Shown: piece after piece, positions 1 through 64,000 of the stretch | Position numbering within the stretch: the first letter of the stretch is position 1 | Layout of the letters: the number at the start of each line of letters is the position of its first letter | Source: an uncultured bacterium | GTDB taxonomy: Bacteria > Muiribacteriota > Ozemobacteria > Ozemobacterales > Ozemobacteraceae | Length of the DNA stretch: 64,000 bases | Direction: 5' to 3' | Assembly (NCBI GenBank): GCA_900317935.1 | Contig: ONIU01000007.1 | Coordinates: 1 to 64,000 of the forward strand | The notes under the pieces: model-generated | What the model was told of the DNA's origin: nothing | Seen by the model: the letters and a program-made list of their open reading frames with translations, nothing else | The model's database searches: none | Position numbers and translations under genes: made by a program

Positions 1-552
1 GATATGCCTTTATTTTTGGTATTAAATAAAAGCGACCTGGTTGATGATGCTAAAATAGAAGAAGCAAAGAAAGCTTACGAAACTCTTTATCCGTTTAAAA
101 AGATTTTTGTTATTTCCGCAGCCAGGAAAAAGGGCTTAAAGCAGTTATTGAATGCTCTTTGCCGAGTCGTTCCAAAAGGGCCTCACGCTTATGATGCTGA
201 CGATTATACAAGTCTTACTGAACGTGAAATTGTAGAAGAAACAATTAGGGAAGGCATATTGCGTTTGTATAATCAGGAAGTTCCTCATTCTGTAGCGGTT
301 CAGGTGGAGCAGTTTACTGAAAGGGAGAACGGCAAGACCTACATTGAAGCCACTCTCAATGTTGAACGTGAAGCTCACAAAAAAATCATAATAGGAAAAG
401 ACGGCGAGGGAATAAAAAAAATTGGTAGAATTGCGCGTGAAAAGTTGAATACAATGCTTGGACGTGATATTTTTTTACAGTTATGGGTTAAGGTTAGACC
501 TGATTGGCGGCATAATGATATTTGGATTCAGCGATTAGGCTATAAGAAATAA
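1..552 (+). CDS. era: GTPase Era, C-terminal part (cut by window start)
   Basis: The reading frame enters from the left edge, so only the last 183 codons are visible. Era is a GTPase that binds the 3' end of 16S rRNA during 30S assembly. Visible are the G4 motif NKSD (about residues 9-12 of the fragment), a G5-like SAA (about 39-41), and a C-terminal KH RNA-binding domain with the loop GKDGEGIKKIG (about 132-142). The end WIQRLGYKK is typical of Era. The P-loop and switch regions lie outside the window. The next gene begins 11 bp downstream, so the two are probably co-transcribed. Confidence 0.95.
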   Translation, partial: DMPLFLVLNKSDLVDDAKIEEAKKAYETLYPFKKIFVISAARKKGLKQLLNALCRVVPKGPHAYDADDYTSLTEREIVEETIREGILRLYNQEVPHSVAVQVEQFTERENGKTYIEATLNVEREAHKKIIIGKDGEGIKKIGRIAREKLNTMLGRDIFLQLWVKVRPDWRHNDIWIQRLGYKK

Positions 553-563
553 AGGAAAATGAG

Positions 564-2297
564 ATGAATTACATAATTATTGCGGTTGTGGCGATTGTTA
601 TTTTTATAATGATTTTCGTTGCTTTTGCTTCAGATGACAGAGAGGATGAAATCGGTTATTTAGCCGATGATGGTGGAAATGAAGAACAAAAGACAGTGGA
701 AGAAGATAATTCTGAACATGAGCCTGTAGAGTCTGAATCTGTGTCTTATGATAATGAGCAGACGCAGACAGAGAATACTCAGAATATTGCTACTTCTGTT
801 GCTGATGATGATAGCAATATGTTTCAGCAGTTATCTGACGAAGAAGAAAAAGAACAGACATCAAAAGCCGCTCCTGCAGAAATTACTAGAATTCATCCCG
901 TTAATAAGCCACAAGAGCCAGCAACGCCTATCTTGGAAGTTGGAACAGAAGACGATTTAAGATTAAGACTGATTTTAAAACAGAACTTAGCTAAGCCTAT
1001 TTTCCAGGAAAAGAGTAAATGTGTAGCTGCTGTTGTTCAGCTTCGTTTTCCTGAAGAAGTTATTCGCAATTCTACTGATTTTGTGAATATTCTAGCTCAT
1101 GCTGAAAAGGTTTTTGAAAAGCCTTTTACTTTTGAATTTGATACTTATCAGGGAGCTCAGTTCAATAGAATTTGGATTTTTGAACCTTCTGAAGGCCGTG
1201 ATGTTGTTATAGAATCTTTGATAGATGCTTATGAGGCAACAATTAGATTCAGAAAAGCTCTGGAAAAAGATACGGTTTTGAAAGACAACAAAGTTAAGAT
1301 GGCAGTGGGGCTTTCTGCTGGTGAAATGACCTTTATAAGCAGAGGAGTTAATTCTGAACCAAGTTTGTTTGGCAGACCGGTCTATCTCGCCGAAACTCTT
1401 GCTGAAATTGTTGGCGATTTTGGTATTTACGTGGATTCTACTATTCACAATGCAACAATTCCTTTATTCGATTTTAGAGAATGGAAACCAACTATTGTTA
1501 GAGCAACGTTGCCTGCTATTCCTTTATTTGAACTGGTAGGCTGGAATAAACCTGATGAAATCGCTCAATATATTAAACATGAAGATGCATCTGCAAGAAG
1601 AGCTGTTGCTGTAGCATACAAATATTTTGAACTTGAAGACCTGCATCCATTAATAGAGTTATTGTCAGATAAAGATCCATCTGTTGTATTTGAAGCTATT
1701 TCTACGATAAGCTTTATTGGAAGTGAAAAAATGAATGGTGTCCTGAAGCTTAGATTGCCAGAAGCAACAGATCCAGAAATAAAGAGCAAGATTATTGAAG
1801 CTTTTGGTAATGCTGGTAATCCTAGTGTATTGCCGGTTGTTCTTGCTTCAACCAAAGAAAAAAGCTGGAAGGTCAGACTGGCAGCTACTAAGGCTTTGTA
1901 TCAACTTGGTGGGGCAGAAGCTTTAACTCACTTAGAACAGATGTTAAATGATCCTGATACTATTGTAAGAGTTGTTGCAAACAGTATTTTCTATAAGGAA
2001 ACCAATAATCCGGAATACTTTAGTTTTTTAATTACATCTTTGGGTGATGCTAGCAAAAGAGCCAGGGCTACTGCAGTTGATTGTCTTATGACAATAGGAA
2101 CTGACCGATGCTTAAAAGAAATCACCAATTCTTTTGCAAATCAAGAAGCTGATTTGCAGAAGCATATTCTTTCAAAGATGGTTGGCAGTAAAAGTAAGAT
2201 ATTATATCAATGCTTTTTGACCATGTTCAAAAATGCTAGTGAAGCATTAAGACCGCATGTGGTTGAAGCGGTCAGAAGGGCAGGGATAGTCAGTTAA
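564..2297 (+). CDS. Membrane-anchored protein with degenerate nucleotide-cyclase-like domain and HEAT repeats
   Basis: 577 residues. Residues 3-22 form one membrane helix, followed by a very acidic linker (about 24-105). Residues about 150-325 resemble a class III adenylate/guanylate cyclase fold: the stretch around VGLSAGEMTFISRG and FGRPVYLAETLAEI matches the part of cyclases that reads GxxxGE...G..VNLAARL. The metal-binding aspartate expected in the first strand is absent (VAAVVQLRFPE), so catalysis is unlikely. Residues about 335-577 are HEAT-like helical repeats. It stops 2 bp before an NtrC-type regulator, which suggests a joint signalling role, but no kinase motif is seen. The function is not known; the cyclase assignment is inference from pattern. 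Confidence 0.7.
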   Translation: MNYIIIAVVAIVIFIMIFVAFASDDREDEIGYLADDGGNEEQKTVEEDNSEHEPVESESVSYDNEQTQTENTQNIATSVADDDSNMFQQLSDEEEKEQTSKAAPAEITRIHPVNKPQEPATPILEVGTEDDLRLRLILKQNLAKPIFQEKSKCVAAVVQLRFPEEVIRNSTDFVNILAHAEKVFEKPFTFEFDTYQGAQFNRIWIFEPSEGRDVVIESLIDAYEATIRFRKALEKDTVLKDNKVKMAVGLSAGEMTFISRGVNSEPSLFGRPVYLAETLAEIVGDFGIYVDSTIHNATIPLFDFREWKPTIVRATLPAIPLFELVGWNKPDEIAQYIKHEDASARRAVAVAYKYFELEDLHPLIELLSDKDPSVVFEAISTISFIGSEKMNGVLKLRLPEATDPEIKSKIIEAFGNAGNPSVLPVVLASTKEKSWKVRLAATKALYQLGGAEALTHLEQMLNDPDTIVRVVANSIFYKETNNPEYFSFLITSLGDASKRARATAVDCLMTIGTDRCLKEITNSFANQEADLQKHILSKMVGSKSKILYQCFLTMFKNASEALRPHVVEAVRRAGIVS

Positions 2298-2299
2298 AT

Positions 2300-3790
2300 A
2301 TGTCTGTTAATATAGCAATAGTAGATGATGAGGAAATAATTCAATGGACTTTGAAAGAAGCCATGGAAAAAGAAGGATACAATGTAGAAACTTTTGAAAA
2401 TGGCAAAAATTTTCTAGAGTTTTTTAAAGAGCATGGAGCTGATATTGTATTTTTGGATGTTAGACTTCCAGATAGTAATGGTTTGGATCTTCTTCCAGAA
2501 ATTACACGTATTGACCCAGAAACCATAGTAGTCGTAATGACTGCTCATGGAGATGTTGAAACGGCTGTTACTGCCATGAAGAATGGGGCTTATGATTATT
2601 TGTCAAAGCCTTACAGTATAGAAGAAGTTAATCTTCTTATAAAGAAGATAATACAGACTAATCTTGTTAAAAGTCAGCTTCAGCATTATCAAGAACGCTT
2701 AGAATCTCATTTTTCTCAAATTTTAGGGGAAAATTACAGCATTAAGATTCTTAGAGAACATATTGCTATGGCTGCTAAGACTGACCATACTACAGTTCTG
2801 ATAAGAGGAGAATCTGGAACAGGTAAAGAATTAGTTGCAAGACAGATTCATTTCCAGAGCGGACGTGCTAATAAGCCATTTATAGATGTTAATGCTGCGG
2901 CTGTAAGTGGAACTCTATTGGAATCAGAACTTTTCGGGCATGAAAAGGGTGCTTTTACTGATGCTCAAAAACAGAAAAAGGGTTTGTTTGAATTGGCAAA
3001 CGGTGGAACTCTTTTCCTTGACGAAATTGGTGATTTGGACGCTTCTTTGCAGGTTAAACTTCTGCGTGTTCTTCAGGAACGCAAGTTTAGAAGAGTTGGT
3101 GGAACAACAGATATACATGTTGATGTAAGAATAATATCTGCTACAAACGCTAATCTTGAACAGAAAATGAAGGAAGGAAGCCTGCGAAAGGACTTATTCT
3201 ATCGTCTAAATGTTTTTACAATTAATCTTACACCACTTAGAGAGCGAAGAGATGATGTTGTTCTTCTTGCTAAGAGTTTTTTAGACGAGTATCGCAAGGA
3301 GTTTTCAAAAGAAAACATAACAGGTTTCTCTGAAGATGCTTTAAAGTTGATGCAGGCATATGATTATCCTGGAAATGTCAGAGAACTTAGAAACATAATT
3401 GAGAGAGCTGTATTGCTTGAAACTTCAAATCTTATCAGGTCTGCCAGTTTGCCTGATGAACTTAAGAAGAATATTGAATCTGTTGAATTTAAAAGCGACG
3501 AAGAATCTTCTAAGACAAAGTCCACTGAAAAAGCAGTTACAAAAAATGAAACAGATGAAGTAGAAAAAGTTGAAGAGCAAAGAGTTGATTTCAAGCTTTT
3601 GGGTGACGATAAGCCATGGCATAAACCAGGATTCAACTTTAAAGACTATATAGATTCTGTTGAAAAACATATAGTTGAAGAAGTTTTGAAAGAAACTGGC
3701 GGAAAGAAAACCAAAGCAGCCGAATTACTTGGTCTTACCAGGTTTGCTCTAAGACATCAAATGAAAAAGCACGGAATGGATGTGGATTAG
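2300..3790 (+). CDS. NtrC-family sigma-54-dependent response regulator
   Basis: 496 residues. An N-terminal receiver domain shows the acidic pair D9/D10, phospho-acceptor D53 (FLDV), T81 and K103. An AAA+ sigma-54 activation domain follows, with Walker A GESGTGKE (170-177), the sigma-54 contact loop GAFTDA (217-222, instead of the common GAFTGA) and Walker B TLFLDEIGDL (237-246). A charged linker (about 395-450) leads to a Fis-type helix-turn-helix at the C-terminus (GGKKTKAAELLGLTRFALRHQ). It should activate RpoN promoters on phosphorylation. No histidine kinase lies nearby; the partner could be the upstream membrane protein or a distant kinase. Confidence 0.93.
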   Translation: MSVNIAIVDDEEIIQWTLKEAMEKEGYNVETFENGKNFLEFFKEHGADIVFLDVRLPDSNGLDLLPEITRIDPETIVVVMTAHGDVETAVTAMKNGAYDYLSKPYSIEEVNLLIKKIIQTNLVKSQLQHYQERLESHFSQILGENYSIKILREHIAMAAKTDHTTVLIRGESGTGKELVARQIHFQSGRANKPFIDVNAAAVSGTLLESELFGHEKGAFTDAQKQKKGLFELANGGTLFLDEIGDLDASLQVKLLRVLQERKFRRVGGTTDIHVDVRIISATNANLEQKMKEGSLRKDLFYRLNVFTINLTPLRERRDDVVLLAKSFLDEYRKEFSKENITGFSEDALKLMQAYDYPGNVRELRNIIERAVLLETSNLIRSASLPDELKKNIESVEFKSDEESSKTKSTEKAVTKNETDEVEKVEEQRVDFKLLGDDKPWHKPGFNFKDYIDSVEKHIVEEVLKETGGKKTKAAELLGLTRFALRHQMKKHGMDVD

Positions 3791-4153
3791 CCAAGAGGGA
3801 AGCCAAGTGAAGCTTGGCAAGGGAGAAGAGAGAAGAGCCATAATGCTCTGTGGAAAGAGTGGGACTGTTGCGGAGTAACTTGTGAGACGACTGTTTCACA
3901 GCCTGTGGTAATCGACTAATAATTCTTACAAGCAACGTCTGTCGCCAATTATTAGCAATAAGTAATAATCTTGTGTGAAAAATGCACATAAAATCTAGAG
4001 TGATTTTTTCACTGTGTACATAATTTTGTATATTTTTGTTAAGAAAAAAATCTAAAATCTTGACTATTTAGCTATTTTAATTTTATATATTGCTGGCATA
4101 TATTATGCGGTCAAAAAGCAAATATTTCTTTTTTAAGAATTTAGGAGATAATA
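3791..4153 (+). other. 363-bp intergenic region with hairpins and a motif set shared with 33347-33540
   Basis: No convincing gene. Near the left end are two small hairpins: 3802-3818 (GCCAAG / CTTGGC) and 3833-3848 (AGAGC / GCTCT), neither followed by a T-run. Further right are GTGAGACG, GCCTGTGGTAAT (about 3902-3913) and GTGAAAAATGCACAT (about 3976-3990). The same short blocks occur in the same order, with different spacing, upstream of the minus-strand gene at 33346. A sigma-70 type promoter follows at 4060. The region could hold a small RNA or a worn repeat. Confidence 0.4.
4060..4089 (+). promoter_or_regulatory. Putative sigma-70 promoter of the EIIA gene
   Basis: TTGACT (4060-4065), an 18-bp spacer and TATATA (4084-4089) lie about 65 bp before the start codon at 4154. 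This was read by eye; the AT-rich context makes other -10 choices possible, for example TATTAT just downstream. Confidence 0.5.
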
Positions 4154-4603
4154 ATGATTTCAGAATTACTTCAGGATAATTTCATTGATTTGAATCTTGA
4201 TGTTCCTGATAAAGCTACAGCAATAAACAAATTATCTGGAATGCTTTGTGGTTCTGGTAAAGTTAGTGACCAGAATCATTTTGTTAGTGCAGTTTTAGAA
4301 AGAGAAAAACTTGGAAGCACCGCTATTGGAGCTGGAATAGCTATACCTCATGCAAGAGCTAATACTGTTAATGAAGTATCTATAGCCTTTGCCCGTGCTG
4401 CTCATGGAATAGATTTTAATTCAGTAGATGGTGACCCTGTGAATTTGATATTCTTATTAGCTGCTCCAGTAGAATCAGGAAGTCTTTATTTGAAGCTTCT
4501 TGCTAGAATTTCAAGACTTCTTCGCTATCAAGATTTGATAGATGATTTGAAAAAAGCTACAACTAAAGAAGAAGTTATTAAGATAATAGCAGCGAAAGAA
4601 TAA
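4154..4603 (+). CDS. PTS EIIA domain protein of the fructose/PtsN (nitrogen) type
   Basis: 149 residues, the usual length of a stand-alone EIIA-Ntr domain. The phosphorylated histidine is H66 in the motif AIPHAR, preceded by STAIGAGIAIPHA as in PtsN/FruA EIIA domains. The end (KLLARISRLLR...LKKATTKEEVIKII) also fits. A strong ribosome binding site (TTAGGAGA) precedes the ATG. No sugar permease is adjacent, so a regulatory role is more likely than transport. The neighbouring sigma-54 regulator and RsbW-like gene agree with a signalling setting. Confidence 0.88.
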   Translation: MISELLQDNFIDLNLDVPDKATAINKLSGMLCGSGKVSDQNHFVSAVLEREKLGSTAIGAGIAIPHARANTVNEVSIAFARAAHGIDFNSVDGDPVNLIFLLAAPVESGSLYLKLLARISRLLRYQDLIDDLKKATTKEEVIKIIAAKE

Positions 4604-4706
4604 TAGCTTCAATCTATATAGTCTATATAGTTTTTCCCTTAAAATAAAAGGAATGAATGTTAGTAAATCATTTTACTAATATTAGAAGGAAGATTTGTTT
4701 TAAATT

Positions 4707-5135
4707 ATGTCCAATAATCGGCAGGATGATTTATCTTTTCACATGAGAATACCAGCAGATAAGTGCTTCACCAAGAATGCACTTCTTTCTTTAGATGGTA
4801 TTTGTGATCATTTCTGTTTTACAGAACATTCAAGGGACCGAATTAAAAAAGCTTTAGAGACAGCTCTCAATAATTCTATAGAAATTGTATATCAGAAAGA
4901 ATCTGGTTTATTTGAACTGCAGTTTTCTATTTATAAAAACAAAATGATGATTACGGTCGAAGATTATCCCCTTAATCCTGAAGGAATATCTGATAATATT
5001 GATTCTAATTCTGATGATATTAAAAACATGTTGAGTTCTGTTAAAGACTTAACAGATGGTATGTCTTTTGTTAACAAAAAAGGCAGAATAAGCTGTTATT
5101 CAATGTCTTTTGATATTAACTATATAGAAAATTAA
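4707..5135 (+). CDS. Degenerate RsbW/GHKL-like regulatory protein
   Basis: 142 residues. The layout matches anti-sigma factor type GHKL ATPases such as RsbW and SpoIIAB: an N-terminal strand (FHMRIPAD), a helix with an N-box-like stretch (KKALETALNNSIEIV, where RsbW has AVxEAxxNAxxH), and a strand ending in VEDYP where the G1 box (DxGxG) should be. The box glycines are missing and the G2 region is hardly visible. It may bind a partner without ATPase or kinase activity. The ATG lies some distance behind AGAAGGAAG, so a start a few codons away is possible. The assignment is by pattern only. Confidence 0.5.
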   Translation: MSNNRQDDLSFHMRIPADKCFTKNALLSLDGICDHFCFTEHSRDRIKKALETALNNSIEIVYQKESGLFELQFSIYKNKMMITVEDYPLNPEGISDNIDSNSDDIKNMLSSVKDLTDGMSFVNKKGRISCYSMSFDINYIEN

Positions 5136-5199
5136 TAATGTTTCGGTACCCTCTTGAACTCTAATTGCTGATGTACTAATCTATATCTTCAGAAAATCA

Positions 5200-5229
5200 G
5201 AAACCCCGAAATGGTTTTCGGGGTTTTTA
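5200..5229 (+). terminator. Rho-independent terminator
   Basis: AACCCCGAAA, a short loop, then TTTCGGGGTT and a T-run form a strong hairpin about 70 bp after the RsbW-like gene and just before the AsmA-like gene. Confidence 0.85.
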
Positions 5230-5253
5230 ATTTATATTCGAGAGAGTAGTTCA

Positions 5254-6873
5254 ATGGAAGTGAAGCCGAAAACCTCAAGAAATTTAATTCTTGTAGTCAT
5301 TTTGATTTTTTCGATATTAGGTGGAATAACCTATTCTTTGCTCTCTTCAGAAAAATTATTCAGTGGACTGTTGTATTTTGCTATAGAGAAATTTGTTGCA
5401 AATGAAAGACTAAGTATAGATTTTAGAAATGTAGAAGGCTGTCTATTAACTGAAATAAAAATCGACCGTGTCGATGTAAAGCACGTCAAACCAAATTTTG
5501 ATGCAAGAATTAAAGATATTACTATAAAACCCGTATATAGCCAGCTTTTAAACAGTGGCACTGTTCAATTTGTAGGTAATGTTGGCAGCGTTGATTGGAC
5601 AGGCAGTTATAAATTACCAGCAGAAGCAGCTTCTATTCCTGCTTTTATTGGAACTGAGTGTTTTGCTGGTATGCCTAACAATATAAGAATCAGCAGTTTT
5701 GATATTAATAATATAAGAATAAAACCTTATACAGACGCAGATTTGATGATATATTCAGAGCATATAGCCTTAAAGGGAGGCAAGGAACCAGATAACTTAG
5801 ATGTCAGCGCTGATTTTAAAGCAGACTGGAAGAGTAAACCTTTAGCTAAAGCTTTGTTTGAAGGTATTTTGAGCCAGAAAAAGAACAAGCTGAACGGTAA
5901 AATAAAACTTAATATTGCTAAGCAGGTTGTTTCTTCTGAATTGTCTTTGGGAAAGGGCAAAAAGGGATTGGAAGTAAGTGGTTATATAGCTTCTGATACA
6001 CAGATTGATCTTCTTCCATTATCTCAGTGGTTAGGTGTTCTCTGGCAGATTGATTATCCTTACGGAGTCAGTGGTAAACTTTATTGTCAGGGCTCTTGGC
6101 TGTATAACTCCGAAATAGGCTTTTTAGGCAATTTAAATGGAAAATACGACAAACTGGATATTTCTGTTATAGGCATTTTCCTCAGTTTGTTAGAATTAAA
6201 TGGTGAATGGAAACTATTTGACGGCAATCTGACTTTCAGCGATAATGGAAGCCGATTGTTAGGTTTCCCGGCATCATTAAACGGAAATATAGAATTTGTC
6301 ACCTCGCCAAAGCGCAAGTGGAATCTTTTGTTTGAATCCAATTCGATACCCTTGGGCCAGTTAACTTCTTCACTGCCCTGGATGATTAAGTATTCTAACG
6401 GTATTCCTGATTTAAATGGAATTGCGACGATTTCCGTCAATTTATTGGGCAACAAACCAATGATTAACGCCAAATTAGATTTGGAAGAACTTTGCCAGAT
6501 TTCTAAGGTAGAACCTATTTCAAAAGTAAGCGGCAGACTTTTATATGCAACTCCTGAAACAGGGAGCGGGACTATAAATGCTAATTTTGAAGTATCAACT
6601 GATAACGGCTTACCTCAGTTTTTTAAGAAATTTTCCGGAAATTTTTATGAACTGGAAAATTCTAAACAGAAAAATAACTACAAATATTCTGTTAATGGTT
6701 CTTTGAATGATAAAATAAAGCTGAAAGGTATTGTAAAAAACCTTGATGGTAAAAGCTTTGAAACAAATGGTGAGATGATAGGGGATAAGTTTTTCTTAGA
6801 TATCCTTTCAAATAATAATCGGGTCTACCGACTTAATTCAGCAGACCCGATTGATTTACTTCTTATGAGATAA
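5254..6873 (+). CDS. AsmA/TamB-like envelope protein
   Basis: 539 residues. One N-terminal membrane helix (about 10-30) is followed by a long beta-rich, periplasmic type region without catalytic motifs. The early segment, LSIDFRNVEGCLLTEIKIDRVDVKH, reads like the N-terminal part of AsmA/TamB/DUF748 proteins, which are repeat beta-groove proteins bridging inner and outer membrane. The C-terminus runs to 6873, next to the convergent surface-protein gene ending at 6874. A specific substrate, phospholipid or protein, cannot be read from the sequence. It supports a two-membrane envelope. Confidence 0.55.
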   Translation: MEVKPKTSRNLILVVILIFSILGGITYSLLSSEKLFSGLLYFAIEKFVANERLSIDFRNVEGCLLTEIKIDRVDVKHVKPNFDARIKDITIKPVYSQLLNSGTVQFVGNVGSVDWTGSYKLPAEAASIPAFIGTECFAGMPNNIRISSFDINNIRIKPYTDADLMIYSEHIALKGGKEPDNLDVSADFKADWKSKPLAKALFEGILSQKKNKLNGKIKLNIAKQVVSSELSLGKGKKGLEVSGYIASDTQIDLLPLSQWLGVLWQIDYPYGVSGKLYCQGSWLYNSEIGFLGNLNGKYDKLDISVIGIFLSLLELNGEWKLFDGNLTFSDNGSRLLGFPASLNGNIEFVTSPKRKWNLLFESNSIPLGQLTSSLPWMIKYSNGIPDLNGIATISVNLLGNKPMINAKLDLEELCQISKVEPISKVSGRLLYATPETGSGTINANFEVSTDNGLPQFFKKFSGNFYELENSKQKNNYKYSVNGSLNDKIKLKGIVKNLDGKSFETNGEMIGDKFFLDILSNNNRVYRLNSADPIDLLLMR

Positions 6874-9675
6874 TCAACTGTTCAATTGTCTAACTTTGGT
6901 TTCAACCTGATTGAGGTTTACGCCCTGACCCTGCAGGAAGTTTTCAAACCACAAAGTGTTGACTCCGTAAGATTTTAATTCGCTTCTATACTCAATAATG
7001 AGCTGTTCTAATTCAATCATGTCTGCAACTCTGAGTTTTTTAGCATTTGCATTCTGCATAGCCTTTAAATTATTGAGTGCGTTATTGATTGCACTGGCAA
7101 ATTCGTATCTTGTAACATTATCATTAAAAGTAAATGGATAAGCGTTAAGAATACCTTTACTAGTAATGTGTTTCATTGATTTGAAAGACCAGTGTTTGGT
7201 TGGAACATACGTAAAGGATGATGTAGAAGTATTGGATGCATTGCTTTTTTGAGCAGCTAATGCAGCACTTTGACCAGGAGTCATTTTTACTTTACTGTCT
7301 ACAAGAGGAATATAGAAAGCAGAGTCGGCTTCAGCGGTTTTTGCTACAGTCGGCATATACTGATTTCTTGTATCAGAAGAAGTAGAGAATGTCCAAGAAA
7401 ATCTCTTAGAAAGCTGTTCACCAGATTTGCTCAAGATTTTGTCGCTAACAATAACTTTGTGTTCTGTTTTTGCTTCAAGAGGTCTTGATGGTTCAAAAAT
7501 AGCTCTGTTATTTCGTTTATCATAGGTTACTTTTCCATCTACTCTTGTCTGATTTGCGAATACAGAGATATTGATGTTATTAATAGTTTTAGGATCACAG
7601 GCTTCAGAGAAATGAACTGCGATTTTTGATTTTCTGGAAATATTATCAGAATTTAAACCTGGATATATTGAAGCAACTTTGAATGCATTGAGAGCCTTAA
7701 CTTCTTCTTTTACAGAAGTTCTGACGGTTTTGTCTGCGCCAGACATATAAGGATTGTTGCTGCGAACCATGCTGTCATTCTGTGGCTGTGTATAAGCCAT
7801 TGTCTGATTGTAGTTGTTCTGATTGGGAACGTTTAGTTGTTGAGCAGCATTTGCTCTTGCATTATCAAAGCTTTCAAGTTCTTGAGCTTCACGCTGTGGA
7901 GTTTTATTGGAAGCAATGCTTTGTGGAGCAGCCATATTTGGAACAGCAGGAGTTGCTGCTGGAGTAATGGTTGCAAACATTGCGTTAATTCCGTTCTTTA
8001 TAGGTCTTCCATAAAGGTCAGTAATTCCTTGAGTTACTACTACTCTGTAATTTTTTTCTGCTTCAAGAAGTCCAATTGGAGTTAGTGTAGCTTGTTTATT
8101 ACCTTTGAAATAATGAATTTTAGCAGGAACTGGGCCAAAATCGTCTTCTAGTCTGAAAGTGAATTCATTTAAGGTTTCTGGTTTTATTTCATCGCTGAAT
8201 CCGATTGTGATTGGCTGAGCAAGATTGGAAACTTTTGCTCCATTCTGAGGAGCAAGTCCTATAAGTTGAACTTGCTGTGCAGTTGGAGTTTGAGGCTGCT
8301 GAAGCTGTTGCTGAGCTCTGGCAACCTGAAGCTGGTTAACAGCATAATTGTTCATATTCGGTTTAAAAGCAGAAGCAGCTTGGTTGTCAAATGGATTTTC
8401 TATATTTGATTGCAAAGCCTGAGCTTTCTGAGCGATATTTTGCTGATATCCGTTTAAGGCTTGGTTAGCGTTCTGCTGCAAAGCTTGGGCATTCTGAGCA
8501 ATGTTCTGCTGATATCCGTTGTAAGCCTGGTTGGCATTCTGCTGTAAAGCCTGAGCATTCTGAGCAATGTTCTGCTGATATCCGTTGTAAGCCTGGTTGG
8601 CGTTTTGCTGTAAAGCCTGGGCGTTCTGAGCAATGTTCTGCTGATATCCGTTGTAAGCCTGATTAACATTTTGCTGCATATTTGCAAAATTCTGGCTTGC
8701 GGTTTGCTGATAGTTGTTCAGGTTTTGACTTAAATTCTGTTGTGTTTGATTCAGATAAGACTGGCTTTGCTGGACAGCGTTGTTGAATCTTGCATTAGCA
8801 TTAGCTATTTGATTAGCTGGCCTTTCTTCTAATTCATGCTGGCTTACTGCTACATCAGAAGCGTTGTCAGAGACTTTAAAAGGAATAAGTGTTTTCTTTG
8901 CAAGCTTTTTCCCAGAAGTAGAAGCAATACTTTTATCTATTGTAATAGCATAAGAAGCATTGGCTTTTAATGCGTTTCTTGGGCTGACTGTGATTGTCTT
9001 CATATCTTTAGACAATTTGTAGTCAATACCGACAGGGCGATTGTTTTCAAAAAGCTGTACTGGTGCTGATTTTAAAGAAGCTATATCTAAGGCTTCAGAA
9101 AAACTTACTTCCATTGGGGAGTCAGAACGAATGGTGCCGATACCCATGCTTGCATTTGTTAATACTAAATTTTTTGCAGCGACATTTTGTTCCTGAGTTG
9201 AAGAATTACTAGCTTTAGAGATATTGGTGGAATTGCTGCTATTGTTTTGAGGAGCTTCACCTAAGTTTGCAGTCTGAAAACTCCAGACTTTTTCTGTGGT
9301 TCTTCCTAATCCATCGTAAAAAGAAACCTGGGCTGTATATGTTTGCCCCTGTGCTAAAGGCTGATTGGCCTTGAACATAATCTGTCGTGCGGCTGGATTA
9401 TAGAATAATTCACCGTTTACTGGTTCTGTTCCGTTGAAAAGATTGAAACTTACATTCTGATAAAAGGATTGGTTGAGTGCTCCGCCAAATTCTACAGTTA
9501 AAGGAGTTTCTGGCGAAATACCAACATCCATATTATTAGGAAAATGATTAATTACATTTATAGCTGTTGTTTCTGCTATATAATTACCGTTACTTATTGC
9601 TGCATTGACTGGTGAACTGTGGCAAACGGCAGCTATTAGTGCACAGAGAAAAGCCGTTCTTGTCCAACGTTTCAT
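6874..9675 (-). CDS. Large secreted surface protein with Big_5-type domains, glutamine/asparagine-rich repeats and SLH-like end
   Basis: 933 residues. A signal peptide (basic start, hydrophobic core, cleavage near NAA) is preceded by AGGAGGT. At least four Ig-like Big_5-type domains are seen, at about 45-135, 170-270, 475-575 and 670-775, each with the form SPxTPLxVxFSExL...TYxVxV. Residues 334-421 are four 22-residue repeats (NQAYNGYQQNIAQNAQAL type). Residues about 840-885 resemble an SLH segment (WSFKSMKHITSKGILNAYP...TRYEFASAINNAL), which in other proteins binds cell-wall polymers. A role in the surface layer or adhesion is inference. Confidence 0.75.
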   Translation of the reverse strand: MKRWTRTAFLCALIAAVCHSSPVNAAISNGNYIAETTAINVINHFPNNMDVGISPETPLTVEFGGALNQSFYQNVSFNLFNGTEPVNGELFYNPAARQIMFKANQPLAQGQTYTAQVSFYDGLGRTTEKVWSFQTANLGEAPQNNSSNSTNISKASNSSTQEQNVAAKNLVLTNASMGIGTIRSDSPMEVSFSEALDIASLKSAPVQLFENNRPVGIDYKLSKDMKTITVSPRNALKANASYAITIDKSIASTSGKKLAKKTLIPFKVSDNASDVAVSQHELEERPANQIANANARFNNAVQQSQSYLNQTQQNLSQNLNNYQQTASQNFANMQQNVNQAYNGYQQNIAQNAQALQQNANQAYNGYQQNIAQNAQALQQNANQAYNGYQQNIAQNAQALQQNANQALNGYQQNIAQKAQALQSNIENPFDNQAASAFKPNMNNYAVNQLQVARAQQQLQQPQTPTAQQVQLIGLAPQNGAKVSNLAQPITIGFSDEIKPETLNEFTFRLEDDFGPVPAKIHYFKGNKQATLTPIGLLEAEKNYRVVVTQGITDLYGRPIKNGINAMFATITPAATPAVPNMAAPQSIASNKTPQREAQELESFDNARANAAQQLNVPNQNNYNQTMAYTQPQNDSMVRSNNPYMSGADKTVRTSVKEEVKALNAFKVASIYPGLNSDNISRKSKIAVHFSEACDPKTINNINISVFANQTRVDGKVTYDKRNNRAIFEPSRPLEAKTEHKVIVSDKILSKSGEQLSKRFSWTFSTSSDTRNQYMPTVAKTAEADSAFYIPLVDSKVKMTPGQSAALAAQKSNASNTSTSSFTYVPTKHWSFKSMKHITSKGILNAYPFTFNDNVTRYEFASAINNALNNLKAMQNANAKKLRVADMIELEQLIIEYRSELKSYGVNTLWFENFLQGQGVNLNQVETKVRQLNS
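8413..8676 (-). repeat. Four 66-bp tandem repeats in the surface-protein gene
   Basis: Four in-frame 66-bp units encode 22-residue repeats beginning QQN and ending AQAL. The middle units are almost identical and the outer ones differ at a few codons. Such a direct-repeat block can change copy number by slippage or recombination without breaking the frame. Confidence 0.9.
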
Positions 9676-9796
9676 AGTTTACCTCCTAAAGCTTATATTC
9701 TTCATCTAAAATAATCGGCTAAAGGGAAAATAAACTTAGTTATTTGTTTCTTTAGGTTCTAAAACCCCCTTGATTAAACACTTAATAGTTTTTAAG

Positions 9797-9825
9797 TTGA
9801 CAAAAAACTTAGTAAATGGTATCTA
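9797..9825 (+). promoter_or_regulatory. Putative sigma-70 promoter of the V-ATPase operon
   Basis: TTGACA (9797-9802), a 17-bp spacer and TATCTA (9820-9825) lie about 46 bp before the atpE start. The -35 box is perfect and the -10 box is weak. Confidence 0.5.
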
Positions 9826-9871
9826 GCTATGTTTAAATTTGTAAAGTTATCGATTCAAGGAGAAATAAATA

Positions 9872-10462
9872 ATGGGAACGGATGTAGCCTCTTTTGCAAA
9901 ACAACTCAGAGAAGATGGCATTGAAGCCGCTAAGGAAGAAGCTGCCAAAATTCTCGCCGATGCCCGCAAAGAAGCTGAAAAAATAGTAAATTCCGCAAAG
10001 TCTGAAGCCGCTAAGGTTGAAAAAGAAGCTCAGACTCGTATTTCACAAAATCAGAGCTCTTCTGAATCTGAAATGCGTATGGTTGCCAGAGATATTATTA
10101 TTGGCTTGAAGAAGAAAATAGAAGAAATAGGAACAACTCTCCTTAAAGATAAAGTTGCTGAATCTTTGAATGATAAAGAAATCATTAAGGTTGCTATTAC
10201 TGAATTGATGAAAAATCAGCAAAGCGGCAAGAACTGGGAAGTTTCTTTAAGCGAAAAAGTGGCTAAGCCATTGGCTGATGTTGTTGTTGCTTCTTTTCGT
10301 GATAATGGTGCGGTTGCAAAGCTTGTTACTGGCTTAAAGAAAGCTGGTTTTGAAGCTCATATTACTGGTGAAAATGAAGTTTTTGAAGTTACTGATGAAT
10401 CTATAACAGAATCTTTTAGAAAATTACTCTCACCAGAATTGAAAAAATTACTAGAAGCCTGA
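9872..10462 (+). CDS. atpE: V-type ATP synthase subunit E
   Basis: 196 residues, the usual size of subunit E, part of the peripheral stalk of V/A-type ATPases. The N-terminal half is a long charged alanine-rich helix (EAAKEEAAKILADARKEAEK...), typical of the coiled stalk, and the C-terminal half is a small globular domain. AAGGAG precedes the ATG. It is the first gene of an operon E, DUF2764, A, B, D, I, K. The name atpE follows V-ATPase use and is not the F-type c subunit. Confidence 0.88.
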   Translation: MGTDVASFAKQLREDGIEAAKEEAAKILADARKEAEKIVNSAKSEAAKVEKEAQTRISQNQSSSESEMRMVARDIIIGLKKKIEEIGTTLLKDKVAESLNDKEIIKVAITELMKNQQSGKNWEVSLSEKVAKPLADVVVASFRDNGAVAKLVTGLKKAGFEAHITGENEVFEVTDESITESFRKLLSPELKKLLEA

Positions 10463-10481
10463 CGAAAAGGCGGTTTTTATT

Positions 10482-11189
10482 GTGGCAAGTTTAGAATATT
10501 TATTGACCTTGTTGCCGTCTCTTCCAGAAAACTTAGGTGATAAGGTCTCTATAGAAGAAGCATACAGACTTCTAAAGTTTGAAGACGATGCTAAATTAAG
10601 CTATTTGGTCGATGTTTTAAACGCTGAAGATGAAATAAAAAATTGCGGGTTGCAATATTTTGTTTTGCAGAATAAGTCTTTTAATACAGAATTACCGCAA
10701 AGTTTGCCTGAATCTTTTCAGGAAATGTTTTTCAGCTTTAATTCCAAAACAGAGTCTGAATGGATGACAGGTATTTATGGCGCTTGGCTTGATATGTTAA
10801 CAAAGACAAGTAAGGAAGTTGGTTCTTCTTTATTGGCAGAATGGGCCAAGTGGGAATATTCTTTACGTATTAATCTGATGATTGATAGGTTTAAACGTGC
10901 CGGGATAGAATTTGACGAATATGAAATTGTTCCGGATTTTTTGCGTTTCGACAGCCAGTATAATACAGATTATATTGTTGAGGCTTATAGAAAATGCTCT
11001 GAGCCAATGAATGCTGAAAAAACTATTGATCAGTTCAGGTTGGATTATCTTAGAAATTCGGCGATCAGTTATTCTTTTTCTGCTGATGAACTGATTGCTT
11101 ATATGCTAGAATTGCGAATTTACGCTCGTTATTCGCGATTGGACCTAGAAAAAGGTCGTAAAATCCTACAGGAGGTGACAGCAATATGA
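10482..11189 (+). CDS. DUF2764 family protein of the V-ATPase operon
   Basis: 235 residues, starting with GTG (10482) behind AAGGCGG. The N-terminus MASLEYLLTLLPSLP and the position between subunits E and A match DUF2764, found in bacterial V-ATPase operons that lack an obvious subunit C. It probably takes the place of subunit C in linking rotor and membrane sector, which is inference from context. Its last codons overlap the start of atpA by 4 bp (ATGA). Confidence 0.8.
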   Translation: MASLEYLLTLLPSLPENLGDKVSIEEAYRLLKFEDDAKLSYLVDVLNAEDEIKNCGLQYFVLQNKSFNTELPQSLPESFQEMFFSFNSKTESEWMTGIYGAWLDMLTKTSKEVGSSLLAEWAKWEYSLRINLMIDRFKRAGIEFDEYEIVPDFLRFDSQYNTDYIVEAYRKCSEPMNAEKTIDQFRLDYLRNSAISYSFSADELIAYMLELRIYARYSRLDLEKGRKILQEVTAI

Positions 11190-12916
11190 GCTTAACCGGT
11201 AGAATTGTAACGGTATACGGCAACATGGTTACAGCAGAAGTTGATGGTTCTGTTTGCCAGAACGCGGTTGCATATTGTCTGCGTTCCGACGGTGTAAAAT
11301 TAATGTCGGAAATTATTAGAATTAGAGGAAACCTCATTGATATGCAGGTTTTTGAATTGACTCGCGGTCTTAAAGTTGGCGATATCGTCGAAGTTACTGA
11401 TGATTTGCTTTCTGTTGAATTAGGCCCCGGTCTTATTGGAATGGTTTATGATGGCCTTCAGAATCCATTGGTTGAAATGGCTCAACATGTTGGCAATTTT
11501 CTTGAACCAGGACATTATCTTGATGCCTTAGATCGCAAAAAACAATGGGATTTCACTCCTATTGCCAAAGTCGGTGATGTTCTTACTTCAGCCGAAAATC
11601 TTGGCTTTGTTAAAGAAAATATTTTTGATCATAATATTATGACCCCATTTACTCTTCGTGGTGAATGGACAGTTAAATCTATTGCTCCTGCCGGCAAATA
11701 TACTGTCGAACAGGAAATTGCAACATTAGAAAAAGACGGCGAAACCATTTCTGTTAATATGATTCAGAAATGGCCGGTTCGTATGCCTCTTGGCATTTAT
11801 AAAGAACGCTTGCTGCCGACTACTCCAATGGTTACTAAGCAGAGAATCATTGATACTTTCTTTCCTGTAATGCTGGGCGGAACCTATTGTATTCCTGGAC
11901 CTTTCGGAGCTGGTAAGACTGTTTTGCAGTCTAATACAAGCCGTTATGCCGATGTTGACCTCGTTATTATTGCAGCCTGCGGTGAACGTGCTGGTGAAGT
12001 TGTTGAAACCTTGCGTGAATTCCCGCATTTGTCTGACCCAAGAACAGGTAGAACTTTGATTGAAAGAACTATTATTATTTGTAATACTTCAAGTATGCCT
12101 GTTGCAGCTCGTGAATCTTCTGTTTATACAGCTGTTACACTGGGTGAATATTATAGACAGGTCGGTTTGAACGTTCTACTTCTAGCTGACTCAACTTCTC
12201 GTTGGGCTCAGGCTCTTCGTGAAATGTCAGGCCGCTTGGAAGAAATTCCTGGTGAAGAAGCTTTCCCGGCTTATCTCGAAAGCTCAATCGCTCGTTTCTA
12301 CGAACGTGGCGGTATTGTCGAATTAAAGAATGGCAAAAAAGCTTCTTTGACTATAGGCGGAACAGTAAGCCCTGCTGGTGGTAACTTTGAAGAACCTGTT
12401 ACTCAGGGAACAATTAAAGTTGTCGGTGCTTTCTTAGGCTTGTCTTACGCACGTTCTTATGCAAGACGTTTCCCAGCTATTGACCCTCTTGAATCCTGGT
12501 CTAAATACAATGGTATTATTGATACAGAAAAAGTCGCCTGGGCTCATGACTTTTTGAAACGCGGCAAGACTGTTAATGAAATGATGCAGGTTGTAGGTGA
12601 AGAAGGAACTTCTATTGAAGACTTTATTGTTTACCTTAAATCTGAATTCTTAGATAACGTTTATTTACAGCAGAACTCTTTCGACGAAGTAGACGCTGCT
12701 TGCCCTGTTGAAAGACAGAAATACTTGTTCAACATGGTTACTGAAGTTTTATCACATAATTTTGCTTTTGAAAGTAAGGCTGATGCTCGTGATACATTCT
12801 TCACTCTGACTGACCAGGTTAGAAACTGGAACTATACTCCTTGGGGCAGTGAAAAGCTTGCTGAAATAGAAAAATCTATTAAAGAAACTCTTGCAGCAAA
12901 GGGGGCAGCTAAATGA
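11186..12916 (+). CDS. atpA: V-type ATP synthase catalytic subunit A
   Basis: 576 residues, normal for bacterial V-ATPase A subunits. It carries the P-loop GPFGAGKT (about 238-245), the catalytic-site region [10 protein letters not shown] and the segment [17 protein letters not shown]. This subunit binds and hydrolyses or makes ATP in the V1 hexamer. The start overlaps the DUF2764 stop (ATGA) behind the strong site AGGAGGTGA. The stop overlaps the atpB start in the same way, so all these subunits are translationally coupled. Confidence 0.97.
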
Positions 12917-14214
12917 ATAAGTATTATACAAAGATAGACAACCTGGCTGGTAACGTAGCTACTCTTAAAGCAAAGGGTGTTGGCTATGACGAACTTGCTG
13001 TAGTTGAAGGGAAATGGGGCAAATCACTTGCTCAGGTAATCAGAGTTAACGGTGATTCTGCTACAATTCAGATTTTTGCAGGGACCCGTGGTGTTTCAAC
13101 AGGCGATAAAGTAACTTTCTTAGGTTCTTCGATGAAATTCAGTTTTTCTGAAGACCTTTTTGGACGTGTATTCTCTGGAAGCGGCGAAGCTAGAGATGGC
13201 AGAGGCGAACTTACCGATAATCTGGTTGAAGTTGGCGGCCCTGCAGTTAACCCAGCTATAAGACTTATGCCGAACCGCATGATTCCAACAAACATTCCTA
13301 TGATTGATGTTTTCAATACATTGGTCGAAGGGCAGAAGCTTCCTATTTTCTCTATTCCTGGTGAACCCTATAATGAATTGCTTGCTAGAATAGCACTGCA
13401 GGCTGAAGCTGATGTTATCATACTTGGCGGTATGGGCTTGAAGTATGATGAATATTTATTCTTTAAGAATAAGCTGGAACAGGGCGGCGCTATGGATCAT
13501 ACAATTATGTTTATTCATACTGCTTCTGATCCTGTTGTTGAATGTTTGCAGACTCCTGATATAGCTCTGACTGTTGCAGAACAGTTTGCATTGGAAGGCA
13601 AAAAAGTTCTTTGTCTGTTAACAGATATGACTAACTTTGCCAATGCTTTGAAAGAAATATCTATCACTATGGAACAGATTCCTTCTAACCGTGGGTATCC
13701 AGGTGATTTGTATTCTCAGTTGGCATCTCGCTATGAAAAGGCAGTTGTTTTTGAAGACGGCGGTTCTATTACATTGATTGCTGTTACAACAATGCCAGGT
13801 GATGATGTTACTCACCCTGTTCCAGATAATACTGGTTATATTACAGAAGGTCAGTTCTATCTCAAGGGTGGCGTTATAGATCCATTTGGTTCTCTTTCTC
13901 GTTTGAAACAGCAGGTTAACGGTAAGACCAGAGACGATCACAGAGCTATCATGGATGGCTGCATACAGCTTTATTCAAAATGTCGTGAAACTCGTGAAAA
14001 ACGTGCTATGGGTTTTGAAATGTCCGATTGGGATAAGAAACTTCTTTCTTATGGTGACGATTTCGAAAAGAATATAATGAGTTTCTCTAATAATATTGGT
14101 TTGTTTGATGCATTAGATCAATGCTGGAAGCTTTTGGCAGACCATTTTGAACCTAGAGAAACCGGTATACGTTCTAACCTTTGTGAAAAATACTGGGTTA
14201 AAAAACAGGCGTGA
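12913..14214 (+). CDS. atpB: V-type ATP synthase subunit B
   Basis: 433 residues. The regulatory B subunit alternates with A in the V1 ring. It shows the expected [19 protein letters not shown] where A has its P-loop, and [16 protein letters not shown] followed by [21 protein letters not shown]. The canonical P-loop is absent, as usual in B. Its ATG overlaps the atpA stop by 4 bp and atpD follows 6 bp later. Confidence 0.96.
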
Positions 14215-14220
14215 TAGATT

Positions 14221-14814
14221 ATGGCTGATAAAATCAAAAAAACTCGGCCTGAGTTACTGAAGCAGAGACAGCAGCTCTCTAGATTTGAGCGATTCCTGCC
14301 AACTTTAACTCTAAAAAAGCAGCAGATTCAAGCAGAAATACTTCGCGTTCGCAATGAAGTTAAAAAGCTTGATCAACAGATGGCTGAAATTATCGCTCAT
14401 AGTGAAGATTGGGCTTTGCTATTCAGTGAATCTATGCCGGGTCCGGTAACTAGATTTGTAAAGGTTAAGAGTATTCAGCGCGGTACTCGTAATGTTGCTG
14501 GTATTGATCTTCCTGTAGTTTCTAATGTTGAATACGAAATTAGTGACTTTTCCAGATTGGCGACTCCACCTTGGCTTGATGCTGGTTTGGATTTTGTTAA
14601 GAGTCTTATGGAATTGCGTGAAAAGGTAAAAATACTTCACGAACAGGAAGCACTTTTGCAACAGGAAATGCGCAAGGTTACTCAGCGTGTAAATCTCTTT
14701 GAAAAGGTAATGATACCTAACGCAAAGAATAACATTAAGCTGATTCGTATTGCTTTGGCTGAAGAACAGACTTCTGCAGTATGTCGTTCTAAGATTGCCA
14801 AGAGTAAAGGCTAA
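14221..14814 (+). CDS. atpD: V-type ATP synthase subunit D
   Basis: 197 residues. Subunit D is the central rotor shaft of the V1 sector. The protein is mostly helical, with long coiled-coil segments at both ends (ELLKQRQQLSRFERFLPTLT near the start, QEMRKVTQRVNLFEKVMIP near the end), the antiparallel pair typical of D. The end VMIPNAKNNIKLIRIALAE is the usual D signature. Confidence 0.93.
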   Translation: MADKIKKTRPELLKQRQQLSRFERFLPTLTLKKQQIQAEILRVRNEVKKLDQQMAEIIAHSEDWALLFSESMPGPVTRFVKVKSIQRGTRNVAGIDLPVVSNVEYEISDFSRLATPPWLDAGLDFVKSLMELREKVKILHEQEALLQQEMRKVTQRVNLFEKVMIPNAKNNIKLIRIALAEEQTSAVCRSKIAKSKG

Positions 14815-14826
14815 GGAGAATAAATC

Positions 14827-16665
14827 ATGATTACAAAAATGAAAAAAATTCTTCTCGCTGGCAAAATAGAAGACAGAGAAAGAGTATTAACGGTTCTTCG
14901 TTCAACCGAACTAGTTCATGTTGATGCTGCTGTTCCTGAAAAAATAAAGATTCCTGAAGCTTTAAGCACAGAATATGAAGAATGTTCTGAGGCTTTGAAT
15001 ATTCTTTCCCAACTTAAAGTTGATGGTGATGATGATTTACTTGAAACCCCAGGAACTCCAACTAGACTTGTTGAAGAAACTTTAACTCATCACAAGGCTA
15101 TTTCTGAACTCAAAACCAGACTTAATGTTATAGACCGTGAGTTAGAAGAAGTAGAAAAATGGGGCAATGTAGGCTTAAAAGACTTTGAATGTCTGAAACA
15201 GAATGGAATAAATTATGTTGTTCTGCAAGGTCCTAAGTTAAACAAAGAAGAAATAGAAGCTGAATGTGTTGAGGTCTTGAAAACTTACCGCAAAAATCAG
15301 TTTATATATGTTTGTTTTTCTCGGAAAGAAATAAAATATCCAGAATCACAACTTATTCCTTTACAACTTCCTAAGAGAGAATTTGCTCAGGTATCTGATG
15401 AAAGGCAGAATATCGTTAAGTCTATACAGGATAATGAACATGCCTTGCATTGTTTGAAACAGAGATATGCAGATATCGAAGCTCATTTTAATAAACTTGG
15501 AAATAAGAAGACTTTCAAGGAAGTTGAAACTGGTGTTTTCTGTGAAGACAAACTCTTTGTTCTGACTGGCTGGTGTCCTGAAAATAGAATGCAACAGCTT
15601 CAAAGCAATTTTGAAGCCGCTGGAGTTTCTGTTGGAATAGATTTCAGTGACCCTGAATATGACGATGTACCTCCCACAAAACTTGAAAACGGGAGTTTTG
15701 CTTCCAGTTTGCAGCCTTTATTGAAGTTCATGGGTATGACACCAGGTTATTATGAACCTGATACTAGTGTCTTTTTCCTGGCTTCTTTGATAATATTTGC
15801 TTCATTTATATTGGCAGATATGGGCTACGGACTTCTGTTGACTATTCCTTTGATATTAAGCTATAAAAAACTGGTTAAGTTAGGTGTTGATACCAGACTT
15901 TTGAAGCTTTTAATATTTATTACTACAGGAACAACAATATATGGGTTGCTGATTAACTCTGTATTTGGTTTTGAACCTTTTGGTTTTGGTTTTAAACCAG
16001 CTTCAACAGATATGCTTCTATGGCAGCAGATTTGTCTGTTTATCGGTGCTATTCATCTAACTCTGGCTCATGTTATTAAAATTCTTGGAAAGCCTAGAAA
16101 TTTGTCGCTTTTGGGTGAAATAGGATGGCTGATTTTCCTTTGGGCTATGTATGGAATGCTTTGTACATTAATAACAGGCAAAGATCTTGGTATATTCACG
16201 TTTTCACAAAAAGTAACACTTTTTGGTCGTGACCAGATTTTGTATATTTGGATGTTTGAATTTGCAGCTGTTTTGATTATGTTCTTTACTAAGCCTTCTA
16301 TTAATGTGTTTAAGTCAGTAGGAGCTGGTGTTGGTGCCTTAGCTTCTAATGCAACCAATATGTTTTCTGATATACTCAGTTATATCAGATTGTGGGCTGT
16401 CGGACTTGCCGGTGGCAAGGTAGCAGGTGCTTTTAACGATATCGGAAGCATGGCAAGCTCTATTCCTTATGTTGGCGTATTAATACAGATTTTTATATTT
16501 GTTTTTGGTCACATATTGAATATTATTCTTAGCTGTATTTCTATATTGGCTCACGCTGTTCGTCTCAATTTACTTGAATTTTCTAATCATCTAGGTCTTG
16601 AATGGGCTGGACGTGAATACGAACCATTTAAAGAAAATAGAGGTAAATTAGAAAAGGTTGATTAA
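14827..16665 (+). CDS. atpI: V-type ATP synthase subunit I (a-subunit type stator)
   Basis: 612 residues. The N-terminal soluble half (about 1-310) is helical and joins the peripheral stalks. The C-terminal half contains about seven membrane helices. The segment SDILSYIRLWAVGLAGGKVA (about 516-535) holds the arginine that faces the proteolipid ring during ion transfer. AAGGAG precedes the ATG. The neighbours are subunit D upstream and the proteolipid K downstream. Confidence 0.95.
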   Translation: MITKMKKILLAGKIEDRERVLTVLRSTELVHVDAAVPEKIKIPEALSTEYEECSEALNILSQLKVDGDDDLLETPGTPTRLVEETLTHHKAISELKTRLNVIDRELEEVEKWGNVGLKDFECLKQNGINYVVLQGPKLNKEEIEAECVEVLKTYRKNQFIYVCFSRKEIKYPESQLIPLQLPKREFAQVSDERQNIVKSIQDNEHALHCLKQRYADIEAHFNKLGNKKTFKEVETGVFCEDKLFVLTGWCPENRMQQLQSNFEAAGVSVGIDFSDPEYDDVPPTKLENGSFASSLQPLLKFMGMTPGYYEPDTSVFFLASLIIFASFILADMGYGLLLTIPLILSYKKLVKLGVDTRLLKLLIFITTGTTIYGLLINSVFGFEPFGFGFKPASTDMLLWQQICLFIGAIHLTLAHVIKILGKPRNLSLLGEIGWLIFLWAMYGMLCTLITGKDLGIFTFSQKVTLFGRDQILYIWMFEFAAVLIMFFTKPSINVFKSVGAGVGALASNATNMFSDILSYIRLWAVGLAGGKVAGAFNDIGSMASSIPYVGVLIQIFIFVFGHILNIILSCISILAHAVRLNLLEFSNHLGLEWAGREYEPFKENRGKLEKVD

Positions 16666-16716
16666 TAGTTCTTTTTAATCTTAATATTTGGAAAAAAATA
16701 AATAGGAGAATAAAAT

Positions 16717-17214
16717 ATGGATACATTGTTACTTGGTAAACTTTCTCTTGGCCTTATTATGGGTTTTGGCGGTCTTGGTAGTTCTCTCGGAGTTTTGGCA
16801 GCCGGTTCTGCAGCTGCTGGTGGCTGGGCAAAACAGGGCAAGGAAGGCAAACCTCTTTCTGGTACTTTTGCAGGTATCGTTGGTATGCCCGTCAGCCAGA
16901 CACTTTATTGTCTTCTTCTTTACATTATGATGGCTCCGTATGCTTCTCAGGGTGAAAACGGTGCTGTTTTATTCGGTATCGCTATTGGCGTAGGTATTTG
17001 CCAGTTCTTGTCTGCTTATGCTCAGGGAAAAATTGGCGGTGCTGGTATCAGATGTATGACTGAAAATGGTGGAAAAGGTTTCGGTTATATAGTTATGGCT
17101 ATGGGTATTGCAGAATCAATAGCTCTATTTGCTCTTGTTACTGGTATTTTGATTCTTAATAATGAAAACATTATGGTTAAAGCAATTACTGCAACTGCTC
17201 CCGCTATTGGTTGA
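16717..17214 (+). CDS. atpK: V-type ATP synthase proteolipid subunit K
   Basis: 165 residues with four membrane helices (two hairpins), the duplicated form usual in bacterial V-ATPases. The ion-carrying glutamate is E133 (IAESIALF). By alignment from memory with Enterococcus hirae NtpK, the Na+-ligand positions are kept or close: S60 (threonine in NtpK), Q61, Y64, Q103 and E133. This favours Na+ coupling over H+, which is inference. The ribosome site is AGGAG. A terminator follows. No gene for subunit F or G is seen in the operon. Confidence 0.93.
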   Translation: MDTLLLGKLSLGLIMGFGGLGSSLGVLAAGSAAAGGWAKQGKEGKPLSGTFAGIVGMPVSQTLYCLLLYIMMAPYASQGENGAVLFGIAIGVGICQFLSAYAQGKIGGAGIRCMTENGGKGFGYIVMAMGIAESIALFALVTGILILNNENIMVKAITATAPAIG

Positions 17215-17241
17215 TTAACTGAATAATAATATTTAAGTCTT

Positions 17242-17278
17242 AAAAAAGCTCTCGAATAGATTTCGAGGGCTTTTTTGC
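17242..17278 (+). terminator. Terminator of the V-ATPase operon
   Basis: AGCTCTCGAA, a loop, TTCGAGGGCT and a T6 run form a stem with one G-T wobble, directly after atpK. The A-run in front means it could also work on the minus strand. Confidence 0.85.
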
Positions 17279-17306
17279 TAAAAACATAATAGCTGATTTG
17301 ATAAAT

Positions 17307-17364
17307 TCGCAAATATTATTGTTTTATGCTATACTTCGCAAATATTATTGTTTTATGCTATACT
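17307..17364 (+). repeat. 29-bp perfect tandem duplication with extended -10 promoter element before glmM
   Basis: Two identical 29-bp units (17307-17335 and 17336-17364) each end in TGCTATACT, an extended -10 element of the TGnTATACT kind. The same core (TGCTATAAT) lies at 23625-23633 before the VOR-like operon. The duplication gives glmM two possible promoters in tandem. Confidence 0.8.
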
Positions 17365-17403
17365 GCTAAAAAAATAGTCTGAAAAATAGGAGTGACAAAC
17401 TCA

Positions 17404-18753
17404 ATGGGTCGCTTTTTTGGAACTGATGGTGTTCGTGGTCTTGCTAACCGTTTCCCGTTAGACGGAAACACTGCTTATAGAATTGCTCAGCTTGCTTCTA
17501 AGCATTTGCTGGCAAATCACAAAAAGCATGGACGACCTTTTTTTGTTGCAAAGGACACTAGAAGATCCGGTGATTTGTTGGAACATGCTGTTGCTGCAGG
17601 TGCTGCTTCTATGGGAGCAGAAGTAAGACTTCTCGGCGTAATTCCAACACCTGCATTAGCTTTCATTACTAAGGAACTCCAAGGTATGGGAGCTATAATG
17701 ATAAGTGCTTCTCATAACCCATTTCAAGATAACGGTATAAAAGTTTTTGGTCCAGATGGTTATAAAATCAGCGATGATATTGAAGGGGCTATCGAAAAAG
17801 ATCTTATCGGCAATGTAAGAACAGAAATGCCTACTGGTGAAGGAGTAGGGGTTATCAATACGGATACTACTTCTGTTAAGTTCTGGCTGAACCACCTTGC
17901 TAAAGTTGCTGGCGAAAACACCTCGCAAAAAAGAATGAAAATAGCTTTGGATTGTGCCAATGGAGCTCTTTCTAATTGGGCGCCGAAGTTCTTTTCAGAA
18001 CTTGGCTATTCTGTTGATGCTATTGGTATTAATCCTGACGGTATAAATATCAATAAAGGTGTTGGTTCAACCTGTATCAGTTCTTTGGTATCTATGATGA
18101 AAAAAGAACGTTTTGATATAGGTTTTGCTTTTGATGGCGATGCAGATAGACTTATTGCCGTGTCAAGTGATGGCGAAGTAGTTGATGGCGATTTCATTCT
18201 TGCGATAACCGCAAAATACTTGAAAGATAAGGGTAAACTCCCAGGAAATACTTTGGTAACAACAGTCATGGCCAATTTAGGGCTTGATATTGCTATGCGC
18301 AATAATGATATCAAGATTTTAAAAACCAAAGTCGGTGATAGATTTGTTCTAGAAGAAATGCTTAAAGGTGGTTATGTTGTTGGTGGGGAACAGAGCGGTC
18401 ATATTATACTTACTGAGTTTTCTACCACAGGAGACGGCTTATTAACTGCTTGCAATCTTCTTAGAATCATGAAAGAAACAGGTTCTAGTCTTAAGGAACT
18501 GAGTGGAGTAATGTATAAGCTTCCTCAGGTTTTGGTTAATATTAAGGTTAAGAATAAGGATTATGCTTCATTCCCAGAAATAACTGACAGCATTAAAGAA
18601 GCTGATACAGTCTTGTCTGGCCGAGGCAGAATTCTGGTAAGACCTTCTGGAACGGAAAATCTTATTAGAGTTATGGCTGAAGGACCTGATGAAAATGAGA
18701 TTAGAAAGTTGGTAGAAGGTATTGCTAAAATTGTAGCAAATAAACTTTGCTAA
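17404..18753 (+). CDS. glmM: Phosphoglucosamine mutase GlmM
   Basis: 449 residues, the family length. It converts glucosamine-6-phosphate to glucosamine-1-phosphate for peptidoglycan and LPS precursors. The active-site phosphoserine is S103 in ISASHNP, the metal loop is DGDADR (about 246-251), and the phosphate-binding RPSGTENLIRVMAE lies near the C-terminus. I chose ATG 17404 because it gives the classic MGRFFGTDGVRG start and follows AGGAG at a usable distance. An in-frame GTG at 17392 overlaps that AGGAG and is less likely. Confidence 0.97.
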   Translation: MGRFFGTDGVRGLANRFPLDGNTAYRIAQLASKHLLANHKKHGRPFFVAKDTRRSGDLLEHAVAAGAASMGAEVRLLGVIPTPALAFITKELQGMGAIMISASHNPFQDNGIKVFGPDGYKISDDIEGAIEKDLIGNVRTEMPTGEGVGVINTDTTSVKFWLNHLAKVAGENTSQKRMKIALDCANGALSNWAPKFFSELGYSVDAIGINPDGININKGVGSTCISSLVSMMKKERFDIGFAFDGDADRLIAVSSDGEVVDGDFILAITAKYLKDKGKLPGNTLVTTVMANLGLDIAMRNNDIKILKTKVGDRFVLEEMLKGGYVVGGEQSGHIILTEFSTTGDGLLTACNLLRIMKETGSSLKELSGVMYKLPQVLVNIKVKNKDYASFPEITDSIKEADTVLSGRGRILVRPSGTENLIRVMAEGPDENEIRKLVEGIAKIVANKLC

Positions 18754-18771
18754 TTAATTAGTATTGGTTTT

Positions 18772-19347
18772 ATGGAACGATTATCTATAAAAAACATTCT
18801 TATAATACTTTTATTATTTGCTGTTATGCTGAATACTACCGGTTGCTGCAAGAAAAAAGAACGAAAGGTTAATCATGTTCCAAAAACTACAGATAAGGAA
18901 GAACCTCCAAAAGATGTTTCTGTTCCTGATGATGCTTCAAAGTTATTAGAAAAAACAGGTTTAAGTTATTCTATTGATAGAAGACCATCATCATCTCCAC
19001 CAGTTTATAATTCTTTTTCTATTTTTGAAAAACAGTACCTTGATGGCGTAAAAAAGTTAGAGTCTGGTGATTTTGACAAAGCAATGTCTGTTTTTCAAGA
19101 TATATTAAAGGAATATCCTGAAGGTGAAGAGGCTAGTATTGCTGAACTTTGTATTGCTGAAATTTATTTTAGAAGTAAGAATAATGAAGCTGCATTAAAA
19201 TTATATAAAGAGATAATAAAGAAATATCCTGGAACTCAAGCTGCTCAGAATGCTGCAGAAGGAATAAAGTATCTTGAAGGGTTTGCAAAACATGAAAATG
19301 CTTTTATTTCTCCTGAAGCAGAAGACAGAAAAAGGAGAGGCAGATGA
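18772..19347 (+). CDS. TPR lipoprotein (BamD/YbgF-like)
   Basis: 191 residues. A hydrophobic signal ends in a lipobox-like NTTGC followed by a second Cys, so it is probably a lipoprotein. After a low-complexity linker, residues about 85-170 hold two to three TPR-like repeats (YLDGVKKLESGDFDKAMSVFQDILKEYP and AAEIYF...ALKLYKEIIKKYP in outline), of the type found in YbgF and BamD. It overlaps the following pilin-like gene by 4 bp, so it is the first gene of a pilus-like operon and might serve as its outer-membrane helper. That role is inference. Confidence 0.7.
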   Translation: MERLSIKNILIILLLFAVMLNTTGCCKKKERKVNHVPKTTDKEEPPKDVSVPDDASKLLEKTGLSYSIDRRPSSSPPVYNSFSIFEKQYLDGVKKLESGDFDKAMSVFQDILKEYPEGEEASIAELCIAEIYFRSKNNEAALKLYKEIIKKYPGTQAAQNAAEGIKYLEGFAKHENAFISPEAEDRKRRGR

Positions 19348-19826
19348 GTATATTGAAGCAGAGTAGAAAAGCTGTAACTTTTGTTGAAATTCTGTTGGCT
19401 ATATTTATAATCGGGGTTGGAGTTCTGCCTGTTTTAACTCTTTTCATGACTGGAACAAGAACGATAGAAAGTGGTGGTTTGATTTTTCAAGTAGCTGTAG
19501 CCGCACAAAATATTATGGATACTGTTAGAAGCGATACTTTTTTATGGCAAGGTCTGCCTGTCGATATAACAATTCCTTCTGATAACGATAGAGGTCTCTA
19601 TTTGCCAGCTGAACTGGTTAAAAAGTATAAAGCTTATGCAAAATTAAAAATTGATGTCGCTAAAGGCCATACTATTCTCAGGACTGGAGAGCCTGAAGAA
19701 AACTTATATCAGATTGATATTAAAGTTCATTGGGAAGAAAATGGAATTAAGAAAAACTATAGTTTGACAAATTATAGAGCTAATATAAATTGGCAGACCA
19801 TGAAGACTTCAACGAGGTTTAATTGA
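19344..19826 (+). CDS. Type IV pilin-like minor pseudopilin, PilV-type
   Basis: 160 residues. A short basic leader is followed by AVTFVEILLAIFIIGVGVLP, the class III signal and helix of type IV pilins, with the conserved Glu at +5. The residue before the cut is Ala instead of the usual Gly. The rest is a small globular domain. It overlaps the lipoprotein gene by 4 bp and stands first in a triad V-W-X. The exact PilV label rests on order and N-terminal form. Confidence 0.75.
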   Translation: MSILKQSRKAVTFVEILLAIFIIGVGVLPVLTLFMTGTRTIESGGLIFQVAVAAQNIMDTVRSDTFLWQGLPVDITIPSDNDRGLYLPAELVKKYKAYAKLKIDVAKGHTILRTGEPEENLYQIDIKVHWEENGIKKNYSLTNYRANINWQTMKTSTRFN

Positions 19827-19827
19827 T

Positions 19828-20430
19828 ATGAAAAAATCTGGTTTCAGTCTTGTTGAACTGGCTGTTTCTGTACTGATTATAGCTTGTATTTCTACCGTTT
19901 TAATAATTGTGTTAAGAAGTAATCTTACAACCATGAAATTTGGGCAGAAGCATATGGATTTCAACCAAAAAGTTCTTTTAGCTATTAGAAGAATTTTTTA
20001 TGATATAAAGCGAATTAATCCTGTATTAGTAGTAAATACTCATTATGGTTATGCTATAAAAAATGAACAATCAGGAGAGCCCAAGCCTAGAAAGATTTTT
20101 ATTAGAAAGTCTCAAGCTCCTGATGTTAATAAAGATGAGTTGGAATTTGTCATAGATTCAAATTTAGATATAACTGATATTTATAATATTATGTACTATC
20201 TGAAAAATAATAAACTTCAAAGAGATGTTCGAAATAATGCCGGACAGACAACTACAGAAACTGTTTTGGAAAATGTTACAGCTTTTGCTGTAGATAACGA
20301 CCCAACAGATATAAAGCAAATATTTGTTAAACTATCAGTAAATGACCCAGTAAATAAAATGAAGAGAGACGTAGACTTTGCTGTAAGACTGGAAACAGAT
20401 TTTGTGTACGTTGACAAGCGGGATTTATGA
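19828..20430 (+). CDS. Type IV pilin-like minor pseudopilin, PilW/GspJ-type
   Basis: 200 residues. The leader MKKSG is followed by FSLVELAVSVLIIACIS, a canonical prepilin peptidase site (Gly-Phe) with Glu at +5. The globular part (about 35-200) has no recognisable catalytic motif. It starts 1 bp after the previous stop and overlaps the next gene by 4 bp, so the three pilin-like proteins are made together. Second members of such triads are usually PilW or GspJ. Confidence 0.75.
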   Translation: MKKSGFSLVELAVSVLIIACISTVLIIVLRSNLTTMKFGQKHMDFNQKVLLAIRRIFYDIKRINPVLVVNTHYGYAIKNEQSGEPKPRKIFIRKSQAPDVNKDELEFVIDSNLDITDIYNIMYYLKNNKLQRDVRNNAGQTTTETVLENVTAFAVDNDPTDIKQIFVKLSVNDPVNKMKRDVDFAVRLETDFVYVDKRDL

Positions 20431-20909
20431 AAAATATGTATAATAAAAGAAGAAGTGGATTTATTGCTTTCGTGACTTTATTCTTGCTTGGTATTTTTGG
20501 CTTAATGGGAATAGCCTATTGGTTTAATTCCAGAATGAATACAGATATGCTTTGGGTAGAATCCCAACGATTAAGAGCTAGAAATTTTGCTCAGGCTGGA
20601 ATAGAAAAAGTAAAAATCCATATGTGCAATGTTTGTCAGCGTGGCGAAAAGACAGACATGAGACGGCAAGAGTATAATCCGGAAGAATTCAACAAAGAAT
20701 TTGAAGACGGTGGTTATAGAGTAAAATCTATAGAGGTTTTCAAAATGGATGGTGCTGAATACAAGAATGTTAAACATGTAGTTAAGGGCAGAGTTATTGG
20801 TGAATTTGATGTGTGGGAAGTAACAGTTGAAGGTTATACTAAAAAAACAGGTAATGTAGTAGAAATTAAAACTATTTTAAGAGTTATTCGCGATAATGTA
20901 GTTTATTAA
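20427..20909 (+). CDS. PilX/GspK-like minor pseudopilin
   Basis: 160 residues. The N-terminus RRSGFIAFVTLFLLGIFGLMGIAYWF has the Gly-Phe cleavage site and a membrane helix but no Glu at +5, as in the PilX/GspK group. The segment RARNFAQAGIEKVKIHMCN resembles the start of PilX-type proteins (AxxxAExGIE). It is the third member of the triad and overlaps PilW-like by 4 bp. Confidence 0.7.
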   Translation: MKNMYNKRRSGFIAFVTLFLLGIFGLMGIAYWFNSRMNTDMLWVESQRLRARNFAQAGIEKVKIHMCNVCQRGEKTDMRRQEYNPEEFNKEFEDGGYRVKSIEVFKMDGAEYKNVKHVVKGRVIGEFDVWEVTVEGYTKKTGNVVEIKTILRVIRDNVVY

Positions 20910-20926
20910 TTTTACAGGAGGGAGAT

Positions 20927-22207
20927 ATGGAAATTAAGCGTATAATTGAATGTTTTGTTGTTGGTCTAATGATATTTGGAAATACTATGCCCTCCTTTGC
21001 TGAAATTGATGAATTTTCAGCAAAAGTAAATGGTGATATTTACGGACAAGTAAAAATAATAAATGATGTTGACGGTGACGGCAAAAAGGATATGATTTTT
21101 GGCGCAACAGATGGAAAAGTTCATATTTTTTCTGCATCTGGTAAAGAAATTTTTAGACCTCCTTATTGGCCATCGCAGGTTAACGGTCCTATTACTGCTG
21201 GAATTGAGGTAACAGACATTGACGGCAGCGGCAAAATGAATGTTTTTGTATCAACGATGGAAGGTACGGTTTATTGTTTAAATTCTAAGGGAAAAGCACT
21301 TTGGAAATACGATACAGGAGGAAAAATTCTTTCATCACCGCCAATAGTTACAGATAATGGCGTATTAGTTAATTCCGGTTCTGGAGAAGTAGTGCAATTA
21401 AACAGCAGTGGTCAGCCTCAATGCATTTTCAAAATGGATCATGCTGTTCAGGCGTCTCCTGTTCCTGTTGATTTAGATAATGACGGAATAAAGGAAGTAA
21501 TCGTTAAAGATAACAGTGGAAAGGTTGTTGTTTTTGATAATACTGGAGGAATTAAAAATTCGTGGATGTCGGCTTCCAATATGACAAATTCTCAATGGCC
21601 GTTCGCTATAGATGCATCTGATATAGACGGAGATGGAATTCCTGAAATATTTACAACAGACCCTACCGGTTCAACTGGTGTGTTTAAGATGTGGAACGAT
21701 GTTGGAGAACTAAAAACCAAGTTTGAACTTACTGAGGCTTCTCACGGTGCTCCAAGAATTGCAGATATGGATGGAGATGGAATAGACGATATCGTTATTG
21801 CTCAATGCGATGGAAAGGTTATTGTCTGCGATAAGAAAGGAAAACTCAAAAAGGGCTGGCCCTATGAATGCGGCTATTCTATCTACAGTGCACCAAGTAT
21901 TATTGATTTAGATGGAGATGGAATTCCTGAAATTGTTTTTTCTGGTAATAACGGTTCTTATACTGGAGACCAGGCAGGATGTGTTATTGCTTTGAATGTT
22001 GAAGGAAAAATGTTGGAAGGTTTCCCAAAATACATAGGAAAAACTATAGCTCCATTAACTTTTGCAGATCTTGATGGGGATGGAGTATTAGAAATAATAG
22101 CAGCAGGCGGAATAGGTTATACAGGACCTCAGCTGCATGTTTTTAAAACTAAAACAAAACCTAAATTTAAAATAGTCACTATAAGGCAGCAGACTACGAT
22201 TAAATGA
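20927..22207 (+). CDS. Secreted FG-GAP/VCBS-type beta-propeller with calcium-binding loops
   Basis: 426 residues with a signal peptide (cleavage near SFAEID). Seven loops of the form DxDxDGxxE/D are seen, such as DVDGDGKKD, DIDGSGKMN, DLDNDGIKE, DIDGDGIPE, DMDGDGIDD, DLDGDGIPE and DLDGDGVLE. These fit a seven-bladed FG-GAP propeller with Ca2+ in the loops. AGGAGGGAG precedes the ATG, and it overlaps the next gene by 4 bp. Lying in the pilin-like operon, it may be an exported or pilus-tip protein, which is inference. Confidence 0.8.
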   Translation: MEIKRIIECFVVGLMIFGNTMPSFAEIDEFSAKVNGDIYGQVKIINDVDGDGKKDMIFGATDGKVHIFSASGKEIFRPPYWPSQVNGPITAGIEVTDIDGSGKMNVFVSTMEGTVYCLNSKGKALWKYDTGGKILSSPPIVTDNGVLVNSGSGEVVQLNSSGQPQCIFKMDHAVQASPVPVDLDNDGIKEVIVKDNSGKVVVFDNTGGIKNSWMSASNMTNSQWPFAIDASDIDGDGIPEIFTTDPTGSTGVFKMWNDVGELKTKFELTEASHGAPRIADMDGDGIDDIVIAQCDGKVIVCDKKGKLKKGWPYECGYSIYSAPSIIDLDGDGIPEIVFSGNNGSYTGDQAGCVIALNVEGKMLEGFPKYIGKTIAPLTFADLDGDGVLEIIAAGGIGYTGPQLHVFKTKTKPKFKIVTIRQQTTIK

Positions 22208-23586
22208 TTACCTCTAATAAATCGTTATTTTTGTTATGTTGTTTGTTGTTGTTATTATCTAATGTAAGTCTTAATGCTCAGACAGACGATGATGTTGAAG
22301 GCTTTTTAAAAACGGGTAAAGCTTGCTATAGAAGAGGAAAGCTAAACGAAGCCGCTTTAGAATTTGAAAATGTTTTAATTATAGATAGAAGTAATTTTCA
22401 AGCTCGAATTTGGCTTGCCCAGATATATATAGACAAAAAAGACTATACTAATGCAAGAAAGTTATTGATAGAAGCTTCTTTGCAGGCTCCAGATCATCCG
22501 AGAGTCAAAGAACTTCAGAAATTGTTAGGTAATGCTGGCAAAACAGTTAAGCCTGATTTGGTTGATCCTATAATAGCTGAGACTATTGCTGGTATTGCTT
22601 CTGCTACGAAACATAGAGAATATGGATTGGTTATTCCTGAGAATAAAGTTATTGAAGAAAACTTAGAGAAAAGGCTTCTTGTTAAGAGTGATCAGGCGTT
22701 TAATGAAAAAAAAGAAATATTAGATAATATTGAAAAAAATAAAGAGGAAGCTAAGGCCAGGTTTGATAAACATTTTGCAATTGAAAATAGTCAACTTGCG
22801 CCTGTTTTTGACATTTATAGGAATCAGGGACTGAGTGCTGCATTAGATAAATATTATGAATTATTGATGAAGGATCCTACCTTAGCTTCAAAAGATGATA
22901 AAGGTCTGATTGATGATGGCAATAAGGTTTATTCTATTAGATTTGCCGATAATCCAAATGATCTGGAAACGCGTTATTATTATGGAACTTTACAGTATAT
23001 TAACGGGCTTTATGAAGAAGCAGAAACAGTATTAAAACCATTTAGAAAGAACCCTGGAAAATATGCGGCAAGATTGGCCCCGTTTTTTGATGGGTTGGAT
23101 AAATGGCAGGAACAGGAAAAAATGCGTCTTGCTGAATTGAAATATGAGGAAGAGCAGCGCCAGGAAAGAGAAGCTAAAGAAAAAGAAAAAGCTGAAGCTG
23201 AAAATAATGATGTTTGGGCTAAAATTAAGAATAAAAGTAATCAAAAAGGTTCAAATAAGAATACTGATTTAGCAAAAGAAGATAAAACTCAGGCAGCAGC
23301 AAGTCACACAGAGGGTTATAAATTGTATAAAAAAGGAAAGCTGGATGAAGCTATTGCTAAATATGAAGAGGCCCTTTCTAAAGATGGCAATAATCCTGAG
23401 TATAATTATCATTTAGGTCTTGCTTGGATGGATAAAGGGTTTGCTGGAGATACAGAGGCTTATGACAAAGCAGTATCCTATTATCAGAAAACAATTAATG
23501 CTGCCCCTAAAAGTAAATTGGCCGAAGAAGCCAAGTCTATGATAGATGGCATACAACAGACAAAACAATCTTTAGGCGAAAAATAA
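22204..23586 (+). CDS. Secreted TPR-repeat protein
   Basis: 460 residues with a signal peptide (leucine-rich core, cleavage near NAQ). TPR units lie at about 30-100 (LKTGKACYRRGKLNEAALEFE type) and 370-445 (GYKLYKKGKLDEAIAKYEEAL type). The middle has a charged coiled segment rich in E and K (about 300-345). It is probably a scaffold of the pilin-like operon, in which it is the last gene. No enzymatic motif is seen. Confidence 0.75.
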   Translation: MITSNKSLFLLCCLLLLLSNVSLNAQTDDDVEGFLKTGKACYRRGKLNEAALEFENVLIIDRSNFQARIWLAQIYIDKKDYTNARKLLIEASLQAPDHPRVKELQKLLGNAGKTVKPDLVDPIIAETIAGIASATKHREYGLVIPENKVIEENLEKRLLVKSDQAFNEKKEILDNIEKNKEEAKARFDKHFAIENSQLAPVFDIYRNQGLSAALDKYYELLMKDPTLASKDDKGLIDDGNKVYSIRFADNPNDLETRYYYGTLQYINGLYEEAETVLKPFRKNPGKYAARLAPFFDGLDKWQEQEKMRLAELKYEEEQRQEREAKEKEKAEAENNDVWAKIKNKSNQKGSNKNTDLAKEDKTQAAASHTEGYKLYKKGKLDEAIAKYEEALSKDGNNPEYNYHLGLAWMDKGFAGDTEAYDKAVSYYQKTINAAPKSKLAEEAKSMIDGIQQTKQSLGEK

Positions 23587-23624
23587 GCTGTGTACATAAA
23601 ATAATAGATACTTCTTTTTGAATA

Positions 23625-23633
23625 TGCTATAAT
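23625..23633 (+). promoter_or_regulatory. Extended -10 promoter of the VOR-like operon
   Basis: TGC followed by a perfect TATAAT stands 49 bp before the chosen ATG at 23682. A good -35 box is not visible, which agrees with an extended -10 promoter. The sequence TGTGTACATAA a little upstream (23590-23600) also occurs at about 4013. Confidence 0.55.
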
Positions 23634-23681
23634 TTAAGGTTGAAACTTAACATAATAAGTATATTCGAAGGAGTTTTATCA

Positions 23682-24764
23682 ATGGCTAAGCGATTGATGA
23701 AAGGTTGTGAAGCATTAGCTGAAGCAGCCATTCTTGCTGGTTGCAGATATTATTTTGGATCTCCAGTTGCTCAACAAGCTGAATTGTCAGCTTATTTGGC
23801 TAAGCATCTCCCTTTAGTAGATGGAACTTTTGTTCAGGCGGCAGACGAAATTTCAGCAATTAATATGGTTTATGGAGCTGCTGCAGCTGGAGCAAGAGTT
23901 ATGACTTCTGGTTCCAGTACCGGTATGAGTCTTAAACAAGAAGGTATTTCTGGCATAGCTGCATCTGAATTACCTTGCGTAATTGTAAATACTATGTGCG
24001 GAGGTTCTGTTGCTGGAGCTTCCTGTCCTGCACAAGCAGATTATTGGCAGGCTACCAGAGGGGGTACTCATGGTGACTACAGAAATATAGTCTTCGCTCC
24101 CTGTTCTGTTCAAGAAATGGTAGACATGACCATAGCCGGATTCAATTATGCTGACAGATTTAGAACTCCTGTTTTAATATTGGCTGATAGTATTGTTTCC
24201 CAGATGATGGAACCTGTTGAGCTACCAAAACAGCCCTTAGATTATGATATAGACAGTAAGAAATGGGCTTTGGGACTTCCTGGAACAAATAAGCATAATA
24301 AGAATGTTTGTGCTTCTACTTTTACAGTTCAAGATGAATTAGAAGAACATAACTGGCATTTGTATCAAAAATATCAGGTAATTGGCAATCATTTCACTCA
24401 GGAAAACAAAGAATCGGCCATTGAAGAATATATGTGTGATGATGCAGAAATAGTCCTGGTTGGTTATGGAATTATAGCAAGACTCCTTAAGACTGTTGTT
24501 GAAAAATGCAGAAAACGCGGTGTTAAGGCTGGATTGGCAAGACCAAAGATTTTGTGGCCTTTCCCAACCCAGGCATTTAAAAAACTTTCTCAAAATACAG
24601 AAAAATTCATGGTTATAGAAATGTCATGCGGTCAAATGGTTGAAGATGTAAAAATGGCTGTTAACGGAGCAAAGCCTGTTTATTTCTTCGGTAGAACCGG
24701 TGGCGCTGTACCTTCTGATTTTGAAATATTTAACGAAGTAAGTAAACTTGTTTGCTTAGATTGA
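23682..24764 (+). CDS. VorB-like 2-oxoacid:ferredoxin oxidoreductase alpha subunit, divergent
   Basis: 360 residues, related over its whole length to VorB/KorA/PorA subunits. The start (KGCEALAEAAILAGCRYYFG), the block MTSGSSTGMSLKQEGISGIAASELP and GGTHGDYRNIVFAPCSVQEM are typical. The substrate loop, normally YPITPQSE, reads FGSPVAQQAE (25-34), so it is altered at several positions. I chose ATG 23682 because GAAGGAG lies 7 bp upstream and the N-terminus then matches the family; an in-frame TTG at 23640 lacks support. Two further subunits follow, but no ferredoxin-like delta subunit is present. Confidence 0.82.
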   Translation: MAKRLMKGCEALAEAAILAGCRYYFGSPVAQQAELSAYLAKHLPLVDGTFVQAADEISAINMVYGAAAAGARVMTSGSSTGMSLKQEGISGIAASELPCVIVNTMCGGSVAGASCPAQADYWQATRGGTHGDYRNIVFAPCSVQEMVDMTIAGFNYADRFRTPVLILADSIVSQMMEPVELPKQPLDYDIDSKKWALGLPGTNKHNKNVCASTFTVQDELEEHNWHLYQKYQVIGNHFTQENKESAIEEYMCDDAEIVLVGYGIIARLLKTVVEKCRKRGVKAGLARPKILWPFPTQAFKKLSQNTEKFMVIEMSCGQMVEDVKMAVNGAKPVYFFGRTGGAVPSDFEIFNEVSKLVCLD

Positions 24765-24778
24765 AAGGAGCTATAGAT

Positions 24779-25384
24779 ATGACTATGAATTTTCAACCAG
24801 ATTCAATACAAACAATGATTGTAGAAGCTGTTGATGCTGTTGCTCCACAATCAGGAATTGTCGGAATAGCTCCTGTAAGCTGCGGAGCTTTTATTTATGA
24901 TGGTTTCGATTTTGATTTTTGCCAGTCTGTTCCAGGCTGTGCGCCTGCTGTAGCTTCTGGAATTAAAAGAGTAAGACCGAAAGCATTGGTTTTTACTTAT
25001 CAGAATGATATAGACTTGGCCGCCGCTGGTATTTCTGAAGTTATACACGCTGCAAACCGTGGTGAAAATATTAGCGTTATATATGCAAATTCAGGAAACT
25101 GCGGATTGAGCAATACAGAAGAAAGCCGTATTAAGATTTGTGAAATGCTTTCTGGTTTAAATAAGCCTGTTTATATAACAAGAGTCATTGCTTCAGAAAA
25201 AGATAATAAAGCAGCTGTAAAAGCTATTCAAAATGCTTTTAAGCTTCAATTGGAAAACAAAGGTTTTTCTTTTGTAGAAATACTCCCTATTTCTGATGAT
25301 GAAGAAAGCAAAGAAGTAAAAGAATTGCTGGCAGAATTGCCTGCAAAGGTTTTTGTAGATAAACACGGCGTTGAAAAAGCCTGA
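24779..25384 (+). CDS. VorA-like TPP-binding (beta) subunit with altered TPP motif
   Basis: 201 residues. It shares the middle of the beta subunit of VOR/KOR enzymes: GIAPVSCGAFIYDGFDFD, CAPAVASGIKRVRP and GISEVIHAANRGENISVIYAN. The TPP/Mg2+ signature normally GDGD...NN reads NDID (76-79) with N104 in the second part, and the N-terminal CPGCGH segment is missing. It is shorter than typical beta subunits. Start ATG 24779 follows AAGGAG at 8 bp. It may have lost decarboxylase activity or use another chemistry; this is inference from missing residues. Confidence 0.78.
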   Translation: MTMNFQPDSIQTMIVEAVDAVAPQSGIVGIAPVSCGAFIYDGFDFDFCQSVPGCAPAVASGIKRVRPKALVFTYQNDIDLAAAGISEVIHAANRGENISVIYANSGNCGLSNTEESRIKICEMLSGLNKPVYITRVIASEKDNKAAVKAIQNAFKLQLENKGFSFVEILPISDDEESKEVKELLAELPAKVFVDKHGVEKA

Positions 25385-25410
25385 CAAAGATTTTAAAAGG
25401 AGCGAATAAA

Positions 25411-26004
25411 ATGTCTTCAACAGTAGAAAGAGTAATTTTGGCAGGCTTCAGCGGACACGGCATTTTCTTTATGGGTAATGTCCTGGCAGAAGCTGGAATG
25501 CGTGCAGGGAAAAATGTTTCATTGGTTCCTTCATATAGTTCTGAACCTAAGGGTGGTCTTATTAATTGTGCGTTGCTTATGTCTGAAAAAGAAATCGCAT
25601 CTCCAATGATTACTGTACCAGATACTGTAATTGCGATGAATAGGACTTCTGTTAATAAATTCAATCAGAAAATAAAAGGTGGCGGAATGTTGATGTATAA
25701 CTCTTCATTAATAGACCGTCAGGAATTTCGCGATGATATAAGACTAGTTGAAATTCCAGCTACAGAAATAGCTGCTGATTTGGGTGAGCAAAAAGCGGCA
25801 AATATGGTTATGTCCGGTGCTTATGCAAAATTCAGTAAACTTGTAACCGTAGAAGAAATAGAAAATTCTATAAGATATCTGTTGAAAGATGAAAATAAAG
25901 AAGTAATCGAACTCAATATTGAAGCAGTAAAAAAAGGTTATGATTACGTTGAAGAAAAGAAATACATGTTTGGCAGATATGTTCACTCAGTATTTAGAGT
26001 TTAA
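25411..26004 (+). CDS. VorC/PorG-like gamma subunit, divergent
   Basis: 197 residues, the size of a gamma subunit of 2-oxoacid oxidoreductases. The N-terminal loop GFSGHG (12-17) stands where the family has GFGGQG, and the block PSYSSEPKGGLINC (40-53) where it has PSYGPExRGGxAxC. Later IPATEIAADLGEQKAANMVMSGA is close to the family. AAGGAG precedes the ATG. It completes a three-gene set in which each subunit has changes in its signature loop. Confidence 0.8.
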   Translation: MSSTVERVILAGFSGHGIFFMGNVLAEAGMRAGKNVSLVPSYSSEPKGGLINCALLMSEKEIASPMITVPDTVIAMNRTSVNKFNQKIKGGGMLMYNSSLIDRQEFRDDIRLVEIPATEIAADLGEQKAANMVMSGAYAKFSKLVTVEEIENSIRYLLKDENKEVIELNIEAVKKGYDYVEEKKYMFGRYVHSVFRV

Positions 26005-26024
26005 TTTGTGTTAGGGTAATTATA

Positions 26025-26363
26025 ATGGCTGATATTCCAGAATTAATAAAAATAGTTATAGAAACTTTAAAAGATAAAAAGGCAGAAAATCTTGTTGTAT
26101 TAGATGTCAGAAAGCTTGTTAATTATACTGATTTCTTTATAATTGCTACAGGCAATTCTACTACTCATGCTCAGACCTTGGCTGATGCTGTTGGTAAGCT
26201 TTTAAAGAAGCCGGAAGAAGGTTTGAAAACAGAAAATGACCCACAGGCAAACTGGCTTTTGATAGACGGTGGTGATTTTGTTTTACATGTGTTCCAGCCT
26301 AATGCTAGAAAGTTCTATGGTTTGGAAGAACTTTGGGAAGATGCTGAACGAGTTGAAATTTAA
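26025..26363 (+). CDS. rsfS: Ribosome silencing factor RsfS (Iojap family)
   Basis: 112 residues, the usual length. RsfS binds ribosomal protein L14 and blocks joining of the subunits in starvation. The signatures LDVRKLVNYTDFFIIATGNSTTHAQTLAD (in outline), DPQANWLLIDGGDFVLHVF and ARKFYGLEELW are clear. It lies 20 bp after the VOR-like genes, with no separate promoter visible. Downstream is a heptanucleotide array. Confidence 0.96.
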   Translation: MADIPELIKIVIETLKDKKAENLVVLDVRKLVNYTDFFIIATGNSTTHAQTLADAVGKLLKKPEEGLKTENDPQANWLLIDGGDFVLHVFQPNARKFYGLEELWEDAERVEI

Positions 26364-26403
26364 GAGTTAGACACAAGACCATATATGTATGGAGACATAA
26401 GAA

Positions 26404-26585
26404 TTCTTGTAGCTTATAGCTTGAGTCTTGTGTCTTAAATCTTATATCTTATATCTTGTATCTTGTATCTTACATCTTGCGTCTTAAGTCTTGTATCTTA
26501 ATTCTTAATTCTTAATTCTTAAGTCTTAAATCTTATATCTTGTAACTTATATCTTGTAACTTGTAACTTATATCTTGTAACTTAA
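26404..26585. repeat. 26-unit heptanucleotide tandem array
   Basis: 182 bp divide exactly into 26 units of 7 bp with the pattern NNCTTRN (variants such as ATCTTAT, ATCTTGT, TTCTTAA, AACTTAT, GTCTTAA). The core CTT and the following purine are kept in every unit, while flanks vary. The array fills the whole gap between rsfS and rsmE and ends 4 bp before the rsmE ATG, so it occupies the leader. It is not coding: stop codons appear in the units. Confidence 0.92.
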
Positions 26586-26589
26586 AAAC

Positions 26590-27294
26590 ATGGTTCCTCA
26601 TAGTCGAATAGTAGAAGTTAATCCTGACGGAAAACTAACCAAAGACAATCGCCACAGACTTGAACGGGTCTTAAGATTAAGACCTGGAGATAAGTTTGTC
26701 ATTACTGATGGTTGCGGAAAAGAGTCAGAGGCTGTTTTAGAAAAAGATGGAGATTATTCTATCGTTTCCTGGTATGAGCCGAATAGAGAGCCAGACATTG
26801 ATGTAACTTTATTTATAGCTCTTTCTAAAGGTGATAGATTGGAATGGGTTATTGAAAAAGCTGTAGAAATGGGGGTTCGAAAAATTGTTCCCTTGATTAG
26901 CGAGCATTGTATTGTTAAAGAAGCAAGTGATAATAAACTTGAGCGTTGGCAAAAGATTGCTGAAACAGCAATGATTCAGTGTGGCGGATGTTTGTTACCG
27001 AGTGTTGCAGCGCCTTTAAAACTGTTTAATATTTCTAAGCCTGATTCTACGACACTTCCGCTTTTTTTGTATGAAGAAAATATGAATTATTCTGTATCTG
27101 GATTAAAAGATATTCCTTCTGATATAAAAAAAATATGGGTAATATCTGGTCCTGAAGGTGGTTTTTCTGATTCTGAAGTAAAATTCTTTAAAGATTCTGG
27201 CTGGAAGACTATTTGGCTTGGCAAACGGTTGTTTAGAATGGATACAGCACCAATAGTAGCTCTTGCAAACATACTATCTTCTTATTGGTTATAA
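26590..27294 (+). CDS. rsmE: 16S rRNA m3U1498 methyltransferase RsmE
   Basis: 234 residues, the family length. It methylates N3 of U1498 in 16S rRNA with S-adenosylmethionine through a knotted SPOUT fold. Seen are the N-terminal PUA-like part (HRLERVLRLRPGDKFVITDG), the block KGDRLEWVIEKAVEMGVRKIVPL, and the knot motifs ISGPEGGFSDSEV and LGKRLFRMDTAPIVAL. The ATG lies 4 bp after the heptamer array, and no Shine-Dalgarno sequence is present, so translation may be inefficient or leaderless-like. Both points are inference. Confidence 0.93.
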   Translation: MVPHSRIVEVNPDGKLTKDNRHRLERVLRLRPGDKFVITDGCGKESEAVLEKDGDYSIVSWYEPNREPDIDVTLFIALSKGDRLEWVIEKAVEMGVRKIVPLISEHCIVKEASDNKLERWQKIAETAMIQCGGCLLPSVAAPLKLFNISKPDSTTLPLFLYEENMNYSVSGLKDIPSDIKKIWVISGPEGGFSDSEVKFFKDSGWKTIWLGKRLFRMDTAPIVALANILSSYWL

Positions 27295-27326
27295 ATTCGT
27301 ACATAAAAAATAAACTAAATCTCTAA

Positions 27327-28646
27327 TACAATGACAGTTATTGTGGAACCGGTTATGCTTCTCCTTTTGAAGAAAGCTCAAGTATTAGTGTTACAAATAA
27401 AACAGAAGATGTTGCTGTTTCTAAAAATTCAGACGATACCAAAGAAGAAAAAAGCGGCTTTTGGTCTTCTGTAGGGAAAATAGCTAAAAAAGGTGCAAAA
27501 GTAGTTGTAGGCGGTGCAAAAGCAGTTAAAGATGTGGCTGTAAGCGGTTATAATAAGGTATCAGGAGCTGTTAGTTCCATTACCAAGAAAAATAAAGACT
27601 ATATCGTAGAATCAATTTTCTTGCCAGGTCATGAAAGTAAAGAAATGGTTTGTCAGGGAATAGCTTATTTACCAGAAACGGTTATGGATGCGGATCAACA
27701 GGGTGATGGTTCTTATTGCAAGTATGTTCTTTTATCGTATTACCCTAAAAATAGTGATCAGCCTTCGCAAATATTGGTTGTAGACAGAGCTTCCAAGAAA
27801 GCTGTAAAACGTTATGCCTTATATAAAGAAAATGGAAAACCTTATACAGGGCATGCCGGCGGTATTGCTGTAGCCGGAAAGTATTTATGGGTAGCTTCCG
27901 GCGGAACTATTTATGGATTTGATGTTCAGGAAATAATGGATTTTATTAAGGATGATAAAACTAAGGCTAAAGCTGTTGACGGTCTTCCAAAGAGCATGGA
28001 TAAGCTGCCCGGCAAAGATTTGACAGCAGTTAAGACTTATTCTGTAGACAGCAAAGCAAGCTTTGTAAGTTTTGATGGAAAATATATTTGGGTTGGAGAT
28101 TTTACGAAGGGAAGCAATTATAAACCAGTAAAGCATCATAAAATTATGGGCAGAAACAATTGGATTGCAGGATATTTAGTTGATTCTGATGGTTATCCAA
28201 CTTCAAGCGTTGAATATACTTATAAAGATGGTGATGATTCAGAAACTGTTCACAAGCCAGATGCCGTAATTGCAATGCGTGAATCTGTTCAGGGCATGGC
28301 TGTATGCGGCGATTATATTGCTTTAACTGTTTCTTATGGTGCTACAAATTCAAAATTAGCTCTTTATAAGAATCCATTAAAAACAGACAGCGAAAAAATT
28401 ACTTATGACCCAGAAGGACAGCATGGAAGATATTCTGTTGATGCTTGGGAATTAGCTGACAAGAAAAACTGGATTGAAACTGTTACTTTACCAGCTGGTG
28501 CAGAAGACTTGGAATATGATGGTGAAAATCTCTATGTAACCTTTGAATGCTCTTCTAAGAATTATAAAACAAAATGGAGATTGAACCCACTAGTCAAGAT
28601 AACGGATGATTTTTATCTGTTTAATCCTCAGGCAATAGTAAAATAA
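27327..28646 (+). pseudogene. Signal-less paralogue of the secreted protein at 28786
   Basis: The open frame runs from 27327 (after a TAA at 27324) to 28646 and matches the next gene over its length, but no ATG lies at its 5' end. The first residues (YASPFEE) match the signal-peptide end of the paralogue (FASPFDE), so the secretion signal has been lost. The first usable start is GTG 27534 (370 residues), with no ribosome site. Shared blocks include GHAGGIAVAGKYLWVASGG, SKASFVSFDGKYIWVGDF and VKHHKIMGRNNWIAGYLVDSDGYPTS. It could be a truncated pseudogene or a cytoplasmic form. The frame is otherwise intact, so the loss is recent or due to assembly. Confidence 0.6.
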
Positions 28647-28668
28647 TCTAATTGAATAAATAAAAAAC

Positions 28669-28704
28669 AATGGTCAGTCTTATAGATTGGCCATTATTTT
28701 TTTT
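28669..28704 (+). terminator. Rho-independent terminator after the truncated paralogue
   Basis: AATGGTCAGTCT, loop TAT, AGATTGGCCATT and a T-rich run form a 12-bp stem with two wobble pairs. Confidence 0.8.
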
Positions 28705-28785
28705 AGATGTTGTTTTAATGTACAATTAGTTTTAAACTAAACCCATAGAAACAAGGTATATTCTATTACGAAGGAGAAAAAGCTC

Positions 28786-30183
28786 ATGAAAAATAGTTTT
28801 TATAAATCATTAATGATAATTGCATCTTTGATGCTTTTTAATGGTTCAGTAAATAATTGTTTTGCTTCACCCTTTGATGAAGATGGCATTTTTACAAAAG
28901 TAAAAAACGGAGTTGCAGAAAAAGCTGGTAAAGCAAAGGATTTCGTAGTAGATAAAGCCGGTGACGTTAAAGATTTTGTTGTAGACAAAGCTGGAGATGT
29001 TAAAGATTTTGTAGTTGACAAGGCTGGGAACGTAAAAGAAGGGGTAAAAGACTGCTATAGCAATGCTACTAGTAAGATTAATACTCTATTTAATAAAGGT
29101 AAACTTCCTTCTTATGTAAAAGAGGCTATTTTCATACCTGGGCATGACAGTAAAGAAATGATTTGCCAAGGTATTGCTTATTTGCCTGAAAAGGTAATGG
29201 AACCAAGTGAACAGCCGAATGGTTCATATTTTAGATATATCCTTTTGTCGTATTATCCAAAAGAAAGCGATCAGCCTTCTCATTTGGTAGTTATTGATAG
29301 AAAAACTGGTAAGCCAATTAAGCGTTTTCCATTATACAAAAAAAACGGTAAACCTTATACTGGTCACGCCGGCGGTGTTGCTGTAGCAGGCAAATATGTC
29401 TGGGTAGCTTCTGGAAGATGTATCTATGGTTTCAGCACTCAGGAAATCATTAATTTTATATCTGATAATAAGACAAAAGCTGTAGCTGAAGATGGCTTGC
29501 CTGATAGTTTCGATGCTCTTCCTTCATATCGATTGACTGCAATGGCTGATTATGATGTTGACAGCAAAGCCAGTTTCGTAAGTTTTGATGGAAAGTATAT
29601 CTGGGTTGGGGATTTTGCAAAGGGAATCGGTAAAGAATATAGTCCAATAAAGCATCATAAGATTATGGGTAAAAATGCATGGGTAGCCGGTTATCTTGTT
29701 GATTCTGATGGTTATCCTACTTCAACAGAAGAATATTCTTACAAAGATGGCGATGATACTGAATATGCACATAAGCCCGATGTGGTTGTTGCAATAAATG
29801 ACTTTGTTCAGGGATTGGCTTTTTGTGGTAAATACGTTGCTTTATCTATATCCATGGGACCAATTAATTCAAGATTGGCAATGTACAAAAACCCATTAAA
29901 TACAGAAAGTAAGAAACTTACTTATTCTCCTGCAGGCTGTGATAAAAGTTTTACAGTTGATGCTTGGGGCTTAGGAAGCGGGATATTTAAAAAATCAGTT
30001 AAGACAGTAAAATATTCTTGTGGTTCTGAAGATATGGAATATGACGGGAAAAACCTTTATGTTGCCTTTGAATGCTCTTCTCCAAACTATACTCAATCTT
30101 GGAAGAATATAAATCCGACTGTTAAAATGACTGAAGATTTTTATATTATTGATCCAGAAATTGTCGTAAAAAAAGGTAAATAA
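28786..30183 (+). CDS. Secreted propeller-like protein with three 11-residue repeats
   Basis: 465 residues. A signal peptide (cleavage near CFASP) follows GAAGGAG. Residues 51-83 hold three KDFVVDKAGDV-type repeats, probably an amphipathic stalk. Residues about 105-465 have repeated strands with W/Y and small residues, such as GHAGGVAVAGKYVWVASG, KASFVSFDGKYIWVGDF and EDMEYDGKNLYVAFECSS, which suggests a beta-propeller. I do not recognise a named family. It is intact and paralogous to the signal-less frame upstream. Confidence 0.75.
   Translation: MKNSFYKSLMIIASLMLFNGSVNNCFASPFDEDGIFTKVKNGVAEKAGKAKDFVVDKAGDVKDFVVDKAGDVKDFVVDKAGNVKEGVKDCYSNATSKINTLFNKGKLPSYVKEAIFIPGHDSKEMICQGIAYLPEKVMEPSEQPNGSYFRYILLSYYPKESDQPSHLVVIDRKTGKPIKRFPLYKKNGKPYTGHAGGVAVAGKYVWVASGRCIYGFSTQEIINFISDNKTKAVAEDGLPDSFDALPSYRLTAMADYDVDSKASFVSFDGKYIWVGDFAKGIGKEYSPIKHHKIMGKNAWVAGYLVDSDGYPTSTEEYSYKDGDDTEYAHKPDVVVAINDFVQGLAFCGKYVALSISMGPINSRLAMYKNPLNTESKKLTYSPAGCDKSFTVDAWGLGSGIFKKSVKTVKYSCGSEDMEYDGKNLYVAFECSSPNYTQSWKNINPTVKMTEDFYIIDPEIVVKKGK
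28936..29034 (+). repeat. Three 33-bp in-frame repeats
   Basis: Three copies (28936, 28969, 29002) encode KDFVVDKAGDV, KDFVVDKAGDV and KDFVVDKAGNV. Codons differ between copies, so the repeat is not a very recent duplication. The amphipathic 11-residue period fits a helix. Confidence 0.9.
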
Positions 30184-30205
30184 TACTTTTACTATATAGA
30201 CTGAT

Positions 30206-30250
30206 AAGAATCAGCAATTAGCAAATAGTCTAATTGCTGATTCTTTTTTA
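30206..30250 (+). terminator. Terminator of the secreted-protein gene
   Basis: AGAATCAGCAATTAG, a 9-bp loop, CTAATTGCTGATTCT and a T-run form a perfect 15-bp stem after the stop at 30183. Confidence 0.9.
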
Positions 30251-30265
30251 TAATTAATTTATATA

Positions 30266-30303
30266 TAAAAAACTCAAAGTTTCATATGAAACTTTGAGTT
30301 TTG
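30266..30303. terminator. Bidirectional terminator between convergent genes
   Basis: AAAACTCAAAGTTTC, loop ATAT, GAAACTTTGAGTTTT and T-runs on both strands; the minus-strand reading serves the HMG-CoA reductase fusion. Confidence 0.88.
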
Positions 30304-30328
30304 GGTTTTTAATTATTGTTTTTAGTAT

Positions 30329-33300
30329 TTAGGCTTCTTTTTTGTTTAAGCCACCGTTTCTGCCATATTTAGCATGTGCGTTAGTGAATTCATCTGATGC
30401 CATAGCACCTGTGATTGATATTTCACCAGCAAGAACAGTTGCAGCAAGAATTTCAGCCAGTTTCTTAGCTTTACCAGGACCAGCACACTGCATTATTTCT
30501 AAGCATTTCTTTTGGGTTGGAAGTCTAGTTCCGCCACCAACAGTGCCTACCATAATGTCTGGTAAAGTTACGCTTATCTGCAGAGCTCCGTCTATAAGCT
30601 TCATATAGGTAACACCACAAGCAGATTCTGCAACACATGCTGGGTCTTGTCCAGCGGCTATATAAACTGCTGCCAGCATATTGGCGTAATGAGCTTGAAC
30701 TCCGAAAGAATGAGCTTGTAATGAAGTAATCATGGTTAATTCACCAAGTCGGATAATTCTTTCTGGAGTAGTATGCAGGAACTGTTTAACTAAATCTGCA
30801 GGTATTCTAACTACTGCAACAACTTTCTTTCCGCGGTTTCTTGTGAAGTTAACGGAGTTAACTTTTTTATCGCCAGAAAGGTTGGATTCTAAGAACCAGT
30901 CATAGATTGAGCCATCATATGCATTAAGAATATAATCTATAGCTGCTCTAGTGGCTATGGTAGTCATGTTCTGACCAGAAGCGTCACCAGTAGAATAGAC
31001 TAGTCTTAATACAAGCTGGGTTCCTATAGGATACTGTTCAATAGTTAGAAGTTTGCCGAACTTTGTAGTTGCATCAGCAGATTTTTTGATGCTTGCAAAG
31101 TTGTTTATTATCCATTCAGAGAATTTTTCTAAGTCTGAAAGGGTAGCAAATTCAAATACTGGAGTTCTTATCAAACTATCTTCGAGTATGCGAACTTCTG
31201 CACCGCCAGACATAGTTATAATCTGACAACCACGTGCTACAGAAGATACCAAAGCGCCTTCCGTAGTAGCTAATGGAACATAAAAATCACCATTTGCATG
31301 TTCGCCTTTAACTTTAAGAGGTCCACAAATGCCTATAGGTAATGTTACAAATCCGGCAAAACCTTCTATGTTACCACAGTAAGCTTCTGGGTCATCTGGT
31401 TTTGGAAGAGCAAAATTCTGATTGCCAGTGTAATTTCTTATGAATTTTTGTCTAGCTTCAATAGCTTCTAATGAATAATCAAGAAGCGGAGGCATATCTT
31501 CGTTTGAAGCAGTTTCAGAACGGTTTACTTCTGACATTTTGCTTGTGTCAACCTTAGTAGCTAAGAAAGAGAACAAATCGTCAAAAGTTTCTACAGAACT
31601 GCCTATCAGCTCTTTGAAGGAAATACCGAAACGTTTTTCCAGCTTAAGAAGCATAGCTATGATTCCAAGAGAATCAAGCTGAATGAAAGAGTCTAATCTT
31701 GTAGAAAGCTTAATTTTGTGATAGTCAGCTTTTAAGAAGTTTGCTATTTCTTGTCTGAAAGCTTCGAAAAGCTGTTCATTTCTTGGAGCAGAACTAATTT
31801 CTTCTTGCTTTGGACCAGTTTCTGCAGGTTTATGTTCTTTTCCGCTCAAAGCTTCTGCTAATTCAAAGCGTTTAACTTTTGTGCTGGCAGAACGTGGAAG
31901 AGGTGAGCCAAGCATGAATATCTTTCTGATTTTTTCTGGTTCTGGCCAATCTTCTGTTTGAGCTCTAAGGTCAGCTTCAACATACTTTAATACATCTTCT
32001 GATGCTTTACCTTCAAATACGCCTTTTCTTGGAACAAATGCAAAAGCTGGAACTTCAAGGCCATCAAGAACTATGCCGAAAATAGAGTATTCTTCAGCAT
32101 ATTTCAAAGTGCCGAGTCTTACTTCCAGTTCATCAGGATAAACATTTACACCGGAACCAGAGATAATAACTTCTTTGGCTCTGCCGCGAATATAAATATT
32201 ACCTTGTTCGTCAATAGAAGCTAAATCGCCTGTTTTAAAATAGCCATCTTCAAACAGAGTCTGATCTAATTCTGGTTGATTGTATATACCGGACAACAAA
32301 GTCGGTGAAGAAATCAGAAGTTCTCCAACTCCATTAACAGGATTATTGATTTTGACTTTAACTACTTCTAATGGTTTACCAATAGAATTTGGAGGACAAT
32401 CACCACCATTAAATATAATACCTGCTGCGGTTTCGGTCATACCAAAACCTTGGGAGATCTTAACGCCTTTGCTAGCAAGGAACATAATTGTTTTGGGATT
32501 TGGAGCTGCACCACCAACTACTATATCTATTGGTGGCAGTTTAAAATCTGGATTCTGCATGAAAGACAGAGCTAAGAGATCGCATAGTCTAGGAACAGCA
32601 AGCAAGAATCTGGATTGATACTTCATTATCAAACCGAACATTTCTGCCGGATTGAGAGTATTGCATAATATATTGGTACAATGCCAATATAACGGGGTGA
32701 TTCCAGAATCTACTAATGCAAAAACATGGCTAAAAGGTAATATAGTAACAATTTTATCTCTTGGTACACAATGAACGAGATTTTTTGCATTTTTTGCAGA
32801 TTCAATCAAGGCTCTATGGCTAAGCATAATTCCTTTTGGTCTGCCAGTTGTCCCAGAGGTATACATTAGAGCAGCTATATCGTGAGGTTTAACTTCTCTG
32901 TCTGCAGGAGCATGGGATGTGCTGTTACCTTTAACTAATATTTCGTATTCGTCTTCGAATATAAATTTGGCTTTATAATCTTCAGGGATATATTGATTGA
33001 ATCTCTGAGAATATTTGCGCATCATTATAATGACAGCTGGGTTGCTGTCTGCTAATATTGACTGAAATCTGTCTAATGCTGTATTCCCATCTAATGGAAC
33101 AGCAATTCTGCCAGAACTGGCTATACCTATAAAAATAGGCATCCAAAACAAATGATTTTCAGTTACCATGAGGACTCTTTCACCTCTATTAATGGCAACT
33201 CTATTAAGAACTTCTGCTATTTCTTGTGATTTTTCTTCAAACTGCTGATAATTTAATTTAGTAACCTTACCAGCTTGTTCAAATATAATAGCATCTAAAT

Positions 33301-33346
33301 CAGCAATTTCGCTGATATTCTGGATTTTCAGAGTATCTCCAAACAT
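30329..33346 (-). CDS. Fused acyl-adenylating enzyme, acyl carrier protein and HMG-CoA reductase
   Basis: 1005 residues in three modules. Residues about 1-500 are an ANL-family AMP ligase: P-loop MYTSGTTGRPKG (161-172), QGFGMTET (299-306), TGDLASIDEQG (372-382) and the catalytic Lys K490 in RSASTKVKRFEL. Residues about 525-597 are an acyl carrier protein with Ser559 in the LDSL motif. Residues about 620-1000 are class I type HMG-CoA reductase: TTEGALVSSVARGC with E696, GDASGQNM with D788, K827/K828 in SGDKKVNSVN, the GTVGGGTRLPTQ segment, and H991 near the end (NAHAKYGRN). All catalytic residues are present. This enzyme makes mevalonate in isoprenoid synthesis. The fusion suggests a carrier-bound substrate. 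AGGAG precedes the ATG at a rather long distance. Confidence 0.9.
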   Translation of the reverse strand: MFGDTLKIQNISEIADLDAIIFEQAGKVTKLNYQQFEEKSQEIAEVLNRVAINRGERVLMVTENHLFWMPIFIGIASSGRIAVPLDGNTALDRFQSILADSNPAVIIMMRKYSQRFNQYIPEDYKAKFIFEDEYEILVKGNSTSHAPADREVKPHDIAALMYTSGTTGRPKGIMLSHRALIESAKNAKNLVHCVPRDKIVTILPFSHVFALVDSGITPLYWHCTNILCNTLNPAEMFGLIMKYQSRFLLAVPRLCDLLALSFMQNPDFKLPPIDIVVGGAAPNPKTIMFLASKGVKISQGFGMTETAAGIIFNGGDCPPNSIGKPLEVVKVKINNPVNGVGELLISSPTLLSGIYNQPELDQTLFEDGYFKTGDLASIDEQGNIYIRGRAKEVIISGSGVNVYPDELEVRLGTLKYAEEYSIFGIVLDGLEVPAFAFVPRKGVFEGKASEDVLKYVEADLRAQTEDWPEPEKIRKIFMLGSPLPRSASTKVKRFELAEALSGKEHKPAETGPKQEEISSAPRNEQLFEAFRQEIANFLKADYHKIKLSTRLDSFIQLDSLGIIAMLLKLEKRFGISFKELIGSSVETFDDLFSFLATKVDTSKMSEVNRSETASNEDMPPLLDYSLEAIEARQKFIRNYTGNQNFALPKPDDPEAYCGNIEGFAGFVTLPIGICGPLKVKGEHANGDFYVPLATTEGALVSSVARGCQIITMSGGAEVRILEDSLIRTPVFEFATLSDLEKFSEWIINNFASIKKSADATTKFGKLLTIEQYPIGTQLVLRLVYSTGDASGQNMTTIATRAAIDYILNAYDGSIYDWFLESNLSGDKKVNSVNFTRNRGKKVVAVVRIPADLVKQFLHTTPERIIRLGELTMITSLQAHSFGVQAHYANMLAAVYIAAGQDPACVAESACGVTYMKLIDGALQISVTLPDIMVGTVGGGTRLPTQKKCLEIMQCAGPGKAKKLAEILAATVLAGEISITGAMASDEFTNAHAKYGRNGGLNKKEA

Positions 33347-33648
33347 GGGAAATTTCGAACTCCTATGCTAATTAATTTTTGCATAAGATTATATCAGAAT
33401 TTTACATGTTTTGCTGAGATTTTTTGCAAAATGTGCATCTTTTCACAATCTTTAGTCACGATTTTAGCTTTTTAAACAATTCCAACTAATTAACAATTAC
33501 CACAGGCGGCGTTAGTCGCCGTATCACAACAAAGTGTCTCACAGCTAAGCGTCTCACTCGCTACTGTTATCAGCTATATGTTTGCAGGCTACCAGTAATA
33601 ATTCTCATAGTTGACAGTTACCAATCAAGAGTATAAAGTTTAAAAAAA
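33347..33648. other. 302-bp divergent intergenic region
   Basis: The region between the HMG-CoA reductase fusion and the M20 hydrolase holds no gene. Read on the minus strand it contains GTGAGAC (twice), a small GGCGactaacGCC hairpin, GCCTGTGGTAAT and GTGAAAAGATGCACAT, which also occur in that order in 3860-3990. On the plus strand TTGACA (33611-33616) and TATAAA (33632-33637) form a possible promoter with a short 15-bp spacer. Confidence 0.4.
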
Positions 33649-33660
33649 ATGGGGGCTAAT

Positions 33661-34953
33661 ATGGCTAATAATTTAGTAGATGAAGTAAATAGAATTTGTG
33701 AAGAATACTATGAAAAAACTGTAGAATTATTGACAGAAGTTATTGCATGTAAATCTTATTCTGGTCATGAAGGTGATTGTGCAGAATTATTATTGGATTT
33801 TTTTAAAAAGAATGATATTCCCGCTTTCACCGATTCAAGGGGTAGTGTGCTTGCTGTTTCTGCTTCATTCAACAAAGATAAGTTTGTGGCGGCCGGGAAT
33901 TCCAAGGAATGGGTTAAAAATATACTAAAAACAGCTAGAGAAAATAATGATAAAGTTCTAATCTATAATGCTCATATGGATGTGGTAACTGCGGATAATG
34001 CTGATGAATGGACCGATAACCCTTTTAAAGCTGTCAGAAGAGATGGAAAAATCTATGGCCGCGGAACTTGTGATATGAAGGGTGCTCTTGCGGCGATGGC
34101 CTATTCATTAGTGATTTCTAAAAAGTTAGATGAATATTATAAAAGAAATATTGTTTTACTTGGCTGTTTTGTTACAGAAGAAGAAGTTAGTGAAGGAATG
34201 GCTTTCAAAGATATTTTTGAGGAATTTGGTCTAAAAGCTGATATGGTTTTGTTGGGTGAACCATCTAAAATGCAGATTTCTAGAGGGCAGCGTGGCAAAT
34301 TAGAAATGTGTGTTGAAACAACTGGTGTCTGTTCTCACACCTCTGTTCCAGAAACTGCTGTTAGCGCAGTTTATAAATTGGCAGATGTTTTGAAAGCTGT
34401 GGAAAAATATGAATTAGACGAAAGAGCAAAATATGGGTTAGGTGCTGAAAATACTCTTAAAAGAACAACACTGGCGGTTGCTTCTGTAGAAAGCTGGCCA
34501 AAGAACAGGAGTTTTGTTCCAGATAGAGCCATGGCTTATGTTACAGGAAGATTGGCTTTGGGACAAAGTATGAAAACTGTTTGTGAGTCTTTGGAAAAGT
34601 CCGGAATATGGCCCGAAGGAACCAAATGTAGTCAGTTCGTTTATAGAGGTCAGTCTTATACAGGCAAGAAAAGCGAATGGGTTTCAGAACATTCTGGATG
34701 GGAAACTAAGATTGAATCAGACTTTTTTAAACTTGTAGAAAGCTCTTGTAGAGCTATTACAGGACAAGAACCGGTAAACAAGATTTGGCCTTTTTCTACT
34801 GATGGAGTTTATAGTGCAAGCAGAGCCGGTATTCCAACATTAGGTTTGGGACCTGGTTATGAAGAAATGGCTCATAAAATAGATGAATGGGTTAAAGAAG
34901 AAGATTTTAAATTAGCTTTTAAGATTTATTCTTTAATTCCCTTTTATAAATAG
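33661..34953 (+). CDS. M20-family metallohydrolase, YgeY-like
   Basis: 430 residues. It has the M20 zinc-site layout: AHMDVV (first His and Asp), GRGTCDMKGALAAMAYS with the bridging Asp, TEEEVSEG with the catalytic and metal glutamates, and a late His in GYEEMAHKIDEW. The best fit is the YgeY subgroup of putative deacylases or peptidases. I chose ATG 33661 because GGGGG lies 5-9 bp upstream; another ATG at 33649 overlaps that run. The substrate is not known. Confidence 0.85.
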   Translation: MANNLVDEVNRICEEYYEKTVELLTEVIACKSYSGHEGDCAELLLDFFKKNDIPAFTDSRGSVLAVSASFNKDKFVAAGNSKEWVKNILKTARENNDKVLIYNAHMDVVTADNADEWTDNPFKAVRRDGKIYGRGTCDMKGALAAMAYSLVISKKLDEYYKRNIVLLGCFVTEEEVSEGMAFKDIFEEFGLKADMVLLGEPSKMQISRGQRGKLEMCVETTGVCSHTSVPETAVSAVYKLADVLKAVEKYELDERAKYGLGAENTLKRTTLAVASVESWPKNRSFVPDRAMAYVTGRLALGQSMKTVCESLEKSGIWPEGTKCSQFVYRGQSYTGKKSEWVSEHSGWETKIESDFFKLVESSCRAITGQEPVNKIWPFSTDGVYSASRAGIPTLGLGPGYEEMAHKIDEWVKEEDFKLAFKIYSLIPFYK

Positions 34954-34959
34954 CTTAAG

Positions 34960-35739
34960 TTATATTCTGCCTCTGATATAATACCAGCATAATCCTATCC
35001 ATTCATGCATGGCTGCTCTGAACATAGAGTAATTGTCATCAGCGTATACTGTTGTAATTTTATTATGACTTGGAGCGGGGAGAACTTTAAAACCAAGCTT
35101 TTCAAAAGTTAAGCAGGAACGATAGATATGAGCGTTGCTTGTAGTAAGCAGTATTTTGTTTATCCCTTTTGCTTCAAGCTGTTTTTTAGCATAAAGAGCT
35201 TCTGTAGCTGTTGTTATTATTTCTTCACTTTTGAAAATAGTAATTTTATCTTGTGGAATATCTAATATTTTGGTCAATGAGGCTACTGCATAATATTCTT
35301 TGAAACCATTTAATTCGCTAAATCCTGTGCTTATATAAAGATGCTTTGCTTGTCCGCTTTTTATTAATTTTGCACCATGTATTACTCTCTGATATGTTGA
35401 TAAATTTGGTTCACCAGCGGGTGACGCTCCTGAAGCTAAGACTAATACTGCATCTGCTTTTTCTGTTGAATGGGGCATTATTAGCGGAACAGTCATGTAA
35501 CCGCCAATCGGAAAGGTAGTTATGATCATTATGAAAGAAAAGGCAATTGAACTACCTATTTTAAAATAATTTCTATACTTTCTTAATATTTTAGGCAGGT
35601 TGTTTTTAGGTATAAAGCAATAATAAATAGTGAAAAGACAGTAAATAACAGAGAAGAAATAAGAGGGTACTCTGTGCAACTGTTGAAAAATTAAAAAGCT
35701 AAAGAACGGAATTGAAAAAAAGATAAGTTTACATAACAT
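34960..35739 (-). CDS. YdcF/SanA/ElyC-family (DUF218) membrane protein
   Basis: 259 residues. Three to four N-terminal membrane helices precede a DUF218 domain with KADAVLVLASGASPAG, STYQRVIHGAKLIKSGQAKHLYISTG, TTATEALYAKKQLEAKGINKILLTTSNAH and RSCLTFEKLGF. Family members act in envelope or peptidoglycan homeostasis, but the biochemical role is unclear. It is the last gene of the minus-strand run, ending 6 bp from the convergent M20 gene. Confidence 0.85.
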   Translation of the reverse strand: MLCKLIFFSIPFFSFLIFQQLHRVPSYFFSVIYCLFTIYYCFIPKNNLPKILRKYRNYFKIGSSIAFSFIMIITTFPIGGYMTVPLIMPHSTEKADAVLVLASGASPAGEPNLSTYQRVIHGAKLIKSGQAKHLYISTGFSELNGFKEYYAVASLTKILDIPQDKITIFKSEEIITTATEALYAKKQLEAKGINKILLTTSNAHIYRSCLTFEKLGFKVLPAPSHNKITTVYADDNYSMFRAAMHEWIGLCWYYIRGRI

Positions 35740-35747
35740 TTTATATT

Positions 35748-37970
35748 TTACCTAAGTGTTTTCTTCTTTCTGAGTTTCAAAATATTATCATATTTAACAA
35801 ATTGCCAACACCATTTTATTAACTCTTTTCTTAGAATAATATGCTGATGAATAGAATCTTCAAAGTTTTTATCATCCAAAATCTGCTGTAATAGCTTTTG
35901 GGCAACCCCGAACCAGTTTTGCCCCTGTTTTATGATTTCTTTTAATTGGGAATCAGCTATTTTCTCTGAAATATCTGAGTTCATTATTGAATCTGCTAGG
36001 ATAGCAACGGCAAAATAACGGTCATTAACTTTTGAATCAATAAACAGTATGTCGTTTGAAATCGGAGTTTCTAAATCTGAGTTAATTCTGTTTAACAACT
36101 CATAACCAGGTATTGCCAACATAAATACATGGGCTTGAAGCAGTCTTTCCGGTTCTTTTATAAACAGTTCTTCATCCATATTCAAAAGGCGATAATACAG
36201 ATTCTGGCTGTCAATATTAAGATTATTTACCGGAATCAAATCATCGGTTATTTCCTGATTATCTATTTTGATTCGTTTTAAACCTGTTATCATTTCATCT
36301 ATAGCTTCGACTATTTCATTGTTTTTCAATGGATTCGAAGGTTTCTTTATTTCTTCTTTCAGTCTTTTGTTATGAACTTCGTTTTTGCCTAAAAGTGTAC
36401 TGATTGCTTTTGAATTTTTATCTATGACTATTTCCGCTGTTTTTTTACTTGGAAGATTGGTAACAGGTATTTTTTCTAAAGCAGGTTTGCGAGTGATTGA
36501 TTCAATGTATTTTATTTGCCATTTATTGAAAATAGAAACCATAAATAACATGGCTGAATATATTAATAAAATAGTTAAACTGCTGATATTTCCAACATAA
36601 AAATACATTCCGGGGATATTTCTAACATATTCTAAAAAGCTTATTAGAGTATCTAAAAGAATTGAAAATCCAGAATTCAAAAGAACTGTTGAAATAGAAA
36701 ACATAGAAAGAAAAGCAATTATAAAACCTAAGGGCAGTATAAAAGTAAATGACCATAATATAAGCGGATTAACAAATAGACTGGATAGAGAAACAGTTCC
36801 GAATATATAAGCTCCCATAGGCATTATTCCAAGATTTGCTGCAAAAGTAACCGATAGATATCTGCTTATAGATTCAGGCAAATGCAGCATATCAAGAAGG
36901 AATTTGAAAGGAGGACTCAGAAAAATAATTGATAATACTGCAGTAAAACTTAGAATGAAAGATGCATTATGTAAAAGGGATGGCTCATAAATAAGCATAA
37001 TCAATGCTGCAATTGATATGGGTCTTATTGGTGAAGAGGTGGATTCTAATAGAAAAATAGTTGAAACAGAAAGATACATTATCAAGGCTCGCCATACTGA
37101 GGGACTGCCTACTGTAACCATTGCATAAAAAGAAAGAATTAAAGCAATTGAAACACATCGTGATATTGGCGGAATTTTAAACCAGTGCATAATCGATGCG
37201 ACAAAAAGAATAATTATCATTATATGCTGACCAGAAACAGCTAAAATATGGCTGATACCGGTTTCAACAAATATATTTTTATCTGTTATTCTGCTTGTGT
37301 CACCTAGTAAGAATCCTATTACTATTGCAGAGTGTTCTTTTTTTAATACAGAAGTAAGACTGCTTTTTATTTTTTGCTGAAACTCTTTTGCTGTAGTCAT
37401 TATAGAAGGAAGTTTGGGTTCTATTGAGGTAAAACTGGCTACTTCAAACTGAGGTGCTTTATCAAAGGATACAATTCGTAGTTTTCCTGTCATTGTATAG
37501 TATTGTTCTGGATAAAGTCTTTGTCTGTTAAGAATCATATGACAATTAACTTTTACAGGAATATCTACTGTTTGATGAGCATCTGAATAGCTTAAATCTG
37601 TAAAAACATAGCTTATGCGGTTATTGCTTAAAACAGATGATTCGCCTGTATACCTGCCATAAAGAGTTCCTGATGTATTGTCTAAAATTAGAAGGTCAGT
37701 TTTATTCCAGCTTGGTTTATTTCTTATGGCTCCAAAAAACATGGAGGCTGTTAAAGAGGAGATTATTAGACTTATTGTTATAGCTTTCTCTGATTTTATA
37801 AATAAGGAAAAAATCAAAGTTGCTAGAGAAAGACCGAACCAGACTATGTATAAATCACTGGAAAACAGTTCTGATAACAGAATACCAACAATAAAAACAG
37901 CAACAAATATTGGAAGTATTTCAGGATAGGATTTATATATTTTAGGTTCTTTTTTTTTCTTCTTTTTCAT
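35748..37970 (-). CDS. comEC: ComEC/Rec2-family DNA uptake channel without metallo-beta-lactamase domain
   Basis: 740 residues. N-terminal membrane helices, then an OB-fold like domain (about 85-175), then the competence domain with FVETGISHILAVSGQHIMIIILF, matching the ComEC motif HLLAVSGLH. Several helices follow up to about 490. The remaining 250 residues are helical and charged and do not resemble the metallo-beta-lactamase domain common in ComEC. In transformation ComEC carries single-stranded DNA through the inner membrane. The adjacent comEA-like gene supports the call. Confidence 0.85.
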   Translation of the reverse strand: MKKKKKKEPKIYKSYPEILPIFVAVFIVGILLSELFSSDLYIVWFGLSLATLIFSLFIKSEKAITISLIISSLTASMFFGAIRNKPSWNKTDLLILDNTSGTLYGRYTGESSVLSNNRISYVFTDLSYSDAHQTVDIPVKVNCHMILNRQRLYPEQYYTMTGKLRIVSFDKAPQFEVASFTSIEPKLPSIMTTAKEFQQKIKSSLTSVLKKEHSAIVIGFLLGDTSRITDKNIFVETGISHILAVSGQHIMIIILFVASIMHWFKIPPISRCVSIALILSFYAMVTVGSPSVWRALIMYLSVSTIFLLESTSSPIRPISIAALIMLIYEPSLLHNASFILSFTAVLSIIFLSPPFKFLLDMLHLPESISRYLSVTFAANLGIMPMGAYIFGTVSLSSLFVNPLILWSFTFILPLGFIIAFLSMFSISTVLLNSGFSILLDTLISFLEYVRNIPGMYFYVGNISSLTILLIYSAMLFMVSIFNKWQIKYIESITRKPALEKIPVTNLPSKKTAEIVIDKNSKAISTLLGKNEVHNKRLKEEIKKPSNPLKNNEIVEAIDEMITGLKRIKIDNQEITDDLIPVNNLNIDSQNLYYRLLNMDEELFIKEPERLLQAHVFMLAIPGYELLNRINSDLETPISNDILFIDSKVNDRYFAVAILADSIMNSDISEKIADSQLKEIIKQGQNWFGVAQKLLQQILDDKNFEDSIHQHIILRKELIKWCWQFVKYDNILKLRKKKTLR

Positions 37971-37978
37971 AAATTGGT

Positions 37979-38404
37979 TTAATTCTCAGTGGGATTAAGC
38001 CTTACTCCAGAATCTTTTAATACTTCAAGCTGCAAAGAAGATAGTCCTCTTATTCTATCTTGAAAGTTTCTCCAATCATAAAACGGGCATTGATTCCGTT
38101 CTTCAATAATCTGTGCTGCTATTTTTCGGCCTATTCCAGGGGCACAAAGCAAATCTTCAAAAGGTGATTTATTTAAGTATATTTTGTTTGGGGTTGCTTT
38201 TCCTATTTGAGTGACTTCCTCAATATTGGTAATTGTATTGTCTTGGGCCACAAGGTCTATTTCGAGATCATCTTTGCCTGTTAAAACAGCTTTATTTAAA
38301 GGAATATTACTAGGAGACAAAAAAGTATATAGAATTCCTGTTATCAGCACTATGCCTACTAGGATTCTAACCTGTATCTGTTCTTCTCTTTTTAGGAAAA
38401 ACAA
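37979..38404 (-). CDS. comEA: ComEA-like helix-hairpin-helix DNA-binding protein
   Basis: 141 residues. One N-terminal membrane helix and a C-terminal helix-hairpin-helix pair: KIYLNKSPFEDLLCAPGIGRKIAAQIIEERN, with the end DRIRGLSSLQLEVLKDSGV (outline). This is the layout of ComEA, which binds double-stranded DNA during uptake. The start is TTG (38404) behind GGAGG, and it overlaps the end of the LeuRS-like gene by 13 bp. comEC follows 8 bp later. Confidence 0.85.
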   Translation of the reverse strand: MFFLKREEQIQVRILVGIVLITGILYTFLSPSNIPLNKAVLTGKDDLEIDLVAQDNTITNIEEVTQIGKATPNKIYLNKSPFEDLLCAPGIGRKIAAQIIEERNQCPFYDWRNFQDRIRGLSSLQLEVLKDSGVRLNPTEN

Positions 38405-39150
38405 ATTCTTATGCCTCCAGCCTCTTTTTTTAAGTTAATATTTTTCCCTATTATTGCTTTTTTTATCCATCTTATTTTGGATAATTCATCGATAGGGGCA
38501 TTCTCAAAGCTTTTTCTAATGAAGACGTGCCAATGCCAACCGCCTTTTTCTAAAGCTATTTTAACACATGAATACTCTGTAAAGCTTTCAATTATTTTTT
38601 TTATTGAGTTTATTTCTAATATCTTAGGGAAGTAGTTTGCTGCATAAATAGGTATAAATGGGAATAGACAGGATGCAATCAATAGTTCATCTGATTCTGT
38701 AAGTTGGCAGGAGAGAGGTGATTCTTTAAAAGCTTTCATAACTAAAGCTAGAGCTAACCTGTCTGCTTTTCTAGTGATGATATGGTCTTGCATCTGAATA
38801 ATTGCTTCTAACCATGGAATTGGGTTAAATGAATCTGTTTTATTTCTATGACAGTAGATTTCATGAAACTTGGCTATCCATTTGAACGAAGGTTCAAGAA
38901 AACTTTCTGCCTGTTTTTTATATCCAGAGTTTATAACAGCAAATCTGCAGGCATCCATACCGTATTCATAGATTAAATCCTTTTCAAATGGAAGTTCTAC
39001 AGAATAAGGATCATACCAACCTGTGGGATTTGTTCCTGAAAGTTGCCCTAGTCTTTTTTCAATATCTAGATGTAGATTGTTTTCTGAAAAGAAAACAGGC
39101 CATTTTCTGACCTGTTTTTCTAACGATTGAGGATTATATCGAAATGTCAA
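38392..39150 (-). CDS. Stand-alone leucyl-tRNA synthetase-like anticodon-binding and C-terminal region
   Basis: About 252 residues. The sequence matches the last third of bacterial LeuRS: YEYGMDACRFAVINSG where LeuRS has the EYGADTLRL block after KMSKS, a helical anticodon-binding bundle ending LLIASCLFPFIPIYAANYF (LeuRS: LLLAPFAPHIAEELW), and a last part IRWIKKAIIGKNI...GIRICFS that fits the LeuRS C-terminal domain. There is no HIGH motif, no KMSKS and no Rossmann domain. I chose TTG 39150, whose TTGA overlaps the preceding stop and lies behind GGAG; TTG 39168 is the alternative. It could be a regulator or tRNA binder; the function is unknown. Confidence 0.65.
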   Translation of the reverse strand: MTFRYNPQSLEKQVRKWPVFFSENNLHLDIEKRLGQLSGTNPTGWYDPYSVELPFEKDLIYEYGMDACRFAVINSGYKKQAESFLEPSFKWIAKFHEIYCHRNKTDSFNPIPWLEAIIQMQDHIITRKADRLALALVMKAFKESPLSCQLTESDELLIASCLFPFIPIYAANYFPKILEINSIKKIIESFTEYSCVKIALEKGGWHWHVFIRKSFENAPIDELSKIRWIKKAIIGKNINLKKEAGGIRICFS

Positions 39151-39881
39151 TTTCTTAATAAACTCCAAAGAAGCTTTGTTTTTTCGTCTTCGCCTTTAGA
39201 CTGAGTGATATCGAAAAGCTGCTGACGAGCTTCTCCTACCAAAACTGGTTCTTCAAATGCTTTACCACAAGCTATAAGAAAACGAATTTCAAAAATAGTA
39301 TAGTCGTAGTCATTTGCTTTAATAGCATCAGTTCCGACTCTTAATGAGTTCTTGACTAATTCTTGATACTTTTCTTCTGGAAGATTTTCTGTAGCGATAT
39401 ATTCTCTGTAAGCTGCACAGAATTTATCTGCTGCTTCTGCTCTAGAAATATAATTTGCTAATTCTAGTCTGGTTTCACCGTCATCAACATTTTCAATCTC
39501 CATTTTTGCTTTTTGTATCCAACTTTCGGCAGATTCAAGATTGAAAAGATTGTCATAGGCTTCTGATTGGCAAATAAGAACTATTGCTTCATTTACTTCA
39601 GCTTTGGTTAGGAATGTACCCGTAGCTATTTTTCGGTAAAAATCTAAGCTTTCACTGAAAGTCGAACGTGCATTTATAAGTTGAAGATAAGCATATTCAG
39701 GCTGTTTTTGACTGAATAAAGTAAAGGCTTGATTCCAATATTTTGTTTGTTTTTCCTGTAATTCTTTACCGGTTAAATAGGTGTAACCTAAAGAAGCTCC
39801 AGCAATTATTAGAACTAATAATGCTATTACAACAATAGTTACTTTAGAACCGCCGAAACGGTTTTTGTTATTATTCTTCAT
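39147..39881 (-). CDS. Membrane-anchored helical repeat protein
   Basis: 244 residues. One membrane helix (about residues 14-36) is followed by helical repeat-like segments (YWNQAFTLFSQKQPEYAYLQLINARSTF and so on) of TPR type. ATG 39881 follows GAGG; a longer frame from 39971 overlaps the upstream gene by 100 bp and is unlikely. With this start it overlaps DUF2225 by 11 bp. I recognise no family; the pairing with DUF2225 suggests a joint function. Confidence 0.65.
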   Translation of the reverse strand: MKNNNKNRFGGSKVTIVVIALLVLIIAGASLGYTYLTGKELQEKQTKYWNQAFTLFSQKQPEYAYLQLINARSTFSESLDFYRKIATGTFLTKAEVNEAIVLICQSEAYDNLFNLESAESWIQKAKMEIENVDDGETRLELANYISRAEAADKFCAAYREYIATENLPEEKYQELVKNSLRVGTDAIKANDYDYTIFEIRFLIACGKAFEEPVLVGEARQQLFDITQSKGEDEKTKLLWSLLRN

Positions 39882-40869
39882 TATTATCCTCTTCTCCGTC
39901 ATAATCTTCAACTTCTGTTTCATCAGATACATCTGTTTGTCGATCGACGGAATCTTCATGGCGCATTTCACGAGCCTGATTTACAAACCAAAGAATAACA
40001 CCTTGAGCACCATTTGCACCATAAATAATTTGTTCCAAAAATTTATTGCTTTCTTGAATATTTCCAAGAAGTCTGTTGGCACCAGCCAAAATATACATTA
40101 TTTCAAATACACGAGACTGTGGGATGTTTTCCTTAGGAATTCTGGTTCCATCAGGCATAAAAGCGTCGTCAACACCTGTAGCAAGATTTGTAATATTTAA
40201 AAATGAAATTGCTTCTTTTAAATAAGCTGTTTCAAAGGCTTTATATCTTTCTTTTAATGCAGGATCCTGGGTTTCATCATAAGCATCTCTAGCTGTCCAG
40301 GCTCCTTGAAGATAAGTATAACCTAAAATTCTGTGATTTGCTCTTCTTGCTTTATAGCAAATAGCTGCCAGTTCCCATGAACGTATTGCAGTTTCAAGGT
40401 CGCCTTCTTTCTGCAGTTCATTAACTGGTTTATTCTTCTTTTTTAAGTCAGTCGCAACTCTGTCTAATAGTGGCTTTATCTGTCTTAATATAGAAATATT
40501 AACAGGTGTAAGCTCTTTGAGTTTTTCTGATTCTACGTCTTTCCAAATTTGCTGACCATTTGAAGCAGCTCTTACACGGCTTGCGGCTTCCCATTGAGAT
40601 CTGTGGCTTTCAAGCAAAGCGTGTTTTCTTGCTTCTTCTGCTGTCATAGAAGGACAGAAATACTTGTCTTCAGCAGCGTAATAGCAGTTTGGACAAACAC
40701 AGACGTTATAATAGCGAGGAGTAATATTGCCTAGATAGGTCGGTCTGTAATCTATATCGCGCTTATTAAGACTGAACTGTTTTTTCCTTAAATTATAACG
40801 AGTAAATGAAGTTCCACAAATGGGGCATGCTATATTTTTAGGTATAAAAAGTTTTTCATTTAGAGCCAT
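39871..40869 (-). CDS. DUF2225 family protein
   Basis: 332 residues. The N-terminus has a zinc-site-like pair: CPICG (15-19), later CVCPNCYYAAED (about 57-68), followed by helical TPR-like repeats (about 90-290), and an acidic tail rich in D and E. This is the layout of DUF2225 proteins. No enzymatic function is known to me. Its stop overlaps the next gene by 11 bp. Confidence 0.82.
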   Translation of the reverse strand: MALNEKLFIPKNIACPICGTSFTRYNLRKKQFSLNKRDIDYRPTYLGNITPRYYNVCVCPNCYYAAEDKYFCPSMTAEEARKHALLESHRSQWEAASRVRAASNGQQIWKDVESEKLKELTPVNISILRQIKPLLDRVATDLKKKNKPVNELQKEGDLETAIRSWELAAICYKARRANHRILGYTYLQGAWTARDAYDETQDPALKERYKAFETAYLKEAISFLNITNLATGVDDAFMPDGTRIPKENIPQSRVFEIMYILAGANRLLGNIQESNKFLEQIIYGANGAQGVILWFVNQAREMRHEDSVDRQTDVSDETEVEDYDGEEDNNEE

Positions 40870-40959
40870 AAAACACCATTCCGCTATTAGTTTTTATTAC
40901 TACAAATAAACAAAATACCGCAAATTTGATTATTCTGCAACTTTATTAATAAACAAGTA

Positions 40960-42987
40960 TTATTTTATTTCATCTATATTAATATCAACCATTTTGCATA
41001 GTTCATATTCGTTTATAATTGGTTTTCCGAGTTCAAGGGCTTTATTCTTTTTTGTAGATACAAAACTGTCATTTTCTAGTGAGCCAATTACTAAATAATC
41101 TGTTTTTGCAGAAACAGAACTCTTGGTTTGTCCACCAGAAGACTTTATCAGTTCTTCGAGTTTTCTTCTTGGAACAATTGCTTCTCCAGTGACAACAAAG
41201 CTTTTACCATCAAGTTTATTGGTTGTTTTCTGAGAATCTAACAGTTCTTGGCTAGGACCATGCCACCAGTTTTTGATTGTAGAAATAAAAGATTGGTTAT
41301 TGGGATTCTTGATAAAGTCTATTATATTGTTAGCTATTTTTTCTTGAACGCCTTCAATATTAACAAGCTTTTCAGAAGTTATTTCTAAAAATTCGTCAAA
41401 AGATTGATGTACGGTTTTGGCAATATTTTCGCTGACTACCGGCCCTACGTTGCTTATTCCAAAGGCAGAAATCAATCTGAACAAAGGCTTTTCTGAAGCT
41501 TTCTTTATGTTTGCTACTATCTTTGAAGCCGATTTGATTCCCATTCTATCTACTGAGGCTAATTGGGCTTCTGTAAGTTTAAGTATATCTTCTGGCTGAT
41601 TGATTATTTTATTCTCTAATAATCTGTCTACTAACTGAGGTCCAAAATTGTCTATTTCTAACTGAGTGATGAAGTGGGTGGTTTTTCTCGCTTTTACACC
41701 AAAACAGTTTTCGTTATCGCATCTTACAATTGTAGATCCGTCTTCATCGTCTTTGGCTGTGGTTGTTTTGCCGCCACAAGCCGGGCAGAATTCAGGAATC
41801 TGTATTTCTTGTTCTGAACCATTTCTTTCTTCTTTTACAGAACCAACAACATAAGGGATAATATAGGCAGCTTTTTCAACTAACAGATAGTCTCCAAGCC
41901 TGATGTCTTTTTCTCGTATTTGGTCTATGTTATGTAAACTTGCTCTTGAAACTGTTGTTCCGCATAATTCAACAGGTTCTATCCAGGCTACAGGAGTTAT
42001 TCTTGAACGTCCAACACGCCATTCTACATTGAGCAATTTAGATTTTGCTCTAGGTTGCGGGAATTTATAGGCTATAACCCAACGCGGGGCTTTTGCTGTT
42101 GTTCCAAGTTCTTCCTGTTTGTCTAAATCATCTATTTTTAGAACTACTCCATCAATATCGAACTGGAAATTATTTCTTTCTATGTCTATTCTATCTATAA
42201 ATGATTTAACTTCTTCGACGGAATTACATATTTGTATTTCTTGATTAAGCTTGAAACCCTGCTGCTTTAAAAAGTCTAATGCTTCTGAATGTTTCTTAAA
42301 TCCTAATTCCTTGGCCTGAGCTATGCCGTAAACCATTACTCCTAACTTTCGTTCGGCTGCAACAGCAGGATTAAGAGATTTTATCGTGCCAGAAGTTAAG
42401 TTTCTGCAATTTTTAAATGGTTCGAGACCTTCTTTTAATCTTTTTTCGTTAAGTTCATCTAAGACTTTGCGCGGAGTATAGATTTCTCCTCTTACATCTA
42501 TGTCTAACTGACTGGAAATGCTCAACGGAAGAGATTTAATCGTTTTTGCATTGCTTGTAATGAGGTCTCCTTTTTGTCCGTCACCTCTGGTAGCACCATT
42601 AACCAATTGGCCGTTGTTATAATTGAAAGAACCTGAGACTCCGTCAATTTTTAATTCAGCTACTACAGGAAAAGGCGAACGGTTTAACTGTTTTTCGCAT
42701 CTTCCTATCCAGTCTAATATGTCTGACAGCGAATAGGAGTTTTCGATACTCAGCATTGGAACCCGATGAGTTATTGAATCAAAAGATGTTACAGAGCCGC
42801 CAACTCTCTGAGTCGGAGAATCTGGAGTTATCAGTTCCGGGTGCTGTTTTTCAAGAACTTCAAGTTCTTTTAATAGCATGTCAAATTCTGTATCTGAAAT
42901 TTCAGGATCAGATTTGACGTAATAAAGATATTCGTGTCGGCGAATCTGTTTTCGCAAAGTTTCAATTTTTTCTATTATTGTATCCAT
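40960..42987 (-). CDS. ligA: NAD-dependent DNA ligase LigA
   Basis: 675 residues, the family length. The adenylated Lys is K113 in ELKIDGVSG (more often KLDG). Further parts are the OB-fold, a four-Cys zinc finger (CPACGG...CDNENC), helix-hairpin-helix repeats and a C-terminal BRCT domain (DGKSFVVTGEAI...TDYLVIG). It seals nicks in replication and repair. I chose ATG 42987 because it gives the normal N-terminus MDTIIEKIETL; a longer frame from 43044 lies inside the upstream gene. Confidence 0.96.
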   Translation of the reverse strand: MDTIIEKIETLRKQIRRHEYLYYVKSDPEISDTEFDMLLKELEVLEKQHPELITPDSPTQRVGGSVTSFDSITHRVPMLSIENSYSLSDILDWIGRCEKQLNRSPFPVVAELKIDGVSGSFNYNNGQLVNGATRGDGQKGDLITSNAKTIKSLPLSISSQLDIDVRGEIYTPRKVLDELNEKRLKEGLEPFKNCRNLTSGTIKSLNPAVAAERKLGVMVYGIAQAKELGFKKHSEALDFLKQQGFKLNQEIQICNSVEEVKSFIDRIDIERNNFQFDIDGVVLKIDDLDKQEELGTTAKAPRWVIAYKFPQPRAKSKLLNVEWRVGRSRITPVAWIEPVELCGTTVSRASLHNIDQIREKDIRLGDYLLVEKAAYIIPYVVGSVKEERNGSEQEIQIPEFCPACGGKTTTAKDDEDGSTIVRCDNENCFGVKARKTTHFITQLEIDNFGPQLVDRLLENKIINQPEDILKLTEAQLASVDRMGIKSASKIVANIKKASEKPLFRLISAFGISNVGPVVSENIAKTVHQSFDEFLEITSEKLVNIEGVQEKIANNIIDFIKNPNNQSFISTIKNWWHGPSQELLDSQKTTNKLDGKSFVVTGEAIVPRRKLEELIKSSGGQTKSSVSAKTDYLVIGSLENDSFVSTKKNKALELGKPIINEYELCKMVDINIDEIK

Positions 42988-42989
42988 AT

Positions 42990-44207
42990 TTAATCTGCTA
43001 ACTGAGTATTTATAAATTGAACACCTGAATTTGTGCCCATCCATAAAAGGGTGATGTTGTCGCCTTCCCCTTGAATAGCTAACGTTCTTATTGCTTCTGG
43101 TTTTTTGCCTGAAATATCAGAAATAGTTTGTATATGATTATTTCTGATTCTAGCCAGGCCTTTACTGGTTCCTAGCCATATTGCACTTTTATGGAAGACT
43201 AGAGAGTATATAATATTTGAGGGTAAACCATGGAGTTCTGAATAATTAACTAATTCTGGTGAAAAATTACTTTCAAAGTCTTTTAAAGGAGTATTTACCA
43301 TCATTAAACCTGTTGATGTTCCTAACCATATATTTTTCCCATCAAAGGTCATATCATAAATAGGTCTGGATATAGAAGACTTTGTATGGTCTATGTTTTT
43401 CCAGGCATTTGGACTTCCTGCCGGGAATCCGATGTTCAAAACACTTAGCCCGTTATCATGAATTACTGAAAGCCAATTAAGGTATCTCGAAATTTTTGTA
43501 CACCATGAACTTCTTAGTCCATTATTTGTAGTTTCTTTATCTATAATAATTTTAGTATCTGATTTTTCTTTTGTGCTACCTGATTCGTCTTCTATTTCTA
43601 CTGATTTATAAAAAATAATTCCTTTCTGAGTAGAGACCCAAAGGTTTTCTCCGTCTAATTTTATGTCCCATACAACGTTTGAAGGAAGGGAAAATTTATC
43701 TGTTTTATCGACAAATTTGCCCGATTCATTGTATTTGCAGATACCGAAAAGACTGCAAACCCAAATGTTTTTTCCGTCAGATTCAATACCGTTTGCTTGT
43801 GGAAAAGGGAATTTTCCGTTCTCTACAGTAAAAGCCATCAATTCGTCATTTTCAAGTTTATATATACCTTTTTCTGTTGCTATCCATACTCTCTTATATT
43901 CGTCTATTTCTATATCATTGACTGGTGGGGTGGGAATAGTTTGGCTAAAGGCCACTGTGACATTTTTTTGGCCTCTGCTGTCAGAAGATATTTGTTTTAT
44001 ATTTTCTATGGCATTCCCTTTATTTATACTGCTTTCATTTGTAAAAGACTTATATTGGGTAACTGGAAGAGCATTATTCTTTTTCTGGCCTGTTGCTTTT
44101 ATTATGAAAACAATTATTGCAATAACCAATACAGTTACAAAAATCTTTGTAGTGGGATTATTAGAATTGAAATATTTCTTCCTATGTTCATTAGTGGAGT
44201 TTGTCAA
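42990..44207 (-). CDS. Membrane-anchored Reg_prop-like beta-propeller
   Basis: 405 residues. One N-terminal membrane helix (about 17-36) precedes repeated blades of the form VNDIEIDEYKRVWIATEKGIYKL, GKNIWVCSLFGICKY, GENLWVSTQKGIIFY, GKNIWLGTSTGLMMV and SAIWLGTSKGLARI. These resemble the two-component regulator propeller (Reg_prop) repeats that sense ligands in hybrid kinases, but no kinase domain is attached. The start is TTG behind GGAGG, with a TTGA overlap to the solute-binding gene. Confidence 0.78.
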   Translation of the reverse strand: MTNSTNEHRKKYFNSNNPTTKIFVTVLVIAIIVFIIKATGQKKNNALPVTQYKSFTNESSINKGNAIENIKQISSDSRGQKNVTVAFSQTIPTPPVNDIEIDEYKRVWIATEKGIYKLENDELMAFTVENGKFPFPQANGIESDGKNIWVCSLFGICKYNESGKFVDKTDKFSLPSNVVWDIKLDGENLWVSTQKGIIFYKSVEIEDESGSTKEKSDTKIIIDKETTNNGLRSSWCTKISRYLNWLSVIHDNGLSVLNIGFPAGSPNAWKNIDHTKSSISRPIYDMTFDGKNIWLGTSTGLMMVNTPLKDFESNFSPELVNYSELHGLPSNIIYSLVFHKSAIWLGTSKGLARIRNNHIQTISDISGKKPEAIRTLAIQGEGDNITLLWMGTNSGVQFINTQLAD

Positions 44208-45376
44208 AATAATTCCTCCATTGAAATGGGAATAGTTTGTTTTTCTTTTATAATAGCCAATTCAGATGGTCTAACCTGATTGCCGTTGTCATCAAAACCA
44301 CCGGAACCAATAATACTATCCCATACTTTTAACGTTGATAAAGCGTCTCTAATAGTCAGATTTTTTTCAGATACTGATTTTAATGCTAACATAACTATCA
44401 TAAGAGCTTCATAGCCAGTTTCTGCATCAAAATCAGCTTTTAATCCATAGTTTTCCTGATATGAATTCAGGAATGAATCAAACTTTTGCCCGCCAGCTCT
44501 AGGATTGTAGGGTAGGGTAGTGATTACAGATTCAGAATATATACCTGCAAGATGGATAAACTCGCTAGAAGCGCATTGGTTTGCGCCAAGTATAGGCTTA
44601 TTAAACTTCATATCCCTAGCCTGTCTTACTATTAAAGCAGAGTCTGCCGCTGGAGCAAGTATAACCAAAGAGTCCGGCTTAGTTTTAAATAATGATTCTA
44701 GTTGTTCCCTAAAATTTATTGTTCCTTTTGGGAATGGCAATGCGTTGCTTACCTGCTGAGAATGTCTTGAACAGATTTCTATGTATCTTTGTGCACTTTC
44801 TGCTCCGTAAAGTTCAGAATCATAAATTATAGCTGGTCTTTTAGCCTTATACCTATTGTAGGCTATTGACGAGAGAGCATCAAACTGGCGCTGATCATCA
44901 GTTATACTTCTAAATGTATATGATGAGGATTTTGCTATTTCGTAATGAGTACATATAGCCGTTAAAAATGGTATAAGAGCTTTTTCAGAGATATACTGTA
45001 TAATTCTGGTTTCTTCTGAAGTAAAGCCACCAATAATCATTGATACTTTTTCTTTGTATATAAGGTCTCTGGCTGCTTCAGCCGGTGAAATTCTATTACT
45101 GTCTTTTACAATTAATCTGATTCGGCTTTTATTAATGCCACCTTGCTCATTTATGTTTTTAACTGCAAGCCTGATTCCATTTAAATGACTGATTGACCTG
45201 GATGAAAAATCACCAGTTAAAGGAAGGATTATGCCTATGTTTATGTCATTGCTTTTAAAATCAATAGAGAAATATATCAGCAGCAATAATACAGGAATTG
45301 CTAAGAGTTGAAATTTATCAAATCTTTTAAAAAATTTTATCAGCTTTTTTAATATTCTTTTGGGGTTAATTTTCAT
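44204..45376 (-). CDS. Membrane-anchored branched-chain amino acid type solute-binding protein
   Basis: 390 residues. After a membrane helix (about 24-42) the sequence shows a Peripla_BP_6 fold: INIGIILPLTGDFSSRSISHLNGIRLAVKNINEQGG, then a RDLIYKEKVSMIIGGFTSEET block and ETGYEALMIVMLALKS. I chose ATG 45376, which overlaps the stop of the preceding gene (ATGA). No permease or ATPase gene is near, so it may sense a ligand rather than serve an ABC importer. Its substrate cannot be read. Confidence 0.82.
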   Translation of the reverse strand: MKINPKRILKKLIKFFKRFDKFQLLAIPVLLLLIYFSIDFKSNDINIGIILPLTGDFSSRSISHLNGIRLAVKNINEQGGINKSRIRLIVKDSNRISPAEAARDLIYKEKVSMIIGGFTSEETRIIQYISEKALIPFLTAICTHYEIAKSSSYTFRSITDDQRQFDALSSIAYNRYKAKRPAIIYDSELYGAESAQRYIEICSRHSQQVSNALPFPKGTINFREQLESLFKTKPDSLVILAPAADSALIVRQARDMKFNKPILGANQCASSEFIHLAGIYSESVITTLPYNPRAGGQKFDSFLNSYQENYGLKADFDAETGYEALMIVMLALKSVSEKNLTIRDALSTLKVWDSIIGSGGFDDNGNQVRPSELAIIKEKQTIPISMEELF

Positions 45377-45738
45377 ATGCAACTATTTTTAATATAGGTA
45401 AGAACGAGCATGAATAGTCCTACATACACTGCTAAGGTAAAGAAGTAGAGTAGTGCAAAAAATAGGAAAGGCAATTCTTTAATGATTTTGTTGAAAAATT
45501 CATTATCAACATCGTTTAATACGGGTTCCATATTAGAAAGCTTGTCAAAAAGGAAGAATATTACACCTCCAAGACCGAAGAAACCTATGGCAAAACCAAA
45601 ACCACAAGCAAATACAGGTGTGTATTCATTGTTAGGTGCAGTGGTATAGAGAAGGTAGGCAATCAAAAGGCTTATGCACAGAAGAGTACAAAAGACAAGC
45701 GATGCCCAGAACAGCCACTTCCAAATAAATTCCTTCAT
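45373..45738 (-). CDS. Small three-helix membrane protein
   Basis: 121 residues with three hydrophobic segments (about 10-31, 42-63 and 92-115). I know no family for it. It is the first gene of the minus-strand run and overlaps the solute-binding protein by 4 bp, which points to a link with that protein and the propeller. Confidence 0.6.
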   Translation of the reverse strand: MKEFIWKWLFWASLVFCTLLCISLLIAYLLYTTAPNNEYTPVFACGFGFAIGFFGLGGVIFFLFDKLSNMEPVLNDVDNEFFNKIIKELPFLFFALLYFFTLAVYVGLFMLVLTYIKNSCI

Positions 45739-45900
45739 TAAAATTGCCTCAAAGTACTATTAAAAGATTTATACCATAAAAAGAATAAATTTTGTAAAAA
45801 ATTATTTATTATATATCTTTCCGTTTACTGAAATAGGAGTTTAATGATAATCTATATATATATATGTTTTTCTAAAAATTGAAATTATTATTGGTTTTAT

Positions 45901-46365
45901 ATGATTAAAAGTAATGATAGAAAAAGAGCTTATACTTTGCCAGAGCTTTTAATAACTATTTTGCTCTTGGCAATACTTTTTACTTTAGGAATAATTTTGT
46001 CTTCTGGTTTTGATCACTCTAAGAAGCTTAGAGACTATAGTGTTGCGGTTGCATTAGCTCAGCAGGCTATTGAAATTGCTCGTTCTACTCCATATGATTT
46101 GCTTGATGACGAGAATGCTGGCTCAACCAGTTTAGAATACGATTTCAATTCTGTTAATGGAGACAATGATTTGATTGTTCCTGATTATGATTCAGGCTTT
46201 GTTAAATATCACAGAACCGTTGAAATTCGTGATGTGAAGGCTTCAACTGATGAAAAGCGTTCTATTGGTCTTAAAACTATCAAAGTGACTGTTGATTGGA
46301 AATCGGCAGAAACTGGCAAAAAGGAAACTTTTGTCGTTTCTTCTTCTATAGCAGATATAAATTAG
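45901..46365 (+). CDS. Type IV pilin-like minor pseudopilin, PilV-type (second triad)
   Basis: 154 residues. The leader ends KRA, then YTLPELLITILLLAILFTLG with Glu at +5. As in the first triad, the PilV-type protein has Ala at -1 instead of Gly. No strong ribosome site precedes the ATG. It opens a second V-W-X set separated by 25 kb from the first. Confidence 0.75.
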   Translation: MIKSNDRKRAYTLPELLITILLLAILFTLGIILSSGFDHSKKLRDYSVAVALAQQAIEIARSTPYDLLDDENAGSTSLEYDFNSVNGDNDLIVPDYDSGFVKYHRTVEIRDVKASTDEKRSIGLKTIKVTVDWKSAETGKKETFVVSSSIADIN

Positions 46366-46382
46366 TTAACATGGTTTAATTT

Positions 46383-47126
46383 ATGAAGATTGGCAAGAAA
46401 ACAGGCTTTACTCTAGTAGAAATACTTATTGTTGTGACATTACTGATATTTATACTTTATTTTGCTTATCAGATATTTTTCTCTCAGACAAGAGCCGTAA
46501 CTCAAACTATTGACGCTTTGCAGACAAATGAGGGATTAAGACGTGTTTTGGCTTTTGTTGGTGACGATGTAAGAGAATCTACAAGAATTGTTAAACCAAC
46601 ACCTATTAAGCTTGAAGATGTTCCTTCTGTAGTTACTACAACAGGAAATATTATGATTTTACAAAGTTCAGAAGTAGACCCAAGAATAAAATTTGATAGC
46701 CCTTTAGGGGGGCAGATAAGTCAGATTACTACTATTGAATATGAATTAGAACCAATGAACAGTTCTAAAGAAGGTGCTGATAACAGTGGTCCGGCAAGAT
46801 TCAGACTTATTAGAAATGCTACTATCGAAGAAAAGAACGGCGAAAAGAACCGTCAGCGACAGGTTATTGCTGATAATATTAAAGAGTTTATGGTTTTTAG
46901 AACAGTAAGACAACCTTTTAAACCTAATAATGTTGATTCTATGAATGATAAGATTATTCAGGAAGTTCCTATTAGTGAGGCAGGAACAGGCAATAGCCTT
47001 ATTCATCTCAAAATGGTCATTGAACGTAATCGAAAAGAAAATGAACGAAATAAAGATAAAGTATACACTGTAACTATGAATACCAGTTTTTATAAACGTG
47101 GGAAAGAGATATTCTTACATCCATGA
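46383..47126 (+). CDS. Type IV pilin-like minor pseudopilin, PilW/GspJ-type (second triad)
   Basis: 247 residues. MKIGKKTG is followed by FTLVEILIVVTLLIFILYF, a canonical prepilin site with Glu at +5. The globular part contains RRVLAFVGDDVRESTRIV and FRLIRNATIEEKNG, as in PilW/PulJ-like proteins, where a conserved arrangement of strands follows the helix. Its stop overlaps the next gene by 4 bp. Confidence 0.78.
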   Translation: MKIGKKTGFTLVEILIVVTLLIFILYFAYQIFFSQTRAVTQTIDALQTNEGLRRVLAFVGDDVRESTRIVKPTPIKLEDVPSVVTTTGNIMILQSSEVDPRIKFDSPLGGQISQITTIEYELEPMNSSKEGADNSGPARFRLIRNATIEEKNGEKNRQRQVIADNIKEFMVFRTVRQPFKPNNVDSMNDKIIQEVPISEAGTGNSLIHLKMVIERNRKENERNKDKVYTVTMNTSFYKRGKEIFLHP

Positions 47127-49465
47127 AAAAAATGCTTAAATACTCAAGACGTGGTTCTGGTTATTTGATTGTATTGGCTTTTGCTACAATACTCCTTATC
47201 TTTTTTGCTATCTTCGGCCGAGTTAGAAGTGGTCATCATCAGCTTCAGGCTAAGGATGTCAGAAGATTTGTCGCTTCAAATCTTGGTGAAGCGGCTCTTA
47301 ACTGTATTGTTGCTGAACTTAATGCTAATAGAGCATTTAATACTCACCGCTATTATTCAGAAAAAAACAAGAATAAATGGGCTTCGCCGGTTAAAAATCG
47401 TGAAACTTTAATTGGCAAAATGGATAATATAACGATAAAAGGCGTTAATGACGGAATATACGGTGGCTATACAGAACATGGAGAGTTTAAGGCAAAATTT
47501 GCTCAGAATTATGGTTCTAGGGAAAACTCAAAAACCAAGGCTTTACGCGAATCTGAAATGTATACTAGAGTAGAGATAGTGGTTAAAGTCGGCGGTGGTT
47601 GGGGCATCAAGGAACAAACTTATAGAAAAATAACTGCTATTCTTGAAAGAAGATACCCTGCAACCGAATATCTCCTTTTTGACGGTGAAATGTTGGATGT
47701 GGGAGGATTAGGTCCATATACTCAAAGAGAAAACCAGCTTAAACGTTCTAGAATCTATGGTTACAACTGGATAACTTTTAATACTGCTGGTGGTTCTTGT
47801 AAAGGAACAGAAATAGTTGAAGGAGAAAAAATAGAAACTCCTGGTTTAATCAGAGCGTTAATAGATACTGATTTGGAATTTTCTAGTAAAGAAAGGCATA
47901 AGCTTACTAAAGATAACGATTCTGTTCATGTAACTAAATTTGAAGATTTTGACGGTTATATCGTTGATGGCCCTCATGGAGCCCACCCAATAAAGTTTAC
48001 GCGATTGCCCAAAGAACGAATTCAAAAAACAGTTAATTCATTTAAGAAAGTTTATGGGATAACAATTGATAATAAATCTCTGCCTGTAAGCAAGTATTCA
48101 AATCCATATGACCCAAGTACCAAATACTATGATTTAAATTTTGGAGAATATAGAGCTATTGCTATTCCTAGAGACGACGATGATGATAGAACTTCTCGAC
48201 TTGGGAGAGATTCGGATGATGATGATGAAAATAATCCCCCTGGTGATGAAGAAGAAGAGGTAGACGATATTGATACTAAAGATTCTGATGACCCGGAAAT
48301 AATAAAAGCAAAACATGGAAGAAAGCTACTTGTTTATTCTGAAGTGCCTCTAAGAATATGGGGTTGTCCAGATAAAAGCATTACTATTTATAGTACAAAA
48401 GATATTGTTATTGCTGGAGATTTTAATCAAAACCCGGAAACGTCCCAGGTATATAAAGATAGATATTATCAGGAATATAAGAAAGTTTTGCGCAACGGGA
48501 AAAACAATAATAAAGTAGGTGCGATGGTAATGTCTGAGGGGCGTATCTTTATTGATATGTCTTCTCCAAGCAAATTTGTTAAAAACGAAGTCAAACCCTA
48601 TTTCTTCTATTGCCTAGGTATGAGTTTACATCCATCTTCTTTAGAAATTGAAGAGGAGCTAAAAAGAACTGTTTGTCCGCCAGAACCAAGAGATAGAGGT
48701 TCTATCCTTGGCATTAACAGTAATATGGGCGGTGGTATTGCTGAAGCTCGTTATGGAACTATGGCTTATCTTTATAATTACCCGGAAATTAATTCCGGAG
48801 GTAGTTATGAGGCTAATATTGAAGATTTGAAGAATTTCTTTATGCCTGGTGGAACGGCTTTAGATCCTAGATTTGGTATTAAAGACTCTAAGGTTAGAGA
48901 AGATATAATTGAATACATTAAACAGGCGGTTAGAGCTGGTGGTGATTTAACGAGCGACGAACAGAATAGAATATTTGAAATGGCATGGAAGCAGGCGATT
49001 AAAGAAGAAGAGGAATCCGGTTTTGACCCAGGATGTGGTGCGTCCGGCATGGTTTCAGGCTTATTTAACGAAGCTGTTAAAAAAGAATCTGATGGTATAT
49101 TTGTTCCGGAAATAACAATAAATGCTACTTTGATAAGTTCTACCAGAAGAGCTTCTAAATGGCATATAGGTAATTCTAATTCCAAAGTTAATGATGAAAT
49201 TGGAAATACTGAAGAATACCTTAAAAAACCTGGTTTTATTATTCAGAGAATATATGGCGGCGATATTAGAATTGGTCGTGCTAAGCCAGAGTATTTCGTA
49301 GGTGGTTCTCATGGCGGCGGAAATATTTTAAGAAGAAGAATCTGGGATAATACTAATTTAACTAATCGTGAATTTAAACCTTTAGAAGCCCCAGCTGTTC
49401 ATAATATTTTAACCTTTACAGATGAACAGATTTCTGAAAAAGAATATAACAACTTTAAAGGGTAA
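47123..49465 (+). CDS. Large PilX/GspK-like pseudopilin with acidic insertion
   Basis: 780 residues, far longer than PilX (about 150-200). The N-terminus has basic residues, then GSGYLIVLAFATILLIFFAIF, and no Glu at +5, as in the PilX/GspK group. Residues about 350-395 are a very acidic insertion (DDDDD and DEEEEVDD runs). The rest is beta-rich without a known motif. As the third gene of the second triad it probably caps the pseudopilus; the size is unusual. Confidence 0.65.
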   Translation: MKKMLKYSRRGSGYLIVLAFATILLIFFAIFGRVRSGHHQLQAKDVRRFVASNLGEAALNCIVAELNANRAFNTHRYYSEKNKNKWASPVKNRETLIGKMDNITIKGVNDGIYGGYTEHGEFKAKFAQNYGSRENSKTKALRESEMYTRVEIVVKVGGGWGIKEQTYRKITAILERRYPATEYLLFDGEMLDVGGLGPYTQRENQLKRSRIYGYNWITFNTAGGSCKGTEIVEGEKIETPGLIRALIDTDLEFSSKERHKLTKDNDSVHVTKFEDFDGYIVDGPHGAHPIKFTRLPKERIQKTVNSFKKVYGITIDNKSLPVSKYSNPYDPSTKYYDLNFGEYRAIAIPRDDDDDRTSRLGRDSDDDDENNPPGDEEEEVDDIDTKDSDDPEIIKAKHGRKLLVYSEVPLRIWGCPDKSITIYSTKDIVIAGDFNQNPETSQVYKDRYYQEYKKVLRNGKNNNKVGAMVMSEGRIFIDMSSPSKFVKNEVKPYFFYCLGMSLHPSSLEIEEELKRTVCPPEPRDRGSILGINSNMGGGIAEARYGTMAYLYNYPEINSGGSYEANIEDLKNFFMPGGTALDPRFGIKDSKVREDIIEYIKQAVRAGGDLTSDEQNRIFEMAWKQAIKEEEESGFDPGCGASGMVSGLFNEAVKKESDGIFVPEITINATLISSTRRASKWHIGNSNSKVNDEIGNTEEYLKKPGFIIQRIYGGDIRIGRAKPEYFVGGSHGGGNILRRRIWDNTNLTNREFKPLEAPAVHNILTFTDEQISEKEYNNFKG

Positions 49466-49830
49466 AAAAAAAGGCCACACTTCTAAGAGGTAGCCTTGAT
49501 CAAGGAAAGGAATGATTGAAGACAACTGACGAATAAGTCGTGCAGTGTTGCCATAATAAAAGCAATATTCGTGCCAAGTTTTTTTGTAAAGTCTAAAATT
49601 TTTATAAATTCTTTTGAAACCCTCTTAAAATCAGTGTTCTTGCGAAATAAAACTTTTTGTCTATCACAAAAGATTTATTTAATTAATTTGTAATGAATAT
49701 ATTTCTTGATGATTTTTTAAACAAAGAGAATGAACTGTGTAATTTTTGAACACTAAAAATGAGCAAAAATAATTATCTAAAATAAAAAAAGACCACATAA
49801 TTATATGTGGTCTTTCAAGGACTATATTAA
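49466..49830. other. 365-bp region between convergent genes
   Basis: No gene is seen. The left end holds a hairpin (about 49474-49497; AAGGC / GCCTT) whose minus-strand reading runs into nine T, and the right end holds the hfq terminator. The middle is AT-rich with no conserved block that I recognise; a small RNA is possible near hfq but is not shown by the sequence. Confidence 0.4.
49785..49818. terminator. Terminator of hfq, bidirectional form
   Basis: AAAGACCACATAA, then TTATATGTGGTCTTT with A-runs on the left, which form a T-run on the minus strand after hfq. Confidence 0.85.
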
Positions 49831-50055
49831 TCAGTTTCCACAAGGAAAATTAAAATTATCAGGAAGTTGAAGAGTTGAAATTGCATGCTTGTAAATCAAC
49901 TGCTTTTTGCCTTCTGATTCTAACAGAATTACAAATGTATCAAAATCTAAAACTGTACCTTGGATTTGGAAGCCTTTCATTAAAAAAATCTTTACTGCTT
50001 CCTTTTGTTCTTTCAGATACTGAAGAATATTGTCTTGAATATTAATAGCTGGCAT
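49831..50055 (-). CDS. hfq: RNA chaperone Hfq
   Basis: 74 residues. It shows the Sm1 motif (GFQIQGTVLDFDTFVILLE) and the Sm2 motif with IYKHAISTL, the Hfq signature. The hexamer helps small RNAs pair with mRNAs. GGAGGGA precedes the ATG. There is no miaA or hflX neighbour, unlike in proteobacteria. Confidence 0.95.
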   Translation of the reverse strand: MPAINIQDNILQYLKEQKEAVKIFLMKGFQIQGTVLDFDTFVILLESEGKKQLIYKHAISTLQLPDNFNFPCGN

Positions 50056-50147
50056 TAATAAGTCCCTCCATTTTTTTTATGCTATTTATTTAAAGTATTC
50101 TATAAAAAAATACAAATCTTTTCAAGAGTTTGGTCTCATATATTATT

Positions 50148-52784
50148 TTATTTCTTTAAACTTTTTAATAATCCTAAATAGTTTTTCAATATGTTTGTAA
50201 TAAAATCGACCTTTTTTGTAAGCCATTCATAAAGATTATCAAAATCTGTTGAAATATAAATCATATCTTTAACATATTTCATCTTTATATTGGTCACTAG
50301 TCCCTTTTTATTAGCTTTCATTTTGAATCGGAATAATCTTCCGGCTATTTTTCTTAAATTTTCTTCACTTTCTTCTTTTCCTGTAGTAGCAATTATAAAC
50401 TCATTTATTCCGTTTTCGCCAAGTTTATAACTTGCTTGAAGTTTTTCAAAAGGTTTAAAAGGATTTTTTATAAATCCATTTATTATTTTTGGAAATCTGT
50501 TGTGGAATGCTTGATTGTCATAATAAAATTCCATAGCGTAGTTATCTTTGTATGGAAGCAATGATTCTAAGCTAGCTATTGTTTCTTTTGAAATAGGATT
50601 GAGAGATATATAAACAGAATTATCTGTAGTTTGGAAATAATATTTCCCTGAAGGGAATAAGTAAGAAATAGGCTTTTCTTCTTGGCTTATTTCTTTTGAT
50701 GCTGCAATACAACCGTATCCAGAGATTAATCCGTCTTTAATATCTTTGCTGGACAAAGTTTTGGAAGATATTCTGATTATGGCTGATTTATGAGCATTAA
50801 CCAATCTATCTAATATAATAGTTACATTACATTTGCATAAGTCTTTTATATTTGGCAAAAAAACTGAAAGCTTTTTAAAGAAATCGGAACAAAAACTGAT
50901 TGCTACCGGATAATCAATTCCGCTTGGCAATAAAGCATTTTCTAAGTCATCGCTTTTTTCGGATTCGTCTAATTTCTCAGTTGAGTTTTCTGGAATTGCT
51001 TTTTCATTGTTGATTTCCTTAGTTTGTTCTAAGGGTTTTTCTTCTTTGGAAATTGGGCGGATTTCTTTATTTTTGTTTGAAGAATATAATTTATATGTTC
51101 CAAGAAGAGGTTCACTTAACGTTTTTGCTCCAGTATTCAAATCAGAGCATAACTTAGTAATTGCAATTGATTTTTCATAAAGTCCTTCTTCTTGATAAAG
51201 TCTGGAAATGCCCATTAATATGTTTAGAACTTTGTTCATGTCGGCTCTATCGCCTAATAGACCATGATAATTAGCCATAGCTTCATGATAAGCTTTCAAT
51301 CTAATGGCTAAATACAAAGTTTCATCCGGGTCATTCATGTTTGGATTAGCTTTAAAAGCTTCTTTTACAAAAGCAAGAGCTTTGTCGAACTCATCCTTAT
51401 CTAGATATACTCTTCCTATATGCAATAAGATTTCGCTTTGAGCTGGAACAAGTGTATTAGCTTTTTGTAGATAAATTAATGCATTGTCTAAATCGCCATT
51501 GCGATAATAAGCCCAACCGAGAGTATCTAAATATGAAGCGTTGTTGGGTTCAAGCTTATTGGCCTTCTTAGCCATAGTTAAAGATTTTTCGTTGTTAATG
51601 TTTAACTCTGTATATAAATAAGCCAGATTATTTAAGGTTTCTGCAGAATCCGGTCTTAATTTAATAGCTTCTTCATATTGTTCGGCTGCTTTTTCGTAAT
51701 TGTTGTTGCTGTAATATAAAGTTGCAAGATGGTATCTTGATTCATATATTGAGCCTTTTAATGCTATAGATTTTAGTAGAGCTTCTTCTGCCTTTTTAAA
51801 ATCTTTGTTTTTAAATGCTGCCCAACCAAGACTATCTAGAAATCCTGGATTATCAGGAGATTGATCAACCGCTCTTTGGCAAAGATCTACTGCTAGGCCA
51901 GTATTGACTCCATATTCTGCGTAAAGATACCCAAGATTATTAAGTGCATAAGGATTTGCGGGAGCTATTTCAATTATTTTTTTGTAAACTGCTTCTTCAA
52001 GCCAGAATGGTTCTTGTTTGCCTTTTGCCTGATATTCTTCGTGTAGCCCCATGTAAATACTTAATAAAGTATTTTGTAATTTTTGATTTCTTGGGTCTAA
52101 AGAAGCTGCTTTTTCATATGAAGCTATAGATAAAAATAGAGCTGAGTCTGCATTTCCCAAGAATCTGAAGCATTGCCCCATTATATAATAGTATTGTGAT
52201 GTTCTTGGAATGAGTGTTAAAGCAATTTTTAAATCTTCTTCAGGTTTCATTAAAGCAAAGTAGCTGTTATCTTTGTTTTTTAATTCCTGAAAAATAATGG
52301 CCTTAGCTATCCAATAATCTGCGGATTCTTGTAAATCTTCTTCGTAATCAAGAAGGACTTCTTCAAAATGCTGTTCATCTTTGAATTCAGAATCATCTTT
52401 TTTGTTGTTGCAAAGCATCACGCCCGTATAAAATATATTTCTAAGCTTATCTTCTGTTGAAGCTTTGTTCGGGTCTTTGATTGAAAAATAATCATTCCCA
52501 GATTTAATCAGTTCAGCATGCTTAGGGGTATCTGAAAGCTTTATTAGATTGAACCATCTGTTTATGGCATGATATTGTGCAATTACATTGCCTTTATGTT
52601 CAAGAATATACTTTTTTAGTAACTGGAGGTTGTAATCGGCAGGTTTGGTTTTTTCAAAATTAATTTCATTCTGTCGGAATAAAGGTAAACCAAAATCAAA
52701 ATTTATTTCAGCCTTTATTATATTAGCTGCAAAAACAAAAAATGCAGTTAGAAAAAGTATCGTACAAAAAGATTTCTTGAACAT
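50148..52784 (-). CDS. Large secreted TPR protein
   Basis: 878 residues with a signal peptide (cleavage near NIIKAE). About ten TPR units cover roughly residues 190-500 (NPYALNNLGYLYAEYGV and SYLDTLGWAYYRNGDLDNALIYLQKA types). A charged low-complexity linker (about 570-620) leads to a C-terminal domain (about 625-878) that I do not recognise. GGAGG precedes the ATG. It follows the tubulin-like gene behind a terminator. Confidence 0.82.
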   Translation of the reverse strand: MFKKSFCTILFLTAFFVFAANIIKAEINFDFGLPLFRQNEINFEKTKPADYNLQLLKKYILEHKGNVIAQYHAINRWFNLIKLSDTPKHAELIKSGNDYFSIKDPNKASTEDKLRNIFYTGVMLCNNKKDDSEFKDEQHFEEVLLDYEEDLQESADYWIAKAIIFQELKNKDNSYFALMKPEEDLKIALTLIPRTSQYYYIMGQCFRFLGNADSALFLSIASYEKAASLDPRNQKLQNTLLSIYMGLHEEYQAKGKQEPFWLEEAVYKKIIEIAPANPYALNNLGYLYAEYGVNTGLAVDLCQRAVDQSPDNPGFLDSLGWAAFKNKDFKKAEEALLKSIALKGSIYESRYHLATLYYSNNNYEKAAEQYEEAIKLRPDSAETLNNLAYLYTELNINNEKSLTMAKKANKLEPNNASYLDTLGWAYYRNGDLDNALIYLQKANTLVPAQSEILLHIGRVYLDKDEFDKALAFVKEAFKANPNMNDPDETLYLAIRLKAYHEAMANYHGLLGDRADMNKVLNILMGISRLYQEEGLYEKSIAITKLCSDLNTGAKTLSEPLLGTYKLYSSNKNKEIRPISKEEKPLEQTKEINNEKAIPENSTEKLDESEKSDDLENALLPSGIDYPVAISFCSDFFKKLSVFLPNIKDLCKCNVTIILDRLVNAHKSAIIRISSKTLSSKDIKDGLISGYGCIAASKEISQEEKPISYLFPSGKYYFQTTDNSVYISLNPISKETIASLESLLPYKDNYAMEFYYDNQAFHNRFPKIINGFIKNPFKPFEKLQASYKLGENGINEFIIATTGKEESEENLRKIAGRLFRFKMKANKKGLVTNIKMKYVKDMIYISTDFDNLYEWLTKKVDFITNILKNYLGLLKSLKK

Positions 52785-52828
52785 TTATGCCTCCAATTTA
52801 TTATGTTTCTTTTGTTTATTTATAAAAT

Positions 52829-52852
52829 ACGGGCGGTTGTTGCGCCGCCCGT
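52829..52852 (-). terminator. Terminator after the tubulin-like gene
   Basis: ACGGGCGG / CCGCCCGT stem, followed on the minus strand by an AT-rich ATTTTATAAAT tract. Confidence 0.75.
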
Positions 52853-52863
52853 TATTTGGTTAA

Positions 52864-55800
52864 TTAGCCAAGTGTTGTTGTTTGTCGCTGACTAAGTATA
52901 GTATTGAACTGATCGTTGTAATCCTGAAGTATCTTGAGAATGCCTCGTTTAATAGAGAGAAGTTCATCGCTTGAAGCCTTAACTTCATGATTCTTTTTAA
53001 TTTCTTGTTCTATAGCTTCTTCTATTCTCTTAACTTTTGCAGCTATGAACGGCAGGTATCTGCGTACAAATTCGCATTGTTTCGGGAATGGAAGTGTTTT
53101 CCAATATTCATTATAAACTGTTCTGATTAAATAAAGACCCATTGTATTGTTCTTCAAATAATCAAAGAGTTCAATTAATGTTCTGCCCATTGGCTGAGGT
53201 TTATCCTGCTGATACCAGAGTTCAAACTGTACTAATTCAGGATTAAATTCTATACCGTGTTTGCCAAGCTTTTCGTTAGCCATTAATTCATATCTGAGAA
53301 GCAGGTAGACCATGTAGTGTTCTTCCAGTTTCTTAGCAGGAATAAGGCTGTAGCTAGCCCAAAGTATAGGATAAGCATCATTGTTCAATATTGCATGACA
53401 ATTGATCTTTGCGTTATTTTTGCGGTAAAGAGTGTGCCACTGAGCTATTGAACTTAAATTGTATGGAGCAATACCATGCAAAGTCTGTAAAAGACTTATT
53501 TCATAAGGATTTCTTGTTGGGGCTATAGAAACTCCAATGTCGCCTTTGCGCAAAGTATCTTTGATTTCTACAGCTAGTTGGCTGTTTTCATCTGCAATAC
53601 CTAAGGTTACTATATTCATTCTCTGTGGCTGATTGTTGCCGCGGTCATTCAAAGTAACCAAAGGAGTAGCCTGATTCATCAGACTTTCGACAAGACTCTT
53701 CTTGAAACCTTTCTTTTCTGAATCTTTCCAATGAATGAAATCTTCGATTCCACCAAAAAGTCTGCGCTGAATAACGTTTCCGCAGTATTTAATGATTTCT
53801 TCTTCCAGATTGCAGGTTTCGTGATCTGTGTATTTATCCCAGTTCTTTTTAAGATCTAATTTGACTAGGAAATCACCTTCTATGTCGTTATTGGTTAAAT
53901 CACCTAGCAAATACTTGTAGAAGGGTTCTATGTCTCTTTCTTCAAAGATGTAAGTTCTTATGAACTTCTGAACTTTTGAATATGGTTTAATTAATTCTAG
54001 ACATCGTTCGTAAGCACGTTCCAGATTACCGTCTTTAGAAATCTGATTAAGCTTGAAATTGAATACTTCAAGTTTCTTGCGGATATTCTGAGCCTGAACG
54101 TTCAAATACTTCAAGAAATCTTCTACACAAGTCATGCAGAACATTTCGTATTCCATATCGTTGGCTTCTTTGCTTTCTTTTAAGAAAGAGTCTTTGTCTT
54201 CTTTTAGCTGAGTACCGAAGAATGCTTTCAATTTAACTCCAAGACCAGTAAATCCGGTTAACTTATCTTTTAATCTAGTACATTCTTCAACAAATTCACG
54301 CTTTTCTTTATCTAATTTCCCTCTGATTTCTGTAACTTTACGAGCCATCTGATCTTTTGGATATCTTGTCAGATATTTTTCAAAAGCTACTAGGAAATCA
54401 ATTGCTACCTGAGCGCCTAAGTCTGGATTGTTAACTATTTCTATAACTTTATCTTTTAAGCTAAGACCAGCTTTTGATGCTGCTTCTTCAAATTTCACAC
54501 GAAGCTGAGCTCTCATATCATCTTTCTTGATATGGTCATTATTAGTTTCTTCTATTTGTCTCAAAAGAAATTCGTAGTCTTTTTCTTTAGGTTTTGGTTT
54601 ATTAGAAATCTTGATAGAGTGAAAACGAGGATTATCCCAATAGTCTTTTCTGTTGACTATTTCTTTACTTAAAATCAAGAGACCTTCTGGAGTAAGGTCT
54701 AATACACTTGGATTGTTTTCTGCAAAGTCTTGAACCATTGAATCAAGAAGAATTCTGTCCATAGATTGCTTTAACCAGTAATTCACATCCATAGAGAGCT
54801 TATATGTATATAAATCTCTGATTATGTCTAGTGGATAGTAAAAACTCTTAAAACCTGCAGAACTGAAGCATTTAAGCTGTTTGCCTTCAAGATCTGAGTT
54901 GAGTTGCCCAAGAATCTGAGAAGCATTGTCCAACATTGAATTCTGAGCTTGGCGAAGCTGTGTGGCAAGCTTTGTAAAGATTAGTTCTGAAGCAATAGCA
55001 TAATATGTTGGGATATCATCCATATTGCTTGTGCCTAGCAAATAACACTGGTCAAATGGAGGTTCTTCTGCAATAGTGCCGTAAGTGGTTGAATCATTGC
55101 TTTTCCCAATTGGACCATAGTTAACCATAAACTTATTACGTCTGTCTTGAGCAATAATGTCTTTGGCTGACTGTGTTGGTGGGAACTTTTCTTTGTTCAT
55201 GAAATAGTAGGTTTCAGCTAATGCTGCATATCCGTTACCTTCTATTCTGCCTGTAGAGTTAACGTTTGGATCTATGGCAATCTGAGTGAATGCTTCAGGT
55301 GTTAGCTCTATACCTATAATAGATGGCTTGCCTTTTCCACCAGAAAGCTGATAATAAGCCATTTTCAGCAAGTAGGCCATATCCATGAACATACCGGCGC
55401 CAGAACCACCGCACATTGAGCCTACTACATAGAATTCTGGAGTCAGAATCTGGCCCTGTTTGTTGGTAAGGGGAACAATTATATCGTCCTGATTAACATT
55501 ACCACGAGCCATGATTTTGCTTATCTTGCTCTTTAACAGAGAAAAAATCTTCTGGATATCTACAAAAATACCAAATCTGCCTGTGAATCTGAATTGATGA
55601 GCACCTTGGCTTATTTGTCCAATATATGATTTTAACTTTTGAGGGAACCATTCATAGAGGTAGCCATATGTGTCGGTATCTAGATTATTGGTAATCTGAC
55701 CAGCATTCTGGATGTTAATCTGATGGTATTCACTTTCTTTTAGCTTAATAGCAGGGTCTGCTTCTTCTTTTTCTGATTGACTTGCATCGAATATGTCTGT

Positions 55801-55989
55801 ATCTATGCAGAGCAAATCAATAAAATCAGGTAAAGCTGGTTCGCTTCCGCTTTGTTCATACGCTTTTCGTATTTGTGGACTCTTCAAGAAAGTTTCTTTG
55901 AAGTTCATAAGAGCTTTTTTACCGGTTCCACCAAGACCTACTATTAAAGCCGGATTCAAAGCTATTCTGTTTTCAAAATTAACGCTCAT
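52864..55989 (-). CDS. Large tubulin-like GTPase-fold protein (Tubulin_2 type)
   Basis: 1041 residues. The N-terminus has VGLGGTGKKAL (17-27) and the tubulin signature loop GSMCGGSGAGM (190-200), where tubulin has GGGTGSG and FtsZ GGGTGTG. QFRFTGRFG (132-140) also fits bacterial Tubulin_2 proteins. The remaining 800 residues are mostly helical, with coiled regions about 560-690. It probably binds GTP and may polymerise, which is inference. The size is about twice that of tubulin. It is followed by the TPR gene. Confidence 0.8.
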   Translation of the reverse strand: MSVNFENRIALNPALIVGLGGTGKKALMNFKETFLKSPQIRKAYEQSGSEPALPDFIDLLCIDTDIFDASQSEKEEADPAIKLKESEYHQINIQNAGQITNNLDTDTYGYLYEWFPQKLKSYIGQISQGAHQFRFTGRFGIFVDIQKIFSLLKSKISKIMARGNVNQDDIIVPLTNKQGQILTPEFYVVGSMCGGSGAGMFMDMAYLLKMAYYQLSGGKGKPSIIGIELTPEAFTQIAIDPNVNSTGRIEGNGYAALAETYYFMNKEKFPPTQSAKDIIAQDRRNKFMVNYGPIGKSNDSTTYGTIAEEPPFDQCYLLGTSNMDDIPTYYAIASELIFTKLATQLRQAQNSMLDNASQILGQLNSDLEGKQLKCFSSAGFKSFYYPLDIIRDLYTYKLSMDVNYWLKQSMDRILLDSMVQDFAENNPSVLDLTPEGLLILSKEIVNRKDYWDNPRFHSIKISNKPKPKEKDYEFLLRQIEETNNDHIKKDDMRAQLRVKFEEAASKAGLSLKDKVIEIVNNPDLGAQVAIDFLVAFEKYLTRYPKDQMARKVTEIRGKLDKEKREFVEECTRLKDKLTGFTGLGVKLKAFFGTQLKEDKDSFLKESKEANDMEYEMFCMTCVEDFLKYLNVQAQNIRKKLEVFNFKLNQISKDGNLERAYERCLELIKPYSKVQKFIRTYIFEERDIEPFYKYLLGDLTNNDIEGDFLVKLDLKKNWDKYTDHETCNLEEEIIKYCGNVIQRRLFGGIEDFIHWKDSEKKGFKKSLVESLMNQATPLVTLNDRGNNQPQRMNIVTLGIADENSQLAVEIKDTLRKGDIGVSIAPTRNPYEISLLQTLHGIAPYNLSSIAQWHTLYRKNNAKINCHAILNNDAYPILWASYSLIPAKKLEEHYMVYLLLRYELMANEKLGKHGIEFNPELVQFELWYQQDKPQPMGRTLIELFDYLKNNTMGLYLIRTVYNEYWKTLPFPKQCEFVRRYLPFIAAKVKRIEEAIEQEIKKNHEVKASSDELLSIKRGILKILQDYNDQFNTILSQRQTTTLG

Positions 55990-56126
55990 TTTTTAATGCT
56001 CCCGAAATATGACTAATCAAAATTGTAGTATACCAAGTTTCTGTTATTCAAGCAATTAATAAGTTTTAATTCCTTAAACAAAAAACTTTAATTTATAAAA
56101 CTAACTTTTAAGTTTGTCATTTATTG

Positions 56127-56161
56127 ATTAATGTTGTAAACTTAATAAAACTAACATTAAT
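56127..56161. promoter_or_regulatory. 9-bp inverted repeat upstream of the BMP-family gene
   Basis: ATTAATGTT (56127-56135) and AACATTAAT (56153-56161) form a perfect inverted repeat with a 17-bp spacer, about 40 bp before the ATG at 56199. It could be an operator for a dimer or a hairpin in the leader. Confidence 0.35.
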
Positions 56162-56198
56162 ATCTTTAGTTTATGAGACTATTTTTGGAGTTATATAA

Positions 56199-57149
56199 AT
56201 GAAATTGAGATTGTTTCTTGTAGTAACCTTATTAGTTGCTTTTCTTTCCGGGTCTTTGTATGCCGCACCGCTTACAATCGGTATAGTTCTCTCTACTGGT
56301 GGACTTAACGATGGCTCTTTTAATGATGCTGCTTATGAAGGAGTTGTGCAACTACGTAAAGATGGAGCTATTGTTGAAGTTGTAGATCCAGGTTCTATTA
56401 GTGGTATCGAACCGGCTTTGCGTTATTTCTGTAAAAGAAAACTTGATATGGTCTGTGCCGTTGGGCTTTTTGCTAACGAAGCTGTTAGACATGTTTCTAA
56501 TGAATTCCCAGAATCTAAAATAGTTCTTATTGACTCTGTTGTTTCTGCTCCTAATGTTCTTTCTGTTCTGTTTGATGAAGAACAGGGTTCTTTCTTCGCA
56601 GGCGCTTTTGCTGCTTTGGTAAGTAGAAAAGGTTGCGTCGGATTCCTCGGCGGTATGGAATCTCCAATGATTGCCAGCTTTGAAAAGGGCTTTAAGAGTG
56701 GAGCTGTTTTCGTAAATCCTGATATTAAATTCGTTTCAAGATATCTTGGCAAGACTCCAGATGCTTTTGATATGATTGATAAAGCAGAAAAAGAAGGTTA
56801 TGAAATTAATAAAGAAGGCGCAGATATTATTTATCATGCTGCTGGTAAGAGCGGGTTAGGTTTGATTGCTGCTGCTCGTCGTGCTGATTTCTTTGTTATC
56901 GGTGTTGACTCAGATCAGAGTAAGGCTGCTCCTGGTAAAGTTGCTGCTAGCGTTGTAAAGAGAATAGATATTGCTCTTGTTAAGGCTGTCGAAGTTCTGA
57001 AAAAAGGTAGCTTTAATGGTGGCGTATGGACTCTTGGATTACAGGATCATGGAATTGAATTGGCTTATTCCAGATTCAATCGCGATTTGATTACTCATGA
57101 AATTAGCTTGAAATTAGATGAAATAGAAGATTTCTTGATTAATAAATAA
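56199..57149 (+). CDS. BMP-family (TmpC/Med) substrate-binding protein
   Basis: 316 residues with a signal peptide ending near LYAAP; there is no lipobox Cys. The segment IGIVLSTGGLNDGSFNDAAYEGV is the BMP/Med start, followed by GSFFAGAFAALVS, GFLGGMESPMIASFEKGFKSGA, YHAAGKSGLGLIAAA and VIGVDSDQS. Family members bind nucleosides for ABC import or act as receptors. No ABC permease is adjacent. A terminator hairpin follows. Confidence 0.9.
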   Translation: MKLRLFLVVTLLVAFLSGSLYAAPLTIGIVLSTGGLNDGSFNDAAYEGVVQLRKDGAIVEVVDPGSISGIEPALRYFCKRKLDMVCAVGLFANEAVRHVSNEFPESKIVLIDSVVSAPNVLSVLFDEEQGSFFAGAFAALVSRKGCVGFLGGMESPMIASFEKGFKSGAVFVNPDIKFVSRYLGKTPDAFDMIDKAEKEGYEINKEGADIIYHAAGKSGLGLIAAARRADFFVIGVDSDQSKAAPGKVAASVVKRIDIALVKAVEVLKKGSFNGGVWTLGLQDHGIELAYSRFNRDLITHEISLKLDEIEDFLINK

Positions 57150-57167
57150 CTCTAAATAAACAATAAA

Positions 57168-57227
57168 TTAAAAAACCATCCTGTGTACAAAAAAATTGTA
57201 AAATGTCTTGCGGGATGGTTTTTTTAT
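57168..57227 (+). terminator. Terminator-like hairpin after the BMP gene
   Basis: AAAAAACCATCC and GGATGGTTTTTTT enclose a large loop of about 30 bp. The long loop makes it weaker than the other terminators. Confidence 0.6.
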
Positions 57228-57293
57228 CTATATAATTGTACTGATTACTATAAGTATTTTTATAAGTTACATAAGGCAGGAGGTCACTTTATT

Positions 57294-58028
57294 ATGATGA
57301 CAATGACTTATAACAGACGCCAAGGTTTATCTATTCTCTTGGTTCTCTCTATGATTTTCTCTATGTGGTTAACTGTTTCTCCGATGAATCATGCTGATGC
57401 AGGCATTCTTAGTGCTGTCGGTGGAATAGCAAAATCATTATTTGTAAATGTTGGAGCTTTAGCTGCTGGCGCAATGACCGCAGTAGTTGGTGCCGCTGTT
57501 GGTGGTGGACCTCTTGGTATGGCTATCGGTGGTGTTGCCGGTTTCTTTATTGGTAAAAAAGTTCTTAATTGGACAACTTCTAGCGTAGCTAATTTTGCTA
57601 CAGTAGCTGGTGCTATAGGCGGCGGTTTACTTTGTGCTGGAATGGGCTTCCCAATGTTGGCTATCGGCGTTCTTGGCGGTGGTTTAGTTTCAAGATTGCT
57701 TGTTAAAGGCGTTAGCGCTCTAATTAAAAAAGTTACTGGTGGCGGTTCAATTATTATAAAGAAGAGCGATGTTGATAGTGCTGCCGCTGCTGCAGAAGAT
57801 GCTGAAATGGCTGCTTATATGCAAAAAAGAGCTGCTGAAGAACAGCAAAAGGTTGCTCAGCCTACAGAAGCTGTAGATTCTCAAACTGCTTATAATAATT
57901 ATATTGCAGCCTATGAAAAATATGTAGCTTGCACTCAGAACGGTGATGCTAAGGGTGCTAAGGCTGCTTACGAAGATTACAGCAAAAATATGAGTCTTTA
58001 TCAGTCACTTCTTAAGGCTGGTAAATAA
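57294..58028 (+). CDS. Glycine-rich membrane protein with helical tail
   Basis: 244 residues. After a signal-like hydrophobic segment (about 8-34) comes a glycine/alanine-rich hydrophobic region (GALAAGAMTAVVGAAVGGGP, GAIGGGLLCAGMGF, GVLGGGLVS), reminiscent of glycine-zipper membrane proteins. The C-terminal third is helical and charged (AAAAAEDAEMAAYMQKRAAE). I chose ATG 57294 since GGAGG lies 8 bp upstream. An in-frame GTG at 57183 sits inside the terminator region. Family unknown. Confidence 0.7.
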   Translation: MMTMTYNRRQGLSILLVLSMIFSMWLTVSPMNHADAGILSAVGGIAKSLFVNVGALAAGAMTAVVGAAVGGGPLGMAIGGVAGFFIGKKVLNWTTSSVANFATVAGAIGGGLLCAGMGFPMLAIGVLGGGLVSRLLVKGVSALIKKVTGGGSIIIKKSDVDSAAAAAEDAEMAAYMQKRAAEEQQKVAQPTEAVDSQTAYNNYIAAYEKYVACTQNGDAKGAKAAYEDYSKNMSLYQSLLKAGK

Positions 58029-58056
58029 TCCTTCCTTTATATAGCTTTATAGTAAT

Positions 58057-58090
58057 CAAAAACGGCTTGTTTTTCTCAAGCCGTTTTTTT
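58057..58090 (+). terminator. Terminator of the glycine-rich gene
   Basis: AAACGGCTTG, loop, CAAGCCGTTT and a T7 run. Confidence 0.9.
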
Positions 58091-58101
58091 ATGCAAAAAA
58101 C

Positions 58102-58130
58102 TTGAATTTTTCTTTGGCTAGTACTATACT
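58102..58130 (+). promoter_or_regulatory. Putative sigma-70 promoter before the Trm112-like gene
   Basis: TTGAAT (58102-58107), a 17-bp spacer and TATACT (58125-58130) stand 33 bp before the ATG at 58163. Confidence 0.6.
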
Positions 58131-58162
58131 TTCAACAATTATTTTGAAGTTCGGAGTTTTTA

Positions 58163-58348
58163 ATGTCTATCAGTCTTGATATGCTTTCTAACCTGGCTTG
58201 TATTAATTGCGGCGGTGATGTTGAGTATATTGAGAATCCTGAACATCTTGCATGTAAAAAATGTGGCAAAGAATACCTTATTATTAACGGTATTCCATTG
58301 ATGGGCGGAATAGATGATAGAATAAAAGATTCTGAAGTAAATAATTAA
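58163..58348 (+). CDS. Trm112-like zinc-ribbon protein (YcaR/UPF0434)
   Basis: 61 residues. Two CxxC pairs (CINCGG and CKKCGK) and the end [10 protein letters not shown] match Trm112p-like proteins of the YcaR type. They are thought to support methyltransferases or other enzymes. A strong promoter stands upstream, and asnS follows within 40 bp, so the two are probably one transcript. Confidence 0.85.
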
Positions 58349-58385
58349 ATACTATTTGGGCTTTTCAAAGCATAAAGGAAATTCT

Positions 58386-59735
58386 ATGAAAGAATACACT
58401 CCAATAGCTGATTTTAAAAATCACGTTGGCGAAGAAGTAACTATAGCTGGCTGGTGTTATAACAAGCGCAGTTCTAAAAAGTTATACTTCATCATCGTTA
58501 GAGACGGTAGCGCAATGTGCCAGTGCGTTGCATTCCTGCCAAATCTTTCTGAAGAAATCGCTAAAATATGTGAAGAAATCAATCAGGAAACTTCTGTAAT
58601 CGTTACTGGTAAAGTAAAGAAAGATGATCGCCAAATCGGTGGTTATGAACTTGAACTTAGCAATATTAAGATTGTTTCTCAGAGTATTGATTATCCAATC
58701 AGTCCTAAAGAACATGGTGTTGCTTTCCTTATGGAAAACAGACACTTGTGGCTCCGTTCAAAGAGACAGCATGCTATTCTTCGAATTCGTCATCATATTG
58801 TTATGGCAATCCGCAATTTCTTTAACGAACGTGGATTCATAAATGTTGATGCACCAATTTTCACTCCTAATGCTGCTGAAGGAACAACAAATCTTTTTGA
58901 AACTCAATATTTTGATCAAAAAGCTTATTTGTCTCAGAGTGGTCAGCTTTATATGGAAGCTGCAGCTATGGCATTCGGTAAGGTTTACTGCTTTGGACCA
59001 ACTTTTAGAGCTGAAAAGAGTAAAACTCGCAGACATTTGACAGAATTCTGGATGGTTGAACCAGAAGTCGCCTATATGGAACTCGCTGAAGACATGGAAC
59101 TTGCAGAACAGTTTGTTGAAAGTGTTGTTCAGCATGTTGTAAATAATTGCGAAGAAGAACTCAAGACTCTGGAACGCGATGTAGAAAAGCTTAAAAAGAT
59201 TAAAGCTCCTTTCTATAGAATGTCTTACGATGAAGCTTGTGAATTCCTTGCTCAGAAAAAGAAAGAATACGCTGCTTCTGATGATGAAGAAAAACGCAAA
59301 CTTGCAGAAGATATTCTAAAAGGTGGAGTCGGTGATGATTTAGGTGCTGCTGATGAAACCGTTATTGGTATCAATCATGATAAGCCAGTTATGATTCATC
59401 GCTATCCTAGTGAAGTTAAAGCTTTCTATATGAAAGAAGACCCTGAACACAAGGGTCGTGTTCTCTGCTTCGATATGATAGCTCCTGAAGGCTATGGCGA
59501 AATTATAGGTGCCAGCGAACGTGAAGCAGATATTGATGTTCTTGAATCTAAGATTAAAAAACAGGGTATGAGTCTTGAACCGTTCAAATGGTATCTTGAT
59601 CTCAGACGTTATGGTTCTGTTCCTCATTCTGGTTTCGGCTTGGGCATTGAAAGAACTGTTGCCTGGATATGCAGTCTGACTCACGTCAGAGAAACAATCC
59701 CATTCCCAAGAATGATGGATAAGATTTGGCCGTGA
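58386..59735 (+). CDS. asnS: Asparaginyl-tRNA synthetase
   Basis: 449 residues. An N-terminal OB-fold anticodon domain (about 15-105) precedes a class II catalytic domain with [27 protein letters not shown] (motif 2 region in outline) and [16 protein letters not shown] (motif 3). The AsnS type is shown by [19 protein letters not shown] and [11 protein letters not shown] chose ATG 58386 because AAAGGA precedes it and the start [10 protein letters not shown] is normal; an in-frame TTG at 58356 is not needed. A terminator follows. Confidence 0.96.
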
Positions 59736-59744
59736 TTTAAGGAT

Positions 59745-59783
59745 AAAAAAATCTCAATCTTTTTAAGATTGAGATTTTTTTTT
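59745..59783 (+). terminator. asnS terminator
   Basis: AAATCTCAATCTT, loop, AAGATTGAGATTT and a long T-run. Confidence 0.9.
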
Positions 59784-59803
59784 GCATATTTTATAACAAA
59801 TAA

Positions 59804-59838
59804 AAAAGGCTCAGATTTATATAAATCTAAGCCTTTTG
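59804..59838 (-). terminator. Terminator of the LRR gene
   Basis: AAAAGGCT and AGCCTTTT around AGATTTATATAAATCT; the minus-strand reading ends in T-runs just after the LRR stop. Confidence 0.85.
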
Positions 59839-59852
59839 TGGATTTCTTTATT

Positions 59853-61265
59853 TTACCACATGTTTACATATATGTTTTTGGAATCCTGAAGTTCTTTTTT
59901 GAAGTCTTCTGTAATTGCATCTTTAGATAAAGTTACTCTGGTTTTATCTGGTAATTCTTTTAAGAAATCATAATTAGTAATACCTTCACATTTTTGGATA
60001 GTTAGGTTTTCTAATTTTGGGAAGTTCTTAACTATACTTGCAATATTATTAACTTTCATTTCTCTGATTTCAAATTTTTTAGTTTGTGGAGCAACGATTG
60101 TAGCAACGTCAAATGCTTTATCATCATTGGTATTTACTTTGTTGAGAGAAATTTCTTCTAAGTTTTCGCCAGTTTTGCTCAAATCTGTGATCTGAATCTT
60201 TTCTAAGACAATTTTCTTTAGATTTTTCATATTGGCAAGAATAGAAGTATTTACAGCGGTTTCAGTAGAATTGTGATCTTTGATGTCTTTAATATATAAT
60301 TCTCTCAAATTTTCCAAATTGCCAAGAGCGTCAATATTTGTTAATACATCAATATTATCAAGTGTTAATTCTTTCAAAGTTTTTGCTTTGGCTAACTTAG
60401 CACCGTCAATTTTCTTGCGATGAGACCAGAATCTGATTTTTTCAACTGTTGAATTTTCTAAGGTTTCAAGGTCATCAATATCTTCGCCTAAGAATATAAT
60501 AGATTTGATTTTTGGCAAATCTTTCAAGAATGCTACAGAAGTCATTTTGTTTGTTAAACCAGCATGAATATTAACTAAGGATTTAATTTCTGCAAGTTTG
60601 TTGTAATCAAGAGTTGCATTTTCATTTGGCTTAGTAGCATAAACACAAATATCTTTTAATTTAGTTAATGGAGCTAAGTGGCTGAAATCATCTACGTTAG
60701 TTCCGTAAAGATCTAAATCTTCAACGTTAACCAAAGTTTTTAGTGGACTTATGGTATTTGCTTGAATAGTGCTCATATAAGTACTAACTTTTTTCAAATT
60801 AGTGCAAGAAGAAAGAGGAGCTAAGTCTTTTATTATTGTGCTGCTCATTCTAAATTCAACAAGTTTGGTCTTGTCTTGTAAAGCAGAAATATCCATTGGT
60901 TCTTTGAAATCCCAAGATCCGCTGTAGCTTATTTCTTCAAGATTTGGCATATCTTTAACAAAATCTAAGTTTGTAAGATTTACGCCATTGAAACTGAGTT
61001 TTTTTACATTTGGGAAAGCTTTAATAGCTTTTATAGCCTGTTCAGCAGGAACTTTATAAAAAGATAAGGAAGCTTTTGCGTAATCTGCATTTTTGGTGCT
61101 TTCAAATTTTTCTTTTACTTGAGCAATAACTTCATCAGTACATTCTTCATTTATACTTATAGAAGTTGAATAGGCATTCCAAGAAGGTTTTGCTTCAAGT
61201 GTAGCGGCGCCAGCAAGTATTGCTGCAGAAACAAAGGCAATAGCAGATAACTTTTTAAAATTCAT
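59853..61265 (-). CDS. Secreted leucine-rich repeat protein
   Basis: 470 residues with a signal peptide (cleavage near LEAKP). Repeats of about 21-25 residues fill the rest: FPNVKKLSFNGVNLTNLDFVKDMPNLEEISY, LVNVEDLDLYGTNVDDFSHLAPLTKLKDICVY and others of this form, as in bacterial internalin-like LRRs. AAGGAG precedes the ATG. Such domains bind proteins or glycans; the partner is unknown. A G9 tract lies 67 bp before the start codon. Confidence 0.85.
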   Translation of the reverse strand: MNFKKLSAIAFVSAAILAGAATLEAKPSWNAYSTSISINEECTDEVIAQVKEKFESTKNADYAKASLSFYKVPAEQAIKAIKAFPNVKKLSFNGVNLTNLDFVKDMPNLEEISYSGSWDFKEPMDISALQDKTKLVEFRMSSTIIKDLAPLSSCTNLKKVSTYMSTIQANTISPLKTLVNVEDLDLYGTNVDDFSHLAPLTKLKDICVYATKPNENATLDYNKLAEIKSLVNIHAGLTNKMTSVAFLKDLPKIKSIIFLGEDIDDLETLENSTVEKIRFWSHRKKIDGAKLAKAKTLKELTLDNIDVLTNIDALGNLENLRELYIKDIKDHNSTETAVNTSILANMKNLKKIVLEKIQITDLSKTGENLEEISLNKVNTNDDKAFDVATIVAPQTKKFEIREMKVNNIASIVKNFPKLENLTIQKCEGITNYDFLKELPDKTRVTLSKDAITEDFKKELQDSKNIYVNMW

Positions 61266-61331
61266 TTCTAACTCCTTAAAATAGTTTTCAGATATTATAT
61301 AACTAAGAAATAATTATTCAATATATTTTTT

Positions 61332-61340
61332 GGGGGGGGG
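61332..61340. repeat. G9 homopolymer tract in a divergent promoter region
   Basis: Nine consecutive G (preceded by T-runs) in a very AT-rich intergenic region, 67 bp before the LRR gene and 79 bp before the channel gene. Long G-tracts like this change length by slippage and switch genes on and off in several pathogens. Confidence 0.85.
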
Positions 61341-61418
61341 TCGTAAATGTTTCTGCGAATCTTCTAAGTTTATGAATTATCTTGCCATAATGACATTTAT
61401 GAAATAGAATAGCTAATT

Positions 61419-63122
61419 ATGGAAAATCAAGATTCTTCTTTTAATAAACGTTTTGATAAAGGTATCGTAGGAATTTTTCAGCGAATTATGGCATCATTGC
61501 CTTTTGGTTTATTGGTAATGCTGTCTATAATTGGTTCTTTTATTCTACTTTATTTGGAATCTTATTTGTATAACAAGGTAGAATCTGTTCCTGATTGGAT
61601 TTCACATATAAATAATTTCTTTAATTATATATTTGTTGTTGAAGTTGTTTTATTGCTGATTAATATTGATTATCGATTAGATCCTCCACAAAGAAACAAA
61701 ATTCTAACTAAGCTTAAACACTTTGTTGATTCTGCACCTTTTGGTATTACCGTAATGGTGCTTATTCTTGTTTCTGTATCTTTGATTTTCATTGAAATGT
61801 TTCTTTATGGTGGAAATGAAGATAAGGTGCCTGCTTGGATATTGCAGACCAATGAATGGCTTACCAATATTTTTATTATAGAACTAATTTTAAGATGGAT
61901 GGTCAGCTATTCTACTCATAACTTTCTGTCTAATTACTGGATAGATATGCTGGCTGTTATGCCCACATTTAGAATTTTCAGAATTGGTCGTGTTTTAAGA
62001 ATTCTTAGAGTTTTAAGATTATTCAGAGTTTTTTCTATAGGCTCAGAATTTACTCGAAAATTCAGATTATTCGGGAAAATTTTTGAAGGTAGATTAACTG
62101 AAATTGGCATTATTTCTAGTTTCGGTATTTTTGCGATTTTCTTCGGAGCTGTAGGTCTTTCTCAGTTTGAAATAGGCAAAGAGTCTGAAATAAACTCTGT
62201 CTCTGATGCTTTTTGGAAATCTTTATTCTCTCTGATGTCTGGTGAATATGCAGACTATCCGCAGACTCTTGGCGGAAAAATCGTTTTCCTGATTCTTTTG
62301 ATTTTTGAAATGGGCATATTTGCTATGCTCACTGGTACTTTTTCAGCTATTATGATGGATAAAATTAAGGAGACTACAATGCATAAACATACTGATCCTG
62401 AAGAATTGAATAACCACGTTATTATTTGCGGTTTTGGGCAAAAGACTATCATACTTGCCAGAGAATTTCTCCTTGATCCAATATTTGAAGATTCTGAAAT
62501 CCTTATTATTTCTGAAAAAGAAAACATGATGGAAGAATTGGAACAGCATAATTTAGATACTAATCGTATAAGCATACTGAACGAAGATTTTACAAGCATA
62601 TCTGCATTAAAGAAGGCTGGAGTTGAAAAAGCTCGTCTGGCTGTAATTACTTCCGAATCTAATGGAGTGCGTTCAACTCAGGATGTTGATGCTAGAACAA
62701 TTTTGGCTGCATTAACAATCGAAAAGCTTAATCCTCAAATTCATACTTCTGCAGAAATATATAATGAAGAATTTGCTAGCCATCTTAAAATGGGCGGTGT
62801 AGAAGATGTTGTTATTCAAGGTGAAGTTTCAGGAAAACTTCTTGCTAGAATTTCAATGCATGAAGGCTTGCTTGCCTTCTTTAAAGATTTGCTTTCGAGA
62901 GAATCAGGTAATACATTGGATTTCATTCTCGCTACTCAGAAGTATGCTGGTAAGAAGTATTTTGAAGCCGCTATTGAGCTTCATAATGAAAAAGGCTATA
63001 CTCTAGTTGGAGTTAAACCCTATAATCAGGACCTTATGGTTAATCCAAAAGAACATGTTATAGCCTCTAATGACGAACTATTATTAATTTGTCCTGTAAA
63101 GGAAGATAAAGATAAGGAATAA
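61419..63122 (+). CDS. Voltage-sensor-like ion channel with duplicated S1-S2 and TrkA/RCK domain
   Basis: 567 residues. Residues 27-82 and 107-162 are two copies of one hairpin, each reading (L/A)PFGxxVM...E...LY...VPxWI...IFxxEx(V/I)L. An S4-like helix with regularly spaced Arg follows (185-204, RIFRIGRVLRILRVLRLFR). The pore region FWKSLFSLMSGEYADYPQTLGGKIV keeps the channel layout, but the K+ filter (TVGYGD) reads SGEYAD. A TrkA-N/RCK domain (HVIICGFGQKTIILAREF) and a TrkA-C end follow. It is probably an ion channel of uncertain selectivity. Confidence 0.82.
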   Translation: MENQDSSFNKRFDKGIVGIFQRIMASLPFGLLVMLSIIGSFILLYLESYLYNKVESVPDWISHINNFFNYIFVVEVVLLLINIDYRLDPPQRNKILTKLKHFVDSAPFGITVMVLILVSVSLIFIEMFLYGGNEDKVPAWILQTNEWLTNIFIIELILRWMVSYSTHNFLSNYWIDMLAVMPTFRIFRIGRVLRILRVLRLFRVFSIGSEFTRKFRLFGKIFEGRLTEIGIISSFGIFAIFFGAVGLSQFEIGKESEINSVSDAFWKSLFSLMSGEYADYPQTLGGKIVFLILLIFEMGIFAMLTGTFSAIMMDKIKETTMHKHTDPEELNNHVIICGFGQKTIILAREFLLDPIFEDSEILIISEKENMMEELEQHNLDTNRISILNEDFTSISALKKAGVEKARLAVITSESNGVRSTQDVDARTILAALTIEKLNPQIHTSAEIYNEEFASHLKMGGVEDVVIQGEVSGKLLARISMHEGLLAFFKDLLSRESGNTLDFILATQKYAGKKYFEAAIELHNEKGYTLVGVKPYNQDLMVNPKEHVIASNDELLLICPVKEDKDKE

Positions 63123-63126
63123 TTAT

Positions 63127-64000
63127 ATGAGAAGTATAAAATTGCCATTTGTATTTTTTTTATTCTGTTCTTCTAGCGTTATAGCAGCTCAATTGCCTGG
63201 TATTCTGAATGATATTCAGAATCAAGCTATGGAAATTACTAAAGAAGACTATGTTGCTGGTAAGATTACAGCAATAAATGACCCGGAATATCTAGGGGAT
63301 TTCACAAACCACACTGCTGAACATGTTTTGATGGTTGCTGATAAAACCTTAGAAATTACTAAGGCTTTTAATAAAGCGATTGACGAAGGAACTTTCCAGA
63401 AAAAAGACAGCTTAGCCAAAAATGATGAAGACGCTAATAGAATTAATTTCGGAACAGGTATAGACGAAAAGACTCTGGTTGTTGCTTCTATATTTCATGA
63501 TTCAGGAATGAAAGCCGGTGGATTTATTTTAAATAAAGAAGGCAGCTTGGTATTAGACGATAGCGGCAAACCTAAAAAAGCTGTTGATGGTTATGATATT
63601 AGAAAAAATCATGCTCTTAATTCCGCAATTAATGTTTTGAGTAAGAGAAATGAAATTATAAGACTTGGCGCTGATGTTGATGTTGCTTGTCTATTATGTT
63701 TTGCTCATAGTAAATCTACTAGTGGAATCAGAGATTTAAGCAACAAAAAAGATTGGATTATTGCTTTTGATAAGCTTGATAAGGTTGTGGAAGCTTATAA
63801 TGCTGAATATGACAAAAAAATATATTTTAATAGAGAAAACTTTGAAAAAAATGAAGACCTGCTTAGTGCTTTAACAACTTCTGCCTTAGCTATAAGATTA
63901 GGTGATGTTAGCCGTGATTCTGGCAAACATGCAAAATCTCAAAGCCATGGTGAAATTGTTGTTTATCGTTCTACCGTAAACTCTTTCGCAGACAATGCTC
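63127..64000 (+). CDS. Exported HD-domain phosphohydrolase-like protein, cut by window end
   Basis: The open frame starts at ATG 63127, 4 bp after the channel gene, and runs off the right edge (291 codons visible). Residues 1-21 form a signal peptide (cleavage near IAAQ). HD-superfamily metal residues are H62 or H66, the pair H124-D125 in ASIFHDSG, H162 in RKNHALNSA and H194 in CFAHSKSTSG. HD enzymes are normally cytoplasmic phosphohydrolases of nucleotides or cyclic dinucleotides, so export is unusual. The C-terminus is not seen. Confidence 0.75.
   Translation, partial: MRSIKLPFVFFLFCSSSVIAAQLPGILNDIQNQAMEITKEDYVAGKITAINDPEYLGDFTNHTAEHVLMVADKTLEITKAFNKAIDEGTFQKKDSLAKNDEDANRINFGTGIDEKTLVVASIFHDSGMKAGGFILNKEGSLVLDDSGKPKKAVDGYDIRKNHALNSAINVLSKRNEIIRLGADVDVACLLCFAHSKSTSGIRDLSNKKDWIIAFDKLDKVVEAYNAEYDKKIYFNRENFEKNEDLLSALTTSALAIRLGDVSRDSGKHAKSQSHGEIVVYRSTVNSFADNA

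Follow-up and report, generated by a model that had tools for sequence, protein, structure and literature searches.

In the genome of a rumen bacterium, a Candidatus Riflebacteria, we found one gene that joins an acyl-AMP ligase, an acyl carrier protein (ACP) and a reductase with the HMG-CoA reductase (HMGR) fold in a single chain. We favour, with reasonable confidence, its reading as a self-contained carboxylic-acid-to-alcohol reductase, which would take an acid through acyl-AMP and acyl-S-ACP to an alcohol and would serve a lipid rather than an isoprenoid pathway. The fusion is a new arrangement of known parts and not a new mevalonate route.

Three domains in one chain

Within the window (the whole stretch of 64,000 nucleotides that was analysed), the gene is a single uninterrupted frame, alone on its strand between a paralogous gene pair and an M20 peptidase gene, with the following features.

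30329–33346, minus: whole gene, acyl-AMP ligase–ACP–FcrA-type (HMGR-fold) reductase, 1005 aa
31832–33346, minus: acyl-AMP ligase (ANL superfamily, apparently FadD-like), residues 1–505 (PF00501, E 8.5e-61)
32831–32863, minus: ligase P-loop YTSGTTGRPKG, residues 162–172, invariant in 20 aligned homologues
32429–32452, minus: ligase motif QGFGMTET, residues 299–306, invariant in 20 aligned homologues
31877–31879, minus: ligase catalytic Lys490, invariant in 20 aligned homologues
31529–31786, minus: ACP domain, residues 521–606 (PF00550 barely above cut-off; AlphaFold2 helix bundle)
31670–31672, minus: Ser559, predicted phosphopantetheine site (LDSLG), invariant in 20 aligned homologues
30347–31474, minus: HMGR-fold reductase domain, FcrA type, residues 625–1000 (PF00368, E 6.2e-109)

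Pfam places AMP-binding at residues 18–355 and HMG-CoA_red, with the class-I HMG-CoA-reductase fold, at residues 628–996. These matches, the intact frame and the same architecture in relatives bear out the proposal of a first-pass annotation that the three domains share one chain, and the ligase and carrier motifs that it had located (YTSGTTGRPKG, QGFGMTET, K490 and Ser559) are correctly placed. Because the architecture recurs in 22 Riflebacteria genomes, the fusion is not an assembly artefact.

By NCBIfam, the ligase is similar to long-chain fatty acid ligases. Against PDB entries it scored 142 bits with FadD13 and 85 bits, over part of the domain, with 3kxw, which we take to be a FAAL structure, and by these scores it looks FadD-like rather than FAAL-like. 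Amino-acid adenylation, hinted at by the formyltransferase-like neighbour described below (cf. linear gramicidin synthase), was judged less likely because NCBIfam ranks acyl ligases above it and the A4 region is acyl-ligase-like by eye.

The ACP domain is short and divergent and gives a weak profile match (21.2 bits against a cut-off of 20.8, for an excised 88-aa stretch), but it is real. Its LDSLG motif is invariant in 20 of 20 aligned homologues and reads FDSLG in G004, an outlier outside that alignment. AlphaFold2 (overall pLDDT 71.8, pTM 0.48) models helices at residues 521–538, 559–573 and 588–598, at low confidence in this part of the chain; Ser559 is the first residue of the second helix. 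The dN/dS values measured within the window's genus (ligase 0.05–0.08, ACP 0.01–0.03, reductase 0.02–0.04) place all three domains under purifying selection.

Residue signatures of the reductase domain

An alignment of the fusions' reductase domains with HMGR from human and archaea, to which standalone bacterial proteins were added, located the following residues in the window protein.

31259–31261, minus: catalytic Glu696 (human E559)
30887–30889, minus: Glu820, replacing HMG-binding Ser684 (FcrA signature; PMC11948995)
30866–30868, minus: catalytic Lys827 (human K691)
30734–30736, minus: Thr871, replacing HMG-carboxylate-binding Lys735 (PMC11948995)
30644–30646, minus: catalytic Asp901 (human D767)
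30386–30388, minus: Phe987, replacing Leu862 (bulky residue, FcrA signature)
30374–30376, minus: catalytic His991 (human H866)

Equivalents of the catalytic four (human E559, K691, D767 and H866) are kept in 22 of 22 fusions. The catalytic residues proposed earlier agree with this for E696, K827 and H991 but not for D788, which is the NADPH-site aspartate (human D653), the catalytic one being D901. At the three signature positions, human S684 is replaced by E in 21 of 22 fusions (D in G004), K735 by A, S, T or G, and L862 by F in 21 of 22 (L in G004). Replacements at the same three positions are reported in the text of Grossi et al. (2025; PMC11948995) for FcrA, an HMGR-homologous fatty acyl-CoA reductase that was shown there to use NADPH to convert acyl-CoA of C14 or longer into alcohol and to leave HMG-CoA unreduced; the lysine is printed in that text as Lys795, which is probably Lys735. 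Simvastatin at 10 uM had no inhibitory effect on FcrA. The window protein resembles FcrA in its catalytic residues, in E820, T871 and F987, and in belonging to a clade apart from canonical class-I HMGR.

Changes at the human CoA site of the window protein are N567 to A, R571 to Q and K722 to H. CoA-binding positions are variable across FcrA-like proteins generally; Asn567 is replaced in all 22 fusions and kept in Lad-type FcrA-like proteins, but its replacement is not exclusive to fusions. Because some standalone relatives share such changes, we dropped them as proof of carrier dependence.

In the G004 fusion (L065 8529–11297, 923 aa), the P-loop and A10 lysine of the ligase are gone and the ACP motif is retained; its reductase shows the further changes K692 to S and N755 to D, with L862 kept. 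Among standalone proteins, the HMGR of L069 retains S684, K735 and L862 and lies in a mevalonate-type gene cluster (neighbours judged by eye). Another standalone HMGR-like protein (L068 386–1573), with R590 replaced by V and S684 by P, is encoded beside an enoyl-CoA-hydratase-like frame (by eye) and may be one more HMGR paralogue that acts on a different substrate.

Distribution and phylogeny

The closest named matches, at 91–93% identity, are Candidatus Riflebacteria from goat, rumen and reindeer samples, and a collection scan with the full protein returned three genomes of the same genus and one ligase-only match. HMG-CoA_red matches occur in 23 of 40 Riflebacteria genomes, comprising 22 fusions and one contig-edge fragment (G038). 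The ligase–ACP–reductase chain, for which a search of other genomes had been proposed, thus recurs in 22 of 40 Riflebacteria genomes, confined to families f1 and f5 among those searched, and fusion identity ranges from 40 to 93% across the 20 aligned homologues. Outside Riflebacteria, no HMGR match in 382 genomes, mostly of other phyla, had an open frame longer than 826 aa, so the full fusion was unseen elsewhere in this limited sample.

Our tree included Lad-type proteins and no experimentally characterised FcrA sequence. With long-branch rows removed, fusions and Lad-type FcrA-like proteins split from canonical HMGR with support of 100/98, and the fusions form one clade (98/95), beside which the standalone L108 and L141 proteins branch with weaker support (90/80 and 83/71, respectively); with the long rows included, the fork to canonical HMGR is weaker (87/89). 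The Lad-type proteins of L102, L103, L104 and L106 are FcrA-like by residues. That of L102 (L155:3286–4839) carries the Pfam domain HMG-CoA_red_N, which we infer to be the N-terminal extension of the FcrA paper.

Gene neighbourhoods of standalone relatives and of the fusion

Wax esters and alkylglycerone-phosphate synthase (AGPS) both require a fatty alcohol. In L155, L156 and L157, three genomes with a standalone relative, the HMGR-like gene is next to one for a WS/DGAT wax-ester synthase, and in L141 it lies in an operon with genes for a FAD-linked oxidase, two PlsC-like acyltransferases and an SDR. The best NCBIfam match of this oxidase, below cut-off, is glycolate oxidase GlcD; its MKWWGWG start suggests that it is probably of the AGPS type, and the operon probably one for ether lipids. 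In L154, a UbiA-like gene shares the contig with the HMGR-like gene.

Outside the window's genus, most Riflebacteria that carry the fusion have, directly after its gene, one for a 252-aa formyltransferase-like protein, which conserves N, H and D where its catalytic triad would be expected. The formyltransferase-like, UbiA-like and OleC-like proteins are each encoded by 18 of the 22 genomes with the fusion and by 2 of the remaining 18, both incomplete assemblies (Fisher p 1.7e-5 for each of the three, a value that ignores phylogeny). Co-localised with them, together or in separate clusters, are genes for PEP-synthase/PigC-like, MMPL exporter, DUF3419 (BtaA-like) and LolA-like proteins, at the following loci.

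L051, 8974–12763: lipid gene set
L053, 8572–19900: lipid gene set
L064, 328–8522: lipid gene set
L116, 3369–12460: lipid gene set
L124, 4231–12340: lipid gene set
L170, 2–13105: lipid gene set
L171, 2–12207: lipid gene set
L172, 1397–8855: lipid gene set

Judged from its genes, this conserved Riflebacteria set looks like an uncharacterised exported-lipid pathway. DUF3419 has been linked to betaine-lipid synthase, as in the annotation of one paper, and it also occurs in families f7 and f8, both of which are without the fusion. Two such f7 genomes (G034 and G037) share a lipid-type cluster of UbiA-like, PEP-synthase-like, MMPL and DUF3419 genes (L167 and L169) that is accompanied by a gene of the NAD_binding_4 (fatty-acyl-reductase) family, found in L167 (cluster 47–9651) and as a partial copy in L169; in L166, the third f7 member, none was seen at this position. 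The gene seems to stand in for the fusion as a non-homologous replacement.

The four genomes of the window's genus keep the fusion, but close homologues of its formyltransferase-like, UbiA-like and OleC-like partners were not found in them, nor was any DUF3419 match over cut-off or any AGPS-like or WS/DGAT match. Wax-ester synthesis was set aside for Riflebacteria, with no WS/DGAT match in 40 genomes in a search where no control genome gave a match either. An AGPS-type ether lipid was likewise set aside, strong AGPS-like matches being confined to families f7 and f8, with none in fusion genomes; weaker matches elsewhere resemble glycolate-oxidase-type relatives.

Proposed reaction and alternative readings

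In the reaction that we propose, the N-terminal domain, with P-loop and K490 intact, would adenylate a free acid with ATP, long-chain fatty acids being the likeliest substrates, and the acyl group would then pass to the phosphopantetheine arm at Ser559 of the ACP. The FcrA-type domain would reduce the resulting acyl-S-ACP with two NADPH, in two hydride transfers, to a primary alcohol, E696, K827, D901 and H991 acting in HMGR-type chemistry, and the alcohol would feed a lipid pathway and not isoprenoid synthesis. This final reduction is modelled on FcrA and HMGR, and we infer the identity of the acid, self-loading of the ACP, release of alcohol rather than aldehyde, and the fate of the product. 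Since the characterised FcrA takes acyl-CoA and has a Lad domain and no ACP, a carrier-bound rather than CoA-bound acyl substrate is suggested here by architecture and constraint. The first-pass annotation had proposed that the ligase loads the ACP and that the reductase takes the carrier-bound thioester. The conserved active-site residues of the three domains and the recurrence of the fusion in 22 genomes lend that much of its scheme inferential support; HMG as the acid is not supported.

Mevalonate-pathway genes, which it had suggested looking for, point the same way. A search for HMG-CoA synthase (PF08540) in which the control set gave matches returned none from the 37 relatives, the window's own genome included; the MEP-route gene lytB, by contrast, is carried by 31 of the 37 and by 17 of 17 good-quality genomes. 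In the window protein, the positions of Ser684 and Lys735, the mark of a canonical HMGR, are E and T. Because HMG-binding residues are replaced and HMG-CoA synthase matches are absent, we reject a role in HMG reduction or the mevalonate pathway; reduction of carrier-bound HMG to mevalonate is highly improbable, even with an HMGR fold, its catalytic residues and equivalents of Arg590 and Lys692 retained in nearly all fusions. The fusion is thus like canonical class-I HMGR in fold and catalytic residues, and unlike it in its HMG-binding positions, in the company of HMG-CoA synthase and in clade.

Two further readings keep the fatty-acid or lipid context. The ligase might make acyl-CoA for direct use by the reductase, with the ACP merely an accessory chain carrier, which would fit the FadD-like scores of the ligase, the reduction of acyl-CoA by purified Pb-FcrA and the suggestion, in the text of the FcrA paper, that a fused ACP may mimic the Lad carrier domain (PMC11948995). 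We consider this unlikely: the ACP serine is invariant, dN/dS of the ACP is the lowest or near-lowest of the three domains, the ligase–ACP–reductase order is that of covalent channelling, and the replacement of Asn567, though found beyond the fusions, extends to all of them. The same ligase–ACP–reductase logic could instead act on an acid other than an ordinary fatty acid, one special to the lipid cluster of Riflebacteria. Co-occurrence of the fusion with formyltransferase-like, OleC-like ligase and UbiA-like proteins would agree with this, as would fusion genomes in which WS/DGAT was not found and no AGPS-like match was strong; however, FcrA signatures and ligase type both indicate long alkyl chains and the cluster's steps are putative, and we rate a special acid as quite improbable. 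For the preferred acid-to-alcohol reductase, a wider role is possible, though on balance doubtful, as an HMGR-fold reductase on carrier-bound acyls that supplies an undescribed exported lipid in most fusion-bearing Riflebacteria; this lipid would be built by the formyltransferase-, OleC-, UbiA-, PEP-synthase- and BtaA-like enzymes, with the MMPL exporter and LolA-like protein.

Comparison with known systems

The statement that the pathway has no precedent does not hold. FcrA, ACP-fused FcrA, ElbD and carboxylic acid reductases of the CAR type each offer one, the last two with a different reductase fold. The fusion shares with FcrA the reductase fold, the catalytic four, S684 to E, K735 to a small residue and L862 to a bulky one, genomes without the mevalonate pathway, and relatives beside wax-ester or ether-lipid genes, but it adds an acyl-AMP ligase and has no Lad domain. 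ElbD of Myxococcus xanthus likewise combines acyl-CoA-synthetase, ACP and fatty-acid-reductase parts in a single chain, for ether lipids; its reductase is FAR1/FarA-like and N-terminal, whereas that of the fusion is HMGR-fold and C-terminal, and it carries an AGPAT/PlsC-like acyltransferase that the fusion lacks. Pfam found neither an ElbD-type FAR-like domain nor a PlsC-like acyltransferase on the window chain. CAR (A-PCP-R) enzymes adenylate an acid, load it onto phosphopantetheine and reduce it with NADPH. The fusion has the same domain order and logic, with an adenylation domain followed by a phosphopantetheine carrier, but in CAR the R domain is an SDR of the NAD_binding_4 type with aldehyde as its product, and alcohol is expected from the HMGR-fold domain; the window chain gave no NAD_binding_4 match in Pfam, its C-terminal domain being PF00368.

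The text of PMC11948995, apart from its domain figure 4B, which lies outside this comparison, mentions ACP fused to several bacterial FcrA and names neither Riflebacteria nor a ligase–FcrA fusion. Relative to that text, what is new here is the fused ligase, the conserved Riflebacteria ligase–ACP–FcrA chain and its link to an uncharacterised lipid gene set. With the fusion, the recently described FcrA family would gain a ligase–carrier–reductase architecture, and a further reductase fold would be seen in the role of the CAR and ElbD reductase domains. Bacterial "HMG-CoA reductase" annotations can be lipid reductases, and such a match is no proof of a mevalonate pathway. In a phylum that has seen few experiments, the fusion is also a marker for the uncharacterised lipid genes, and conversion of free fatty acid to alcohol by one protein could have biotechnological use.

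Other genes in the window

The paralogous pair beside the fusion gene (27534–28646 and 28786–30183, plus; 370 and 465 aa) is also paired in G002; the 370-aa member has no Pfam match, and the 465-aa member has LEA-like VVDKAGDVKDF repeats, below cut-off. A 933-aa protein (6874–9675, minus) combines Big_5 Ig-like repeats with an apolipoprotein-like stretch below cut-off. Farther along the window, a 1041-aa Tubulin_2 (tubulin-like) protein (52864–55989, minus) neighbours an 878-aa TPR protein (50148–52784, minus), and an ion channel of the plant symbiosis channel family, which has TrkA_N and a middle domain of the Castor/Pollux type, is encoded at 61419–63122 (plus).
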